This document shows positions 1 through 64,000 of a stretch of 64,000 bases of DNA, piece by piece. The first letter of the stretch is position 1, and each line of letters begins with the position of its first letter. Source of the stretch: Buxus sempervirens. Its lineage: Eukaryota; Streptophyta; Magnoliopsida; Buxales; Buxaceae. The stretch lies in assembly GCA_947561395.2 (NCBI GenBank), contig OX387190.1, positions 14,440,858 to 14,504,857 on the forward strand. The letters are read 5' to 3'. The position numbers and the translations under genes were made by a program. The notes beneath the pieces were generated by a model. That model was not told the DNA's origin and ran no database searches. It saw only the letters and a program-made list of their open reading frames with translations.

Positions 1-130
1 ATACTTGATCTACCCTTTTTGCCCTCTGAAACTTGTAGATTTACTTCAATTCATGCCTTAGGCTTGAATTGGAAGAATTTAGAAGGGTATTTTGGTATAC
101 CCTTGGGTCTTTTCTACCCTCACCCTTGCC

Positions 131-138
131 TATAAATA
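131..138 (+). promoter_or_regulatory. TATA box of LTR D
   Basis: TATAAATA in the context gccTATAAATAgagg, the same context as in LTRs A and C. It probably marks the U3/R boundary about 30 bp downstream. Confidence 0.6.
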
Positions 139-905
139 GAGGGCCTCTCCTTTTGCAAATGGCTGATAATCTGATGTTTGAAAAGCTCTTGAAGAAGAAG
201 GGAAACTCTGCCCAATTTTCCACTCAAGCACTCAAGCAACCAAGGTGAGATACTACACTTCTCTCTTCATTTCTACTTAAATTCAAGCACTTTCTTCTTC
301 TACCTTTCTGTAGATAAGGCCTGATTGTGTTTGAAACCCTAAACCATACTCACAGTACCTTAAGCACCCCCTCTAGCCGTAAAACATTAAGAGAGAGCTA
401 GGGGAAATAAGTATTGGAATGGATCCTTAGGTTTAGAACCATTTGTGATGAAATACTTGTATGATTTGTGTTGAATTCGTGTATGTTTGATGTTTGTACT
501 TGATTTTGTTTTAAATTTGGAGGAATTACATAGATCTATGCTCTCTATAGCATTAGATCTCAATTATCTACTCAAAATCTGATTTCCTACACAATCATAC
601 ACACATCACTTGATTTTGTCAAAATAGGCATAGATCTTAGATCTACTATGCTCAATATGGTAGATCTGATATTAGAGGCCTTAGAGCAACTTCTCAGGAC
701 TTTGTGAGTTGAATTTAATTAGTTTTGATGTTCAAGAGAAGATCGTATGGTCTAATCTCTCTTAGTTGAGATATTTTCCTTAATTTTGGTAGATTTGGCT
801 CTTCCTTTCCAATTAATGATAGATTTGAGCCAAATCCATGCCCTAAGTCTTTCTAAGTGTTTTTTTTAACTCATTTCAAGTGATTTAAAATCAGATCATA
901 TGGAT

Positions 906-907
<2 letters not shown>

Positions 908-936
<29 letters not shown>
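908..936. repeat. (AC)n microsatellite
   Basis: About 14 uninterrupted AC units inside LTR D. Confidence 0.95.
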
Positions 937-2424
937 TATTTTGGCTTGGTTTTACTTAAATTTTACAAATTTGGATAGAACCTGTACCCTGTCTTGAATC
1001 ATTCATAACTTCATCATATGAATGACTTTTTGAATGATTCCAGAGACATGTGATAGGTGAAGATGTCTAGTTTAATCTTATAAAATTTGAGCAATTTATA
1101 TGGAGCCAATTTTACAAAGCATTTGATTAAAGTTGATAAGTCAGATCAAGTCAAATTGTTGAACTTGTCACTTTGATTGAGCACCAAAGGCTTATTTTAA
1201 CTCCGATTTGAATGATTTCAATTCCTAAATCTTCCTTTATGGGTCTACTTTCAAATCCAATTAGTTCAAGAGGTTTCAAGTTAATTTGAGTTATGTGTGC
1301 TTTATTGACCCTGTACTGCTCAGTAGCAGATTACATAGTCAATCTGTGATCTTCTAAGCATGTTTAGGAGAGCATACAAGCTACAAATAGATGAAGTTTT
1401 GAGTAAGGCCTATTCCATTCGAAAGATGGTACCTCATACTTTATTCATACCAATTTTCAAGGATTTATATGAAGTCAATCTCCATGAATAGGTTTTCAAA
1501 GTTGGCTACTTACCGATTTTACTGTTTTACAACAGCAACTTTGAACAAGTTTATACTCTTTGATTTAAATCGGATTTGATTGAAATTTTCACTGAACCTT
1601 CTACTTCATATAAGCTTTCAAATTACTTTTGTTTCACTCAGTTTGAGTTTGAATTGAATGACTTAAGGTTGGTTGATTTTTCCAAGCTTAACTGGATTAA
1701 TTTTGAGTTAATTTTTCCAGATTTGTTTTAATTTGCTTTTCTTCTAGTTTTACCTTGATTTTTACTTGATCATGAAGTCCTAGAGGTGATATATCCATAG
1801 AGTGAGTCCAAGATCTATTGGACTACTCATATGGAGAAATCACACATATGTTTGTCTCTTTTCAAGTACTTTTGATTGATTTTTATTTGCAAGCAATTGT
1901 TAAGCATGAATAGCATATGGCAACCACCTTGTATGGATGAGTAGGGGTGCCTAACACCTTCCCCTACTCATAGCCTAACCCCTTACCCAATCTCTGGACA
2001 AGACCATATATTAGAGCTATTTTAGCTCTATTTTGTGTTCTTATGTTCATTTTGGTGTCCATTCACACCTTAACATGAATGGTGGCGACTTCAATATTTT
2101 GTGAATCCCGTGTGATGATTAAGAGATCACTTAGGTGATTTTTCCATGTCTCACACCCTCGCTTCACATTTTATGGTTACAGAGTAATTTTAGGTACTTT
2201 GATCTAGGTTTGGGGCTACACATATATAGAGGCTCTATCCTAGAGAAAAGTACAAGTTGCGATTGCTTAAATTAAAGAGAGAGTGGCTGAAAATTAAAGA
2301 AGAAATATATCTTGAGAGCTTGGATGCCTTTCAGAGGATGAGTGCACAATTTGGCAGAGTCTTCCCTTCTTTAGGAAATGTCTTAGATCTCCAAATTTTC
2401 AGCCCTTTGGAAGGAGGAGCCTTC

Positions 2425-2432
2425 TATTTATA
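2425..2432 (-). promoter_or_regulatory. TATA box of LTR E
   Basis: TATTTATA on the plus strand, TATAAATA on the minus strand, followed on that strand by agaaggctcc as in C. It lies about 190 bp downstream (minus sense) of the palindrome array. Confidence 0.5.
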
Positions 2433-2620
2433 GGTAAAGAGAGGGACAAGAGTGTCACAAGGGCATGGATAAAAATTTCTCTAGATCGATTAGAGCATGA
2501 ATTGGAAGGTATTATGGAGATTTTCGGGGGGTAGATTTGACAATCCAAGGCTCTTAGAGAAAGGTAATACCCATAAATAGGGCAGAGATCTCGAGATTTT
2601 TCATTTGGGTTGCTTTTTAT

Positions 2621-2894
2621 GTTGCACCGTACAATCAGAGCGGTGCACCATAAAAATTATGTTGCACCATACTTATATAATGGTGCACAAGAAAGATTAA
2701 GTGCACCGTGCAAGACGCATGATGGCCATTCTGTTATGCTCCCATGTGCCTCCTCTGATGTGGCGTAATAGCTGAAGCTTCTAGGCGTCACATCATCAAA
2801 AGCACTTTGCACCATGCTTCAAATACGGTGCTGCATCGTGAAATAAAGATGTTGCAATTACATTATGTTGCACCATTTTTGGAAAATGGTGCAC
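2621..2894. repeat. Array of GCACCAT/ATGGTGC palindromes in U3 of LTR E
   Basis: Four imperfect palindromes of about 27 bp: 2621-2648, 2661-2688, 2808-2834 and 2867-2894. Each has arms close to TTGCACCRT and AYGGTGCA around 8-9 variable central bases. A lone half-site lies at 2700. The array sits upstream of the E TATA box in the minus sense. Confidence 0.75.
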
Positions 2895-3728
2895 TATAAA
2901 AATGATATTGTAGCGTACAAATTTAAACCTTATTTCTACAGGTAGTACTTATTTATTGAATATCATTTAAGTAAATGTCATCGTATTTTTTAATCTCTAT
3001 TTACTTAAGATATTACATGTAAATAAGCAAATAACGCCGTCTCCCCCCCCCCCCCCCCTCCCCCCAATTTGAATCAATTAAAAATAGTTTCAGATCCTCA
3101 AAGGAATAAAAGTCAACTTTCCAATTTAAGGCAAAAATCCGGTTTTTTTTTTGTATCTAGTGGAAAAATTGACTATGTTAATGCTAAGGTATTTGTCAAA
3201 TGTTAAAGGCTCAAAAATTTAATTATAATATAACATTGTTAAAAACCTGATTACTGGGAAAAATTATCTTGAAATATTGTCTTAAAAAATATTTCATTTT
3301 GTGGTCAAAAGTTTGACTTTATGCAAAAGATTGAATTCGAGCCTTTTCCTTTGCGATTTTGGATTCAAATGTGTTATGGATCTCAAGGCCAAAGCTAAAA
3401 GTTGAAAATATCAGTAAAATATTTCTCTCATTTATGATTAACCCAAAATCGTGCAATTTTGGGTGTCTACAGGTAAAGGGCAATACATAAGGTAATTGAT
3501 ATCGAATAGTGGTTACAAATAAAACACAGTTTTACAGACTATATTTACCAGAACAAATTCTTTTAGAACCCATGTGCTTTCAATGACGTGGCATAATGGT
3601 CGAATGTTCGAGATGCCACATCAACTATGAATCGTTAACGTAAACCAGTTAAACTATAATGTATGCATGACCCATAAACAATATCGGTAAGCAAACCTTA
3701 TTGAAATGATTATTGTAGCATCATGATA

Positions 3729-3979
<251 letters not shown>

Positions 3980-3995
3980 ATTTGGGGTGTCTACA

Positions 3996-4726
3996 CATAG
4001 TATTAATGATTTGTTGAGCGTAACCTTTAACCCACACTTTCTTCATCACTTTGATATGCGCCAAGCTGATGTCTTCTTTTATTACTAACAATTCAAAGAT
4101 GTATATTATATTTGTCTTGAAAATATTTACATGTATCCAATAGGGACAATTATCACAGTCCCTAAGAATGCCTTCCCAATAGCTACATCACTGTTTCTTG
4201 CTAGCAATCCATCAAATTTGAGTTTAAACCATGAATGTTCAGGAGCACACCAGGCCCCCAATACTGCATTAATTGTGTCTTCCATTGCCACCCTCATTGT
4301 TTCCTGAAATTTCTATTGCTTGTTTATATTCTCTAAATTCCATACTTTCTCGTTCAAGCACTTCTTCTGGGTGCCCTTCACTATGGTCAAATCTAATTAA
4401 CTTTGTTCCTTACCAACCATACTTTCCAGCATATACATGTTACTTTTTCCAAATACCCTAGATTTATCAGGTTACTAATCGATAAACAACATATAATATC
4501 CTGATTATCATCATTACTCATTATGTTTGGGATTGAAGAGCATGCTCCCCATACCTATTTGGCAAAAACACAATTTTCAAACAAATGGTTTTGATTTTAG
4601 ATTTCATTTTTACAAAAGGTGCAATAATATTATATGTTAATATTTGTTATAGCTAAATTGAAACTTGTAGGAAGCGCATCGTGGCACATCATCCAAGTAA
4701 AAGTTTAAATTTTGGGTAAACACCTC
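3996..4726 (-). pseudogene. LINE remnant, RNase H and 3' end
   Basis: On the minus strand, about 4245 down to 4130 translates to a segment containing WCAPEHSWFKLKFDG, the entry motif of the RNase H domain at the C-terminus of plant LINEs (consensus W..P...W.KLN.DG). The frame then drifts and I see no later catalytic motif. The zinc-binding part of the same element lies in 7240-7865 on the same strand, on the other side of solo LTR F. The remnant is old, broken and non-functional. It was recognised from motif memory, without a search. Confidence 0.6.
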
Positions 4727-7234
4727 TGTAAGACCCTAATTTTTGGTAAGTTTATTGTTTGTGTATTTATTTATTCATATATATAACTGTGTTTATCAGG
4801 TGATTTTGTGGTTTGAGGGCTTAGCCCATACTCGTATGTACAGGCGTTATATAGCCATTTTTCCAAAAAATCGTATTATTATCATTATTATTATTAAAGT
4901 ATAGTTATGTGCTTATTAACGTAAATGGATGCGGAACATGTAGTGTCTCCGGTGGGCGAGCATGCATAGGATCAAGGGGTTAAAAGGGTTGATTGAGCGG
5001 CATATGTATCTCGCAAGGTAATGTACAAATAGGGAAAGTAGGGTTTTAGGTTTAAGAGAATACGCGTATGTACTTACGGAAATATTGTTGTTGGTCTAAT
5101 ACTCAGGAGCTCAGGAGAATCGGCTGGAGAGTGTGGCGACTAGGGTTCTGTGCTCGTGAAGAACAAGTATCGCGAGGGGTAAGAGAAGGGTTTCGGAGTT
5201 GAAGTTGAGTGGGTTCTTTCTCCCTGTTCGAGACGAATTGGTTGGGGTAGTTTCTGTGTTCGCGTGCGTGGCCGGAGTGGTGATCGGCCGAGGTTTTGCT
5301 ATATTTTGGAATAAGTGCATTCAGGTGAGTAGCACTGATTTACAACTGGGTTTTGCGTTTGAGGTTTTCGTGAGCTTATTCTGATGCATGTTTTGTAGCT
5401 TAAATGATGTATGAGTTTCTGGTTTTTCTGGTTTTTTGGAAATGACATGAACAGAGTTCGGAGATTGAATTTTATCCTCTATTTAAAAGTGTTTAGATTA
5501 AATCCAAATATGGTTGGGAAGTCTCCTGGGAGTATTAGGAGTGTAGTGGAACAATTACAGGGGTAAACAAACCGGCCAGTCATGTAGATCTTGGAATAAC
5601 AGAGAAATGAAAATCACAGGGGGTATCCGCCCACCTGGCGCTCACCGGTGCTCACCTAAGAGGTAGGCGCCCCGTTAAACACTACCCACCGCCGAGCTCA
5701 CGCCCGTCTGGCGCTCAGCTCGCGCTCAATAGAAAACCCTGCGCTCATCTCGCGCGAATCTCGCGCCCACCTCACGCCCGTCTGGCGCTCAGCTCGCGCT
5801 CACCTAGCGTCGAGTGAGCGGTAGGTCGATTTTACCCCATTTCCTTACCGCCAACCGGCGCTCACCTCGCGCCCACCTCAGGAAGTGAGCGGCAGACCCT
5901 ATTTTGCTTCCTGAATTGGAGATTTGATTTAACTAAGAGTATTTGGGTTACTTGAGGATTAAACCACTTCACTATTCACTTGTTTAGGAACCCTGGGAAT
6001 CTATTTTGCCTAGGAAACTATTAGAGGAAAATTTAGTGGACTACTTAAAAGCTTTCAAGTTGAGTTTAGGTTACTTATGAGTATTGTGCCGGATACCAAA
6101 CTACTAAGAGTTACCAGTTACTTTTCCTTGTTTTATACATTGTTTTGATTGAGAAGTTATTCTATTTCTGGTTTCACTTGTTGGAAACTTTAAATGTATT
6201 GAAAAGATTTCCTTGGTATGAATGCTTGAGTTTTATTTCCAAATGGCATGTGTTACGGAAATGAGAAAAATACTGAAGTACTTGAGGTACTGCTTGGTCC
6301 AGAGGGACAGGTGATGAATTGTGATGAGTTTTGCATGATGTGGAATGAATGGTTTTATTTTGATATTGGAATTGAGATTATACGATGTTTTACTGTTTTG
6401 GTCTAACTTGTCCTGGATCCAGATGTTTAAGCTTAGTAATGTGATGTTATTGTTGGTTGTTGGAATTGTATGGCCTTGTGTGTTGCCACGACCGGTGTAG
6501 AGCAGCCAGAAACCCTAAGTAGGCCTGGTTGTCAATGCAGAAACCCGGGGAGTAGGCCTGCATTGGATGACGAAACCCTGAGTAGGCCGTCATTTCAGAG
6601 TATCCGAAACCCTGAGTAGGCCAGAACTGTGTACATGGAGGTGTGGAGTGTCTACTTGGCATGCTTAATTTATCAACTAAACGATAGTCATGACATTGAT
6701 CAATCGATGCGTTGCTGTACTTAACTGAGATGTGATTTGTTTGATTAGAACTAGTCTTGATTTCGATTTGAGAATTGATGTTGGTTGTTTAACCGTATTA
6801 AGTGTTTGTCGATGCATAGTTTAAATTATGATCAACTATTTCTGCATGCATGTGCTACTCGCTGAGATATTCGTATCTCACTCCGTTGTTTGTCTTGTTT
6901 GTTTTTCAGATACTCGTGGTGAGGCGATTATTGGGGTAGATCCTGCTGAGGCTTATAGGGAGGAGGAGTATTATTACCTTCCTTAGACAAGTAGGTTATC
7001 TGTTCTGAATTTGAGAACTTTGAATTAACTGAGATGTATTAAAGTTTAATTGGGGTTGAACCATACGATTTTAGTCCAGTTTAAACATTACAATTTTACA
7101 TAAATGGAAATGTGCACTCTGTCAGGTTATAGCTATATGATTATCCAGCGATCATAAATTGATTAACGATCCTTGCCTAACCTCCGTGAGACGTGTTATA
7201 TCTTTATTGAACAACACGGATCCGGGGAGTTACA
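4727..7234 (+). mobile_element. Solo LTR F, 2508 bp, TSD ACCTC
   Basis: Starts TGTAAGACCC, ends ...CCGGGGAGTTACA, and is flanked by ACCTC at 4722-4726 and 7235-7239. It splits the LINE remnant cleanly. No internal coding domain is present, so it is a solo LTR formed by LTR-LTR recombination. The overall style (TGTAAGACCC start, repeated 'gaaaccctgagtaggcc' at about 6540-6620, 'actcgctgagatattcgtatctcac' near 6855) reminds me of Tekay/Del-type chromovirus LTRs; this is an impression only. It contains a GC-rich short-motif array at 5627-5893. Open frames of 60-70 codons inside it look like chance. Confidence 0.85.
5627..5893. repeat. GGCGCTCA-type short-motif array in solo LTR F
   Basis: Irregular repetition of ctcgcgctca, ctggcgctcag, ctcgcgcccacct and similar words, in strong GC contrast to the AT-rich flanks. 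It is less clearly palindromic than the arrays in the Tat LTRs. Confidence 0.7.
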
Positions 7235-7239
7235 ACCTC

Positions 7240-7865
7240 ATCTTCCAAATTCTTTTTGAAAGGTTAATTTTACTATTTTCAATTGGTGTTCTTGTTTTAA
7301 TACTCCATGTTGCAAACTTAAGTGTAAATTTTCCATCTTTTGTTTTATTCCAACATAGAGTATCGTCTATATTTATTGTTGGAAGGTTAATCTTAACAAT
7401 GCTGTTTATAATATTTTCACTTAGTGGTAGCTTCCTAAGCTCCTGCACATTCCATATCCCGTTCTCTTTAATAAAATCACTAACTCACTAATCAAAGTTA
7501 ATGTTTTGAATGACTCTATTATCTATATCTTGTTCCAGTGATTAAATCTTTCCAAAACCTAATATTTTTACCATTTCTTACTACCCATTGAACTCAATTT
7601 TTTTAAGAAAATTCTACTGTTGAGGATAGCTTTCCAAATAGGCTAATCTCCATTCCTTTCATCAATAGTAAACAAGTTTTTCCCTTTTAAATGTTTTCCT
7701 TCTATCATTTTAACCCATAAATTCTCTTGTTAGTTAAGACTCTTTGCCCTAATTTAGTCATACATGCCATTAATGTATGTCCTTTTCCTTATACCTTATC
7801 CACCTCTTTCTTTGGTCTACATATCTTATTCCAAACCTAAAATATAAATTTTGTCACTCTCTTGT
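7240..7865 (-). pseudogene. LINE remnant, RT C-terminal and zinc-binding region
   Basis: Minus-strand frames contain, in order, pieces like GKHLKGKNLFTI, NGKNIRFWKDL (the NG..I.FW.D motif after the LINE reverse transcriptase) and DTLCWNKTKDGKFTLK (the D.L.W..T.DG.F motif of the RT zinc-binding domain). Stops and frameshifts separate them. The order and strand agree with the RNase H piece at 3996-4726, so both belong to one LINE interrupted by solo LTR F. LTR C truncates it at 7866, so the reverse transcriptase core is not visible. Confidence 0.65.
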
Positions 7866-7965
7866 TGTAGACACCCCAAATTGCACAGTAAAAAGGATGA
7901 ACAATTGGCAAAAATCATTCTTTCCTCTGAAACCAGCACAAAATTTGAGATTTGTGCATTTCTTC

Positions 7966-8112
7966 TTGTATCCGACAACTCAGGTCGGATACAAGCATAT
8001 CTCCTTATATCCGACAACTTATGTCGGATACAAGTAGACATTAATGTATCCGACGACATATGTCGGATACATATAGGTGCTCTTGTATCCGACCTGATAT
8101 GTCGGATACAAG
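7966..8112. repeat. Four TATCCGA/TCGGATA palindromes in U3 of LTR C
   Basis: Palindromes at 7966-7994, 8006-8033, 8044-8072 and 8083-8112. All have arms TATCCGAC and GTCGGATA (one GACC variant) and different 7-9 bp centres. Compared with the TATCCGG/CCGGATA word of element B, the inner base pair has changed on both arms. Confidence 0.85.
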
Positions 8113-8275
8113 ATTTTTGCTCAAAATTAGGGTTTTTCGATAGTTTTCACTTTTTACCATCATATCTTTCATTAAAGGAGTGGAAATCTCGGAAATAGCC
8201 TTAGGGTTAAGGTTGGTAGACTCTAGACATCATTTTGTGTCTACCATCATGCCAACCCTAACCCTAGCCTTTGCC

Positions 8276-8283
8276 TATAAATA
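8276..8283 (+). promoter_or_regulatory. TATA box of LTR C
   Basis: gccTATAAATAggagg, about 165 bp after the palindrome array. Confidence 0.65.
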
Positions 8284-9208
8284 GGAGGCTCCTCCTTAAG
8301 CAAATGGCCAATAAGTTGGAGATTGAAGAGCTCCGAGTGAAGAAGGGAACCGCTGCCGCACTGCTCCCAGAACCTAGGTAAGCCTAAACCTTCTTTAATT
8401 TTTCTGTCTTACATTTTAGGTTTAGTTTTCTTCTTCTACCTTTCTGTAGAATAAGGCCTAATCTGTACGTATGAAAACCCTTCCTCTACTCAAAGTACCT
8501 CGAGACTCCTTGTAAGCACCTCATTTTTGTGCTCCCAAAAGGCCAGAAATGCAAAACCTGGCTAAAAAGTCAAACCCTGAGGGGTGAAAAGTTGACCTTT
8601 TGATTAGATAAAATTTGGCCACCTTGCTTTATCCCAATGGATAGAGAATCCCGACACGAGTCCAGCGCAACTCGGTTTGCAGGAATCGGAGTCCGGATGA
8701 GGGTTCTGCGGGCGTTCAAACTTAAGGAAGAGCCGAGAGTTGACATTTCCTCGAATTCCGTGCCAAGTACCTTCCTTTATACCATGGGATAAAGAATCTC
8801 GACACGGTTCCAACGCAACTAAGTTTGCTGGAATCGGAGTCCGGATGAAGGTTCTAAGGGCAGTCAAACTTAAGGGAAGGCCAAAAGTTGACTTTTCCTC
8901 GAACCCCGTGCCAAATGCTTAGCCCTATGCCATTAAATAGAAGGCTCCGATACGAGTTCAACGCAATTGAGTTTGCTCAAATCGGAGTTCAGATGAGTGG
9001 GATATGAGCTGTCAAGGTTTCCGAGCAGCAAAGCCGGAAGTTACACACGTGGCGCAGGAACTGCCCACGTGGTGGCCAACGCAGCAAAATATCTCAGGGA
9101 CTAAATCTTAAATATCAAAAATTCGTACGGGTCGATCCGTAGATATCCAAAAGTGTCAAATCGGTCGAATCGGTCAAGTCGAAGGGCAAATCCGTAATTT
9201 TTCGATTT

Positions 9209-9454
9209 GTATCCGACATTTAATACCGGATACACTTTCCCCTCTTCATATCCGGGCTCAAAGGCCGGATACAAGAAAATTTTCGCGCGACATTCGCGCC
9301 GATCGCCCGACAAATTCTCGGTGGCATTTAATTTTCAAATGATTATGTTTTGTATCCGGCATTGAAGACCGGATACAAAGGAACCTTAGAATATCCGGTC
9401 ATGAGGGCTGGATATGAAGGAGCCTTAGTGTATCCGGCCTGAGTGGCCGGATAC
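9209..9454. repeat. Five TATCCGG/CCGGATA palindromes upstream of the B TATA box
   Basis: Palindromes at 9209-9235, 9248-9273, 9351-9376, 9390-9416 and 9430-9454. Arms are TATCCGR/YCGGATA with 7-10 variable central bases. The last ends 12 bp before the TATA box. Confidence 0.85.
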
Positions 9455-9466
9455 GTTAAGTTTGTC

Positions 9467-9474
9467 TATAAATA
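9467..9474 (+). promoter_or_regulatory. TATA box of B 5' LTR
   Basis: gtcTATAAATAcaaacc immediately after the palindrome array. The duplicate in the 3' LTR is at 52987-52994. Confidence 0.7.
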
Positions 9475-10730
9475 CAAACCAGCAGCTTATTTCCGGGGGT
9501 TGGTGATTTTTTCTGCTCTTGAGCTCTCTTCTCTCACCCATTCTCATTCGAACTCACCCTCCCTCTACTCTCTTTACCCCCTACCACCTTGCCCTACCAC
9601 CTAGAACACATTGACCCTTGCTTCCCTCTCCTTCTTTCTCACTTTCTGGAGTAAGCCAAAGGAGTCAAGCTGCTGTTGTGAAGAAGTGGGTGCTCCAAGG
9701 AGGTCTCCAGCTGCTGTACCACCCCCAAGGAGGTGTTTCCATCTTGCACAAACACCCAAGAACCACCAGGTTCTTCTTGGCCCTTTTTACTTTACATATA
9801 TGAAAATGGGGACTTTTCGAGTATGTTCACATGTTTGTTCTTCCTCATAGTGGTATATGCATGTTGATCTCTCCTTTCCATGCATTTTCTTCCATTTTGG
9901 TACCATGGAGACCTCCAAAGGTAGGGGAGTCTCCATGCACGACCCCGTGAGAGGAGGAGGGTTTTATTGCCTTACTCAAATGCCATGCAAGTCACCATCG
10001 TAGGCCATTTATGGGTCACTTTAAAAAGGGGAGCATGTTCCCTCTCTTCATCCAATTTACCCCCAAGTAAACCCCCCATTACCCTCCATGCTTCTTGCTT
10101 TCTTGCTCTTTTCCTTCATTTTTTATATATATGATTTTCGTGGGTGTCTCTTGCTTGCTATCCCAAGCCGTAAATCTTTGTAGGCTGCATATGTTAGGTT
10201 ATAGGACCCCTTTTCTTCTTGCTTTCTTCCATGCACGCAGTCTTTGATCATGTTTCTTTTTTTGTTTTTGCTTGTTGTTATTGTCAAGCATAGACGCATG
10301 AGCTCCCCTCCTCCTTTATTCCCCTTTTTTAGGCTGTACTTCTCGTCCCTTTCAGCATGCTTAGACATTATAGTGACTGCTGCTCCTCCTGGGACAGCAA
10401 GTTTTGTTTCTCGCCCTGGTTTTATTGATAGTGTATATGTGTATAGCTTAGACTTTACTGTCGAAAGCCGTGATCCATGCAAGCATGCCCCCACCAAAAT
10501 CACCGAGTCCCCTTTACTATTGACTAGTGATTGAGAAGGAAGTGGGGAGGGGCAATAGTCCCATGCCCCCGTTTACTTTGCTGAAAAATCCAAAAAGGGA
10601 AGCCAAAGGAGGCTTCCCCCAAACCTGAGCCAATGTGGGCCCTCACAGAGGCCCACATGACCTGTAGAAGCCCCTAGGAACCCCCTGGAAACATCTCGAA
10701 TGGCAAAAAGCCCAAAAAAGGCCATTCCAA

Positions 10731-10837
10731 GGTGATCCGGCAACTCAGGCCGGATCACCCATAGCCCCTGTGTATCCGGCCACTCTGGCCGGATCACTTG
10801 CAGACCATGTGTATCCGGCCTGAGTTACCGGATACAC
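10731..10837. repeat. Second palindrome array of B LTR, downstream of the promoter
   Basis: Palindromes at 10731-10759 (GTGATCCGG/CCGGATCAC), 10770-10797 and 10808-10837 (TGTGTATCCGG/CCGGATACACA). This is the same word as the U3 array but inside the transcribed part of the LTR. Confidence 0.8.
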
Positions 10838-11839
10838 ACAGAATTGTGGTTTTTTGTATATTTTGATCCTTGGCCGAATTTCATGATGCTTTGAACCAAA
10901 CCAATTGAACCGATAGGGTTTCCGGGCCACCTGGAAACCCAACTTGGGACATGGACCGCCGGTCCGACTCGGAACACTCGTGGGCCTTCCAACGGGGCCC
11001 ACCAAGCCCAACGAACCCTAAAGCATGCAATTAAACAAGCTAAGTAAAAATGAACAAATTGAATCGGGCGGGCCAAACCCAATGCGGCCCACCCGAGCCT
11101 GGTTATGTGTAATGAGGGTATGAACTGTATGGTTTGGCCGAGACCAAGGGCTAGGGCTTGCCGGGCCCGCCAAAGCCTGCCAACAGAACCAAGTTAGGGT
11201 GCAAACCCTAAACTCCAAAGAATTGGGCTTTCAAGCCCCAAAACCTGGATCACGGGCCCCAAGCCCAATGACCAGCCCTTCTCTGGCAAATTAAAAAGAT
11301 AACATAAAATTACTTGGCCACCATGTGGGCCCACCCAAGGGGCCCACAAACCGATCCGGCCCAACTTTGTATGGAAAAATACTTAAACCCCAATTGAAAC
11401 AACTAAGTAAAATCAACTCATTAACCAAAGCCCATAGGGCCCCTTAGGGCTAGACAGAGGCCCACCAAGGGTACACGGGCTCACCCAAGCCCACCAAGGA
11501 CACCGTGGGCCTTCCAACGGGGCCCACCCAGCCAGACTCAGACCACTTAAGATATGCAAAGATAAAATCAACTAAAGGGACCCACACCAACTCAGGTGGT
11601 CCCGACAAAGACTTAATCTAAAATCGCATGTTGGATTAGGAATCAGGTGAAGACCAAAGAGAAAGCTGACTCAAATCAGGGAACCCACGGGACCTGTCAT
11701 CCGACGGGCTGGACTGGGGTGTCTACGTACTTCCCCAGACCGCAACCGAGAACCAAACTTAGAATCTCAAGCCGCAGACCAAAAGCCCTAAATAGACAAG
11801 ATTAGGCACCCAGGTGTCCGCCTGCACCCCATCAGGCGG

Positions 11840-11850
11840 TGGCGACTCCG
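11840..11850 (+). promoter_or_regulatory. PBS-like core inside U5 of B
   Basis: TGGCGACTCCG, sharing TGGCGACTCC with the true PBS, 45 bp before the LTR end. Equivalent cores occur in every Tat LTR end in the window. Confidence 0.5.
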
Positions 11851-11887
11851 AATTACCCCGTGTCGCGTTTCCCACGCGCGCACAGCC

Positions 11888-11905
11888 TGGCGACTCCACT
11901 GGGGA
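11888..11905 (+). promoter_or_regulatory. Primer binding site of element B
   Basis: TGGCGACTCCACTGGGGA, starting 3 bp after the LTR end. Its reverse complement ends in CGCCA as expected for a tRNA 3' end with CCA. From memory, Ogre elements use tRNA-Arg; I could not check the tRNA. Confidence 0.85.
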
Positions 11906-13426
11906 CCACTCAGCCCAGTAGGACCCTGCTTAGACCGAGTCAGCTTAAGAGGGAATTAGTGGATATTTAAGGACTCTTGCTACCCCGTTTAGCAAGACGC
12001 AGAATACACGTAACTACGTGTTCTGGGGAGTCCTGCCACAAGGACGCGATAATTGCCTAAGGCAAGTGGAATTTAAGTGGTCCCCTGTGACCCTCCACTT
12101 ACCTGGGGATTCTCCCAGGACATCGTAATACGTGCCAATTCTGCACCTTACTACACGAGGCAGTAGGGATTCTTTTATCACCTAAATCCAGACAAAACTC
12201 ACCCGTGTAGACACAGCACGCAGCCCAACTGCACACACGGGCACACAACCACACCGTGGACGAATGTTTATTTAATTTTAAATCCCCCTGCTGCGTTGCG
12301 ATAAACTACGTAGGGTGACGCGCACGAGGGAGGATGCGTGAATGATCCGACCCTTGATAGATGAGTGAATCGGATATTGTTACTTCTTTACCAAACTTAG
12401 ACCTCTTTAGCAGCCTACCCTTCTGACTCCTATGAACTGATCTTTGGGATGGTATTAGCACCTATGCTCCCGTGGCTTGCCGGGGAAAGCAGGGTAAACC
12501 CATCCCCCCAGTTTTTTGGAGTCCATTAGCACCACTGGTTTCTTGCCGTGGCACGCGAGGATCCAGTACTGGTCCAGACCCTTGTAGGCTTATGTCTCGG
12601 GCTGGGTATCCTCCCCCACCTAACGTTTCTGAGTGAACCTTGCGTTGAGCATGAGAGGGTGAGTAGGGTGTGAATGATGAATACAAGAGGAGTAAAATCG
12701 GAATAAAATCCAGAGTCCATTAAGGGCAGCAACCCCCGCCCTTTGCATCAAATTGAGTAAACCCTAGATCATGGGCGACACCAGCCCTATTTTAGGAAGC
12801 TCACCTAATTTTGATCAGGGGAACCACCCCAGATCCATGCATAGAGTCCTGTATGCTATGGGTCTTGACCCATTAGAGTCCGCTGGGAGCACTTTAAGTC
12901 CAGATTGGTCTTTTAGAGCAGACGAAGGCCGGCCAGATCAGACAAACAGGGGAAAGCATGCCAGATCAGAAAAGGGGTACTAAACCCTAGATTTAGGAAT
13001 TTTTAGCCTACCCGCTTGGAAAGCGATTTGTATCCTTCCTTTTGGCTCCCAATAGCCTTAAGGATGAATTCTTTACAACTTTGCAAATATCTTGTAAAAA
13101 TTCGCCCTCGATGGCAAGTTGTAATTTTTGCTGTGGTCTGACACCGAAAGCAGATGAAAGACAGAAAGACTGATCAGTACTTGAATGTGCTCCTCTACAC
13201 AAGTATGTCTAGGAGTCGCGCCTTCATTGGTGCCAACCCTTAGGACCACACACCATGTGTGCCTGAGTTAAATTCCGCACTGTCATATCTTTTGCTTTAT
13301 CTTGTGAAGTATGTTAGAACTGCTAGTGGTTAGCTCTTTCGCTTAAAATTATGCATGTCTTAGGACTGACTTAGAGTCTTGGTGTGGAATCTTAAATTGA
13401 TTCGGAATTTCGATCGGATAGTTGGC
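11906..13426 (+). other. Leader of element B between PBS and ORF1
   Basis: About 1.5 kb with no supported coding sequence. Two blocks are strongly conserved with the leader of A: around 12090-12115 (ccacttacctggggat) and 12442-12625 (starting tttgggatggtattagc, including gtggcttgccggggaaagca). Conservation outside frames suggests RNA function such as packaging or dimerisation; that is inference. The open frames 12462-12732 on the minus strand run through the conserved block and look incidental. Confidence 0.6.
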
Positions 13427-14857
13427 ATGGCATCCTCATCCTCATCTGAGAGAACCCGTTTCCCTAGGATAGAGAAGTGCGCCTGGGATACCCCTGGATC
13501 CGTTCTTGGACAAGGCAGCTCCAAGGGAGTGAGCAGATTGAATGGGAGCACAAATACCACATGGGACAGACTTCGTCCCTGTTAAATGTGCCGATCAACT
13601 GGGATATGATCCAAGCAGCCCTGCTTTTCTGGGATCCCCAGCTTTCGGTGTTTCGATTCGGGATCAACGAGTTGACTCCCACAATTGAGGAACTTGACCT
13701 GTTCCTCCGATTTCGCGACTTAGGAGAACCCGCTAGGCCAAGTCTCAAAGAAAGCTACAAGAATGAAGCTTGTGTTTTCTTTGGCCTATCAAGGGGAGAA
13801 TTCCAGAACTTGGGAGGTGACAAGTCATTCACTCGGGTCTACAAAACATTCCTAGCTGAGAAAATAAGAAACAAAAAGCAGGAAGGACCCCGGGCTTGGT
13901 TTGACACCTTCACCCTTGTGGTTCTGTCGCAAATCTTCTTTCCAACTGGGGGAGACACCATTAATTTGGCCCTCATGGAAATTGTGGATCAACTCAGGGC
14001 AGGATACCGAATTATGCCACTAATCCTAGCTCAACTGTTCCATTCCCTGACTTTGTCCAAAAACGGAACCCGGAGGTTTCAAGGGTGCGCTCCCCTTCTC
14101 CACCTTTGGCTGCAAGACCACCTGGTGGTCATCACCAGTTAGTGCATATTACAAGGCAACCGATGACAACATCCATTGGTTGGCTCAAAGGGAGATCAAA
14201 CCAGACCTACCCGCTCGTGAGGATTGGTTTAACCACTTTCTCCACTTGAAAGGAGAAACAGACATTAGATGGTGGGGTACCTACAACATCCCCTACACCC
14301 CCATCATAGCTTTCAAGAAAAGAGAGGGCCTTTCCCTAATAGGACTTACCCATGCCGTGCCGTACTATCCGATTCGGGTTCTGAAACAGTTTGGGAAACC
14401 GTAGGGAATCCCAGTCAAGGACGACATTGGCAGTTTGATTGGTCCACTCACCAAAGGACTAAGGACACAACTACAGATAGAGTGGAAGACGGTGTGTTTG
14501 TATCGGGAAGACGTCTTCACCGAATTACACTTTCAAGATTACGAGCAGTGGATAGCTCGGGAATTTGGCTACAACGGCCCCCCACCTCTACAGCCTGTCG
14601 CTTCAAGCGACATTCCAGTTCCGCCCCCTAACACATATAGGGACAGGGTGGCCGAACTGCAGGAGACCCACTCCCGTATCCATTCAGCCTATGTGGATTC
14701 GGAACGGGAGAGTAGGCAGGCCAATGCGGCCTTGCAACAGGAAATGGAATTGGTGCGCAAGCGCGCTGAGGAGGACCGACGTCTGCGGAACAAACTTCTG
14801 CGAGCCTTGAGGAGGCAAGACGTGTCCTCCCACTATGATGATGACCAACCTAGCTAG
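13427..14857 (+). pseudogene. ORF1 remnant of element B
   Basis: Homologous along its length to ORF1 of A (21270-22703), starting MASSSS and ending DDDQPS. It is broken by a frameshift near 14130 and a TAG at 14402-14404 where A has CAG. Conserved features include a W.LP.WDP-type stretch, ELTPTIEE, and a charged C-terminal segment likely to be coiled coil. The length (1431 bp) is almost that of A's (1434 bp), so it was disabled by point changes rather than deletion. Function unknown in the family. Confidence 0.85.
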
Positions 14858-15194
14858 ACTTTGGCTTTGTTGTATTTTGATAAGCATAATGATGTACTTC
14901 GTGCCGCGGCGGCACTTTTTGATTGAAGCACGAATTTATTTTCACTATGCTATGTTGTTCAAACTTAACAAAAACAAGAATTTGAAATAAAAGAATTAAT
15001 TCCCTCCAATGGGGCAACTCGTTCTCCGACAGACCACCTCTTCCCAGATAATTGCAATATTCCTGGTCGCTGCGACCACCTAATTTCCTTTAACTGCATC
15101 TCTCTCATTGAGATCGCAAAACCCAGCAAGTGTTTAAAAGCACCCGAGACCTTGAGCTCAGATCACACCCGTCTGTATCTTTTCAAGATCATTC

Positions 15195-15690
15195 GGTCAA
15201 GCCTGTAGGGCACTGAAGCACTGGTGATTAAACCGGAGTTTGGTGGATGAACGTCCTGGTATAGCCTTCCCCTTGTGAGGCGCCGAAATCAATGGTGATT
15301 AAACCAACGCTAGCTAAGGCACGCCTGGGAACTACTAGCCGAAGCCTGTAGGGCACTGAAGCCACCAGTGATTAAACCGGAGTTTGGTGGATGAACGTCC
15401 TGGTATAGCCTTCCCCTTGTGAGGCGCCGAAGTCAATGGTGATTAAACCAACGACTAGCTAAGGCACGCCCAGGAACTACTAGCCGAAACCTTTGGGGCA
15501 CTAAAGCCGCCAGTGATTGAACCGTTTGGTGGATGAACGTCCTGGTATAGCCTTCCCCTTCGTGAAGCGCCTAAGTCAATGGTGATTAAACCAACGACTA
15601 GCTAAGGCACGCCCGGGAACTACAAGCCGAAATTAGGCGCCGACGCCGCCAGTGAATGAACTGGAGATTGGTTAAGGCACGCCTGGGTGC
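15195..15690 (+). repeat. Three 143-145 bp repeats with nested hairpins
   Basis: Copies begin near 15202, 15345 and 15490 (cctgtagggcactgaag and variants). Each holds an outer stem such as CCACCA/TGGTGG around a gtgattaaaccgg hairpin, then gaacgtcctggtatagcc and a tggtgattaaaccaacgac hairpin. Two copies of the same unit occur in A (23285-23640), so the unit predates the split of A and B. Confidence 0.8.
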
Positions 15691-15769
15691 TGCTTTTCAG
15701 CTCACCCCCTGCGGAGACCCTACATTGGTCCAACCCCGTGATTCTGAGCTCAGACAAAACCCCTTGAAG

Positions 15770-16470
15770 TGAAGGTTCTCTTTCCTTGCCTAAGCGGCTA
15801 AAATAGATCAGTGAAATAGGGTTCTCTCTCCCAGTTACCTGCGGGTGGCTAAAATAGATTCGGTTATTAGGGTTCTCTTTCCCAGTCGCTTCCGAGCGAC
15901 TAAAATAGATCAGTTTTCAAAGTTCTTTAGGGTTCTCTCTCCCGGTTACCTACGGGTGGCTAAAATAGATTTGGTTATTAGGGTTCTCTTTCCCAGTCGC
16001 TTCCGAGCGACTAAAATAGATCAGTTTTCAAAGTTCTTTAGGGTTCTCTCTCCCGGTTACCTACGGGTGGCTAAAATAGATTCGGTTATTAGGGTTCTCT
16101 TTCCCAGTCGCTTCCGAGCGACTAAAATAGATCAGTTTTCAAAGTTCTTTAGGGTTCTCTCTCTCGGTTACCTATGGGTGGCTAAAATAGATCCGGTTAT
16201 TAGGGTTCTCTTTCCCAGTCGCTTCCGAGCGACTAAAATAGATCAGTTTTCAAAGTTCTTTAGGGTTCTCTCTCCTAGTTACCTACGGGTGGCTAAAATA
16301 GATCCAGTTATTAGGGTTTTCTTTCCCAGTCGCTTCCGAGCGACTAAAATAGATCAGTTTTCAAAGTTCTTTAGGGTTCTCTTTCCCAGTCGCTTCCGAG
16401 CGACTAAAACAGATCAGTTTTCAAAATTCTTAGGGTTCTCTCTCCCAGCCGCCTGCGGATGACTAAAATA
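15770..16470 (+). repeat. 111 bp tandem repeat of paired stem-loops
   Basis: Starts at 15930, 16041, 16152 and 16263 are exactly 111 bp apart. Each unit has two modules gggttctctnnccc + stem-loop + taaaatagatc. The stem-loops alternate between GTTACCtacGGGTGGC and GTCGCTtccGAGCGAC types. As 111 is divisible by three, one frame (15845-16462) stays open over 205 codons. I read this as a by-product and not a protein. Confidence 0.9.
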
Positions 16471-16484
16471 GATTCGGTCATTAG

Positions 16485-17150
16485 GGTTCTCTTCCCCGGT
16501 CGTCTTGGGACAGCCAAAATAGATCAGTCTTCAAATTCATTAAGGTTCTCTTCCCTTGTTACCTACGGGTAGCTAAAATAGAATAGTTGGCTCAAAGTCA
16601 GGTTCTCTTCCCTTGTTGCCCCCGGGCAGCTAAAACAGATCAGTTTTCAAAATTCATTAGGGTTCTCTTCCCCGGTTGTCTTGGGACAGCCAAAATAGAT
16701 CAGTCTTCAAATTCATTAAGGTTCTCTTCCCTTGTTACCTACGGGTAGCTAAAATAGATCAGTTGGCTCAAAGTCAGGTTCTCTTCCCTTGTTGCCCCCG
16801 GGCAGCTAAAACAGATCAGTTTTCAAAATTCATTAGGGTTCTCTTCCCCGGTCGTCTTGGGACAACCAAAATAGATCAGTCTTCAAATTCATTAAGGTTC
16901 TCTTCCCTTGTTACCTACGGGTAGCTAAAATAGATCAGTTGGCTCAAAGTCAGGTTCTCTTCCCTTGTTGCCCCCGGGCAGCTAAAACAGATCAGTTTTC
17001 AAAATTCATTAGGGTTCTCTTCCCCGGTCGTCTTAGGACAACCAAAATAGATCAGTCTTCAAATTCATTGAAGGTTCTCTTCCTTTGTTACCTACGGGTA
17101 GCTAAAATAGATCAGTTGGCTCCAAGTCAGGTTCTCTTCCCTCAGGGTAG
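16485..17150 (+). repeat. 176 bp higher-order repeat, four copies
   Basis: Copies start at 16485, 16661, 16837 and 17013. Each contains three stem-loop modules of about 58 bp with arms of GTCGTC/GACAGC, TTACCT/GGGTAGC and GTTGCC/GGGCAGC type, each followed by aaaayagatca. Confidence 0.9.
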
Positions 17151-17268
17151 CTAAAATAGATTAGCTAGTAAAATCATATCAGAAAACAAAAAATATTTAT
17201 AAATGAATAAATTCAGTCAGATAAAGTTGTGTAAGCAATTTGTGTAAAAATGCACTAATGCCAGCTAA

Positions 17269-17280
17269 TTGTTCTACCAG
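17269..17280 (+). promoter_or_regulatory. Candidate 3' splice site before gag of B
   Basis: gttctaccag followed by gtaccaaaa, with a branch-like ctaat shortly upstream. The position and following 45 bp are conserved in A (24051-24063). No donor was identified. Confidence 0.3.
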
Positions 17281-17337
17281 GTACCAAAAATTGCTTTTAG
17301 AAGTCCGTACCTGTTAAGATCGAGGAGAAGGCTCGAG

Positions 17338-17528
17338 ATGGAACAGCAAGGAGAACAGACGTCGCTAGGGCAGCATCCGGCAGAGTCTAGTCAGGCCCAA
17401 GTGGTCAATGAGATGTAGCAGAAAATGGATAGCATGAGCTCCATCATCCAAGAACTGATGACAAAGCTGAGAGAGTTAAGGCAGGCCCCACCCATGGTAC
17501 CGGTCCCTCAGCAGCGGCAGCCACAGTT
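17338..17528 (+). pseudogene. gag N-terminus of element B
   Basis: Begins MEQQGEQT at 17338, matching MEQSREQT of A. It has TAG at 17416-17418 and runs into a proline/glutamine-rich segment where element A is inserted. The frame resumes at 36089 once one copy of the CCCGC duplication is ignored. Confidence 0.8.
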
Positions 17529-18095
17529 CCCGCTGTAGACACCTGATTTTTGCACCCCTAAAATGGCAAAAAATGAAAAGTCAAACTAAAAGTCAAACCC
17601 TGAGGGGGTCAAAAATTGACTTTTTGATTCAAGTGAATTTGGCCATCAAACTTCATATCATTGAAAAGAATATGTCGACACGATTCCAACGCAACTGAAT
17701 TTGCTGGAATCGGAGTCCGGATGAGAAAGATATGAGCTGGTCAAACTTTTGGAGGGCGAAAAGTTGACTTTTTGCTCAACCCTAATTCAACTGCCAAACT
17801 TGATCCCAATGGATAGGTGGTTCCGAGCTGATTCCAACGACACTAAGTTTGTTGAAATCGGACACCAGATAAAGAAGTTATGAGCAGTTGAAGTTTCAGA
17901 AAAAACTGCCCATGTGGCAAAAAGGCAGCAAAAATGGACTAAACCAATAAAATAAATAAGATAAAAGTGTTTAATAATATTTTAATAAAGAGAATCTCGT
18001 TTTCTAATAAAATAATCGGAAAAATCGGATAAAAATCCTGCAATAAGCCAAATTGAATAAAGGTTTGAAATCCACACATTTTTAAAACGTGCGGG

Positions 18096-18310
18096 ACCGT
18101 ATTTACATTACGGGCAGGGCATGCCCGTATTTTAAATACGGGCACGCTTCTAGAACGGAGACACGCGTCGCCGTACGGCGGAACACGCGTCCCGTACGGA
18201 CGAATCTGCGATAATTGCAAATATTCGTTTTTCGCCCGTATTTGAATTACGGGCAAGGCACGCCCGTACTTGAAGTACGGGCAAGGCACGCCCGTAGTTC
18301 AAATACGGGC
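18096..18310. repeat. CCCGTA/TACGGG palindrome array in U3 of A
   Basis: Three 21 bp palindromes at 18234-18254, 18262-18282 and 18290-18310 are spaced exactly 28 bp apart by the 7 bp spacer AAGGCAC. Others are at 18096-18114 and 18123-18143, and compact CCGTACGG dyads lie at 18169-18180 and 18190-18200. Arms are GCCCGTA/TACGGGC. The 7 central bases vary, and in two copies they extend the arm to 10 bp. Confidence 0.92.
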
Positions 18311-18324
18311 ACGGGATTTTTGCC

Positions 18325-18332
18325 TATAAATA
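18325..18332 (+). promoter_or_regulatory. TATA box of A 5' LTR
   Basis: gccTATAAATAgagagg. The 3' LTR copy is at 34454-34461. Confidence 0.75.
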
Positions 18333-19095
18333 GAGAGGCCACCCCCCTTCATTGGGACAAGCCCTCTCCTCTGGCCTTCCCCCCTTCCCTCTTGGTGCTT
18401 CCCACGGCCAAGTTCTGCTCATGTTGCAACCACCCTACCCAAGCCATCATAATGCCCAAATTGCCCCTACCTCATCAAAACCATGCATAAACTCTTCTTT
18501 TTCACCCTTTGAATATCAAGAGCCTACCAAACCCCTTCCCTATTCATCCCAACAAACCTTGGAGGACGCGGAAGCGCTGCCTAAATCTCTAGAGAGTCAC
18601 TCCATCACCAAATCAAAGAAGCAGTAGTGTGGCAATTTTTGTATTTACCTCTTTTTAATGAATCATTTCATTTAAGTTTTCTTTCATCTTATCACAATGC
18701 TACTAACTTATTTGTTGTCTGTTTTGAGTATCATGAAATGATGATAATGAAGAGTGGATTATTACAATAAAAAAAAAGGGGGAAGAAAGTATCTAAAGGA
18801 TACTTTAATCCATAAATTTAATGATCCACTCCATTCTTTAAAATGACATTGTGATGTGAGAACCTTTATGACATACCCTCTCCTCTCTTGATGAGGAATG
18901 TGGATTGGTTGAACAAGAACAAAAAAAAAAAAGAAAGGAGCACAAGACTCAAGGAACATGAGAAGAAGAAAGAAGAAATGGCCTTTTAGGCCAAATGAAG
19001 GAAATGAAGTCCCTAGAAGAACCTGAAATCTTTTATGAAGTTACCAGAACGCTTGAAGAAGCCACGGAGATGATCCCAGAAAGAATCGGCAGCAA

Positions 19096-19218
19096 AAGTG
19101 CAAAACAGGCGGCGTCCGTAAACTCAGGCCGGTCCAGCCTGGACCGTGTTTACTTCACGGGTAGAAGGGACCGGAATCCATTCACGGGCAGGCTGGACCG
19201 TAGAGCAAACACGGGCAA
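19096..19218. repeat. Second set of CCCGT/ACGGG words in A LTR
   Basis: Repeated gtccgtaaac, gaccgtgtttacttcacgggt, ttcacgggcag, gaccgtagagcaaacacgggc. These are imperfect inverted pairs using the same core word as U3, in the transcribed part of the LTR. The equivalent set in H is at 60792-60905. Confidence 0.6.
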
Positions 19219-19877
19219 AATGTAAAAATGAAGAAAAGTGTGATTTCTTGGTTCGGTTGGACCTGATCCGGTCTAAACCGGTTCGAACCGCTCCCTTAAA
19301 CCATTTGGGCTATCTTAAGCCTATTTTGGACTTTGGGCCTAGATAGGCCCATTAAGACCCCTTTTGGCCCACTTGTGGGGCCCATCTCAGACCGGCCCAT
19401 ACCAGGCCTGTTTTCAGTAAACAGGCCCAGGCCCTTTGACTCAGGCTAATGGGCCCATTCCAAGCCCACTAAGCCTAAACTAAAATTGTAAATACATAAA
19501 ATTTAACAAAATAGCCAAATGGGTTACCCAATAACCCAACTGGGCCCAAGGCCCAACCATGGCAATCCACGGGTCTTCCAACGGGACCCGGGTCCGACCC
19601 ACTTCACTTAAATAAAAAAGATAAAATCAAATAAAAAGGGACCCACACCTCCAACGGGCCCCGTCAGACCCAATAAGCAGCATGCTGGTCTAGGAAGGGT
19701 GAAATTGACTCAAAAACCAGGGAGACCCGAGGGACCCGTCAAACCGACGGGGCGGACCGGGGTGTCTTTAGGACTTCCCCGGATCGTAACCGAGGACTTA
19801 GCTAGAACTCTGAAAAGCCGCAGACCAGACTTAGACCCGATTAGGGCAAAACCGTGTCTGCCTGCACTCTCAGGCAG

Positions 19878-19888
19878 TGGCGACTCTG
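19878..19888 (+). promoter_or_regulatory. PBS-like core inside U5 of A
   Basis: TGGCGACTCTG, identical to the first 11 bases of the true PBS, 77 bp before the LTR end. Confidence 0.5.
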
Positions 19889-19957
19889 AAAATCCCGAGG
19901 CACGCGCCAAAGGCACGCCCGGTGTGCGATCTAGGCCAGGTTTAGGTGCGCACAGCT

Positions 19958-19975
19958 TGGCGACTCTGCTGGGGA
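19958..19975 (+). promoter_or_regulatory. Primer binding site of element A
   Basis: TGGCGACTCTGCTGGGGA, 3 bp after the LTR end. It differs from the PBS of B at two positions. Confidence 0.88.
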
Positions 19976-21269
19976 CACCCTCAACCCAGTCGGACCCTGG
20001 TTATCAAATGAGTCAACTTAGGAGGATATAAGCTAATTTAGGAAGTACTTCTTGCCCAACCTTAGTGGTTTATGGAACTTATGTAATTACATGATATTGG
20101 GGGATCCTGTCAAACGGACATGATAATCGCCTAAGGAAAGTGGTTTTTAACAGGGACCAATGTGACCCGCCCACTTACCTGGGGATCCACCCAAACATTG
20201 TATTACATACTGTTCTGTATTCTCACTATAAAAGCGACATTAAGGAACCCCTAATCAGCCCATTATCCGAGAATCACCCGAACAGACACAGCATTTGGCT
20301 CCACTGCACACACAAGCACCTCACTACACCGTGAATGAATATTTAATTGCATGGGGTGACAAGCACGAGGGAGTCTGCATGGGTGATCCGAACAGAATGA
20401 TCTCTGGATAACTGTGAATGCTCTTCTTAACCAAAACCTAGATCTCTCTAGCAGCCACCCTTCTTCAATCGAGAAACTTACTTTTGGGATGGTATTAGCC
20501 CTACGCTCCCGTGGCTTGCCGGGGAAAGCAGGGTAAACCCATCTCCCCAGGTTTCTAGATTCTTCAAGCGCCATTGGTTTCTTGCCATGGTACGCGAAGG
20601 GTCTAGTACTTGGCTCAGACCCTTGAAGGCAGGTGCCTTGGGCTGGGTATCCTTCCCCACCTATTACTTCTGATAAACCCTGATGAGAGCATGAACATGA
20701 ATGAACAAATAAGGGTAAAATTAATCTGGGGCATTAACCCCCACCTTTGTCGGTCTTAACCCTAATTTAAGGAAATTAACCCGATTCGATCCGTACATTC
20801 AAGTCGGTCTGGGTTCAGTCGAAAGCCGGCCAGATCAGACAGAAATGGGTCAGAACAGGGGCAGAAAAACCCTAGAGATAGGATTTCAGCCCACCTGCCG
20901 AATGGCAAATTTGTACCCTCCTTCTGGGTTCTCAACAACCCTAAAGGTGATTCTCTTTTCAGGTTTATTTTTGTAAATTTCGCCCTCGAAGGCAAGTTGT
21001 AAATATTGTATTCAGTCCGACACTAGGGGCAGATGAAAGGACAGATCAAAGAGCAGATGAAAGAACAGATGAAAGAAAAGGCCGGCTAAAACATTTAAAG
21101 GACATAACCCTTAAAACCCATAACTTGAGTGTTTGGATTTGATTTTTGATTGCATAAACTGCTTAGGCCTTGATTTAATTTTTGCATATCCTGTTGCATG
21201 CCTTAGACTAATTTAGAGTTTTTGGTGGAAAACCCTAAATTGACTTGGAATTTCAATCGGATAGTCGGC
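19976..21269 (+). other. Leader of element A between PBS and ORF1
   Basis: About 1.3 kb, no supported gene. Conserved with B at about 20165-20190 (ccacttacctggggat) and 20483-20660 (gggatggtattagcc ... gtggcttgccggggaaagca ... gggctgggtatcc). Candidate packaging or long-range pairing region; inference only. Confidence 0.6.
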
Positions 21270-22703
21270 ATGGCATCTTCATCCTCGACTGAGAGAGTTC
21301 GCTTCCCTAGGATAGAGAAGTGTGCCTTTGATACCCCTTGGATTCGTTCTTGGACAAGGCAATTGCAAGGAGATGAGCAAATTCAGTGGGAACAGAAATA
21401 CCACATGGGACAAACTCTGTCCCTGTTAAATGTGCCCATTAATTGGGACATGATTCAGGCGGCCCTACCTTTCTGGGATCCCCAAATTTCACTCTTTAGG
21501 TTTGCAACTAATGAGTTGACACCCACAATTGAGGAATTTGAACTATTCCTCCGATTCCGTGACCATGGAGAACCAGCTAGGCCAAGTCTCAAAGATAGCT
21601 ACAAGAATGAAGCTTGTACTTTCTTTGGCCTACCCAGAGGAGAATTCCAGACCTTAGGAGGTGACCAAGCATTCACGCGGGTCTCTAAAACCTTCCTTGC
21701 TGAAAAGATAAGGGACAAGAAGCAGGAAAGACCCCGTGTTTGGTGGGACACCTTCACCCTCGTGGTTCTGTCACAACTCTTCTTTCCTACTGGGGGAGAC
21801 ACCATTAATTTGGCCCTCATGGAAATTGTAGACCAACTCCAAGTGAAATTCCGAATTGCACCACTGATCCTTGCTCAGCTATATCATGCCTTGACCATGA
21901 CCAAGAACGGAACTAGGAGGTTTCAAGGATGCGCTCCTCTCCTACACATCTGGCTTCAAGATCACCTGATGGTTGCTGAACCTATCAGCCCACGTTATGG
22001 GTACGTCCGTGACAATGTCACATTGATGGCCCGAAGAGAGATTAGACCAGACTTACCCTCTAGAGAGGACTGGTTTGACCACTTTCTCCAACTGAAAGGA
22101 GAAACGGATATAAGATGGGGAGGCACATTTGACCAAACATATACTCCCGTCATAGCTTTCAGGAAAAGACATTGCCTAGCCTTGATAGGCTTAACCCATG
22201 CCATGCCATACTATCCGGTTCGAATTCTGAGACAGTTTGGGAAGTCTCAGGGAATACCAATCAAGGATGAGGCGGAAGGATTAACTGGCCCACTTACATG
22301 GGAATTGAAGAAAAAATTGGTGAAGGAATGGCAACACGTGCACATACTCCAAGAGGACATTTTCACTGCATCCGATGTTCGTAATTACGAACAATGGATT
22401 GCTCGAGAAACTGGCCTAGACAGCCCACCTCCTCTCCATATCGTCACCTCTGACGATGTCCCAGTTCCGCCCCCTGACACATACAGGGATAGGGTGGCCG
22501 AACTGCGGGAATCTCATTCTCGGATCCACCGTGCATACGTGGATTCCGAGCGTAAAAACAAGCAGGCCAATGAGGCCCTTCAACAGCAGCTTGACACCAT
22601 GCGCAGACGCGCAAAAGAGGACCGACGTCTGCGGAATAAACTTCTGCGTGCCTTGAAAAGGCGAGACGTGTCCTCTCATTTTGATGATGACCAACCTAGC
22701 TAG
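21270..22703 (+). CDS. ORF1 protein of element A (477 aa)
   Basis: Intact frame. I chose the Met at 21270 (MASSSSTERVRF) over an upstream Met at 21222 because element B has the same start context (13427). Ogre-type Tat elements are known for an extra ORF before gag whose role is not established. Residues 1-380 contain WDP-, FRFATNELTPTIEEFELFLR- and WGGTF-type motifs that remind me of a plant retroelement/mobile-domain-like family (DUF7745 type, from memory). Residues about 405-470 are rich in E, R, K, Q and likely coiled coil. No catalytic motif seen. It sits alone between a 1.3 kb leader and a 1.4 kb structured spacer, so it is probably translated from its own mRNA form. Confidence 0.9.
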   Translation: MASSSSTERVRFPRIEKCAFDTPWIRSWTRQLQGDEQIQWEQKYHMGQTLSLLNVPINWDMIQAALPFWDPQISLFRFATNELTPTIEEFELFLRFRDHGEPARPSLKDSYKNEACTFFGLPRGEFQTLGGDQAFTRVSKTFLAEKIRDKKQERPRVWWDTFTLVVLSQLFFPTGGDTINLALMEIVDQLQVKFRIAPLILAQLYHALTMTKNGTRRFQGCAPLLHIWLQDHLMVAEPISPRYGYVRDNVTLMARREIRPDLPSREDWFDHFLQLKGETDIRWGGTFDQTYTPVIAFRKRHCLALIGLTHAMPYYPVRILRQFGKSQGIPIKDEAEGLTGPLTWELKKKLVKEWQHVHILQEDIFTASDVRNYEQWIARETGLDSPPPLHIVTSDDVPVPPPDTYRDRVAELRESHSRIHRAYVDSERKNKQANEALQQQLDTMRRRAKEDRRLRNKLLRALKRRDVSSHFDDDQPS

Positions 22704-22861
22704 ACTCTGGGTTTGTTTGTTTAATTTTGAAATTACTTGTTCTGAATTTTGGCATTGTACTTCTTTTTCCATGAAGAATTTTGTGCTAGATTTAATAAAG
22801 TCAATTAAGACATCCACCCAATTCCTTTTTCAATTTGGACCCAATCCATCAACTTCAAAAC

Positions 22862-23250
22862 TCTGAGGCGATCTGAGTAAAGAACTCGCCAAATTCTTAA
22901 ATCCAAGGGTAAAGAAAACCCAATTCTTACCAACTTTTAAATCTTCAGAAAAATTTCAAGTCTTAAATCTTTAAGGGTTCTAAATAAAGAACACCCAATT
23001 CTTACCAACTTCCCCATATTCAAAAATTATCAATTCCAAATTTAAGTCCTAAATCTTTAAAGGTTCTGAATAAAGAACACCCAATTCAAAATTTTCAGGC
23101 AATCTGAGTAAAGAACTTGCCAAAAGAATCTTTAAAATCCAGGGGTTCTGAGTAAAGAACATCCCATTCTTGTCAACTCTCAAACCTTCAAGTTTCAAAC
23201 TCAAGTCTTAAAACCCCAGGGTTCTGAATGAAGAACACCCTATCCATTGA
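22862..23250 (+). repeat. Stem-loops around a TCTGAGTAAAGAAC core with changing stems
   Basis: Copies read GGCGA-tctgagtaaagaac-TCGCC, GGCAA-tctgagtaaagaac-TTGCC, GGGT-tctgaataaagaac-ACCC and GGG-ttctgagtaaagaacat-CCC. The stem pairs change together while the core is kept. Between them are AT-rich spacers with repeated caattcttaccaactt. Confidence 0.8.
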
Positions 23251-23284
23251 GCTCAGATCACACCCGTCTGATTTAAAAGATCAC

Positions 23285-23640
23285 ACGGTCAGCCTATGGG
23301 GCACTGATGCCACTGGTGATTAAACCAGAAAAATTGGCGGAGGATCGTCCTGGCATAGCATACCCCGTTGTGTGGCACCAAGGTCAAGCAACTAAGCTAA
23401 CGACTAAGGTACGCTCGGGTATCCCTAGCCGAACTCTTAGGGCACTGAAGCCACTGGTGTTTAAACCAGAAAATTGGCAGAGGATCGTCCTGGTATAGCC
23501 TTCCCCGTTGTGAGGCGTCAAAGTCAATGGTGATTAAACCAACGACTAGCTAAGACACGCCCGGGAACTACTAGCCGAAGTTAGGTGCTAAAACCATCAG
23601 AGATTAAACTGAAAATTGGTTAAGGTACACCTGGATGTTG
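23285..23640 (+). repeat. Two copies of the nested-hairpin repeat shared with B
   Basis: Units begin near 23290 and 23435 (gggcactga.gccactgg). They contain ccactggtgattaaaccag, gaggatcgtcctgg.atagc and tggtgattaaaccaacgac, matching the 143 bp units of B. Confidence 0.75.
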
Positions 23641-23714
23641 CTGTTTAGCTCATCCCCTGCGGAGACTTAACATGGTCCAACCTCGTGATACTGAGCTCAA
23701 ACCAACCTCTTAAA

Positions 23715-23985
23715 CCGGGTTCTCTTCCCCAACCACTTGGTTAAAACAGACCAATCTAAATAGGGTTCTCTCTCCCAACCATTTGGTTAAAACAGATCAG
23801 CTTAGGGTTCTCTTTCCCAGCCGTTTGGCTAAAACAGACCAGTCTAAACCGGGTTCTCTCTCCCAACCAGTTGGTTAAAATAGATCAAGTTCTAGATTCC
23901 CAATCATTCTCAAAATAACTCAAATAAATCAATCCTTAAATTCATTTGGGTTCTCTTTCCCAACTATCTTAAGATAGTTAAAATA
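23715..23985 (+). repeat. Covarying ccc-hairpin-aaaayaga modules of A
   Basis: Successive hairpins are AACCACTTGGTT, AACCATTTGGTT, AGCCGTTTGGCT, AACCAGTTGGTT and AACTATCTTAAGATAGTT. Each is preceded by ggttctctytccc and followed by aaaayaga. The arm sequences differ but always pair. Confidence 0.85.
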
Positions 23986-24050
23986 GATCTGTAATCATTA
24001 AATTGATAATTTGACTGCATAAATCATGTAAAAATTGCACTAATTAATTG

Positions 24051-24063
24051 TTGTTTCAAGCAG
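24051..24063 (+). promoter_or_regulatory. Candidate 3' splice site before gag of A
   Basis: ttgtttcaagcag followed by gtaccaaaa, with actaattaattg upstream. Conserved in B at 17269-17280. If real, the ORF1 region would be removed as an intron to make a gag-pol mRNA. No donor was identified. Confidence 0.3.
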
Positions 24064-24119
24064 GTACCAAAATTGCTTTCCGAAGCCCGTACCTGTTAAG
24101 ATCCAGGAAGAGACTTGAA

Positions 24120-27100
24120 ATGGAACAATCAAGGGAACAGACACCGTCAGGACAGGACCAGGCAGAGTCCAGCCAGGCACAGACAGTGACTGATCTGCAA
24201 CAGAGGATAGACAGTATGGGGACTATTATTCAAGAGTTAATGGCAGAATTGAGAGAACTCAGGATGGCTCCCCCTGCTGCACCAGTGACTCTGCAGCAAC
24301 CAACTGTTCCACCACAGATGGATGCTCCACCACCATACCCTGCATACCCAGCTCCGTTGGTACCACCTCCACCTCCTCAAGCTGTCCCTCTTCCACAGAT
24401 TATTGCACCTGCCCAACTGGGGCAAGAAGAGGAAGATTGGTATAGAACACAGCAGGCCCAGTTTGATGAAAAGATGGCAGCCACTAAGTCAGAGGTAGAT
24501 GCTTTGCGTGAAGAACTGAAAAGCCTACGACCCAGTGCGGTCCCCATGGAGGCTACTTTAGACAGCCTCTGCTTCTTCTCCAATGTTCAACTTCCACCGA
24601 AATTCAAATGCCCTGACTTGCATCAGTTTGATGGCACCGGGTGCCCATTAAACCATCTAAGGTCTTACTCTGGAGATATGTGTCAATATGCCAAAGATGA
24701 AAAAATAATGATACAGTTCTTTCAGAGGTCGCTGACAGGGGCAGCATACACTTGGTTTTTGAGTCTGGACAAAATCAAGATTAAGACTTGGAATGATTTG
24801 GTCGCAGCATTCATCCAACAGTACCGTTTGAACAGTCAGATAGTTCAGACCAGGGCAGAGTTACAAAGGCTGACAAAGAAGAATCAGGAATCTGTACGAG
24901 AATATGCCAAGAGGTGGAAAGAATTGGCAACCCTAGTCCAACCCCCACTACTTGAACAGGAGATGACCTCCTTGTTCATTGCATCACTTGGACAGCCATT
25001 CTTTTCCCTGCTACTGGGGCAGAGTACTTCTAACTTCAATGACTTGATTCTGACAGCAGATAGAATTGAAGATGCTGTAAGGGCTGGCAAGACAGATGGC
25101 AGTGGCCAGGGCCCTACACAAAGAAGGGCTGCGACAGGACAGAGTAACAGAAATCAGGGGCAAGAGCCCAGGAGGCAGGAAACTCAGGCTGTTAATTATG
25201 TACAACCAACACAGCCTTACCATATCTCTCAAAGGCCTGAAGGCCAGGGGCAACCCATGAGAAGGACTAGAGAAGAGGCAGAAGCAAGAATGAAGAGGGT
25301 TTTTACCCCGCTGCCTTATGCACCTGCAGAATTGTTGGCCACCCTGCTGAAGAAGGGGTACCTTCAAATCAAGCCTCCAAATCCTCGAATGGTAAATTCA
25401 CGAAACTATAATGCATCAGAGAGATGTGAATACCATTCTGGAGCTCCCGGACATTCCACTAATCGATGCTGGGATTTGAGGCATGACATACAGGATCTGA
25501 TAGACAGTAAGAAGATCTCTGTAGATCCCCCAGCACCAGCAGCACCTACTCCTCCTACTGGTACAACCACTAACCCCCTCCCAGACCATAATAAGGCTTC
25601 TGGCAGCGGAACAGTACATCAGGTCATCAGTGACCAGGGCAATGAAGTACAGTTTGACCCCTCTTTGTTGATTGGGCGACCAGGGCAAATTGTCAGGATA
25701 TACCTCCAGGAAGAGATAGTAAAACAACAAGTATGCGTCATCAATGGAGATGACGACGAAGAAACCTTCTTGGGATTCCCTCTGGTGCATTTCAACTTTC
25801 CCGAACCAGAGCCTTTCTACCCTCCACCTGTCCCAAATTCACCTCCCTTGAACATCTTCGACATGATGAACCCGTTCAATGAACCTGTGGACTACATGCT
25901 AGAACCACCCACCCTCAACTTACATCAACTTCACCTTGACCCAACTTACTCCGCTGTACCTCCACCTTACCAATTCCTACCCATGTACCATGATTCTACT
26001 GTCACTTCCACTGAAAGAGAAGTCGATCGGATCACCCGTTCTGGTCGATACATAAACCCTAACCCTCCACCTGCACCAGAGGGAGAGACTAGTGAGGAAA
26101 GAACAAGGAAAGAAAAAGGGAAGGATGTGGCTGTTGAATTGCCACAGACCCATAAGAAGAAAGGGAAGGCTCCAGAGGAGGAGATTGAAAAGCTCCACTA
26201 TAGTGCTTTCACTCCGGAGTATGATCTAGTGCAGCAGTTGAATAAGACACCAGCTCAGATATCCATTATGCGTCTCTTATTGGATTCAGACAAACATAAG
26301 GACGTACTTATGAAGATACTGGGTGATACTCATGTGCCTGATGACATCAGCCCTGAGCAGCTAGAGACAGTAATGTCTATAATTGCTACGCCAGAAGCAA
26401 TCTCCTTTTCCTCAACAGACTTGCCCCCTGAAGGTTATAACCATACAGAGCCTCTGTTTATCACTGTAAGATGCTCCGACTTGATGGTGAGAAGGGTCAT
26501 GATCGATAACGGGTCAGCTCTGAATATCTGCCCAGTCAGGACCTTCCACAGCCTGCAGCTGAACGCTGAGTTGATCAAACCTAGCTCCAATAATGTCCGC
26601 GGGTTTGACAATGCCAAGAAGGATTCCCTTGGAGAAGTTACTCTGGAAATTATAATTGCTGAAAGGGCCTTCTTCATCACCTTTGAGTTGATGGATATCA
26701 ATGCCTCCTTTAATCTGCTGATAGGAAGACCTTGGTTACACCAAGCAGGGGCAGTCCCGTCCACCTTACATCGGATGATCCGATTTATTTCGGGAAATCA
26801 ATTGATTACGGTGCACGCAGAAAATCATAGAGAATTTGAACAAGGAGGAGTACCTGTAATTGACTATGAGCTGCCTACTTCCCTGAACTTCCAAGCCATC
26901 GAAATGGTACAGATAAACAGCATCCCTACCCCCCTGCAATCAGACTTGTCCTGCAGAAGGAAAAGGAAGAGCATGTTCGGTGCCGCTGAATGCGCCGACT
27001 GGGGCCTCCGAGTAGGAGAAGGATTGGGCAAGTATAAGCAAGGCATCAAGTCTGCAATCCAGCCATGTGACAAATCTGTGGGCTTTGGGTTGGGGTTTGT

Positions 27101-30100
27101 TCCTGAACCTGAAGACTATGCCAGGCTATTTGGCAGGAAAGCTGAACGAAAGAGGGCACGAGCAGAAGGAAGAGACCCACACTGGCCCATCTGTGTACAA
27201 GGCCAGTTATACCATCACTTTGCTAATATGGAGAGAGAAGCTGCACAAGCCATTCAGAACATAGTCCCCCAGGGATGGGGCGCTGAGTTCAATGATCCAG
27301 TTGAGCAAGCGGAAGCTAATTATCTGCAAAAGTTATGGGATGAACCTCCCTTGCCCCAGGAGACAGTTACAGAAGAGAACTCAGAAGCTCTCAGTGGGAT
27401 GATGGAAGAACTGTCTGCTTTGTTCTCTTGGCAATCAGTTGACACTGAAAAACCAGCTATCCCAGAAGAAGCATTCGCCTACCCACCAGATAATATCGAG
27501 GCGCCGCCAACTGAGGATGAAGAAGAAGAACCGGCTCAGTACATCTACATGATGGAAAGCCAGGATAGTTCAGGAGAACCCACTCCAAGGCAAAGGTCTC
27601 CCCCACCTCCTATATGCATTGTACACCCAAGTACCAGGGATGGTCTGGGTCAGATGTTCCAGAATATGCCCCAGGTGCTGGGACTGCCCACTGAGCTGGC
27701 TTATCATGAAACTTATGGTAACTGGGCCCCTGACGAACATTCGTCCAGCAGGAAGGACAAATCATCTGGAAAATCTGTAACCAAGGCATTGCCGAAGGTG
27801 GAGCCACCCAACCAAGTCACTATTTTGGTACCAGGGACTGTCATCCGCCGTGGGGTATGGATCAGTGTATCATCAGAGGATTCGAGTCAGAATCAGCCAA
27901 AGAAGGGCGCAGCTAATGACCCCATCTGCATCTCTTCTGACAGCAGCATCAGCATGATACAGACAGGGAAGGTGAATGCGGTAACCGCCGTAATCAAAGA
28001 CAAGCACGCATTGCAGAACTGGAGTTCGACGCCACTTGCCACTCGCAAAGCCGAACTACCACAGGGAGTTTCTTCCACTTCTGAAATTCCTCCTGTAGAT
28101 ATTGCTGCACTTTTTAATAAATGCGTGAAGTCTTTTGATTATTTTTCTGCTTCTGTGAATAATTCTACAAATAAGCAAACCCAACATCGCAACCTTAATA
28201 TCAATCTCGACGCACACCCGAAAAATTCGGAGCACGAGATAGATAATCAGGCTGCCAAAATCAAACCAAAACAAAAAGAACAAAAAGAAATCCAAAGTGT
28301 CGAGTATGAATCAAATAGCAACACTTATTCATCACAAACCGATGATTCAAAAATTATCCCCAATGATTCTTTTGAACTTGAGGATAATGATGAATCATGG
28401 GAGACCCCACCTGAAATCCAATTTGCCTTGGACAGACATGAAAAGGGTCTCCAGGCTAACATTGAGGAAACTGAACCTATCAACATAGGTGAAGCAGCAC
28501 AACCAAAGATTCTCCAAGTTGGTAAAAAGCTGTCTCAATCACAGAAAACACAGATAACTGATTTTCTAAAATCCTACATTGATGTGTTTGCATGGTCATA
28601 TGAGGATATGCCTGGATTAGACATGGATTTAGTTGTGCACAGGTTACCTATAAAGTCTGAGGCCACACCAGTGAAGCAAAAACTCAGACGCATGAAACCG
28701 GAATGGGCCCTGAAGATCAAAGAGGAAATTGCCAAGCAGTTAAAAGCTGGGTTCTTGAAAGTTACAGATTACCCAGAGTGGTTAGCAAACATTGTGCCAG
28801 TCCCCAAGAAGGATGGAAGGGTCAGAATGTGCGTTGATTACAGGGATCTGAACAAGGCAAGCCCGAAAGATGACTTCCCGCTGCCACACATTGATATACT
28901 GGTTGACAATACAGCAACTCATTCCATGTTCTCGTTTATGGATGGATTCTCTGGATATAACCAGATAAGGATGGCACTTGAAGACATGGAAAAGACATCC
29001 TTCATCACACACTGGGGCACATACTGCTACAAGGTGATGCCTTTTGGCTTGAAGAATGCAGGCGCTACATACCAAAGGGCGATGACTTTGCTCTTCCATG
29101 ATCTGATACACAAAGAGATGGAAGTATACGTGGATGACATGATTACAAAGTCAAAAGAAGAGGAAAATCATTTGGTGAACCTTGGAAGAGTGTTTAACAG
29201 GCTCAGAGAATGCAAGCTCAGGCTGAACCCGAATAAGTGTGTATTCGGCGTTACCTCAGGGAAGATACTTGGATTCATCGTTGGGAAACGAGGAATTGAG
29301 GTGGATCCTGTCAAAGTAAAGGCAATTTTGGAGATGCCTCCCCCGTCCACAGAAAAAGAAGTGAGGGGTTTCCTTGGCAGATTACAGTACATCAGTCGGT
29401 TCATAGCACAGATGACTCCCGTGTGCGAACCAATATTCAAATTACTAAAGAAGGATAACCCAGTGGTTTGGAATGAGGATTGCCAAGAAGCATTTGACAA
29501 AATCAAGGCCTATTTGATGAGTCCGCCAACTTTGGTTCCCCCTGTACCAGGACGACCGCTAATCATGTACTTGTCAGTCACAGAAACGGCAGCCGGATGC
29601 GTCCTAGGACAGCATGATGATACAGGAAGAAAGGAACAAGCAATTTATTATCTGAGCAAGAAATTTACCAATTATGAAGTAAGATACACATTGCTTGAGA
29701 AGACCTGTGGCGCGTTGGTATGGGCAGCTCAGAAGCTCCGGCACTATCTCCTCAGTCATACTGTCTTTTTGATCTCAGATGCAGATCCCTTAAAGTACAT
29801 TTTTGAAAAGCCTATCTCCACTGGAAGGATAGCCAAGTGGCAGGTTATCTTATCTCAGTATGATATTGTCTACACCACGAGAAAGGCAATAAAGGGACAG
29901 GCAGTGGCAGATCACTTGGCAGAACACCCTGTGCCTGACTATCAACCGCTTCTCACCGGGTTGCCGGATGATGAAATTATGTGTGCTGAATTAGTAGAAA
30001 AGGAAACCGGATGGCAAATGTTCTTCGATGGGGCCGTCAACATCAATGGGAAAGGAATTGGAGCAGTAATCATTTCCCCAGAAGGAGTCCATCATCCAAT

Positions 30101-31703
30101 AGCAGCAAAACTCTTGTTCGATTGCACTAACAACATGGCAGAATACGAAGCATGTGTGTTAGGCTTGCGAGCTGCAATCGAAATGAATATTCAAGAGTTA
30201 AAAGTTTATGGTGATTCCTGTCTAATCATCTACCAAGTAATGGGAGATTGGCGGACTAAGGATCCAAAATTGGTGCCATATCAGGAACTGATTAAGGAAC
30301 TGGAAGGACAATTCACAATCGTGACATTTGATTATATGCCACGAGACAGGAATCAGTTTGCAGATGCCCTGGCAACACTAGCATCTATGGCAACCATCAC
30401 TGGCGACACTTGGGTACAACCATTGGAGATAGAAGTGCGGCATTCTCCTGTCTACTGTTTTAATGTTGAAAGGAGCAAACCAAAAGGGGAACCCTGGTAT
30501 ACAGACATAATGAGGTACCTGAGAAACAGGACTTTGCCAGAGAATGCCACAGCGTCTGAGAGGCGCACTATTCAGAAACTGGCTGGACAGTTCTTCCTCA
30601 GTGGAGACAAGCTATACAAGAAGTCCTATAATGATTCATTGCTGCTATGTGTAACAGAAGAAGAGGCACAACAGTTGGTTGATGAAATCCATGGGGGACA
30701 ATGTGGCGCACATATGAATGGGCACATGCTAGCCAGGAAAATATTGAGAATGGGTTATTACTGGTTGACTATGGAACATGATTGCCATATCCATGTAAGG
30801 AAGTGCCGATTATGCCAAGTTTATGCTGACAACATTCATGCACCGCCCAACACTTTGTACTCAATGACTTCTCCTTGGCCCTTCGCTATCTGGGGAATTG
30901 ATATGATTGGAGAGATCCATCCGAAGGCGTCAAATGGGCATCGATTCATCTTGGTCGCAATAGATTATTTTACCAAGTGGGTAGAGGCCGTGTCCTTTGC
31001 AGATGTCAAGGGGTCACATGTACTGAAATTCATCAGAAACAACATTGTCTGTCGCTATGGTGTGCCTGAGGCACTTATCACAGACAATGCCAAGAATTTG
31101 AATAACAAGGACATGGACAAGATGTGTGAAGATTTGAAGATCAGACATCTGAATTCTACAGCATATCGGCCCAAGATGAATGGAGCAGTAGAGGCTGCCA
31201 ACAAAAATCTGAAGAAGATATTGGAAAAGATGGTAGTCACCTACAGAGACTGGCATGAGAAGCTGCCCTATGCTTTGCATGCATATCGGACCTCAATCAG
31301 GGTCTCAACCGGAGCAACTCCTTTCTCTCTTGTATATGGAATGGAGGCAGTCCTTCCCGTGGAAGTGCAGATCCCTTCACTCAGAATCCTGAAGGAAGCA
31401 GAAGTTGATGACATTGAATGGGAAGAATCAAGGTTTGACCAGTTGCAGTTGCTTGATGAGAAAAGGATTAAGGCTTTGTGCCATGGACAACTCTATCAGC
31501 AAAGAATAGCACGAGCTTATAACAAGAAAATGATACCACGACACTTCAAGGTGGGAAACATTGTTATGAAGAAGATATTCCCCCACCAAGAAGACAATAG
31601 AGGGAAATTCAAGCCAAATTATGAAGGACCGTTCATAGTACACAAAAGTTCTGTCCAGAGGAGCACTAATCCTACAAGAGATGGACGGAACTATTTTTCC
31701 TGA
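24120..31703 (+). CDS. Gag-Pol polyprotein of element A (2527 aa, C-terminus frameshifted)
   Basis: Start MEQSREQT at 24120, conserved with B. Domains by residue: proline-rich 30-110; Gag core about 158-325; CX2HX5HX4C knuckle 436-450; aspartic protease with DNGS at 796-799; G-patch-like segment about 955-997 (GEGLGK at 966-971); acidic/proline linker; reverse transcriptase about 1515-1690 with YVDDM at 1670; first RNase H about 1812-1900, in which the usual first Asp is missing (YLSVTETAAG); archaeal-type RNase H with D1970, E2008, D2032, D2082; integrase zinc site H2198/H2202/C2229/C2232 and D2261, D2322, E2358 (D-x35-E). No chromodomain, no intron, no internal stop. Near 31641-31647 one extra A relative to B shifts the frame, so about 30 C-terminal residues are replaced by an unrelated tail ending at 31703. 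Confidence 0.97.
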   Translation: MEQSREQTPSGQDQAESSQAQTVTDLQQRIDSMGTIIQELMAELRELRMAPPAAPVTLQQPTVPPQMDAPPPYPAYPAPLVPPPPPQAVPLPQIIAPAQLGQEEEDWYRTQQAQFDEKMAATKSEVDALREELKSLRPSAVPMEATLDSLCFFSNVQLPPKFKCPDLHQFDGTGCPLNHLRSYSGDMCQYAKDEKIMIQFFQRSLTGAAYTWFLSLDKIKIKTWNDLVAAFIQQYRLNSQIVQTRAELQRLTKKNQESVREYAKRWKELATLVQPPLLEQEMTSLFIASLGQPFFSLLLGQSTSNFNDLILTADRIEDAVRAGKTDGSGQGPTQRRAATGQSNRNQGQEPRRQETQAVNYVQPTQPYHISQRPEGQGQPMRRTREEAEARMKRVFTPLPYAPAELLATLLKKGYLQIKPPNPRMVNSRNYNASERCEYHSGAPGHSTNRCWDLRHDIQDLIDSKKISVDPPAPAAPTPPTGTTTNPLPDHNKASGSGTVHQVISDQGNEVQFDPSLLIGRPGQIVRIYLQEEIVKQQVCVINGDDDEETFLGFPLVHFNFPEPEPFYPPPVPNSPPLNIFDMMNPFNEPVDYMLEPPTLNLHQLHLDPTYSAVPPPYQFLPMYHDSTVTSTEREVDRITRSGRYINPNPPPAPEGETSEERTRKEKGKDVAVELPQTHKKKGKAPEEEIEKLHYSAFTPEYDLVQQLNKTPAQISIMRLLLDSDKHKDVLMKILGDTHVPDDISPEQLETVMSIIATPEAISFSSTDLPPEGYNHTEPLFITVRCSDLMVRRVMIDNGSALNICPVRTFHSLQLNAELIKPSSNNVRGFDNAKKDSLGEVTLEIIIAERAFFITFELMDINASFNLLIGRPWLHQAGAVPSTLHRMIRFISGNQLITVHAENHREFEQGGVPVIDYELPTSLNFQAIEMVQINSIPTPLQSDLSCRRKRKSMFGAAECADWGLRVGEGLGKYKQGIKSAIQPCDKSVGFGLGFVPEPEDYARLFGRKAERKRARAEGRDPHWPICVQGQLYHHFANMEREAAQAIQNIVPQGWGAEFNDPVEQAEANYLQKLWDEPPLPQETVTEENSEALSGMMEELSALFSWQSVDTEKPAIPEEAFAYPPDNIEAPPTEDEEEEPAQYIYMMESQDSSGEPTPRQRSPPPPICIVHPSTRDGLGQMFQNMPQVLGLPTELAYHETYGNWAPDEHSSSRKDKSSGKSVTKALPKVEPPNQVTILVPGTVIRRGVWISVSSEDSSQNQPKKGAANDPICISSDSSISMIQTGKVNAVTAVIKDKHALQNWSSTPLATRKAELPQGVSSTSEIPPVDIAALFNKCVKSFDYFSASVNNSTNKQTQHRNLNINLDAHPKNSEHEIDNQAAKIKPKQKEQKEIQSVEYESNSNTYSSQTDDSKIIPNDSFELEDNDESWETPPEIQFALDRHEKGLQANIEETEPINIGEAAQPKILQVGKKLSQSQKTQITDFLKSYIDVFAWSYEDMPGLDMDLVVHRLPIKSEATPVKQKLRRMKPEWALKIKEEIAKQLKAGFLKVTDYPEWLANIVPVPKKDGRVRMCVDYRDLNKASPKDDFPLPHIDILVDNTATHSMFSFMDGFSGYNQIRMALEDMEKTSFITHWGTYCYKVMPFGLKNAGATYQRAMTLLFHDLIHKEMEVYVDDMITKSKEEENHLVNLGRVFNRLRECKLRLNPNKCVFGVTSGKILGFIVGKRGIEVDPVKVKAILEMPPPSTEKEVRGFLGRLQYISRFIAQMTPVCEPIFKLLKKDNPVVWNEDCQEAFDKIKAYLMSPPTLVPPVPGRPLIMYLSVTETAAGCVLGQHDDTGRKEQAIYYLSKKFTNYEVRYTLLEKTCGALVWAAQKLRHYLLSHTVFLISDADPLKYIFEKPISTGRIAKWQVILSQYDIVYTTRKAIKGQAVADHLAEHPVPDYQPLLTGLPDDEIMCAELVEKETGWQMFFDGAVNINGKGIGAVIISPEGVHHPIAAKLLFDCTNNMAEYEACVLGLRAAIEMNIQELKVYGDSCLIIYQVMGDWRTKDPKLVPYQELIKELEGQFTIVTFDYMPRDRNQFADALATLASMATITGDTWVQPLEIEVRHSPVYCFNVERSKPKGEPWYTDIMRYLRNRTLPENATASERRTIQKLAGQFFLSGDKLYKKSYNDSLLLCVTEEEAQQLVDEIHGGQCGAHMNGHMLARKILRMGYYWLTMEHDCHIHVRKCRLCQVYADNIHAPPNTLYSMTSPWPFAIWGIDMIGEIHPKASNGHRFILVAIDYFTKWVEAVSFADVKGSHVLKFIRNNIVCRYGVPEALITDNAKNLNNKDMDKMCEDLKIRHLNSTAYRPKMNGAVEAANKNLKKILEKMVVTYRDWHEKLPYALHAYRTSIRVSTGATPFSLVYGMEAVLPVEVQIPSLRILKEAEVDDIEWEESRFDQLQLLDEKRIKALCHGQLYQQRIARAYNKKMIPRHFKVGNIVMKKIFPHQEDNRGKFKPNYEGPFIVHKSSVQRSTNPTRDGRNYFS

Positions 31704-31935
31704 GCCAATAAATGCAGATGCAGTCAAACTGTATTATCCTTGAGATCATTCCAATTGGGAAATGAAAAGAGGCCATCTTTGACTCTCCCCCAAACCTGTA
31801 AATCCTTTCGAGTACCCTAAAAAGTTTCCCCTAGTTAGACACTTTTGAGCCTAACAATTTCTTTTTTTGAACCTAGTACAGGTGTTCCTTCACACCAAAA
31901 AGGGCATTCCTGGCCCCAAAAAAAAAAAAAAGAGA

Positions 31936-32051
31936 GCAATTGCGAAGAAAATCAAGAAAAAAAAGCAATTGCGAAGAAAATCAAGAAAAGAAAGCAATTG
32001 CGAAGAAAATCAAGAAAAAAGAGCAATTGCGAAGAAAATCAAGAAAAAGAA
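31936..32051 (+). repeat. 29 bp tandem repeat, four copies
   Basis: Starts at 31936, 31965, 31994 and 32023. Core gcaattgcgaagaaaatcaa followed by an A-rich tail. Confidence 0.95.
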
Positions 32052-32762
32052 GAAAAGAAAAATATGGGAAATATGAACCCCACACCAAAGAAATAAGCCA
32101 GGATGTAAGCCCCAACAATAAAGGGAGCACTGTACAGACCTATAAAATCACAGCCTTCTTGGGCCACTTATCTTTCTTTCAAAACCCCGACCTAGCCTAC
32201 ATTTCGTCCTACCTTAAAGACCTTTCGGATCCCAAAGAGAATGATCTTGAGCAAGACAGTCAAATCTGCGTTTTCGGGTAATGACGGAATTGGATTCTCC
32301 CTGAAAGGACCAGACATGGTGAAAACCCAAAAAGGGCACTATGTGCAAAAAGGGTCAGTCGTGGTAAAAAAAAAAAAAAAAAAGAGTGGGGAGTTGGTCA
32401 TGCCTTGATTAGAAAGGAAAATGCAGTAAAAACAGGAACAGGATGAACAATGCATTGAGTGGGGACAGCCAAAAGACCTGAAGGGCTCAGATTGGCAGAC
32501 TGTGTTTGAGTCAACGCTCCAAGGCCTATGATGACAAGACTAAAAATACCAAGCACTCTAATCTATGTCTAGTTTAAGGATTGACTTTTGTGATAATTGC
32601 AGGCACAAACACACACTGCCACATCTGTGTTTTTCCGTAATTATTCTGCTTAACTACTCTTGGAATTTCCCCACCTGTGTTGCTAACCCGTGAAGAAGGG
32701 TTCATTGCCTTAATCAATAGCCCCTTTTGATTGTGATGAATGAAAGGCTTAAACCTTGCATA

Positions 32763-33034
32763 TCCCTAGCAGATCGAGCACTGACATTTTTGCTCTTTGT
32801 ATAGGTCCAAAGAAGGAAGAAGAAAGATGCAAGATGAACTCGAGAAGGATACTTTGATCCTTCATTCCCCAACAGAGGCTTCTTCCCTTTCATCCCCAGC
32901 GGAGTTCGGAAGAAAGAAGATTGTTAAGATCTTTAGACCCTCCAACAAAACTTCAAAACCAAAGAGGGACATCACAATAATCCCCAGAGAGTCATCTAGA
33001 CAGATCATGCTCCCACCAGATCCCCCAGTGGAGT
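32763..33034 (+). repeat. Five PBS-complementary (tRNA 3'-end-like) motifs in the 3' UTR of A
   Basis: The PBS reverse complement starts TCCCCAGCAGAGT. Motifs: 32763 TCCCTAGCAGATC, 32866 TCCCCAACAGAGG, 32893 TCCCCAGCGGAGT (12 of 13), 32981 TCCCCAGAGAGTC (same with a 2 bp gap), 33022 CCCCCAGTGGAGT. They are irregularly spaced and in different contexts, so they are not one simple tandem repeat. Confidence 0.75.
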
Positions 33035-33281
33035 AACTCTTGAATGGAAAAGAAGCTCTAATGCCTCGACAAGAGAAAGAACCTGGCAAGAAGAAGCAAC
33101 AAGGAAGAGCAATAATGGGCCAATTCGCCCTTCTTGTAAATTTTGATTCTCACTTTTGTAAATAGCATAAGCTAGAGTAGGCGTGTGGTCTCCGAGATGA
33201 TGGACAGCAGCGCAGAAGCTTCCTCCCGTCCTCTCACCTTCACTCCCAGTCCCTAACCTTGGCCTGATAACCTATTTTTTC

Positions 33282-33327
<46 letters not shown>

Positions 33328-33649
33328 GAAGTCACTAAAAACTTTAAAGGAACAAACAAAAAGAAAAGAACATTGTTAAGTGCGCCTTGCATCAACGCCG
33401 AAACAGGCTGATGAGCTCAGATTTAACTCTATCCTTTTCAAAAACAGAAAACTAAGGAACACCCCTATTCAAACCCGAAAGAGGGTATAGGGATTCCAAA
33501 GTCAGGAAGTGATACCAGACATCTGACACTTCCCTTTCATTAAAAACAAATTCAGTGATTGAGCTCGTCGACCATGTCGACAGAAATGCAAGGTGCAAAA
33601 ATAAGGTTCTTTTTCTTCTTTGCCGTTCATCCCCTAAGGTGACTCCAGC

Positions 33650-33662
33650 AAAGAGGGGCAGC
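33650..33662 (+). promoter_or_regulatory. Polypurine tract of element A
   Basis: AAAGAGGGGCAGC directly before the 3' LTR. Nearly the same tract precedes the 3' LTR of B and, inverted, flanks LTR G. Confidence 0.85.
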
Positions 33663-36083
33663 TGTAGACACCTGATTTTTGCACCCCTAAAATGGCAAAA
33701 AATGAAAAGTCAAACTAAAAGTCAAACCCTGAGGGGGTCAAAAATTGACTTTTTGATTCAAGTGAATTTGGCCATCAAACTTCATATCATTGAAAAGAAT
33801 ATGTCGACACGATTCCAACGCAACTGAATTTGCTGGAATCGGAGTCCGGATGAGAAAGATATGAGCTAGTCAAACTTTTGGAGGGCGAAAAGTTGACTTT
33901 TTGCTCAACCCTAATTCAACTGCCAAACTTGATCCCAATGGATAGGTGGTTCCGAGCTGATTCCAACGACACTAAGTTTGTTGAAATCGGACACCAGATA
34001 AAGAAGTTATGAGCAGTTGAAGTTTCAGAAAAAACTGCCCATGTGGCAAAAAGGCAGCAAAAATGGACTAAACCAATAAAATAAATAAGATAAAAGTGTT
34101 TAATAATATTTTAATAAAGAGAATCTCGTTTTCTAATAAAATAATCGGAAAAATCGGATAAAAATCCTGCAATAAGCCAAATTGAATAAAGGTTTGAAAT
34201 CCACACATTTTTAAAACGTGCGGGACCGTATTTACATTACGGGCAGGGCATGCCCGTATTTTAAATACGGGCACGCTTCTAGAACGGAGACACGCGTCGC
34301 CGTACGGCGGAACACGCGTCCCGTACGGACGAATCTGCGATAATTGCAAATATTCGTTTTTCGCCCGTATTTGAATTACGGGCAAGGCACGCCCGTACTT
34401 GAAGTACGGGCAAGGCACGCCCGTAGTTCAAATACGGGCACGGGATTTTTGCCTATAAATAGAGAGGCCACCCCCCTTCATTGGGACAAGCCCTCTCCTC
34501 TGGCCTTCCCCCCTTCCCTCTTGGTGCTTCCCACGGCCAAGTTCTGCTCATGTTGCAACCACCCTACCCAAGCCATCATAATGCCCAAATTGCCCCTACC
34601 TCATCAAAACCATGCATAAACTCTTCTTTTTCACCCTTTGAATATCAAGAGCCTACCAAACCCCTTCCCTATTCATCCCAACAAACCTTGGAGGACGCGG
34701 AAGCGCTGCCTAAATCTCTAGAGAGTCACTCCATCACCAAATCAAAGAAGCAGTAGTGTGGTAATTTTTGTATTTACCTCTTTTTAATGAATCATTTCAT
34801 TTAAGTTTTCTTTCATCTTATCACAATGCTACTAACTTATTTGTTGTCTGTTTTGAGTATCATGAAATGATGATAATGAAGAGTGGATTATTACAATAAA
34901 AAAAAAGGGGGAAGAAAGTATCTAAAGGATACTTTAATCCATAAATTTAATGATCCACTCCATTCTTTAAAATGACATTGTGATGTGAGAACCTTTATGA
35001 CATACCCTCTCCTCTCTTGATGAGGAATGTGGATTGGTTGAACAAGAACAAAAAAAAAAAAGAAAGGAGCACAAGACTCAAGGAACATGAGAAGAAGAAA
35101 GAAGAAATGGCCTTTTAGGCCAAATGAAGGAAATGAAGTCCCTAGAAGAACCTGAAATCTTTTATGAAGTTACCAGAACGCTTGAAGAAGCCACGGAGAT
35201 GATCCCAGAAAGAATCGGCAGCAAAAGTGCAAAACAGGCGGCGTCCGTAAACTCAGGCCGGTCCAGCCTGGACCGTGTTTACTTCACGGGTAGAAGGGAC
35301 CGGAATCCATTCACGGGCAGGCTGGACCGTAGAGCAAACACGGGCAAAATGTAAAAATGAAGAAAAGTGTGATTTCTTGGTTCGGTTGGACCTGATCCGG
35401 TCTAAACCGGTTCGAACCGCTCCCTTAAACCATTTGGGCTATCTTAAGCCTATTTTGGACTTTGGGCCTAGATAGGCCCATTAAGACCCCTTTTGGCCCA
35501 CTTGTGGGGCCCATCTCAGACCGGCCCATACCAGGCCTGTTTTCAGTAAACAGGCCCAGGCCCTTTGACTCAGGCTAATGGGCCCATTCCAAGCCCACTA
35601 AGCCTAAACTAAAATTGTAAATACATAAAATTTAACAAAATAGCCAAATGGGTTACCCAATAACCCAACTGGGCCCAAGGCCCAACCATGGCAATCCACG
35701 GGTCTTCCAACGGGACCCGGGTCCGACCCACTTCACTTAAATAAAAAAGATAAAATCAAATAAAAAGGGACCCACACCTCCAACGGGCCCCGTCAGACCC
35801 AATAAGCAGCATGCTGGTCTAGGAAGGGTGAAATTGACTCAAAAACCAGGGAGACCCGAGGGACCCGTCAAACCGACGGGGCAGACCGGGGTGTCTTTAG
35901 GACTTCCCCGGATCGTAACCGAGGACTTAGCTAGAACTCTGAAAAGCCGCAGACCAGACTTAGACCCGATTAGGGCAAAACCGTGTCTGCCTGCACTCTC
36001 AGGCAGTGGCGACTCTGAAAATCCCGAGGCACGCGCCAAAGGCACGCCCGGTGTGCGATCTAGGCCAGGTTTAGGTGCGCACA
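33663..36083 (+). mobile_element. 3' LTR of element A (2421 bp)
   Basis: Copy of 17534-19954 at an offset of 16129, with the palindrome array at 34225-34439, TATA box 34454-34461 and PBS-like core 36007-36017. Three transitions relative to the 5' LTR. Confidence 0.95.
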
Positions 36084-36088
36084 CCCGC

Positions 36089-36936
36089 CACAAGCGGAAG
36101 TGGCGCCACCGCCGCGTCCAGTAAACCCCCCTCCCCTAGCACCACCACCACCACCACCGGCAGCGCCGTTTCACGTGGCACGACAGGATCAATTTCTGCC
36201 TATCCATCTAGGACAGGGTGATGAGGACTGGTACAGAGCCCAGGAGGTGCAGTTTGAGGAGAAGCTGACAGCAGTAAGGGAGGAGAACAGAACAGAGATG
36301 GCCGCCCTAAAGGAGCAGCTCAAACAGCTCCAACCCGGCACAGTGCAGAGTGAGGCTACCCTGGAAAGCCTTTGTTTCTTTTCGAACATTCAACTCCCGC
36401 CTAAGTTCAAATGCCCTGAGTTGCACCAGTTCAACGGCACCGGGTGCCCCTTGAACCATCTAAGGTCCCATTCTGGCGACATGTGCCAGTATGCCAAGGA
36501 AGAGCGGATCATGGTGCAGTTCTTCCAAAAGTCATTAACTGAGGCCGCTTACTCTTGGTTCTTGAGTCTGGACAAGGTCAAGATTAAGACATGGAATGAT
36601 TTGGCAACAGTCTTTATCCAACAGTACCGCCTAAATAGTCAGATTGTGTAGACTAGGGCAGAACTACAGAGGTTGACTAAGAAGAGCCATGAGTCAGTGA
36701 GAGAATATGCCAAACGCTGGAAGGAGTTGGCAACACTTGTACAGCCGCCACTGTTGGAACAAGAGATGACGTCTCTGTTTATTGCGTCATTGGGACAGCC
36801 GTTCTTCACTTTGCTGCTGGGGCAAAGTACATCGAATTTCAACGACCTAATCTTGACTGCGGATCGGATTGAAGATGTAGTAAGAGTTGGGAAAATAGAT
36901 GGCAGTGGGCAGAGTGCCGCACCAAAGAGGCCAGTG
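36089..36936 (+). pseudogene. gag core of element B, first part
   Basis: Continues gag after element A: a proline-rich linker, then LPPKFKCPELHQFNGTGC-type Gag core closely matching A residues 110-330. TAG at 36649-36651 replaces CAG. It is interrupted at 36937 by insertion J, and the frame continues at 38501 when one copy of GCCAGTG is ignored. Confidence 0.85.
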
Positions 36937-38493
36937 GTGACTGTCGTACATAACCAAAAATAAACCACTACTTAAAAATATGCATATAGTAAGGTGAGTA
37001 GGGATCGTTCCACCGAGAGTTTCTATGTCTTTTTATGCTTTAGAAAACAGAATTAAGAGGGGGGTTTTGTCACAATGAGATCAGAAAATAACAGATTACT
37101 AAAAAGACTTTAATAAATCAATCAAGAAAACAAACCTTGGTCTAAGTTAACATCCACCATCGGAATATCAAAGCTGATCATAGATGCTAGAATATATCAA
37201 TTCACACATTGAACATTCACCCTTGGAAATACTTTCCAAACTCTTTCAATTATAGTTAATCAGAAAACAAGCGATCTAATTAACCCTAACTACTAAACAA
37301 CCTCACACAAGCGGTAAAGATTTAATCCAGCAGTAGCTTTAGGGACTAGAAAGATTGATGAATCTAAACAATACAATCACAAGCGGCTGTATTTAATCTA
37401 GCAGAAAATTCTTCCTAAAGTCTAACAATTCCTGACGCAGCAAATCATTAAACCTCAGTTGCTTCACAGATTAGAGGGATCAAACAATTACGGATTTGAT
37501 ATCTAGCCTAGCAATAAATTGCAACGAATAATGAACTAGTAGGCCTCCTAGCAATTAGACGGGACAATCATGAGAATAAACATAGAAGAATATTCAATGC
37601 TCAAGTATAAAACTGAACAATTAAAACATTAAGATCTCACAGCTTTATTAATTCCGAGGTTTCAGCCTCCTTTGACCAAGAATAAAAGTTTAGCCACACA
37701 TGGCCATGGATCACAAAATAGAAGAAGAAAGGAAGAAGAGGAAGAGAAAGAGGACGTCCAGAACTCAGAAAAGCTCTCCAGCAAAAACTCCTCCTTCCTT
37801 CACATTTCACTCCTTTATAGAAATCACATAAACTTGCCCAAAATTCCCTTGAAAAGAAAATAGGAACTTTCCTTCCAAGACTCCTTGGAAGAGAGAACTT
37901 CCTTTCCTTGTATATCCACGACCTAGAAGTCCAAAAACGACCTAATCTTCTTAATTAGAAACCCCTTAAAGTCCTCCTAAAAACTAGAAGAAGATCCCCA
38001 ATAAAAAGGAAACAAATCCTCAAAGTTCGGAATTTTATAACAGGTTTTAATACTTGATCGTTCGAACGTTCATCGAACGCGGGTCGAACGTTCAGTTCAA
38101 AAATTTGTTTCCTCTTCTCTTGTTCGAACGTTCATCGAATGGCCAGCGAACGCTGCTCACAATTTCTCTATTTTTCACCAACGTTCGAACATCAATCGAA
38201 CTTTCTGCGAACCCTGCTCTCGGGTATCGCTGCAGATCACCAATGTTCGAACGTCAATCGAACGGCCAGCGAACTTTGATCATATCTTCTACAATTTGAC
38301 TCCGATTGTTACGCTGTTTGAATCGTGACTTCTATAATCACCAAGAGTATCTCAGTTTAGCTTCATTTTGCCCACATGCTGCCAATTGTAACCTAAATAA
38401 AAATATGAGCATAATCAGTATATTTAGGCACAAAAATAAATTCAAAAGATTAAACATTAGTAGAGAAAAATATAACAAATTAAGTTCTTATCA
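36937..38493 (-). mobile_element. Insertion J, 1557 bp, unclassified, TSD GCCAGTG
   Basis: Flanked by GCCAGTG (36930-36936 and 38494-38500) and exactly fills the gap in gag. The minus strand begins TGATAAGAACTTAATTTG and ends near gtacgacagtcac. I see no LTR pair, no clear terminal inverted repeat beyond TGA/TCA, and no coding domain. A repeated TTCGAACG-type word array lies at 38054-38275. Minus-strand orientation is suggested by TATA-like sequences after that array (about 38034 and 37815). Non-autonomous; family unknown to me. Confidence 0.75.
38054..38275. repeat. TTCGAACGTTC-ATCGAACG word array in insertion J
   Basis: Four blocks near 38058, 38122, 38181 and 38245, each with (g)ttcgaacgt(t)c followed after 3-4 bases by tcgaacg and then a gcgaac word. 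TTCGAA is itself palindromic. Confidence 0.75.
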
Positions 38494-38500
38494 GCCAGTG

Positions 38501-41183
38501 TCAGGGCAGGCTAGCAGAAACCAAGGACAAGAGCCCTGGAGGCAGAAACAGCAGGCAATAAACTACGTACATCCGGCACAACCTTATCACTTCTCCCAAG
38601 GACCAGAGGCAGTGGCACCCCAAGGAACCGGGCAGACGGCTTATCAAGGGGTAAGGAAGACAAAGGAAGAATTCGAAGCTAGGATGAAACGGGTTTTCAC
38701 CCCCTTACCCTATGCACCCGCAGAATTGCTACCCACTCTGCTGAAGAAGGGGTACCTGCAAACCAAAGCCCCGAATCCCAGGCTAGTCAATGCCAGGAGC
38801 TACAACGCAGCAGAGCGGTGCGAGTACCACTCCGGTGCCCCAGGACACCATACCAATCGGTGTTGGGATTTGAGGCACGACATCCAAGACCTGATTGACA
38901 GCAAGCACATCACGGTCGATCTGCCGGCACCACCCGCTCAGACTCCAGCAGCCGGCGTGACTACCAACCCTCTCCCAGATCACTCAAAGGCCTCCACTAG
39001 TAGGACAGCGAATCAAGTAAGCAGTGATCAGGGCACCGGGCGGCTCGACCCTTCCATACTCATTGACCGACCAGGGCAGACAGTGAGGGTGCGGCTTCGA
39101 GCAGAAACCCCCTCGACAGCACTCGCAGTAAAGGAGAACACAGACGCCTACATCTATGCTATAGAGGATGAACCTTAGAGCAGTGAGGAAGTCACGGGGC
39201 CATGGAACCCAGTACAGTGCGGATGGATCAACGACTCCCCATCCCCTTCACGCAGAGAAGGAGTCGGCAGTTCCGAAGGACCCTGGTTCCGAAATGGGCC
39301 ATAGGACACAGACGCGTCAGTGGGCAGTTCAAGGGTACCCCCGTAGATGTCTACCGAATGGCCACCGGAGTATATGTTTGCAACGTCAGAGCCGGACCTG
39401 CAATCCATCACCGATCCCCTATCAGCAGAACCGAGTTCAGAATCCCTCTTCCATGGCACGTCTGAGTGGTTCGTCCCCCCTCATGCCATGGAAGAGGAGG
39501 AACCCCTGTCCGCTCCCGAACTTGCAAGCCCACCTGATCCCTATGAGAGCTCAGATGAATCTGCTAGTACAGACTTGGAAGCCGAACCAGCAGTAAACTC
39601 CCGAGAGAAAAGAAAGACAATAAACATCATTGAAGAAGGCGGCGAGGACTTCCCTACGGATCTCCCTCTGGTGCATTTCCACCCACCCACAGACCAAGAG
39701 TTCTTCTACTCCACCCCTCTTCCCAACCCCTTCGCCCTCAGCATCCATGACATCATGGACTCACCTCCACAAGACACCATTCTCCCTTTCATTTGAACCA
39801 CCCACCCTCAACCTCTCACAACTCAACCTAGAACCACCCTCGTACAACACGGTATCCCCACCTCATCTTTCTACCATCAAGCCACCACAACCACCATTGA
39901 AGCAGAAATCGATCGAATCACCCGATCCGGTTGATACGTAAACACCGATCAACCACCCGCACCAGAGGAAGGAGCTGAGGCAGAAGCAAAAAGGAAAGAA
40001 AAAGGGAAGGACGTGGTTACTGAATTGCCACAGATCCTCAAGAGAAAGGGAAGGGCCACAGAAGAGGAGGTCACAGATTTGCACCGTAGCATCTACACTC
40101 CCGAATATGATCTCCTCCAACAGTTAAACAAGGTATCCGCCCAGATTTCCATAATGAGACTTCTAATTGACTCAGAGAAGCACCGGGCAGTGCTGATGAA
40201 GGTCCTGGGTGACGCACACGTACCAGCGGATATTGACCCTGAGCAGCTAGGGGCAGTGGTGTCAGTGATCATGGCACCCCAGGCTATCTCCTTTTTGCAA
40301 CAGACCTGCCATCTGAAGGGTTCAATCACACCGAGCCGCTCTATATAACCGTGAAGTGTGCGGATCTCATCATAAAAGGTGCCATGATTGACAATGGGTC
40401 GGCTCTGAACATATGCCCGATGAGGACGTTTCACAGTTTACAATTAGATCCTTCAACGATCAAGCCAAGCGCTCATAATGTCAGAGGTTTCGACAACGCC
40501 AGAAGAGACTCACTGGGAGAGGTCACTTTGGTGATCATGATTGCAGATAGGCCCTTTACCATGGAGTTTGAACTCATGGATATCAACGCCTCATTTAATC
40601 TGCTGATCGGGAGGCCTTGGTTGCATCAGGCAGGAGCAGTATCTTCCACACTGCACAGGATGGTCCGGTTCGTATCAGGCAACGAACTTATAACAGTACA
40701 TGCTGAGGATCATCAAGAGTTCGAAAGGGTCGGAGTACCCTATGTGGATTATGAGTTACCCACCACACTCAATTTCCAAGTTGTGGAGATGGTGCAGGTG
40801 AATCATATCCCCGAATCTGAAAGGGGGCAACGACTCTCAAAAAGGAGAAGAAAGTACATGTTTAGCACTGCTGACTGCACAGACTGGGTTCTCAGAGCCG
40901 GCGATGGATTGGGCAAGTATAAGCAGGGAATTAAGGCAGCCATCCAACCTTATGAGCAGACTACTGGGTTTGGACTGGGGTTCAGGCCACAGCCGGAAGA
41001 CTACTCCCGACTCCTTGGGAACCGTGCCGAAAGGAAAAGGGCAAGAACTGAAGGAAGAGACCCCCACTGGCCCATATGCGTGCACGAGAATTTGTATCAC
41101 CGCTTCACTAACATGGAGCGTAAAGCGGCCCAGGCTATCGAGAACATAGTCCCCCAAGGGTGGGGAGATGAGTTTCTGGATAC
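38501..41183 (+). pseudogene. gag C-terminal and protease region of element B
   Basis: Holds the CEYHSGAPGHHTNRC knuckle near 38820, a long acidic/proline-rich linker with frame changes around 39770 and 40290, TGA at 39932-39934 where A has CGA, the protease MIDNGSALNI at about 40384 and a G-patch-like GDGLGKYKQGIK near 40905. The 41183 end is the insertion point of the copia-like solo LTR. Confidence 0.85.
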
Positions 41184-41418
41184 CCCTGTGAAAGAGTAGG
41201 AGACTACTCTAAAGGTCCATGATCTACAACAATTATGATCTTAACAATGCGGAAACATACACACAGAAATTATACGAGGAAACCTGAATCCAGATCCAGG
41301 AAAGACCTCGAGTCTATATGAGGCGACTAACCCTTAGAATCTCCACTATTGAATGAAAAGCAATTATAAAGGAAAACACACTTAACCTTTACAATTGAAC
41401 TCACTCAATAGCAATCTA

Positions 41419-41625
41419 CAGCTCGAATCCACGAACTGTAGCACAACTTGAATCCACAAGTTGCAATTCACGATCTATCCAGATCCACAGCTCGAATCCA
41501 CGAACTGCAACACAACTTGAATCCACAAGTTGCAAATCACGATCAATCCAAATCCACAGCTCGAATCCACGAACTGCAACACAACTTGAATCCACAAGCT
41601 GCAATTCACGATCAATCCAGATCAT
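41419..41625. repeat. 69 bp tandem repeat, three copies
   Basis: Units at 41419, 41488 and 41557, each containing gctcgaatccacgaactg and acttgaatccacaag. 69 is divisible by three, so a minus-strand frame stays open with a 23-residue period; I do not consider it a gene. Confidence 0.95.
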
Positions 41626-41925
41626 AACAATCACCTCAGAGTCCACTGAGATGATCCAATGCAATAGGAATCCACCTATGCATCCAACAAACTCGATCAC
41701 CAATCCAGGAGATCATACGATCAAGTGAAGTTCCGAATTGAAGAAGAATCCTCAAACTTCAATTCCAGGTGATCTCTCTCAGATCTCCCCCTCACTCGAT
41801 CACCGACTTTCTAAAAACGAATTGATTGAATCTCGAACACCTCAATATCCAAAACCAATTGATCAAAGGAAAAAAGTCACTTCAAAAAGAATACAGCTCG
41901 TCTATTTAAAGAAGAAATCTCAGAT

Positions 41926-42280
41926 CGCGTCGAGCGCTGGTAGCGTCGTGGTGCGATCGGGGTAGACGGCTGGAAGCGAACTCAAGTCCCGCTCAAATCC
42001 AAAAGACTCAGTTAAGGACGCGCTGCCAGCGCGCTGCTAGCGGGAGGGAACGCGGCATGTGCACAGCTGATTTGTAGATTCTTCAATCTTGCTCTGCACT
42101 ACCAGCGGCGTGTCGGCGTCGCCTTACGAAGCCGGTCCGCGTGCTTTACTTTCAAAGTGCTATTTCACTTATGCGCTACCAGCGGAGTGGTAGCGGCGTT
42201 GTTCCTTGCAAGTGCATTTACGAAATGTTCTTTCTTTAGAAATCTTTACATTTCCTTGAGCTACCAGCGGCGTGGTAGCT
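41926..42280. repeat. GCTACC/GGTAGC palindromes upstream of the promoter of the copia-like LTR
   Basis: Clear palindromes at 42175-42194 and 42260-42279 (GCTACCAGCGG/GTGGTAGC), with weaker relatives near 41936, 42020 and 42100. In the minus sense the array precedes a TATA-like CTTTAAATAG at 41902-41911. Confidence 0.7.
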
Positions 42281-42418
42281 ATGTGGCAGCCTCACTTTCC
42301 TCTTTACTAAATTCATAGAATTTATATTTTGATTCTGCACATCATGAAGATTATTAGAGGATATAATTTGTCAAACATTTGCCATATAAGGAGTGTGAGT
42401 TTTCACACTTACACCCTG

Positions 42419-43411
42419 CCATGGAAGAAGACTACCTGCAGGGACTGGCTCAGATGCTCTGGGAAGAGCCACCATCTATGGAAATGATTGGAGATGCGGT
42501 AGAAGTAGGCCCGTTGGCTCCTAAGGGGTCGCCAGATGGCCTGCTAGCACTGATCGCCCTAGACTCGGTTGACGAGGTCACCATGGCCTTCGCCCCACCA
42601 GATGAACCGTTCATCCCCGACGGGATCCCAGTCAACTCTGCGATTATGATGGAAGTGCCACCACCTGCTCCCCTGGAAGAATCCAAAGAAGAAGGTCCAA
42701 TCATGTATGTCTGCATGATGGAAGGGCGAGGCAGCTCAGGAGCACCAACCCGCAGGCCAGGGTCGCCTCCTCCACGCCCCTGTATACCGCACCCTGGAAC
42801 TCGCGATGGTTTGAACCGCATGTTCCGTAGCATGCCCCAAGTGCTAGGGCCAGTACCGGAAGAAGTGTACCATGCAGCTTACGGCAAATGGGCGCCACCA
42901 GCTTACTCTTCTACGGTGCCTGGGATACCAACTGGAATACCCATAATGTTTGCACCCCCGAGAGTTGACCCAGCCAACGAAGTCACCATCGCATATGCGC
43001 CACCCAAGGACGAGATACCAATGGCAATCGCCCTCAGTGGATCATGGGTAAGGGTATCGTCAGAGTCTGGCCCTCGATCAGAGAGAAGCCAGAACAAGCC
43101 GGTAGGAGGGGCAGCACAGGATCCTATCTACATTTCTTCTGACGAAAGTGCCAACATGGTGCTGGCGGGAGAACCAGAGAAGACGATTGCTGTCAACCAG
43201 GATGATAAGGCACCATTGAAGAACTGGAGCGCCGTGCCCTTTGCTATCAACAAAGCTACTATCCCAAAGGGGGTTTCTGTCACCTCTGAAATTTCTGTTG
43301 TAGCTACTGCTAAAGTTTTTAATGAATATCTGAATGCTTCCTACTACTTGCATCTGTTTGAAAATGAAAATACAAAAAATAAGCAACTTGAACATCGCAA
43401 TCTCAGTGTCA
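42419..43411 (+). pseudogene. Protease-RT linker of element B
   Basis: An open frame continuing pol, homologous to A residues about 1065-1360: DYLQGLAQMLWEEP, then APPDEPF-rich acidic/proline repeats, then WVRVSSESG and ISSDESANM blocks. No enzyme motif. It ends at the insertion point of the antisense solo LTR. Confidence 0.8.
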
Positions 43412-45453
43412 ATCCCTGTGCGCACCCGTTTCCGCGTCGCAGCACTGGGTAAAAATGGGGATTTGGAGTCGCCACCGCCTGATGGGGTGCAAGCGGACAC
43501 TTGGGTGCCTAAGTTTTTCTACTAGGCTTGGTCTGCGGCTTGAGATTCTAAGTAGGTTCTCGGTTGTGGTCTGGGGAAGTCCGTGGACACCCCAGTCCAC
43601 CCCGTCAAGTGACGGGTCCCATAGGATTCCCTGGTTTGAGTCAACTCAGTTGGTCTCTCACTCACCCGATTCCTATTCCAGCATGTAATTTGATTAAGTC
43701 TGGCGGGACCGCCAAAGTGGTGTGGGTCCCTTTACTTGATTTTATCTTCTTAATTAAAGTGATGTGGGTCTGATTGGGTGGGCCCCGTTGGAAGGCCCAC
43801 TGGATCCCTTGGTGGGCCAAGCGTGGCTCACATGTTCCGTTGGTGGGCCTTAGACTAGCCTGAGAGGCCCTCTAGGCTTTGGTTCAATTGAATTGATTTT
43901 ACTTTAGGGTTTAAGTTGGATTATTTAAATGGATTTCATGCCAAAACGTGGGCCGGGATTGCTTTGTGGGCCCCACAGTTGTTTGCCAAGTGATTTTGAT
44001 TATCTTGATTAATTATACCAAAATGGGCCAGGTATTGGGCTTGGGGCCCTTTACCTAGGCTTGGGCTTGAAAGCCCAAGACTTCCTGAGTTAGGGTTCTG
44101 AAACCCTAAGCTGGTTGGGTTCATGGGCTTAGTGGGCCCGATAGGCTCAGCCCGTGGTCTCGGCCAAACCACATCCTACTTTAAGCATGCATGGCCCAAC
44201 TAGGGCTTGGGTGGGCCTCAAGTGGTCTGGCCCACTCATTCGGTTAAATTTATCTTGATTTATCAAAAAAAGTCTGTCGAGCTTGGTGGGCCCCGTTGGA
44301 AGGCCCACCGGGAATCGAGTTGGACCGGGTTGGTCCATGGCCCATCTTGGGTTTCCGGGTCACCCGGAAACCCTTCTGGTTCACTCAAATTGATCAAACA
44401 CATCAAGAAAATCCCACAAGATCAGCAAAATGGCAAAAATGACTTCTGACAGCGTAGCCGGCCTGAGATGCCGGTTACACACAAGGTTCTGTGTATCCGG
44501 CATCTCTAGCCGGCTACACATGAGCTTCTGTTGATCCGGCCTGAGTTGCTGGATCAACCTACAGAAGCTATTTTTCGGGTTTTTCACATTGAGGTTGGAT
44601 TCCTGGGCCTCTAGGGTGTTCTGGGATTGCGGCAGGGACCTGAGTGTCCCTGTGGGAGTCTTCACCCTTCACATATTAATGAAATAACCATGCAAACGCA
44701 ACTCAATTAATACAACCTAGCATGCATCTAAGCCATTACAAACACGTGTATTTTTACGGAGTTTTGCACATGAAATAAAGTGTGTGTGTGTTAGCATGTG
44801 TTAGAAGGGAAAGAGAAGGGGGTTTAATAAAGGGGTACAATGGATGGATCATGCTATGGGGAACATGCTCCCCTTGATAAACGGAGGAGCAAGCAACATC
44901 ATGCAAGTACAATAGTAACCTTATAATATACTAAAATCAAGCCTAAAGAGTCCCCTTTCTCCCATCGATCCACCCGGGATATCCATCTTGCCTTATGAGG
45001 CCAATACCCTTATAACGGTGTAAAGCGAATGACAGATATAAGGGGTGAAAGCATGAATCTAGTGCTAATAGCAAGTATACAATATGCATAAAATAAGATG
45101 CACTTCAAATCATGCTATATTCATATATGTGAAACACCAAGGTACAAGGAAGCTCACCTTGGGTTTAAAACCCTGGGGCGAAACGTGTGGAGCCTCCTTA
45201 GGGTGAAGGAAGCAGCTGGAGTAGCACCTCCTCCCTCCAACAGCAGCAAGAAACCTCCTCCTTTCAATGTTCAAGTGAAGAAGAAGGAGATGGAGGAGAG
45301 TCGGGAGGTGTTGAGGTGGTTCTAGGTGGTGCTTGAGGGGTCTTGGAAGGCAATGGAGGGTTGAATGGGGGTTTTCGGAGCAGGAGTCGTGGGGGAGAAG
45401 GGGTGGAAATCGAGCAAAATGGAACCAACCCCCGGAAATGAGCTGCTGTTCTC

Positions 45454-45461
45454 TATTTATA
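45454..45461 (-). promoter_or_regulatory. TATA box of the antisense B-family solo LTR
   Basis: TATTTATA on plus, TATAAATA on minus, about 12 bp from the nearest palindrome of the array. Confidence 0.6.
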
Positions 45462-45470
45462 GACAACTTA

Positions 45471-45722
45471 ATGTATCCGGCAACTCAGGCCGGATACACT
45501 AAGGCTCCTTCATATCCGACCTTCATGACCGGATACACTAAGGTTCCTTTGTATCCGGTCTTCAATGCCGGATACAAAACATAATCATTTGAAAATTAAA
45601 TGCCACCGCGAATTTGTCGAGCGATCGGCGCGAATCTCGCGCGAAAATCTTCTTGTATCCGGTCTTCAAGTCCGGTTATGAAGGGGGGCTAGTGTACCCG
45701 GTATATGTGACCGGATACAATT
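45471..45722. repeat. TATCCGG/CCGGATA palindrome array of the antisense solo LTR
   Basis: Five palindromes in the same order and spacing as in the B LTR but with different arm and centre substitutions (for example gtacccggtatatgtgaccggatac). The second array is at 44455-44557. Confidence 0.8.
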
Positions 45723-46260
45723 TGGAAAATTACGGATTTGCCCTTCGACTTGACCGATTCGACCGATTTGACACTTTTGGATATCTACGGATTGGCCCGT
45801 ACGAATTTTTGATATTTAAGATTTAGTCCCTGAGATATTTTGCTGCGTTGGCTGCCACATGTGCAGTTTCTGGCTTTGCTGCGCAGAAACTTCGACAGCT
45901 CATATCTCCTTTATCCGAACTCCGATTTGAGCAAACTCAATTGCGTTAGACTCGTATCGGAGCCCTTTACTCAATGACATAGGGCTAAACACTTGGCACG
46001 GAGTTCAAGGAAAAGTCAACTTTTGGCCTTCCCTTAAGTTTGATTGCCCTCAGAACCTTCATCCGGACTCCGATTCCTGCAAACTCAGTTGCGTTGGAAC
46101 CGTGTCAAGATTCTCTATCCATTGAGATAAATCAAGGTGGCCAATTATCACTTGATCAAAAGGTCAAATTTTGACCCCTCAGGGTTTGCCTTTTCTGCTG
46201 TCTTTTAGCACATTTTTCTCTTTATTCTGGTTTGATCAAAATTTGGGTGCTTACAATCCC

Positions 46261-49200
46261 GACGCACACCTGGAAGATCTGGGGCACGGGATAGGTAATG
46301 AGATTGCCATAATTAAACAAAAAGAACAAAAAGAAATTGAAAAGCCAGTGCAGATGGCAATAATAAATGAAATGCATGAGCCAGTGTCCAATCTTGAAAA
46401 CGAGCAAGAACTCGACAAATCAGATTGGGGCACTTGCCCATCGCAGCAAGAGGATTTAGACATCGTCCCCTGTGAGCCTTTCGAGCATGAGGACGATGAT
46501 GGACCATGGGAGACCCCGCTTGAAATCCAACTTCCATTGGAAAGGCATGAAAAGGGTCCCCAGGCTAACATTGAGGAAACAGAGTCAATTGACATAGGCG
46601 AAATAGCACAACCAAGGATACTCTAAATTGGTAAAAAGCTGTCACCATTATTGAGAAAACAGATGTTTGATTTTCTTAAATCTTATTCTGACGTGTTTGC
46701 ATGGTCATACGAGGATATGCCTGGGTTAGACACGGACTTGGTTGTGCATCGGTTGCCTACAAAGTCTGAGGCTGTACCTGTGAAACAGAAGCTCAGGCGC
46801 ACGAAGCTGGAATGGGCCCTAAAGATCAAGGAAGAGGTCACCAAGCAGTTGGATGCCGGATTCCTGCAAGTAACTCACTACCCAGAGTGGCTGGCCAACA
46901 TCGTGCCAGTTCCCAAGAAAGACGGGAAAGTCAGGATGTGTGTTGACTATAGAGATCTGAATAGAGCAAGTCCAAAGGACGACTTCCCATTACCGCACAT
47001 TGATGTACTGGTGGACAATGCAACGATGCATTCAATGTTCTCTTTCATGGACGGCTTCTCTGGTTACAACCAGATAAGGATGGCACTTGAGGATATGGAG
47101 AAAACATCTTTTATCACGCACTTGGGCACTTACTGCTACCGCGTGATGCCGTTTGGACTGAAGAATGCGGGTGCTACATATCAGCGTGCGATGACTCTGT
47201 TGTTCCACGACATGATACACAGGGAGATGGAAGTATATGTGGATGACATGATAGCAAAATCCAAGGAAGAAGAAGACCACTTGGTGAACCTTGGAAAAAT
47301 GTTTGACAGGCTCAGAGAGCACAAGCTCCGGCTCAACCCAAACAAGTGCATATTTGGAGTTACTTCAGGAAAGTTGCTTGGATTCATAGTAGGCAGACGG
47401 GGCATAGAGGTCGACCCCGTCAAAGCAAAGGCAATTATGGAGATGCCTCCTCCGTCGACAGAAAAGGAAGTAAGAGGGTTCTTGGGCAGGCTGCAATACA
47501 TTAGTCGATTTATTGCACAAATGACTCCTGTGTGTGAGCCTATATTCAAGCTGTTGAAGAAAGATAACCCTGTGATTTGGAATGACGACTGCCAAGTAGC
47601 GTTTGATAAAATTAAGGCCTATCTGATGAGTCCGCTGACATTGGTCCCGCCTGTCCTAGGACGACCTTTGATTATGTATCTGACAGTCTCTGAGATGGCA
47701 GTAGGATATGTGTTAGGGCAACACGATGAGAAAGGAAGAAAAGAACAAGCAATCTACTACTTGAGCAAGAAATTTACCAATTTCGAATGTAGATACACAG
47801 TGCTTGAAAAGACATGTTGCGCCTTGGTCTGGGCAGCTCAGAAGCTCCGGCATTATTTGCTTAGCCACACAGTCTTGCTGATCTCCAATCTGGATCCGTT
47901 GAGGTACATCTTTGAGAAGCCGATTTCCACTGGTAGGGTCGCCAGATGGCAAGTCCTTTTGTCTACATGACTAGAAAGGCAATAAAAGGGCAAGCTGTGG
48001 CGGATCACTTGGCAGAGCATCCATTACCTGACTACCAACCACTTCTAACTCACCGCCCGGACGAAGATGTGATGTGTACAGAGTCTGCAGATGATACAGA
48101 AGAAACCAAGTGGCAAATGTTCTTTGACGGGGTAGTGAATGTAAATGGAAAAGGGATCGGAGCAGTGCTAATCTCCCCAGACGGTGTCCATCACCCGATA
48201 GCAGCGAAACTTTTGTTTGATTGCACTAGCAACATGGCCGAATATGAGGCATGTGTGTTAGGCCTGCGAGCAGCAATTGAGATGAATATACAAGAGCTAA
48301 AAGTATTCGGTGATTCAAGCCTTATCATCTATCAAGTGATGGGAGACTGGAAGACCAGAGATGTGAAATTGGTGCCATACCAAGAGCTGGTCAAGGAATT
48401 AGAAGAGGAATTTGAGAGCGTAACATTCGACTACATGCCACGAGACGGGAACTGGTTCGCGGATGCGCTGGCTACGCTAGCATCAATGGCCACCATCACG
48501 GGTGATACTTGGGTGCAACCATTGGAGATAGAAATTCGGTGCTACCCTGTTTACTGCTTCAGTATCGAGAAAAGCACACCCGAAGAAGAACCTTGGTACG
48601 CAGACATTGAGAGATACATAAGAAATAGAATCCTGCCAGAAAGAGCCTCGGCTGCAGAGAAGCGAACTATCCAAAGGTTGGCAGGGCAGTACTTCTACAG
48701 TGGGGGCAGGTTGTACAAGAAGTCATACAACGACTCTCTACTGCTATGCGTTAGAGAAGCCGAAGCGCAGAAATTGATTGAGGAAGTCCATGGAGGGTTG
48801 TGCGGCGCACACATGAATGGGCATATGCTAGCAAGGAAGATTCTAAGGATGGGCTATTACTGGATGACCATGGAAGCAGACTGCTACGCTCTTGTCAGAA
48901 AATGCCAGTTGTGCCAGATTTATGCAGACAACATCCATGCACCACCAAATGCGCTGTACTCCATGACATCACCTTGGCCGTTCGCCATCTGGGGAATCGA
49001 CATGATAGGCCAGGTTCATCCAACGGCTTCGAATGGGCATCGGTTCATCTTAATGGCAATTGACTACTTTACCAAGTGGGTAGAGGCCATGACCTTCGTG
49101 GATGTGAAGAAATCTCATGTGCTCAAGTTTATCAGAAACAATATAGTCTGTCGCTACGGAGTTCCAGAAGCGATCATCACTGATAATGCAAAGAATCTGA

Positions 49201-49841
49201 ATAATAAGGACATGGAAAAGATGTGTGAAGATCTGAAGATCAGACATCTAAACTCCACGGCATACTGGCCCAAGATGAATGGAGCAGTAGAGGCCGCCAA
49301 CAAGAATCTGAAGAAGATACTCGAGAAAATGGTAGTTACCTACAGAGACTGGCATGAGAAGCTGCCCTATGCACTGCACGCCTATCGGACGTCGATTAGG
49401 ACATCAACCGGGGCAACCCCGTTCTCCCTGGTATATGGAATGGAAGCAGTCCTCCCAGTGGAAGCACAGATTCCGTTGCTCAGAATTCTAAAGGAATCTG
49501 AAATCAATGATGTCGAATGGGAAGAATCCAGATTTGACTAGTTGCAGTTATTGGATGAAAAGAGGATCAAGGCTTTGTGCCATGGCCAGCTCTATCAACA
49601 AAGAGTGGCGCGAGCCTACAACAAGAAAGTAAAGCCACGACAATTCAAGGTGGGAGACCTGGTATTGAAGAGAATCTTTCCCCATCAAGAGGACAACAGA
49701 GGGAAATTCAAGCCAAACTATGAAGGGCCATTCGTAGTCCACAAGGTTCTGTCCCGAGGAGCACTTATCTTGCAAGAAATGGGCGGGGCAATTTTTCCAG
49801 AGCCGATAAATGCAGATGCAGTCAAACTGTACTACGCCTAA
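46261..49841 (+). pseudogene. pol (RT-RH-aRNH-INT) remnant of element B
   Basis: Homologous to A from residue about 1360 to the end. TAA at 46624-46626 replaces CAA. The RT with YVDDM lies near 47234 in a long open stretch (46651-47970). A 16 bp deletion relative to A near 47955 shifts the frame. The archaeal-type RNase H (FFDGVVNVNGKG) begins near 48120. The integrase zinc site is at about 48780-48920 and DDE residues at about 49000-49290. TAG at 49539-49541 replaces CAG. The last segment (49542-49841) is the integrase C-terminus ending in NADAVKLYYA, which A has lost by frameshift. Non-functional. Confidence 0.9.
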
Positions 49842-52026
49842 GATCATTCTGATTGGGAAATGAAGAGAGGCCATCCTTGACTCTCCTTTAAACTGTAAAT
49901 CCTTCCAAATACCTTAAATTCTCCCCTAGTTAAACAATTTTGAGCCTTAAAATTATTTCAACCCATTGCGAGTGTTCTACACATCAAACGGGGCATTCCT
50001 GGCAAAGCAAAAAGAAACAGGGCACTCTTGCCCAGAAAAAACCTCAAGAATAAGAGAAAATGCAATAAAAAAAGAAAGAAAAAAGAAAGAAACACAAAAA
50101 AATGGGGAAATGTTTACCCAACAAAAAAAGAGATACAAATAAGCCAGGATGTAAGTCCCACCAACAATAAAAGTAGCACGCTTTGCAAACCCAAATAAAT
50201 AAGCTTTCTTGAGCCGCTTATCCTTTCTTTCATAACCAAGACCGAGCCTACATTTCGTCCTATCTTTAAGGCCTCTCGGATCCCGAAAGGAATGATCAGG
50301 GCAAACAGTTAAGTCAGCATTCGTCAGCAATGACGAAATTCAGAGCTTCCTAGAAAGGCTAGACACAGTGAAAACCCGAAAAAAGGGCGTTGTGTGGTTA
50401 GTCCCAAAAAAAAAAAAAGAGAGAAGAGAAAACTGGTCACATCTGGATTGAGCAGAGCAAGACACAGAAGAGAGCAGTGACAGTAGCAGACAGTAAACTG
50501 AGAAAATTGCACAAATCTGAGAGGTCTAGACCGGCAGGTTGCGCCCGAGTCAAAGACTCCACAGTGGCCTGTGATGACAATGCCACGGAAAATACCAAGC
50601 ACTCCAAGTCCCGTCTGACCTTGGAAAATTTCTTTGATATTGCAAACACAGGCACACACTGACACACCTGTTTTCTCTATAATTGTTCTGCTTAACTGTT
50701 TGAAGCTCCACATTGGGCTACTAACCTGAGTTGATAATCTCTTAACCTTGGCAGAGGCCGCTTCTAGCTGCAATGGGCAAAACGCTCAAAGCAGGAAGAA
50801 AATAAGAATGCTTTGCGTTTATCCCCAGCAAGTCCAAGACTGACCTTTTGTTCCTTTCCCGACTTCACAGGTACAGCAAGAATGGGATAACAAGACGTCT
50901 CCTCCAAAATCCCCAGTGGAGTTCCTTCAGTAAACGGAGGATAATACCCTCCAAAATCCCCAGTGGAAGGCCTTCAGCAAGCAAGGGACGACACCCTTAC
51001 ATCCCCAGTAGAGTCCTCTCAAACAATAAGAGAGTAGTACCTGATGATGTAGACTTCTCAAGCCTCGCCAAGTCTGAAGAGGCCAGCTTTACAAAGAAAA
51101 GCGGAAAGAAGATAAACAAGCTCGCATCAATCCCTGGTGGAGTCTCTCGCACTCAACAAGAGCGCAGACGGGCATGAAGAACTCGCACCCAAGCAGAAGG
51201 AAAAGGCCTTACAAAGAAATAATGACAGCGTGAGGAACCCCATTTATCCCCAGCGGAGCACCATTTCCAAGGGAATTCCCACGCTTGTCAAAAAGGCCCA
51301 ACCAGAGAGAAAGGGCAATGAGGAAGGGATCCTGACTAATCCCCAGTAGGAGACTTCAGCCTCGTAAAGCTAACCAGAAGGTGCGCTGCAGAAGAAAGAA
51401 GCAACAAGGCATGGAGCAGAATGAGCATAAAGGAAGATATCATCGGGCAGGATGGCCCCTTTTGTAATTTTTGATTGAACACTTTTGTAAATAGAGTAGA
51501 GCAAGTGTGTGAGCTCCCTTGAGGCACTGGACAGCGCTGGAAGCACCTCCTCACCAACAGCAGCTTCTCCTCCACTCTTCTTTCCTCCTTTCTCTAGCCA
51601 TCCCGCATCCTAAGCCAACCCTTGGCCGTCAAATCCCAAAAAAAAAAAAACTATTAAAAGCCACAAGTAAAAGACACCAAATGGAGTCAGAAGTCAGAAG
51701 TCACCTAAAAGCTTTAATGGAACAAACAAGAAGAAAAGAACATTGTCAAGTGTCTGGCATCAACGCCGAAACAGGTTGGCGAACTCAAGTCCAATCTAAT
51801 CTCTTTCAAAACTTAAATCAATTGCTGAAGAGTTGCCCTACAAAAACCCGAAAAGCAAAGGATAAGGAAACTCTGAAGCCAGGGAGTGACGCCACATGAT
51901 TTGGCCGCTTCCTTCTCAAAGTAAAAATTTCAAAGGACTAAGCTCGTCAACCATGCCGACAGAAATGCCAGGCGTAAAAACGAGATTCTTTTTCTCTTTG
52001 CCGTTCATCCGCAAGGTGACTCCGGC
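49842..52026 (+). other. 3' untranslated region of element B
   Basis: About 2.2 kb without a supported gene; A-rich tracts near 50040-50110 and 50405, and a PBS-complementary motif series at 50822-51354. Several 60-126 codon frames (for example 51519-51899) show no domain and no homologue in the equivalent region of A. Confidence 0.75.
50822..51354 (+). repeat. Seven PBS-complementary (tRNA 3'-end-like) motifs in the 3' UTR of B
   Basis: The PBS of B reverse-complemented starts TCCCCAGTGGAGT. Motifs: 50822 TCCCCAGCAAGTC, 50910 TCCCCAGTGGAGT (13 of 13), 50957 TCCCCAGTGGAAG, 51002 TCCCCAGTAGAGT, 51131 TCCCTGGTGGAGT, 51247 TCCCCAGCGGAGC, 51340 TCCCCAGTAGGAG. Almost all are preceded by A, giving ATCCCCAG, which also pairs with CTGGGGAT in the leader (12103-12110). 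Confidence 0.85.
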
Positions 52027-52039
52027 AAAGAGGGGCAGC
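52027..52039 (+). promoter_or_regulatory. Polypurine tract of element B
   Basis: AAAGAGGGGCAGC immediately before the 3' LTR, identical to that of A. Confidence 0.85.
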
Positions 52040-55000
52040 TGTAAGCACCTCATTTTTGCGCTCCCAAAAGGCCAGAAATGCAAAACTCGGCTAAAAAGTC
52101 AAACCCTGAGGGGTGAAAAGTTGACCTTTTGATTAGATAAAATTTAGCCACCTTGCTTTATCCCAATGGATAGAGAATCCCGACATGAGTCCAGCGCAAC
52201 TGGGTTTGCAGGAATCGGAGTCCGGATGAGGGTTCTGCGGGCGGTCAAACTTAAGGAAGAGCCGAGAGTTGACTTTTCCTCAAATTCCGTGCCAAATACC
52301 TTCGTCTATACCATGGGATAAAGAATCTCGACACGGTTCCAACGCAACTGAGTTTGCTGGAATCGGGGTCCGGATGAAGGTTCTAAGGGCAATCAAACTT
52401 AAGGGAAGGCCAAAAGTTGACTTTTCCTCGAACCCCGTGCCAAATGCTTAGCCCTATGTCATTAAATAGAAGGCTCCGATACGAGTTCAACGCAATTGAG
52501 TTTGCTCAAATCGGAGTTCAGATGAGTGGGATATGAGCTGTCAAGGTTTCCGAGCAGCAAAGCCGGAAGTTACACACGTGGCGCAGGAACTGCCCACGTG
52601 GTGGCCAACGCAGCAAAATATCTCAGGGACTAAATCTTAAATATCAAAAATTCGTACGGGTCGATCCGTAGATATCCAAAAGTGTCAAATCGGTCAAGTC
52701 GAAGGGCAAATCCGTAATTTTTCGATTTGTATCCGGCATTTAATACCGGATACACTTGCCTCTCTTCATATCCGGGCTCAAAGGCCGGATACAAGAAGAT
52801 TTTCGCGCGAGATTCGCGCCAATCGCCCGACAAATTCGCGGTGGCATTTAATTTTCAAATGATTATGTTTTGTATCCGACATTGAAGACCGGATACAAAG
52901 GAACCTTAGTGTATCCGGTCATGAGGGCCGGATATGAAGGAGCCTTAGTGTATCCGGTCTGAGTGGCCGGATACGTTAAGTTTGTCTATAAATACAAACC
53001 AGCAGCTTATTTCCGGGGGTTGGTGATTTTTTCTGCTCTTGAGCTCTCTTCTCTCACCCATTCTCATTCGAACTCACCCTCCCTCTACTCTCTTTACCCC
53101 CTACCACCTTGCCCTACCACCTAGAACACATTGACCCTTGCTTCCCTCTCCTTCTTTCTCACTTTCTGGAGTAAGCCAAAGGAGTCAAGCTGCTGTTGTG
53201 AAGAAGTGGGTGCTCCAAGGAGGTCTCCAGCTGCTGTACCACCCCCAAGGAGGTGTCTCCATCTTGCACAAACACCCAAGAACCACCAGGTATCACTTCT
53301 TGGCCCTTTTTACTTTACATATATGAAAATGGGGACTTTCCGAGTATGTTCACATGTGTGTTCTTCCTCATAGTGGTATATGCATGTTGATCTCTCCTTT
53401 CCATGCATTTTCTTCCATTTTGGCACCATGGAGACCTCCAAAGGTAGGGGAGTCTCCATGCACGACCCCGTGAGAGGAGGAGGGTTTTATTGCCTTACTC
53501 AAATGCCATGCAAGTCACCATCGTAGGCCATTTATGGGTCACTTTAAAAAGGGGAGCATTTTCCCTCTCTTCATCCAATGTACCCCCAAGTAAACCCCCC
53601 ATTACCCTCCATGCTTCTTGCTTTCTTGCTCTTTTCCTTCATTTTTTATATATATGATTTTCGTGGGTGTCTCTTGCTTGCTATCCCAAGCCGTAAATCT
53701 TTGTAGGCTGCATATGTTAGGTTATAGGACCCCTTTTCTTCTTGTTTTCTTCCATGCACGTAGTCTTTGACCATGTTTCTTTTTTTGTTTTGGCTTGTTG
53801 TTATTGTCAAGCATAGACGCATGAGCTCCCCTCCTCCTTTATTCCCCTTTTTTAGGCTGTACTTCTCGTCCCTTTCAGCATGCTTAGACATTATAGTGAC
53901 TGCTGCTCCTCCTGGGACAGCAGGTTTTGTTTCTCGCCCTGGTTTTATTGATAGTGTATATGTGTATAGCTTAGACTTATTGTCGGAAGCCGTGATCCAT
54001 GCAAGCATGCCCCCACCAAAATCACCGAGTCCCTTTTACTGTTGACTAGTGATTGAGAAGGAAGTGGGGAGGGGCAATAGTCCCATGCCCCCGTTTACTT
54101 TGCTGAAAAAATCCGAAAAGGGAAGCCAAAGGAGGCTTCCCCCAAACCTGAGCCAATGTGGGCCCTCACAGAGGCCCACATGACCTGTATAAGCCCCTAG
54201 GAACCCCCTGGAAACATCCCGAATGTCAAAAAGCCCAAAAAAGTTCATTCCAGGGTGATCCGACAACTCAGGCCGGATCACCTGTGGCCTGGGTGTATCT
54301 GGCCACTCAGGCCGGATCACCCATAGCCCCTGTGTATCCGGCCACTCTGGCCGGATCACTTGCAGACCATGTGTATCCGACCTGAGTTATCGAATACACA
54401 CAGAATTGTGGTTTTTTGTATATTTTGATCCTTGGCCGAATTTCATGATGCTATGAACCAAACCAATTGAACCAATAGGGTTTCCGGGCCACCCGGAAAC
54501 CCAACTTGGGACATGGACTGCCGGTCCGACTCGGAACACTCGTGGGCCTTCCAACGGGGCCCACCAAGCCCAACGAACCCTAAAGCATGCAATTAAACAA
54601 GCTAAGTAAAAATGAACAAATTGAATTGGGCGGGCCAAACCCAATGCGGCCCACCTGAGCCTGGTTATGTGTAATGAGGGTATGAACTGCATGGTTTGGC
54701 CGAGACCAAGGGCTAGGGCCTGTCGGGCCCGCCAAAGCCCGCCAACTGAACCAAGTTAGGGTGCAAACCCTAAACTCCAAAGAATTGGGCTTTCAAGCCC
54801 CAAAACCTGGATCACGGGCCCCAAGCCCAGTGACCAGCCCTTCTCTGGCAAATTAAAAAGATAACATAAAATTACTTGGCCACCATGTGGGCCCACAAAC
54901 CGATCCGGCCCAACTTTGTATGGAAAAATACTTAAACCCCAACTGAAACAACTAAGTAAAATCAACTCATTAACCAAAGCCCACAGGGCCCCTTAGGGCT

Positions 55001-55433
55001 AGACAGAGGCCCACCAAGGGTACACGGGCTCACCCAAGCCCACCAAGGATACCGTGGGCCTTCCAACGGGGCCCACCCAGCCAGACTCAGACCACTTAAG
55101 ATATGCAAAGATAAAATCAACTAAAGGGACCCACACCAACTCAGGTGGTCCCGACAAAGACTTAATCTAAAATCGCATGCTAGATTAGGAATCAGGTGAA
55201 GACCAAAGAGAAAGCTGACTCAAATCAGGGAACCCACGGGACCCGTCATCCGACGGGGTGGACTGGGGTGTCTACGGGCTTCCCCAGACCGCAACCGAGA
55301 ACCAAACTTAGAATCTCAAGCCGCAGACCAAAAGCCCTAAATAGACTAGATTAGGCACCCAGGTGTCCGCCTGCACCCCATCAGGCGGTGGCGACTCCGA
55401 ATTACCCCGTGCCGCGTTTCCCACGCACGCACA
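52040..55433 (+). mobile_element. 3' LTR of element B (3394 bp)
   Basis: Homologous to 8511-11884. First palindrome array 52729-52974, TATA box 52987-52994, second array 54254-54405, PBS-like core 55389-55399. The second array has four palindromes versus three in the 5' LTR, a gain or loss of one 40 bp unit. Confidence 0.9.
54254..54405. repeat. Second palindrome array of B 3' LTR, four units
   Basis: Contains an additional gtgtatctggcc...ggccggatcacc unit between the first and second units of the 5' LTR. The last unit has arms TATCCGA/TCGAATA instead of TATCCGG/CCGGATA. Confidence 0.85.
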
Positions 55434-56019
55434 CTCCCCCTAGCCGTAAAACGTGAAGGCGGGATCTAGGGGAAACGAGACTGAGGATTGATCCTAGTGT
55501 TAGAACCTTGTTGAATAAGCCTTTTGATTCTATGAAAACCGTTTCATATTCAAAGTACCTCAAGATTATCTCGAAGAACCGTTAAACGGGGAGAGAGAAC
55601 TAAGGGAAACGAGAATGGAACGGAATCCTAGGTTGTTCTAGAACCCCATTTGATTGATATGAATGCATGCTATATGTTGTTATATTATTAAAGAATGGAT
55701 TTTTACACACACACACATAGCACTTGTTTTGTCGGATTCGGCTTATATTTCGGATTTATTGCATCCATTGTAATAGATCTGGAATAAATAGCCCCAAACA
55801 ATTCTGGGATATTTCTTATTGGTTTTCAACATGATTTCAAGCAAGTATTGAAGACCTTTAGGTCTAACCTCTCGGTTTTGGGCACTTTTGCTCAATTTTG
55901 GGGTTTTTGGCATATTCTTTCCAATCAGAGAGAATGGTGAGCTAAACTTGTGCCCCATTTTTTCCTAGAGGTTCTTCAATATCTTTTTAAAATGATTTTG
56001 ATTTATCTGGCATGGATTC
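55434..56019 (+). mobile_element. LTR C, right part after element B
   Basis: Continues C with ctagccgtaaaacgtgaaggcggg, aligning with inverted G around 59190-59400, followed by the AT-rich downstream part (tttattgcatccattgtaatagatctggaataaat versus tttattacatttattgtgataaatctgaaataaat in inverted G). It is cut at 56020 by fragment I. Confidence 0.7.
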
Positions 56020-56830
56020 TGTAAAACCTCGAATTTTCCCAAATATTAAAATAAAATAATAATTAATATTTTTGAGGATTATTATGGATGGAAATAATAT
56101 CTTATTGTAGGTGATATTATAATTAGTGGGGATCAGGAGTTTGGCATAGATTAGACCATTTGATCGTGAGTCATCGCGGTAAGATTAAAATTTTAAAATA
56201 GTTGTATTTTGATTAGGCGAGTGCGTTGTGTTTGATGCAAGTGTGTTGCGTGGAATCATATATATAAATAAGTATGGTATTAGCCCTAACAGAGACGCTG
56301 GGAATACTTTGTGTATTCGTTTGGTATTCAACAGCCGCAAGACCAAAGAGCGACTGGGAACGACCGAAAGAAGAAGAGAAGAAGAAGAAGAAGAAGGGAG
56401 AGAGAGAAAGGCTTGAGTTTTCATCTCTTGAGCATTGCTTGGCGTCTGTGTTAGTCGCTATTCAGAGGAGAAAGAGTGAAATGCACGAATAGATGTAGTT
56501 AGCACCGATTTTCATTTCTTTTTGTGTTCTGGAGGTTAATCGATTGTGTTGCATGTTTTAGTGTTGTATATACATGTATTTAGCTTGATATCAATCATAT
56601 AATTATGTTAGAATCATCTTGGACATGAAAAATTAGATTTTTAAACATTGTATGTTCGTTTTTGGGAGACCGTCTACCTCTCTGCGCTCGGCGATCCTCA
56701 GCGCTAGTGTAAAATTTGAGACCACCGAAGATCGCTTGAAGACGTATCGTCGGCGATCAAAAACTAACTACCGCCGACCTTTGACCGCCTAGGCGATCCT
56801 GAGTGATCCTTGGCGCTCTAACAAAAAAAA
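56020..56830 (+). mobile_element. LTR fragment I (TGTAAAACC type), right limit uncertain
   Basis: Begins TGTAAAACCTCG inside LTR C, in the style of solo LTR F (TGTAAGACCC). TATA box at 56263-56270. A GGCGATC-type word array lies at 56667-56815. GATTC precedes it, but I found no matching right copy, so the element is truncated or its end is overlaid by L. Confidence 0.4.
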
Positions 56831-57737
56831 TGCAATTTCGACAGTTTTTCATCCCCTTTTCTTCTCCAACCCTTTTCCAAATAACCTGAGCCTCCTACAC
56901 AGCACCCTTATTTACCTGAAAGACATTTAAGTAAATGTCCTGTGTATTTATTGCTCCATTTACTTAAGTCTTTACATGTAAATAAAGTTTTACGCCCCAT
57001 TTGGAACCAATAAAAATACTTCCAAGGTCCAATTCCCAACCAATAAAAAGTCAACTTTCCAGCTCATGCCTAAATTTCCAGTTTTCCCGGTTTTTATCAA
57101 AAAGCCCATTTTGGGTTTGATACCCAGATGAGTGATTCAGGAGCCCATAAAATTCTAGGAGATGTGTTTACCCTTCAATAGACTACAACCAAAATTTGAG
57201 CCCGAAACTCCTTGTAGGTTTGTCTAGAAAAATTATATACCAAAAAGTCAACGTTTTTAACCAGACTTAGAATATTTTTGGGGTCCGAAACTTTTTATTT
57301 TAGAATCGATTGATTTTTGGTATGGTGACCTTATTAGGGATCCTAAGACTATTCCACTCATCCAAAATGTATTTTGAGAACTTTATGACATTCTTATTGC
57401 CAAATCATTATAAAATAGGATATTTGATTTCCACCATTTGTAACACTTCTCTAAGATTATTCTTAAGGTGTCTCTGAAGGCCAATTACACTAAAAAGATC
57501 ATATTAGATATTTAACCACCTTGTTCTATGATTTAGTACAATTTGGGGTTTAAAGAGGATCAAATTCACTTGAAATGATTACAAGGATTCTATATAGGTA
57601 ATTTTCTTCTCAAACTATAATTGGACTGTGGACTAAAGGCCATGATGGCTATAAGAGATTGTACCATCTGCGGATGAGATATGAGACCACCTACGGGTGA
57701 GATGTGTAACTCCTGCAGGAGAGACCTCTTGTGGGGG
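56830..57737 (-). mobile_element. Antisense LTR fragment L and unassigned flank
   Basis: 56903-57060 matches 2930-3110 of LTR E (gacatttaagtaaatgtc..., ttacttaag.ttacatgtaaataa), in the same antisense orientation. Near 57540-57555 the sequence gtacaatttggggttt looks like a decayed LTR start. 57561-57737 has no assignment; it contains ctgcggatgagatatgagacc / ctacgggtgagatgtg / ctgcaggagagacc, a triple hairpin-like repeat reminiscent of the stem-loop modules of A and B. Confidence 0.35.
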
Positions 57738-60054
57738 TGTGAGACACGGGAAAAAATCACCGGAATGATCATCCCTCCGTCAGCACACGGGGATCGACGT
57801 AAAAATTGGGAGAGTCGCCACCATTCAGAATTTTGGAGGTGTGAATGGACACCAAAAGATTCAATCAATAAGCAAAAAGTGCTAAAAGGCAAATTCTAGA
57901 GTAAAAATAACTCTACTTGAAAATCAAATCCAGAGATGGGTAAGGGGATTAGATTATGAACGGGGGAAGGTGTTAGGTACCCCATTTCACCCACACAAGG
58001 TGGTTGCCAAGTGTTTGTTCATGCAAAAAGTAAGAAAGCTTGCTAAAAATCATTAAAAACCTTGAAAAAGGACCAATGTATGATATCTTCACATGAAGAT
58101 CCAAATGGATTTCAGATCCTCTTTTATGTCAATATCATTTCTGGAATATCAACAATAAATGGAAATCAAAGCAAAAGTTGCACAAAACCAAGTTGAGTTC
58201 AATCCGGAGAATTCGGTAAAAGTAATGCCATTAGTCTTGAAATCATTCAAATCCAATTTTAAATTGAATCAAACCAAATCCATTTGAAAGATTATGGTAA
58301 ATAGGAGACTCATGCAAAATTTCAAGTAAATCCGGTTGAAATCCTACGAGTTATGCTCCTTTAAAATTGCTGCTGGGGAAAATCAAAAGTGACAAGTATG
58401 CAAGTTTGGAAAATCACCTAGAAAAATCCACTCTATAAAAATCCAAGAAATTTGGTGTGATTGAAGTCTGTATGGCCATCTTTCGAACAAAACTAGCCTC
58501 ATACAAAAATTCATTCGGATGTGCCTTCGGTGGTCTCCCGAACAGGCCCCGAAGATCACAAATTTACCCAGAAAAGTACTGATGAGCAGTTCTGAGTAAA
58601 TCTGTTACCAATAATACAAATGGAGTAAAAAATTATTAAACCAACTGCATTTGAAAAAAGACTCATAGAGGAGTGCCCAGAAACAAAAATCACTCGAATC
58701 GGACTTAAAACGAACACATGGCGCTCCGTCGAAGTGACAAGTTCTGTATTTAAACCTGAACTGTCCAATCAACTTCGACAGAGAGGTGTCAAAAATCCGC
58801 TTGATAGAAATTAATGAAATTTGGTAGGAATAACCTAGACAGCCTCACCTTTCCCATGGTTCTAGAATCACTCCAAAATTCATCCAGACGATGAAGTTAT
58901 GAGTGTCCGAAGTCGGGGTACAGTTGCTGTCTGGTTAGGCCTTATTTGGAGAAAACCAACTCAAAACTGTGATAAAGTGTGTGTGATTCGTGAAAGATGA
59001 ATCCAAATCTTTTAAAAACCTTTTAAAGACATTCCAGAATTGATTGAGGCCATTTATTTCAGATTTATCACAATAAATGTAATAAACCCAAAATATGAGC
59101 CTATCCCGCCAAAACGGGTGCAATGTATATGTAAGTGAAAATCATTCAAGAACAATATAACAACATTGCATGCATTCTCATTCATTTAAAATAGGGTTCT
59201 AAAAGCAACCTAGGGTTCCGTTCCATTATCGTTTCCCTTTGTTCTCTCTCCCCGTTAAACACGGTTCTTCAAGATAATCATGGGGTACTTTGAATATGAA
59301 ACGGGCTTCAAAGATTCAAAAGGCTTTATTCTAAATAGGTTCTAGTACTAGGGTCAATCCCCAGTCTAGTTTCTCCTAGATCCCGCCTTCACATTTTACG
59401 GCTAGGGGGAGTCTTGAGATATTTTGAGCCGGGGAAGGATTTTCATACACACAAAAAGGCCTTATTCTACAGAAAGGTAGAAGAAGAGATCTAGATCTAG
59501 AAATGTAAAATAGAAAGTAAAGAAGAGGTTTGAGGCTTACCTGGGGTTCTGGAAGCAATCCGGCGGCGGTTCCCTTCTTCACTCGAAGCTCTTGGATCTC
59601 CAACTTATTGGCCATTTGCTTGAGGAGGAGCCTCCTATTTATAGGAAAAGGTTAAGGTTAGGGTTGGTGAGAATGGTAGACACAACATAATGTCTATAGC
59701 CCACCAACCTTAACCCTAGGGCTGTTTCCTAGATTTCCCCTCATTTAACGAGGGACATGATGGTAAAAAGTGAAATCTCTCGGAAAACCCTAATTTTGAG
59801 CAAAACTTATGTATCCGACATATCAGGCCGGATACACAAGGGTCTTAAGGTATCCGGTATATAATACCGGATACACTAAAGCTTTCTTGTATCCGGTATT
59901 GTCCATCGGATACAAAGAGAGGTACTTGTATGCGGCCTGAGTTGCCGGATACAAGTAAAAAACACTTTTTCTCAAATTTTGTGCTGGCTTTCAAGGAGAT
60001 AATGATTTTTGATGATTATTGATCATTTTTGCTGTGCAATTTGGGGTGTATACA
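57738..60054 (-). mobile_element. LTR G: antisense C-family LTR, probably a 3' LTR
   Basis: The plus strand starts TGTGAGACACGG and ends GGGGTGTATACA. Inverted it aligns with C: same start, TATCCGG palindromes (59811-59957), TATA box (59636-59643 minus) and leader. The PBS-like core is at 57812-57820. A polypurine tract (inverted) directly abuts its right edge, so G looks like the 3' LTR of a minus-strand element whose interior lies to the right. No target duplication can be matched. Confidence 0.65.
59811..59957. repeat. TATCCGG/CCGGATA palindromes of LTR G
   Basis: Four palindromes: TATCCGAcatatcaggCCGGATA, then TATCCGG/CCGGATA around tatataata, TATCCGG/TCGGATA, and a TATGCGG/CCGGATA variant. 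Located upstream (minus sense) of the G TATA box. Confidence 0.8.
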
Positions 60055-60068
60055 ACTGCCTCTCTTTG
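60055..60068 (-). promoter_or_regulatory. Polypurine tract flanking LTR G
   Basis: actgcctctctttg; inverted CAAAGAGAGGCAGT, one step from AAAGAGGGGCAGC of A and B. Confidence 0.6.
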
Positions 60069-60078
60069 AGGGAGCTGC

Positions 60079-62468
60079 TGTGCGCACTTAAAGCTAGATC
60101 GCACACGGGGTGCACGTTGGTTCGTGCGTGCCTCGGGACTTTCAGAGTCGCCACTGCCTGAGAGGTGCAGGCAGACACGGTGTTTGCCCTATCCGGGTCT
60201 AAGTCTGGTCTGCGGCTTTTCAGAGTTCTAGCTAAGTCCTCGGTTACGTCCGGGGAAGCCCTAAGACACCCCGGCCCGCCCCGTCGGTTTGACGGGTCCC
60301 TTGGGTCTCCCTGGTTTTTGAGTCAAGTTCACCCTTCCTAGGCCAGCATGCTGCTTTATTTGGTCTGGTGGGACCCTCTGAAGGTGTGGGTCCCTTTTAT
60401 TTGGATTTTATCTTTTTTATTTATCTAAGTGAAATGGGTCGGACTCGGGTCCCATTGGAAGACCCGTGGGCTGCCATGGTTGGGCCTTAGGCTCAGTAGG
60501 GTTATTGGGTAACCCTTTTTGGTTATTTAAATTTTATTTATTTACACTTTTATTTGGGCTTGGATTTGGCCCATTAGCCAAGGGTCAAGGGGCCTGGACC
60601 TATTTATTGAAAACAAGCCTGGTATAGGCCGGTCAAAAGTGGGCCCCTCAAATGGGCTCAAGGTGCCTTGGTGGGCCTATTTAGGTCCACAGTCCGCAAA
60701 TGGGCTTAAAATGGCCCAAAATGTCGAAAAGGTCGGTTCAGGCCGGGTTAAATCCAACCGGGCCAAAAATTACATTTTTTAAGTTATATTTACACGGGCC
60801 CGTGTTTGTTATACGGGCTACCATTGCCCGTAAATGAAATCCGGTTCAAGCTTGCCCGTGAAGCAAATACGGGCATGCTTGAACCGTTCTGAGTTTACGG
60901 GCTCAACCAAATTTGCATATTTGGTGCCGATTCAGCTTGGGATCAGTTTGATTAGTTTTCTAGGGCTTTCAACAACCTCCGTCAGACTTCCAGCATCCCC
61001 GTGATTCTCCATTCCCTCCATTTGGCTTAAAAAAGGCCATCTTTCTCCTCTTTTGCATTTTCCAAGCAAGTATAGCTTCCTTTTAACCATTTGTGATCAT
61101 TGCTAAGAAGGGAATAAGAGGGAGATTACAGGGAATATCAGATATTTACAGAAGTTCCAGGATTGTAACCAAATTAGGTAGGGTATTATTCTTTTGATAA
61201 CCCTTGATTATTCTCTCCTCCTTTTCATGGAAATGACCACTTTGGATCAAGTTACTCATCGCATACAGCAGCCAAAATATGTTAGAAACGACATAATGAA
61301 AATAAAATAAAAAGAAAGTAAGTGAAGAAGAAAGAAAAAGTAACTAAAACTTACTTAATTCATTGAGCATACTTACAATGTAATTTCTAATTGATCTTGA
61401 TGATTCCTCGAAGTCCGAGTGAATTCGACAGCGCTTCCGCGTCCCCTTGGGTTTCCAAATTTGGTTTTGAAAGGGCCTGGTTGGGTTTCCTATGTTCAAA
61501 TGATAATGAAACGGGGTTTAGACAGAGTTTGGGCAATGCAAGGGCATTTCGGGGATTTTTGGAATTAGGAATTGGAGGTGGCAGAACTTGGGCAGGGTTT
61601 CGGCTCTGTAAAACACACAGACGGAGAGGGGAGAGGCCAAGAGGAAGGCTTGTCCGAAATGAGGGGGGTCCTCTCTATTTATAGGCAAAAAGGGGCGTGC
61701 CCATATTTTAAGTACAGGCGTGCGTGCTCGTACTTCAAGTACGGGAGTGCCTTGCCCGTAATTCAAATACGGGCGAAAAACGCACATGTGCAAATCTCTC
61801 AGAATTGGCCGTACGGGACGCGTATCCCGCCGTACAGCGACGCGTGTCTTCTTCCAGAAGCTTGCCTGTATTTGAAATACGGGCATGCCCTGCCCGTAAT
61901 TGAAACACGGTCCAACACGTTTTTAAAATGTTTGGATTTCAAACCTTTATTCAATTTGGTTTTTTGTAAGATTTCGTTCGATTTCTTTGATTATTTTATT
62001 GAAAAGCGAGATTCCTTTTATTAAAATATTATTAAACACATTTATCTTATTTATTTTATTGGTTTATTCCATTTTTTGCTGCTTTCTTGCCACATGGGCA
62101 GTTTTTTTGAAACTTCAACTGCTCACAACTTCTTCATCCGGTGTCTGATTTTAGCAAATTTGGTGTTGTTGGAATCGGCTCGGAATCACCTATCCACTGG
62201 GATCAAGTTTGGTAGCTGAATTGGGGTCAAGCAAAAAGTCAACTTTTCGCTCCCCAAAAGTTTGACCAACTCATAACTTTCTCATTCGGACTCTGATTCC
62301 AGCAAACTCAATTGCGTTGAAACCGTATCGAAATGCTCTTTTTAATGAGATGAAGTTTGATGGTCAAATTCACTTGAATCAAAAGTCAATTTTTTGGCCC
62401 CCTCAGGGTTTGACTTTGAAATTTTCATTTTCATCATTTTTTTTGGGTGCAAAAATCAGGTGCTAACA
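60079..62468 (-). mobile_element. Solo LTR H of the A family, 2390 bp, antisense, TSD GCTGC
   Basis: The plus strand starts TGTGCGCAC and ends GGTGCTAACA; GCTGC at 60074-60078 and 62469-62473. It is related along its length to the A LTR (same word palindromes at 61699-61911 and 60792-60905, TATA box 61676-61683, PBS-like core 60143-60153) but clearly diverged. It interrupts the interior of the G element. Confidence 0.88.
61699..61911. repeat. CCCGTA/TACGGG palindromes of solo LTR H
   Basis: Same layout as in A: three 28 bp-spaced palindromes next to the TATA box, compact CGTACGG dyads, then two more palindromes. The TATA-proximal copies are decayed (for example cccatattttaagtacagg). Confidence 0.8.
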
Positions 62469-62473
62469 GCTGC

Positions 62474-62843
62474 GAAGCAGTGAGCTGCAAAGATTAGACA
62501 AGCCCAAATTGCACTCCCTTAACCTTGATTTGCTTGGGTCAATTCAATTTTGTAAAAATAATTTTTAGGTGAAGATTTACCAAAAAGCCCTAACTTTAAG
62601 GGGGCATTTCTCCAAGAATTCTTAAATTCCACTGAGCTCTTGTGGCTATGAAGTGGATTTTAAGCCCAAAAATATGATTTTTTGAAAATTGATTTTTTAT
62701 CAAACCGAGTTGAAAATTGAGTGGATATCCTCCTTTTTGACCAACACATTTCCCAAAGTTGTCCTAAATTCCACCAAGCTCTTGTGGCTGTGGGGTGAAT
62801 TTCAAGACAAAAATAGGGGTTTTTGTGAGAAAATAGTGGACTT
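62474..62843. other. Probable interior of the G element, no gene
   Basis: AT-rich. Two imperfect repeats about 147 bp apart (aattccactgagctcttgtggct at about 62622 and aattccaccaagctcttgtggct at about 62769). No coding motif in any frame. Confidence 0.4.
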
Positions 62844-64000
62844 TGTAGCACATTTTTGCTCTTTTCCTTCTTTTTTTTTCCTTTTTTCCCTTTTTTTTTC
62901 TTTTTTTCTTTTTTTTCTCTTTTTTCCTTTTCTTTTTCTCATTTTTCTCTTTTTTTTCTTTTTTTTTTTGTTTTCTTCTTTTGTATCCGGTCTAGCATAC
63001 CGGATACGAAGGGCCTCGTGTGTATCCGGCCTGATTCACCGGATACACAGGGTTTTATAAGTCGCGCGCGACCGCGACTTTTCCCCTTCTCTTCTTTCTT
63101 CCCCGATTACTAACCTCGGCTACACTCTTCTTTTTCCTTTGCCCCCGACTATTCCTCCTTCTTCTCCGGCGATTTCCGACGACTTCTACTGTTTCCGGCG
63201 ACTCCTTGAGCTCCGGCGACACCTATTGACGCCGGCGACACTCACTCCCTGCTGCGACCGAGCCCTATTCCTCACTGTTCGTCTGCGACTCTCGGATTCC
63301 GGCCATCTCATTGCACCTCCGGCGGCTGGTATTGACTCCGGCACCCTTGCTTCTGCTCGACGACTTCGCCCACATTCCGGTGACTCCTTGCTTCACTGTC
63401 AATCAAACAGTAAGGGTACCTCGGCATTCTTCCATCAGAAAAAAATTTTCTTGAATATCGAATTGCAAAATTTTTTTTTTTTTTTTTTTTTGTGAATTGT
63501 TGTTGATTGCACTTGGTTGCTTGCTTCTCCATGCAAGCAGGATTATTGAACACACTTGAAATTTTCAGAATGTTCCTTTGCGATTGTATCCTTGGATGAA
63601 TTATTTTTGGCTTGATTGATGCCGAATTTTCAGACTTAATGCCATGCCATTTGCTGTGCCATGTGCTCTGTTTTGCCAATTTCTGCTATGACTCCTGATG
63701 ACCATGATTTGCTTCCTAGTATCCTAGAACTTGGGGTTGCCTGCCAGTGGTATTTTTTTGTTTTTTGAACTGCTAATTGTATGTTGGATTTCCTTTATCC
63801 TTGGCTTTGGAATTCCTAAACTTGATCCGATCTTTTGCAATTCTTTAAGATTGACCGACTGATGCATGATTTTTTTTTTTAGATGGTATGCTGTTGATAC
63901 CATGCTGCAGTTTTCTCGAATCATGCTGCAATTTTTTCTTGACTGGAATTCTGCTTTTTATACCATGCTGCAATTTTTTCTTTTGACTGGAATTCTGCTT
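62844..64000 (+). mobile_element. Partial LTR-like element M running off the window
   Basis: Starts TGTAGCACATTTTTGC, similar to the start of the B LTR. A pyrimidine tract (62860-62975) precedes two TATCCGG/CCGGATA palindromes (62983-63008, 63021-63047), then ttttataa (63053-63060) and a pyrimidine-rich leader with repeated ctccggcgac words (63150-63250). T-runs and imperfect repeats follow (ccatgctgcaattttttctt near 63902 and 63962). Frames up to 123 codons show no domain. LTR identity is inferred from layout only. Confidence 0.35.

What the first reader, a model, noticed from the sequence alone, without database searches (positions are those of the whole stretch)
2621..2894. Different LTR families carry different palindromic words at the same place
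E uses GCACCAT/ATGGTGC, A and H use CCCGTA/TACGGG, B, C, G, the antisense solo LTR and M use TATCCGG/CCGGATA, and the copia-like LTR uses GCTACC/GGTAGC. In each case the array precedes a TATA-like box in the sense of the element. Convergent architecture with a family-specific word suggests either a selected promoter device or a rapidly changing identity tag, for example to change factor use or escape small-RNA silencing.
Basis: partly seen in the sequence, partly recalled or inferred. Interest (0 to 1): 0.88.

Follow-up and report, generated by a model that had tools for sequence, protein, structure and literature searches.

The report
Palindrome arrays beside retrotransposon promoter boxes
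Several kinds of jumping gene in this plant genome carry rows of short DNA palindromes in front of their promoter, and although the palindromes are spelled differently, most of those sampled share one hidden frame, CCG, eleven bases, CGG, which suggests that one kind of paired DNA-binding protein reads them.

Summary
Dyad arrays lie upstream of 9 of 9 testable LTR-type TATA boxes in the window; same-word arrays are absent from 10 shuffles. Three words occur genome-wide as 20,489, 11,283 and 3,730 exact dyads, against 0, 0 and 3 for reversed patterns. TATCCGG dyads end a fixed 10-11 bases before CTATAAA in 99 of 100 listed places.

The interpretation needs changing. The main words are not unrelated: TATCCGG, CCCGTA, AACCGC, CCGAAA, TGTCCGC and the E word fit one frame, CCG-N11-CGG (in E mostly CCA/TGG, as CpG decay would give). 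Words differ between homologous LTRs, one word is shared by LTRs that align nowhere else, and it recurs in a second array downstream in the LTR. Exceptions: a GCGC-rich class (8 of 26 classified Ogre pieces) and two LTR-like inserts.

Best explanation: TATA-proximal sites for a dimeric CCG-reading DNA-binding factor, more likely of the host than of the element. Binding is inferred, not shown. Family-specific palindromes upstream of TATA are published for Sireviruses (Ty1/copia); here they lie in Ogre-type (Ty3/gypsy) LTRs with fixed spacing: a new variant of a known kind.

The parts
2623..2893 (-). E array: four 25-bp dyads TGCACC(G/A)-N11-(C/T)GGTGC, upstream of the TATA box at 2424-2433 in a minus-strand LTR piece (about 2214-3471 by eye; the 3' limit is uncertain)
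2424..2433 (-). TATA box of the E LTR
7968..8109 (+). C array: four dyads GTATCCGA-N9-TCGGATAC (one starts with A), period 39; TATA at 8275
9209..9454 (+). B 5' LTR promoter array (five TATCCG dyads, one with a decayed half); CTATAAATA at 9466
10733..10835 (+). B second array, downstream in the same LTR, same word, gap 9, period 39
18121..18312 (+). A 5' LTR promoter array, GCCCGTA-N7-TACGGGC, local period 28; TATA at 18324
19110..19220 (+). A second array, degenerate CCGT/ACGG dyads (read by eye)
34250..34441 (+). A 3' LTR promoter array; TATA at 34453
44454..44556 (-). M second array (TATCCG variants)
45473..45718 (-). M promoter array (antisense solo LTR, similarity 43461-46194); TATA at 45453 (-)
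52729..52974 (+). B 3' LTR (G) promoter array; TATA at 52986
54256..54358 (+). B 3' LTR second array
59811..59957 (-). Inverted C-type LTR array, period 39; TATA at 59635 (-)
60852..60876 (-). H second array (one clean CCG-N11-CGG site among degenerate ones)
61739..61898 (-). H promoter array, CCCGTA, partly decayed (one site passes the strict filter, 61752-61776); TATA at 61675 (-)
62983..63046 (-). Two TATCCGG dyads in what looks like the 3' internal region of a C-type element, outside an LTR (by likeness to L009)
38060..38263 (-). GTTCGA-N7-TCGAAC array in an LTR-like insert (36936-38494 by eye, CCAGTG at both sides); does not fit CCG-N11-CGG
42174..42280 (-). Two GCTACCA-N6-TGGTAGC dyads in an insert (about 41205-42423) in B; do not fit CCG-N11-CGG
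21222..22703 (+). Extra ORF of element A with plant mobile domain/DUF7745; a possible but untested element-encoded reader of the dyads

Best explanation
The arrays are promoter-proximal binding platforms acting as double-stranded DNA. Each unit is a 21-25 bp dyad with a core CCG-N11-CGG, read by a protein dimer that contacts two CCG triplets at a fixed distance. Bases just outside and just inside the triplets (the 'word') tune which member of the protein family binds, or how well. Typically two to five units sit upstream of TATA (the last one 12-18 bp before it in the scored Ogre-type LTRs, 23 in one row with a deletion; about 165-190 bp in the C/E-type LTRs of the window) and are proposed to set activity of the LTR promoter; a second array with the same word lies 0.8-1.3 kb downstream in the long LTRs. 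Words turn over by spread of tandem units and by exchange of array cassettes between LTRs. Shown: geometry, position, fixed spacing, conservation of words, variable interior, word difference between homologous LTRs, sharing of one word by otherwise unalignable LTRs. Inferred: protein binding, dimerisation, effect on transcription, exchange of cassettes, identity of the factor. A host transcription factor is thought more likely than an element protein; the LOB-domain family (zinc finger plus dimerising coiled coil) is a candidate, its CCG-type sites being recalled and not tested.
For: Fixed half-site gap: in held sequence TATCCGG occurs with gap 9 in 63 sites and gap 7 in 4 (the N7 places were sought on purpose), no other gap from 1 to 30; CCCGTA only with gap 7 (21 sites). 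Of the genome places listed, 50 of 50 have gap 9, 50 of 50 gap 7 and 49 of 50 gap 7 for AACCGCA, with 5-11 allowed. Common core: exact CCG-N11-CGG 59 in 32 Ogre LTR pieces against shuffle mean 2.6, maximum 9 of 200; 22 in six 10-kb genome pieces against mean 1.3, maximum 4 of 100 (the 10 of these with palindromic flanks lie in three of the six pieces). The gap spectrum peaks at 11; non-LTR parts of the window have 2 such sites, none with palindromic flanks. Fixed distance to TATA: 12-13 bp in 12 of 13 TATCCG rows scored and 15 bp in four CCCGTA rows, two of them one LTR pair; genome-wide 2,353 against 17 control matches, gap 10 or 11 in 99 of 100 listed, with 3-32 allowed (all listed are on one contig and some are LTR pairs). 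Word columns 0.890, inner 0.568, other 0.781 mean pairwise identity in 14 aligned LTR pieces (columns were labelled by word match, a mild bias). One-sided arm changes show no preference for those keeping a G-U pair in sense RNA (16 against 25). Same word in two separated arrays of one LTR.
Against: 8 of the 26 classified Ogre pieces belong to a GCGC-rich class without CCG-N11-CGG (and 2 of these 8, L059 and L066, score no strong dyad at all); 6 of 32 pieces show none of these words. The GTTCGA and GCTACC inserts do not fit. For the word TATCCGG alone the frame is not unique, since CCGG half-sites also give CGG-N9-CCG (31 in the pieces against 52 for CCG-N11-CGG), and this word dominates the sample; other words add fewer sites, CCGAAA only one exact one with palindromic flanks. 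Inner bases are more complementary than expected (2.13 against 1.77 of 4 pairs, p = 0.0004, relatedness uncontrolled), which a hairpin would also give. No binding, expression or methylation data.
Confidence: 0.57

Rival explanations
1. RNA or single-strand hairpins: the dyads matter because they fold in transcripts, either serving the element (packaging, dimerisation) or feeding small-RNA silencing, as argued for maize Sireviruses.
For: Array segments fold strongly: best 110-nt window below -40 kcal/mol in 22 of 25, against 11 of 96 random tiles and 4 of 12 LTR-body tiles. Pairs 8/18 and 9/17 covary both in the Ogre-type sites and in the second set of sites (L001-L019 and the window's C-type LTRs), and pair 12/14 in the Ogre set (sites unoriented, relatedness uncontrolled); inner complementarity above permutation. 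An excess of small RNAs maps to Sirevirus palindrome clusters (PMC10760457 passages).
Against: Loop length is fixed at 9 or 7 although loops tolerate change; no G-U bias; fixed distance to TATA; the U3 array is upstream of the presumed start site, so it would be in the RNA only at the 3' end; inner pairs 10/16 and 11/15 do not covary.
Confidence: 0.2
2. Element-encoded reader: the plant-mobile-domain ORF of the Ogre-type elements binds its own family's word and keeps copies active, as VANC proteins do for VANDAL transposons; words and protein coevolve.
For: PMD ORFs lie in both A and B; the domain is in 57% of Ogre elements surveyed (PMC6317226 passage); a long C-terminal helix (residues 437-483 confident) could be a dimerising coiled coil; arrays lie in several non-coding parts; MAIN/MAIL1 PMD proteins are linked to a promoter motif (PMC7156037 passages); VANC targets are tandem, fast-evolving motifs (PMC5735166 passages).
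Against: The PMD ORFs of A and B do not look faster-evolving than gag-pol (77% nucleotide identity against 68-78%; 64% protein identity over residues 252-493). TATCCG is shared with C-type LTRs, for which a PMD ORF was neither sought nor shown. VANC motifs are in one orientation, not dyads. The fold prediction failed (pLDDT 37) and no solved relative was found.
Confidence: 0.12
3. Neutral by-product: tandem duplication and template switching make palindromes in LTRs, and they persist without function.
For: Periods of 39 and 28 bp and similar inner sequences within one array point to tandem duplication.
Against: Words are more conserved than flanks while the inner bases change; the same core geometry recurs with different words; fixed distance to TATA.
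Confidence: 0.08

Closest known systems
Palindromic repeated motifs (RM) of Sirevirus LTRs, Ty1/copia (Bousios et al. 2010, PMC2829016; section 9 and passages read; the 2016 maize follow-up known only as cited in PMC10760457)
   Same: Family-specific palindromes in many copies just upstream of TATA, with a CGG/CCG core and extra copies in a non-coding internal part. The Citrus motif of that paper, AATCCGG-CTWR-CCGGATT, has nearly the half-site seen here (TATCCGG/CCGGATA) at a shorter gap.
   Different: Ours lie in Ogre-type Ty3/gypsy and other LTRs. Triplet order is CCG...CGG at a fixed N11, whereas most published motifs are CGG...CCG with short, varying gaps (a few, such as OPIE-2, PREM-2 and Citrus, contain both orders). 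Words are seen to differ between alignable LTRs. That paper calls the motif absent from classic (Ty1/copia) elements, and a maize survey saw no clear structural peak in Ty3 elements (PMC10760457 passage), though it also says that palindromic repeat arrays in cis-regulatory regions are known from several TE families.
VANC target arrays of VANDAL transposons (PMC5735166, passages; PMC10398659, abstract and outline)
   Same: Short motifs in tandem arrays in non-coding parts, changing quickly between related elements
   Different: Motifs in one orientation, DNA transposons, proven element-encoded binder
Tandem enhancer boxes of plant copia LTRs such as Tnt1 (named in PMC3601003, passages; details recalled)
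   Same: Repeated cis-boxes in U3
   Different: Not known to me as dyads of fixed spacing or as a word series across families
CACTA subterminal repeats (recalled; a possible case at L035 4426-4596, word TAGCGG)
   Same: Short motifs in both orientations in clusters
   Different: Transposase-related sites at DNA-transposon ends, not at an LTR promoter

Membership tests
Ogre lineage (elements A and B) | Additional RNase H between RNase H and integrase | tested here: met
   Order RT, RNase H, RVT_3, rve in A (one ORF) and in B (two adjacent ORFs); definition from passages of PMC6317226. Retand shares this feature.
Ogre lineage (elements A and B) | Extra ORF with plant mobile domain | tested here: met
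   PF10536 in the ORFs 21222-22703 and 13477-14142; typical of, but not confined to, Ogre (57% of Ogre elements in that survey)
Ogre lineage (elements A and B) | Primer-binding site type | not tested
   The stretch after the LTR was seen but not compared with tRNAs
Sirevirus RM arrays | Host element is a Sirevirus (Ty1/copia) | tested here: not met
   A and B are Ty3/gypsy Ogre-type; C- and E-type elements were not classified
Sirevirus RM arrays | Palindromic repeated motif upstream of TATA | tested here: met
Sirevirus RM arrays | CGG-CCG core (CGG on the left) | tested here: not met
   The order common to the words is CCG-N11-CGG; only words with CCGG contain both orders
Sirevirus RM arrays | Eight or more copies per element | tested here: inconclusive
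   One B LTR has five promoter sites plus three in the second array; A has four clear ones plus degenerate ones
VANC-type target arrays | Motifs in the same orientation | tested here: not met
   Half-sites are inverted with respect to each other
VANC-type target arrays | Bound by an element-encoded anti-silencing protein | not testable with these tools
   No binding data; the PMD ORF is only a candidate

The most novel reading that the evidence does not exclude
A large share of this genome's LTR promoters, across unrelated retrotransposon lineages, is built round one dimer site, CCG-N11-CGG. Its flanking and inner bases act as changeable address words read by diverging members of one protein family, with word change driven by a contest over activation or silencing and cassettes passed between elements.
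Probability: 0.25. Interest if true: 0.85.

Novelty: new variant of a known kind. Interest (0 to 1): 0.62.

Why it matters
If the frame holds, tens of thousands of predicted sites (about 35,500 exact dyads of three words), with natural variants around the triplets, become a ready-made test of which plant factor drives or represses Ogre-type retrotransposons and of why LTR promoters diverge so fast. It also extends a feature described for Sireviruses to Ty3/gypsy elements and gives a simple sequence rule for finding LTR promoters.

Tried and rejected
Unrelated words by convergence: dropped after the gap spectrum showed a shared CCG-N11-CGG. Pure RNA hairpin: weakened by fixed gap and lack of G-U bias. 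PMD fold: poor model, not searched further; homologue search gave one hit. A central CTTGAAG/TTCAA motif is frequent in A-type promoter dyads, but not in the second arrays or in C-type dyads, so it is not used as a common feature. LTR retrotransposon targeting of palindromes (PMC6911290 passages) concerns insertion sites and is weak; not the same thing. CpG retention was higher in words (126 of 138) than elsewhere (125 of 151), but the difference is small and not relied on. Word classes of the 32 pieces were assigned by reading them, not by a classifier: TATCCG 15, GCGC 8, CCCGTA 2, AACCG 1, none of these 6 (L041, L044, L046, L052, L062, L068; L041 and L062 have another dyad, GGCATGCATGG...CCATGCATGCC, read by eye).

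Not obtained: genome counts for the E word, for TGTCCGCA, for ACCG-N11-CGGT and ACCG-N12-CGGT, and for the mirror order TATA-then-word.

Full report
What was checked. Element A (LTRs 17532-19954 and 33661-36083, 99.9% identical) lies inside element B (LTRs 8511-11884 and 52040-55433, 95.8%). Both have RT, RNase H, a second RNase H and integrase, and an ORF with a plant mobile domain, as described for Ogre (PMC6317226 passages). C-type and E LTR pieces, an antisense solo LTR (M) and an antisense A-like LTR (H) are also present; C and E were not classified.

The arrays are real. Of 10 boxes CTATAAATA/CTATTTATAG in the window, 9 have an array upstream and the tenth lies too near the window edge. 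Same-word arrays give 44 (overlapping) rows in the window and none in 10 shuffles. In a word-independent count, 22 of 41 promoter segments hold two or more strong dyads in 321 bp (470 bp for E), against 7 of 186 random-genome tiles, 0 of 98 element-internal tiles and 2 of 19 LTR-body tiles; by summed dyad score 35 of 41 segments exceed their own 100 shuffles at p of 0.05 or less. The 41 are nine window segments (two LTR pairs among them) and 32 pieces cut 340-660 bp downstream of a conserved Ogre LTR block that occurs 2,124 + 2,154 times in the genome. The 32 were chosen by hand from the listed hits, all on contig C1, skipping close neighbours and, without a rule, some others. Read by eye, 26 of the 32 carry a recognised promoter word class (22 of them reach a TATA box) and six do not.

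Scale. GTATCCGG-N-CCGGATAC dyads number 20,489 and GCCCGTA-N-TACGGGC 11,283, with 0 for the reversed patterns; AACCGCA-N-TGCGGTT number 3,730 against 3. The allowed gap was 5 to 11 bases, yet 50 of 50, 50 of 50 and 49 of 50 listed places have gap 9, 7 and 7. The 7-base TATCCGG arms at gap 7 occur at only 6 places, against 1 in the control.

A shared frame. Written from the CCG triplet, these gaps are the same: TATCCGG-N9-CCGGATA, CCCGTA-N7-TACGGG, AACCGCA-N7-TGCGGTT, the CCGAAA word of L036 (one clean site), the TGTCCGC word of L035 and the E dyads are all CCG-N11-CGG, or with CCA or TGG on one or both sides in three of E's four dyads, as CpG decay would give. In the 32 LTR pieces there are 59 exact CCG-N11-CGG sites against a shuffle mean of 2.6; in six 10-kb genome pieces at round-number places there are 22 against 1.3. 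The gap spectrum peaks at 11, with a secondary peak at 24 that the 39-bp array period explains; the non-LTR parts of the window show no peak. TATCCGG by itself would also fit CGG-N9-CCG, so the other words carry much of the argument for this particular frame. 18 of the 32 pieces have two or more exact sites and the other 14 have none. Eight of those 14 belong instead to a GCGC-rich class (read; two of the eight score no strong dyad), so the frame is common but not universal. Two LTR-like inserts (GTTCGA, GCTACC) also do not fit.

Position. The last TATCCG word ends 12-13 bp before CTATAAA in 12 of 13 rows scored (the other, 23, has a deletion), CCCGTA 15 bp in four, AACCG 16, CCGAAA 18 and L035 22 (the eight GCGC pieces, L047 and H were not scorable with the words used). 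Genome-wide, CCGGATAC-N-CTATAAA occurs 2,353 times against 17 in the reversed control, and the gap is 10 or 11 in 99 of 100 listed places, although 3 to 32 was allowed. The C- and E-type arrays of the window lie about 165-190 bp away. B/G and M have a second array of the same word downstream in the LTR, H one clean such site, A a degenerate one, and a C-type element has two dyads in its 3' internal part.

Change of words. A and B LTRs align at both ends (70% and 69%) but have different words. TATCCG and CCGAAA LTRs align over 653 bp at 70%, CCCGTA and CCGAAA over 312 bp at 74%, GCGC and TATCCG over 108 bp at 80%. E aligns upstream of its array at 75-77% with L003 and the L005-L008 locus, which carry TATCCG. 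L037, weakly like C (68% over 284 bp), has CCCGTA and GTGACCG dyads. Conversely the only alignments between the B and C LTRs lie in their arrays, apart from 20 bases that both cuts contain. So arrays look like cassettes that are replaced and exchanged; the exchange is inferred.

DNA or RNA. In 14 aligned TATCCG promoters, word columns are the best conserved (0.890), inner columns the least (0.568) and the rest 0.781; length changes inside dyads are one 10-base insertion in one row and one unit largely deleted in another. Pairs 8/18 and 9/17 covary in two sets of sites and inner complementarity is modestly above permutation; both could reflect shared descent, a symmetric homodimer site, or pairing. 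One-sided changes do not favour G-U pairs. As RNA the arrays fold strongly (22 of 25 below -40 kcal/mol), so a small-RNA consequence is possible whatever their primary role.

Reading. A dimeric DNA-binding factor reading two CCG triplets at fixed distance explains the fixed gap, fixed TATA distance, dyad symmetry and free inner bases. LOB-domain proteins combine a zinc finger with a dimerising coiled coil (PMC7178066 passages); that they like CCG-type sites is recalled. The plant-mobile-domain protein of the elements is a rival reader, weakly supported.

Known background. Sirevirus LTRs carry family-specific palindromic motifs with a CGG-CCG core upstream of TATA (PMC2829016, section 9 read). 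A maize survey saw structural peaks in copia LTRs but no obvious one in Ty3 elements, and notes that palindromic cis-regulatory arrays are known from several TE families (PMC10760457 passages). In ten paper searches no title or abstract start listed described such arrays in Ogre or a CCG-N11-CGG rule; the library is partial, and I saw passages or sections of eight papers and the abstract and outline of one. Expression and methylation are unknown here.

Noticed in passing
window 15199-17142: Large tandem repeats (111-, 144- and 176-bp units) inside element B upstream of the A insertion.
   Followed up: no
L035 4426-4596: TAGCGGCGGTAATTACCGCCGCTA-type dyads, possibly the subterminal region of a CACTA transposon (recalled likeness).
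   Followed up: no
window 36936-38494: LTR-like insert (minus strand; called copia-like on impression only) in B's gag region, CCAGTG at both sides, with four GTTCGA units about 62 bp apart upstream of a TATA-like box near 37816 (read by eye).
   Followed up: partly
L042, L043, L051, L054, L057, L059, L066, L072: GCGC-rich stretches, mostly with one dyad (for example about 15-bp arms in L043), before TATA in Ogre LTRs, one of which aligns with TATCCG-type LTRs over 108 bp; a second type of promoter palindrome.
   Followed up: partly
window 24048-31703: A single open reading frame of 2551 aa covering gag and pol of element A, whose LTRs are 99.9% identical, which points to a recent insertion.
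   Followed up: no
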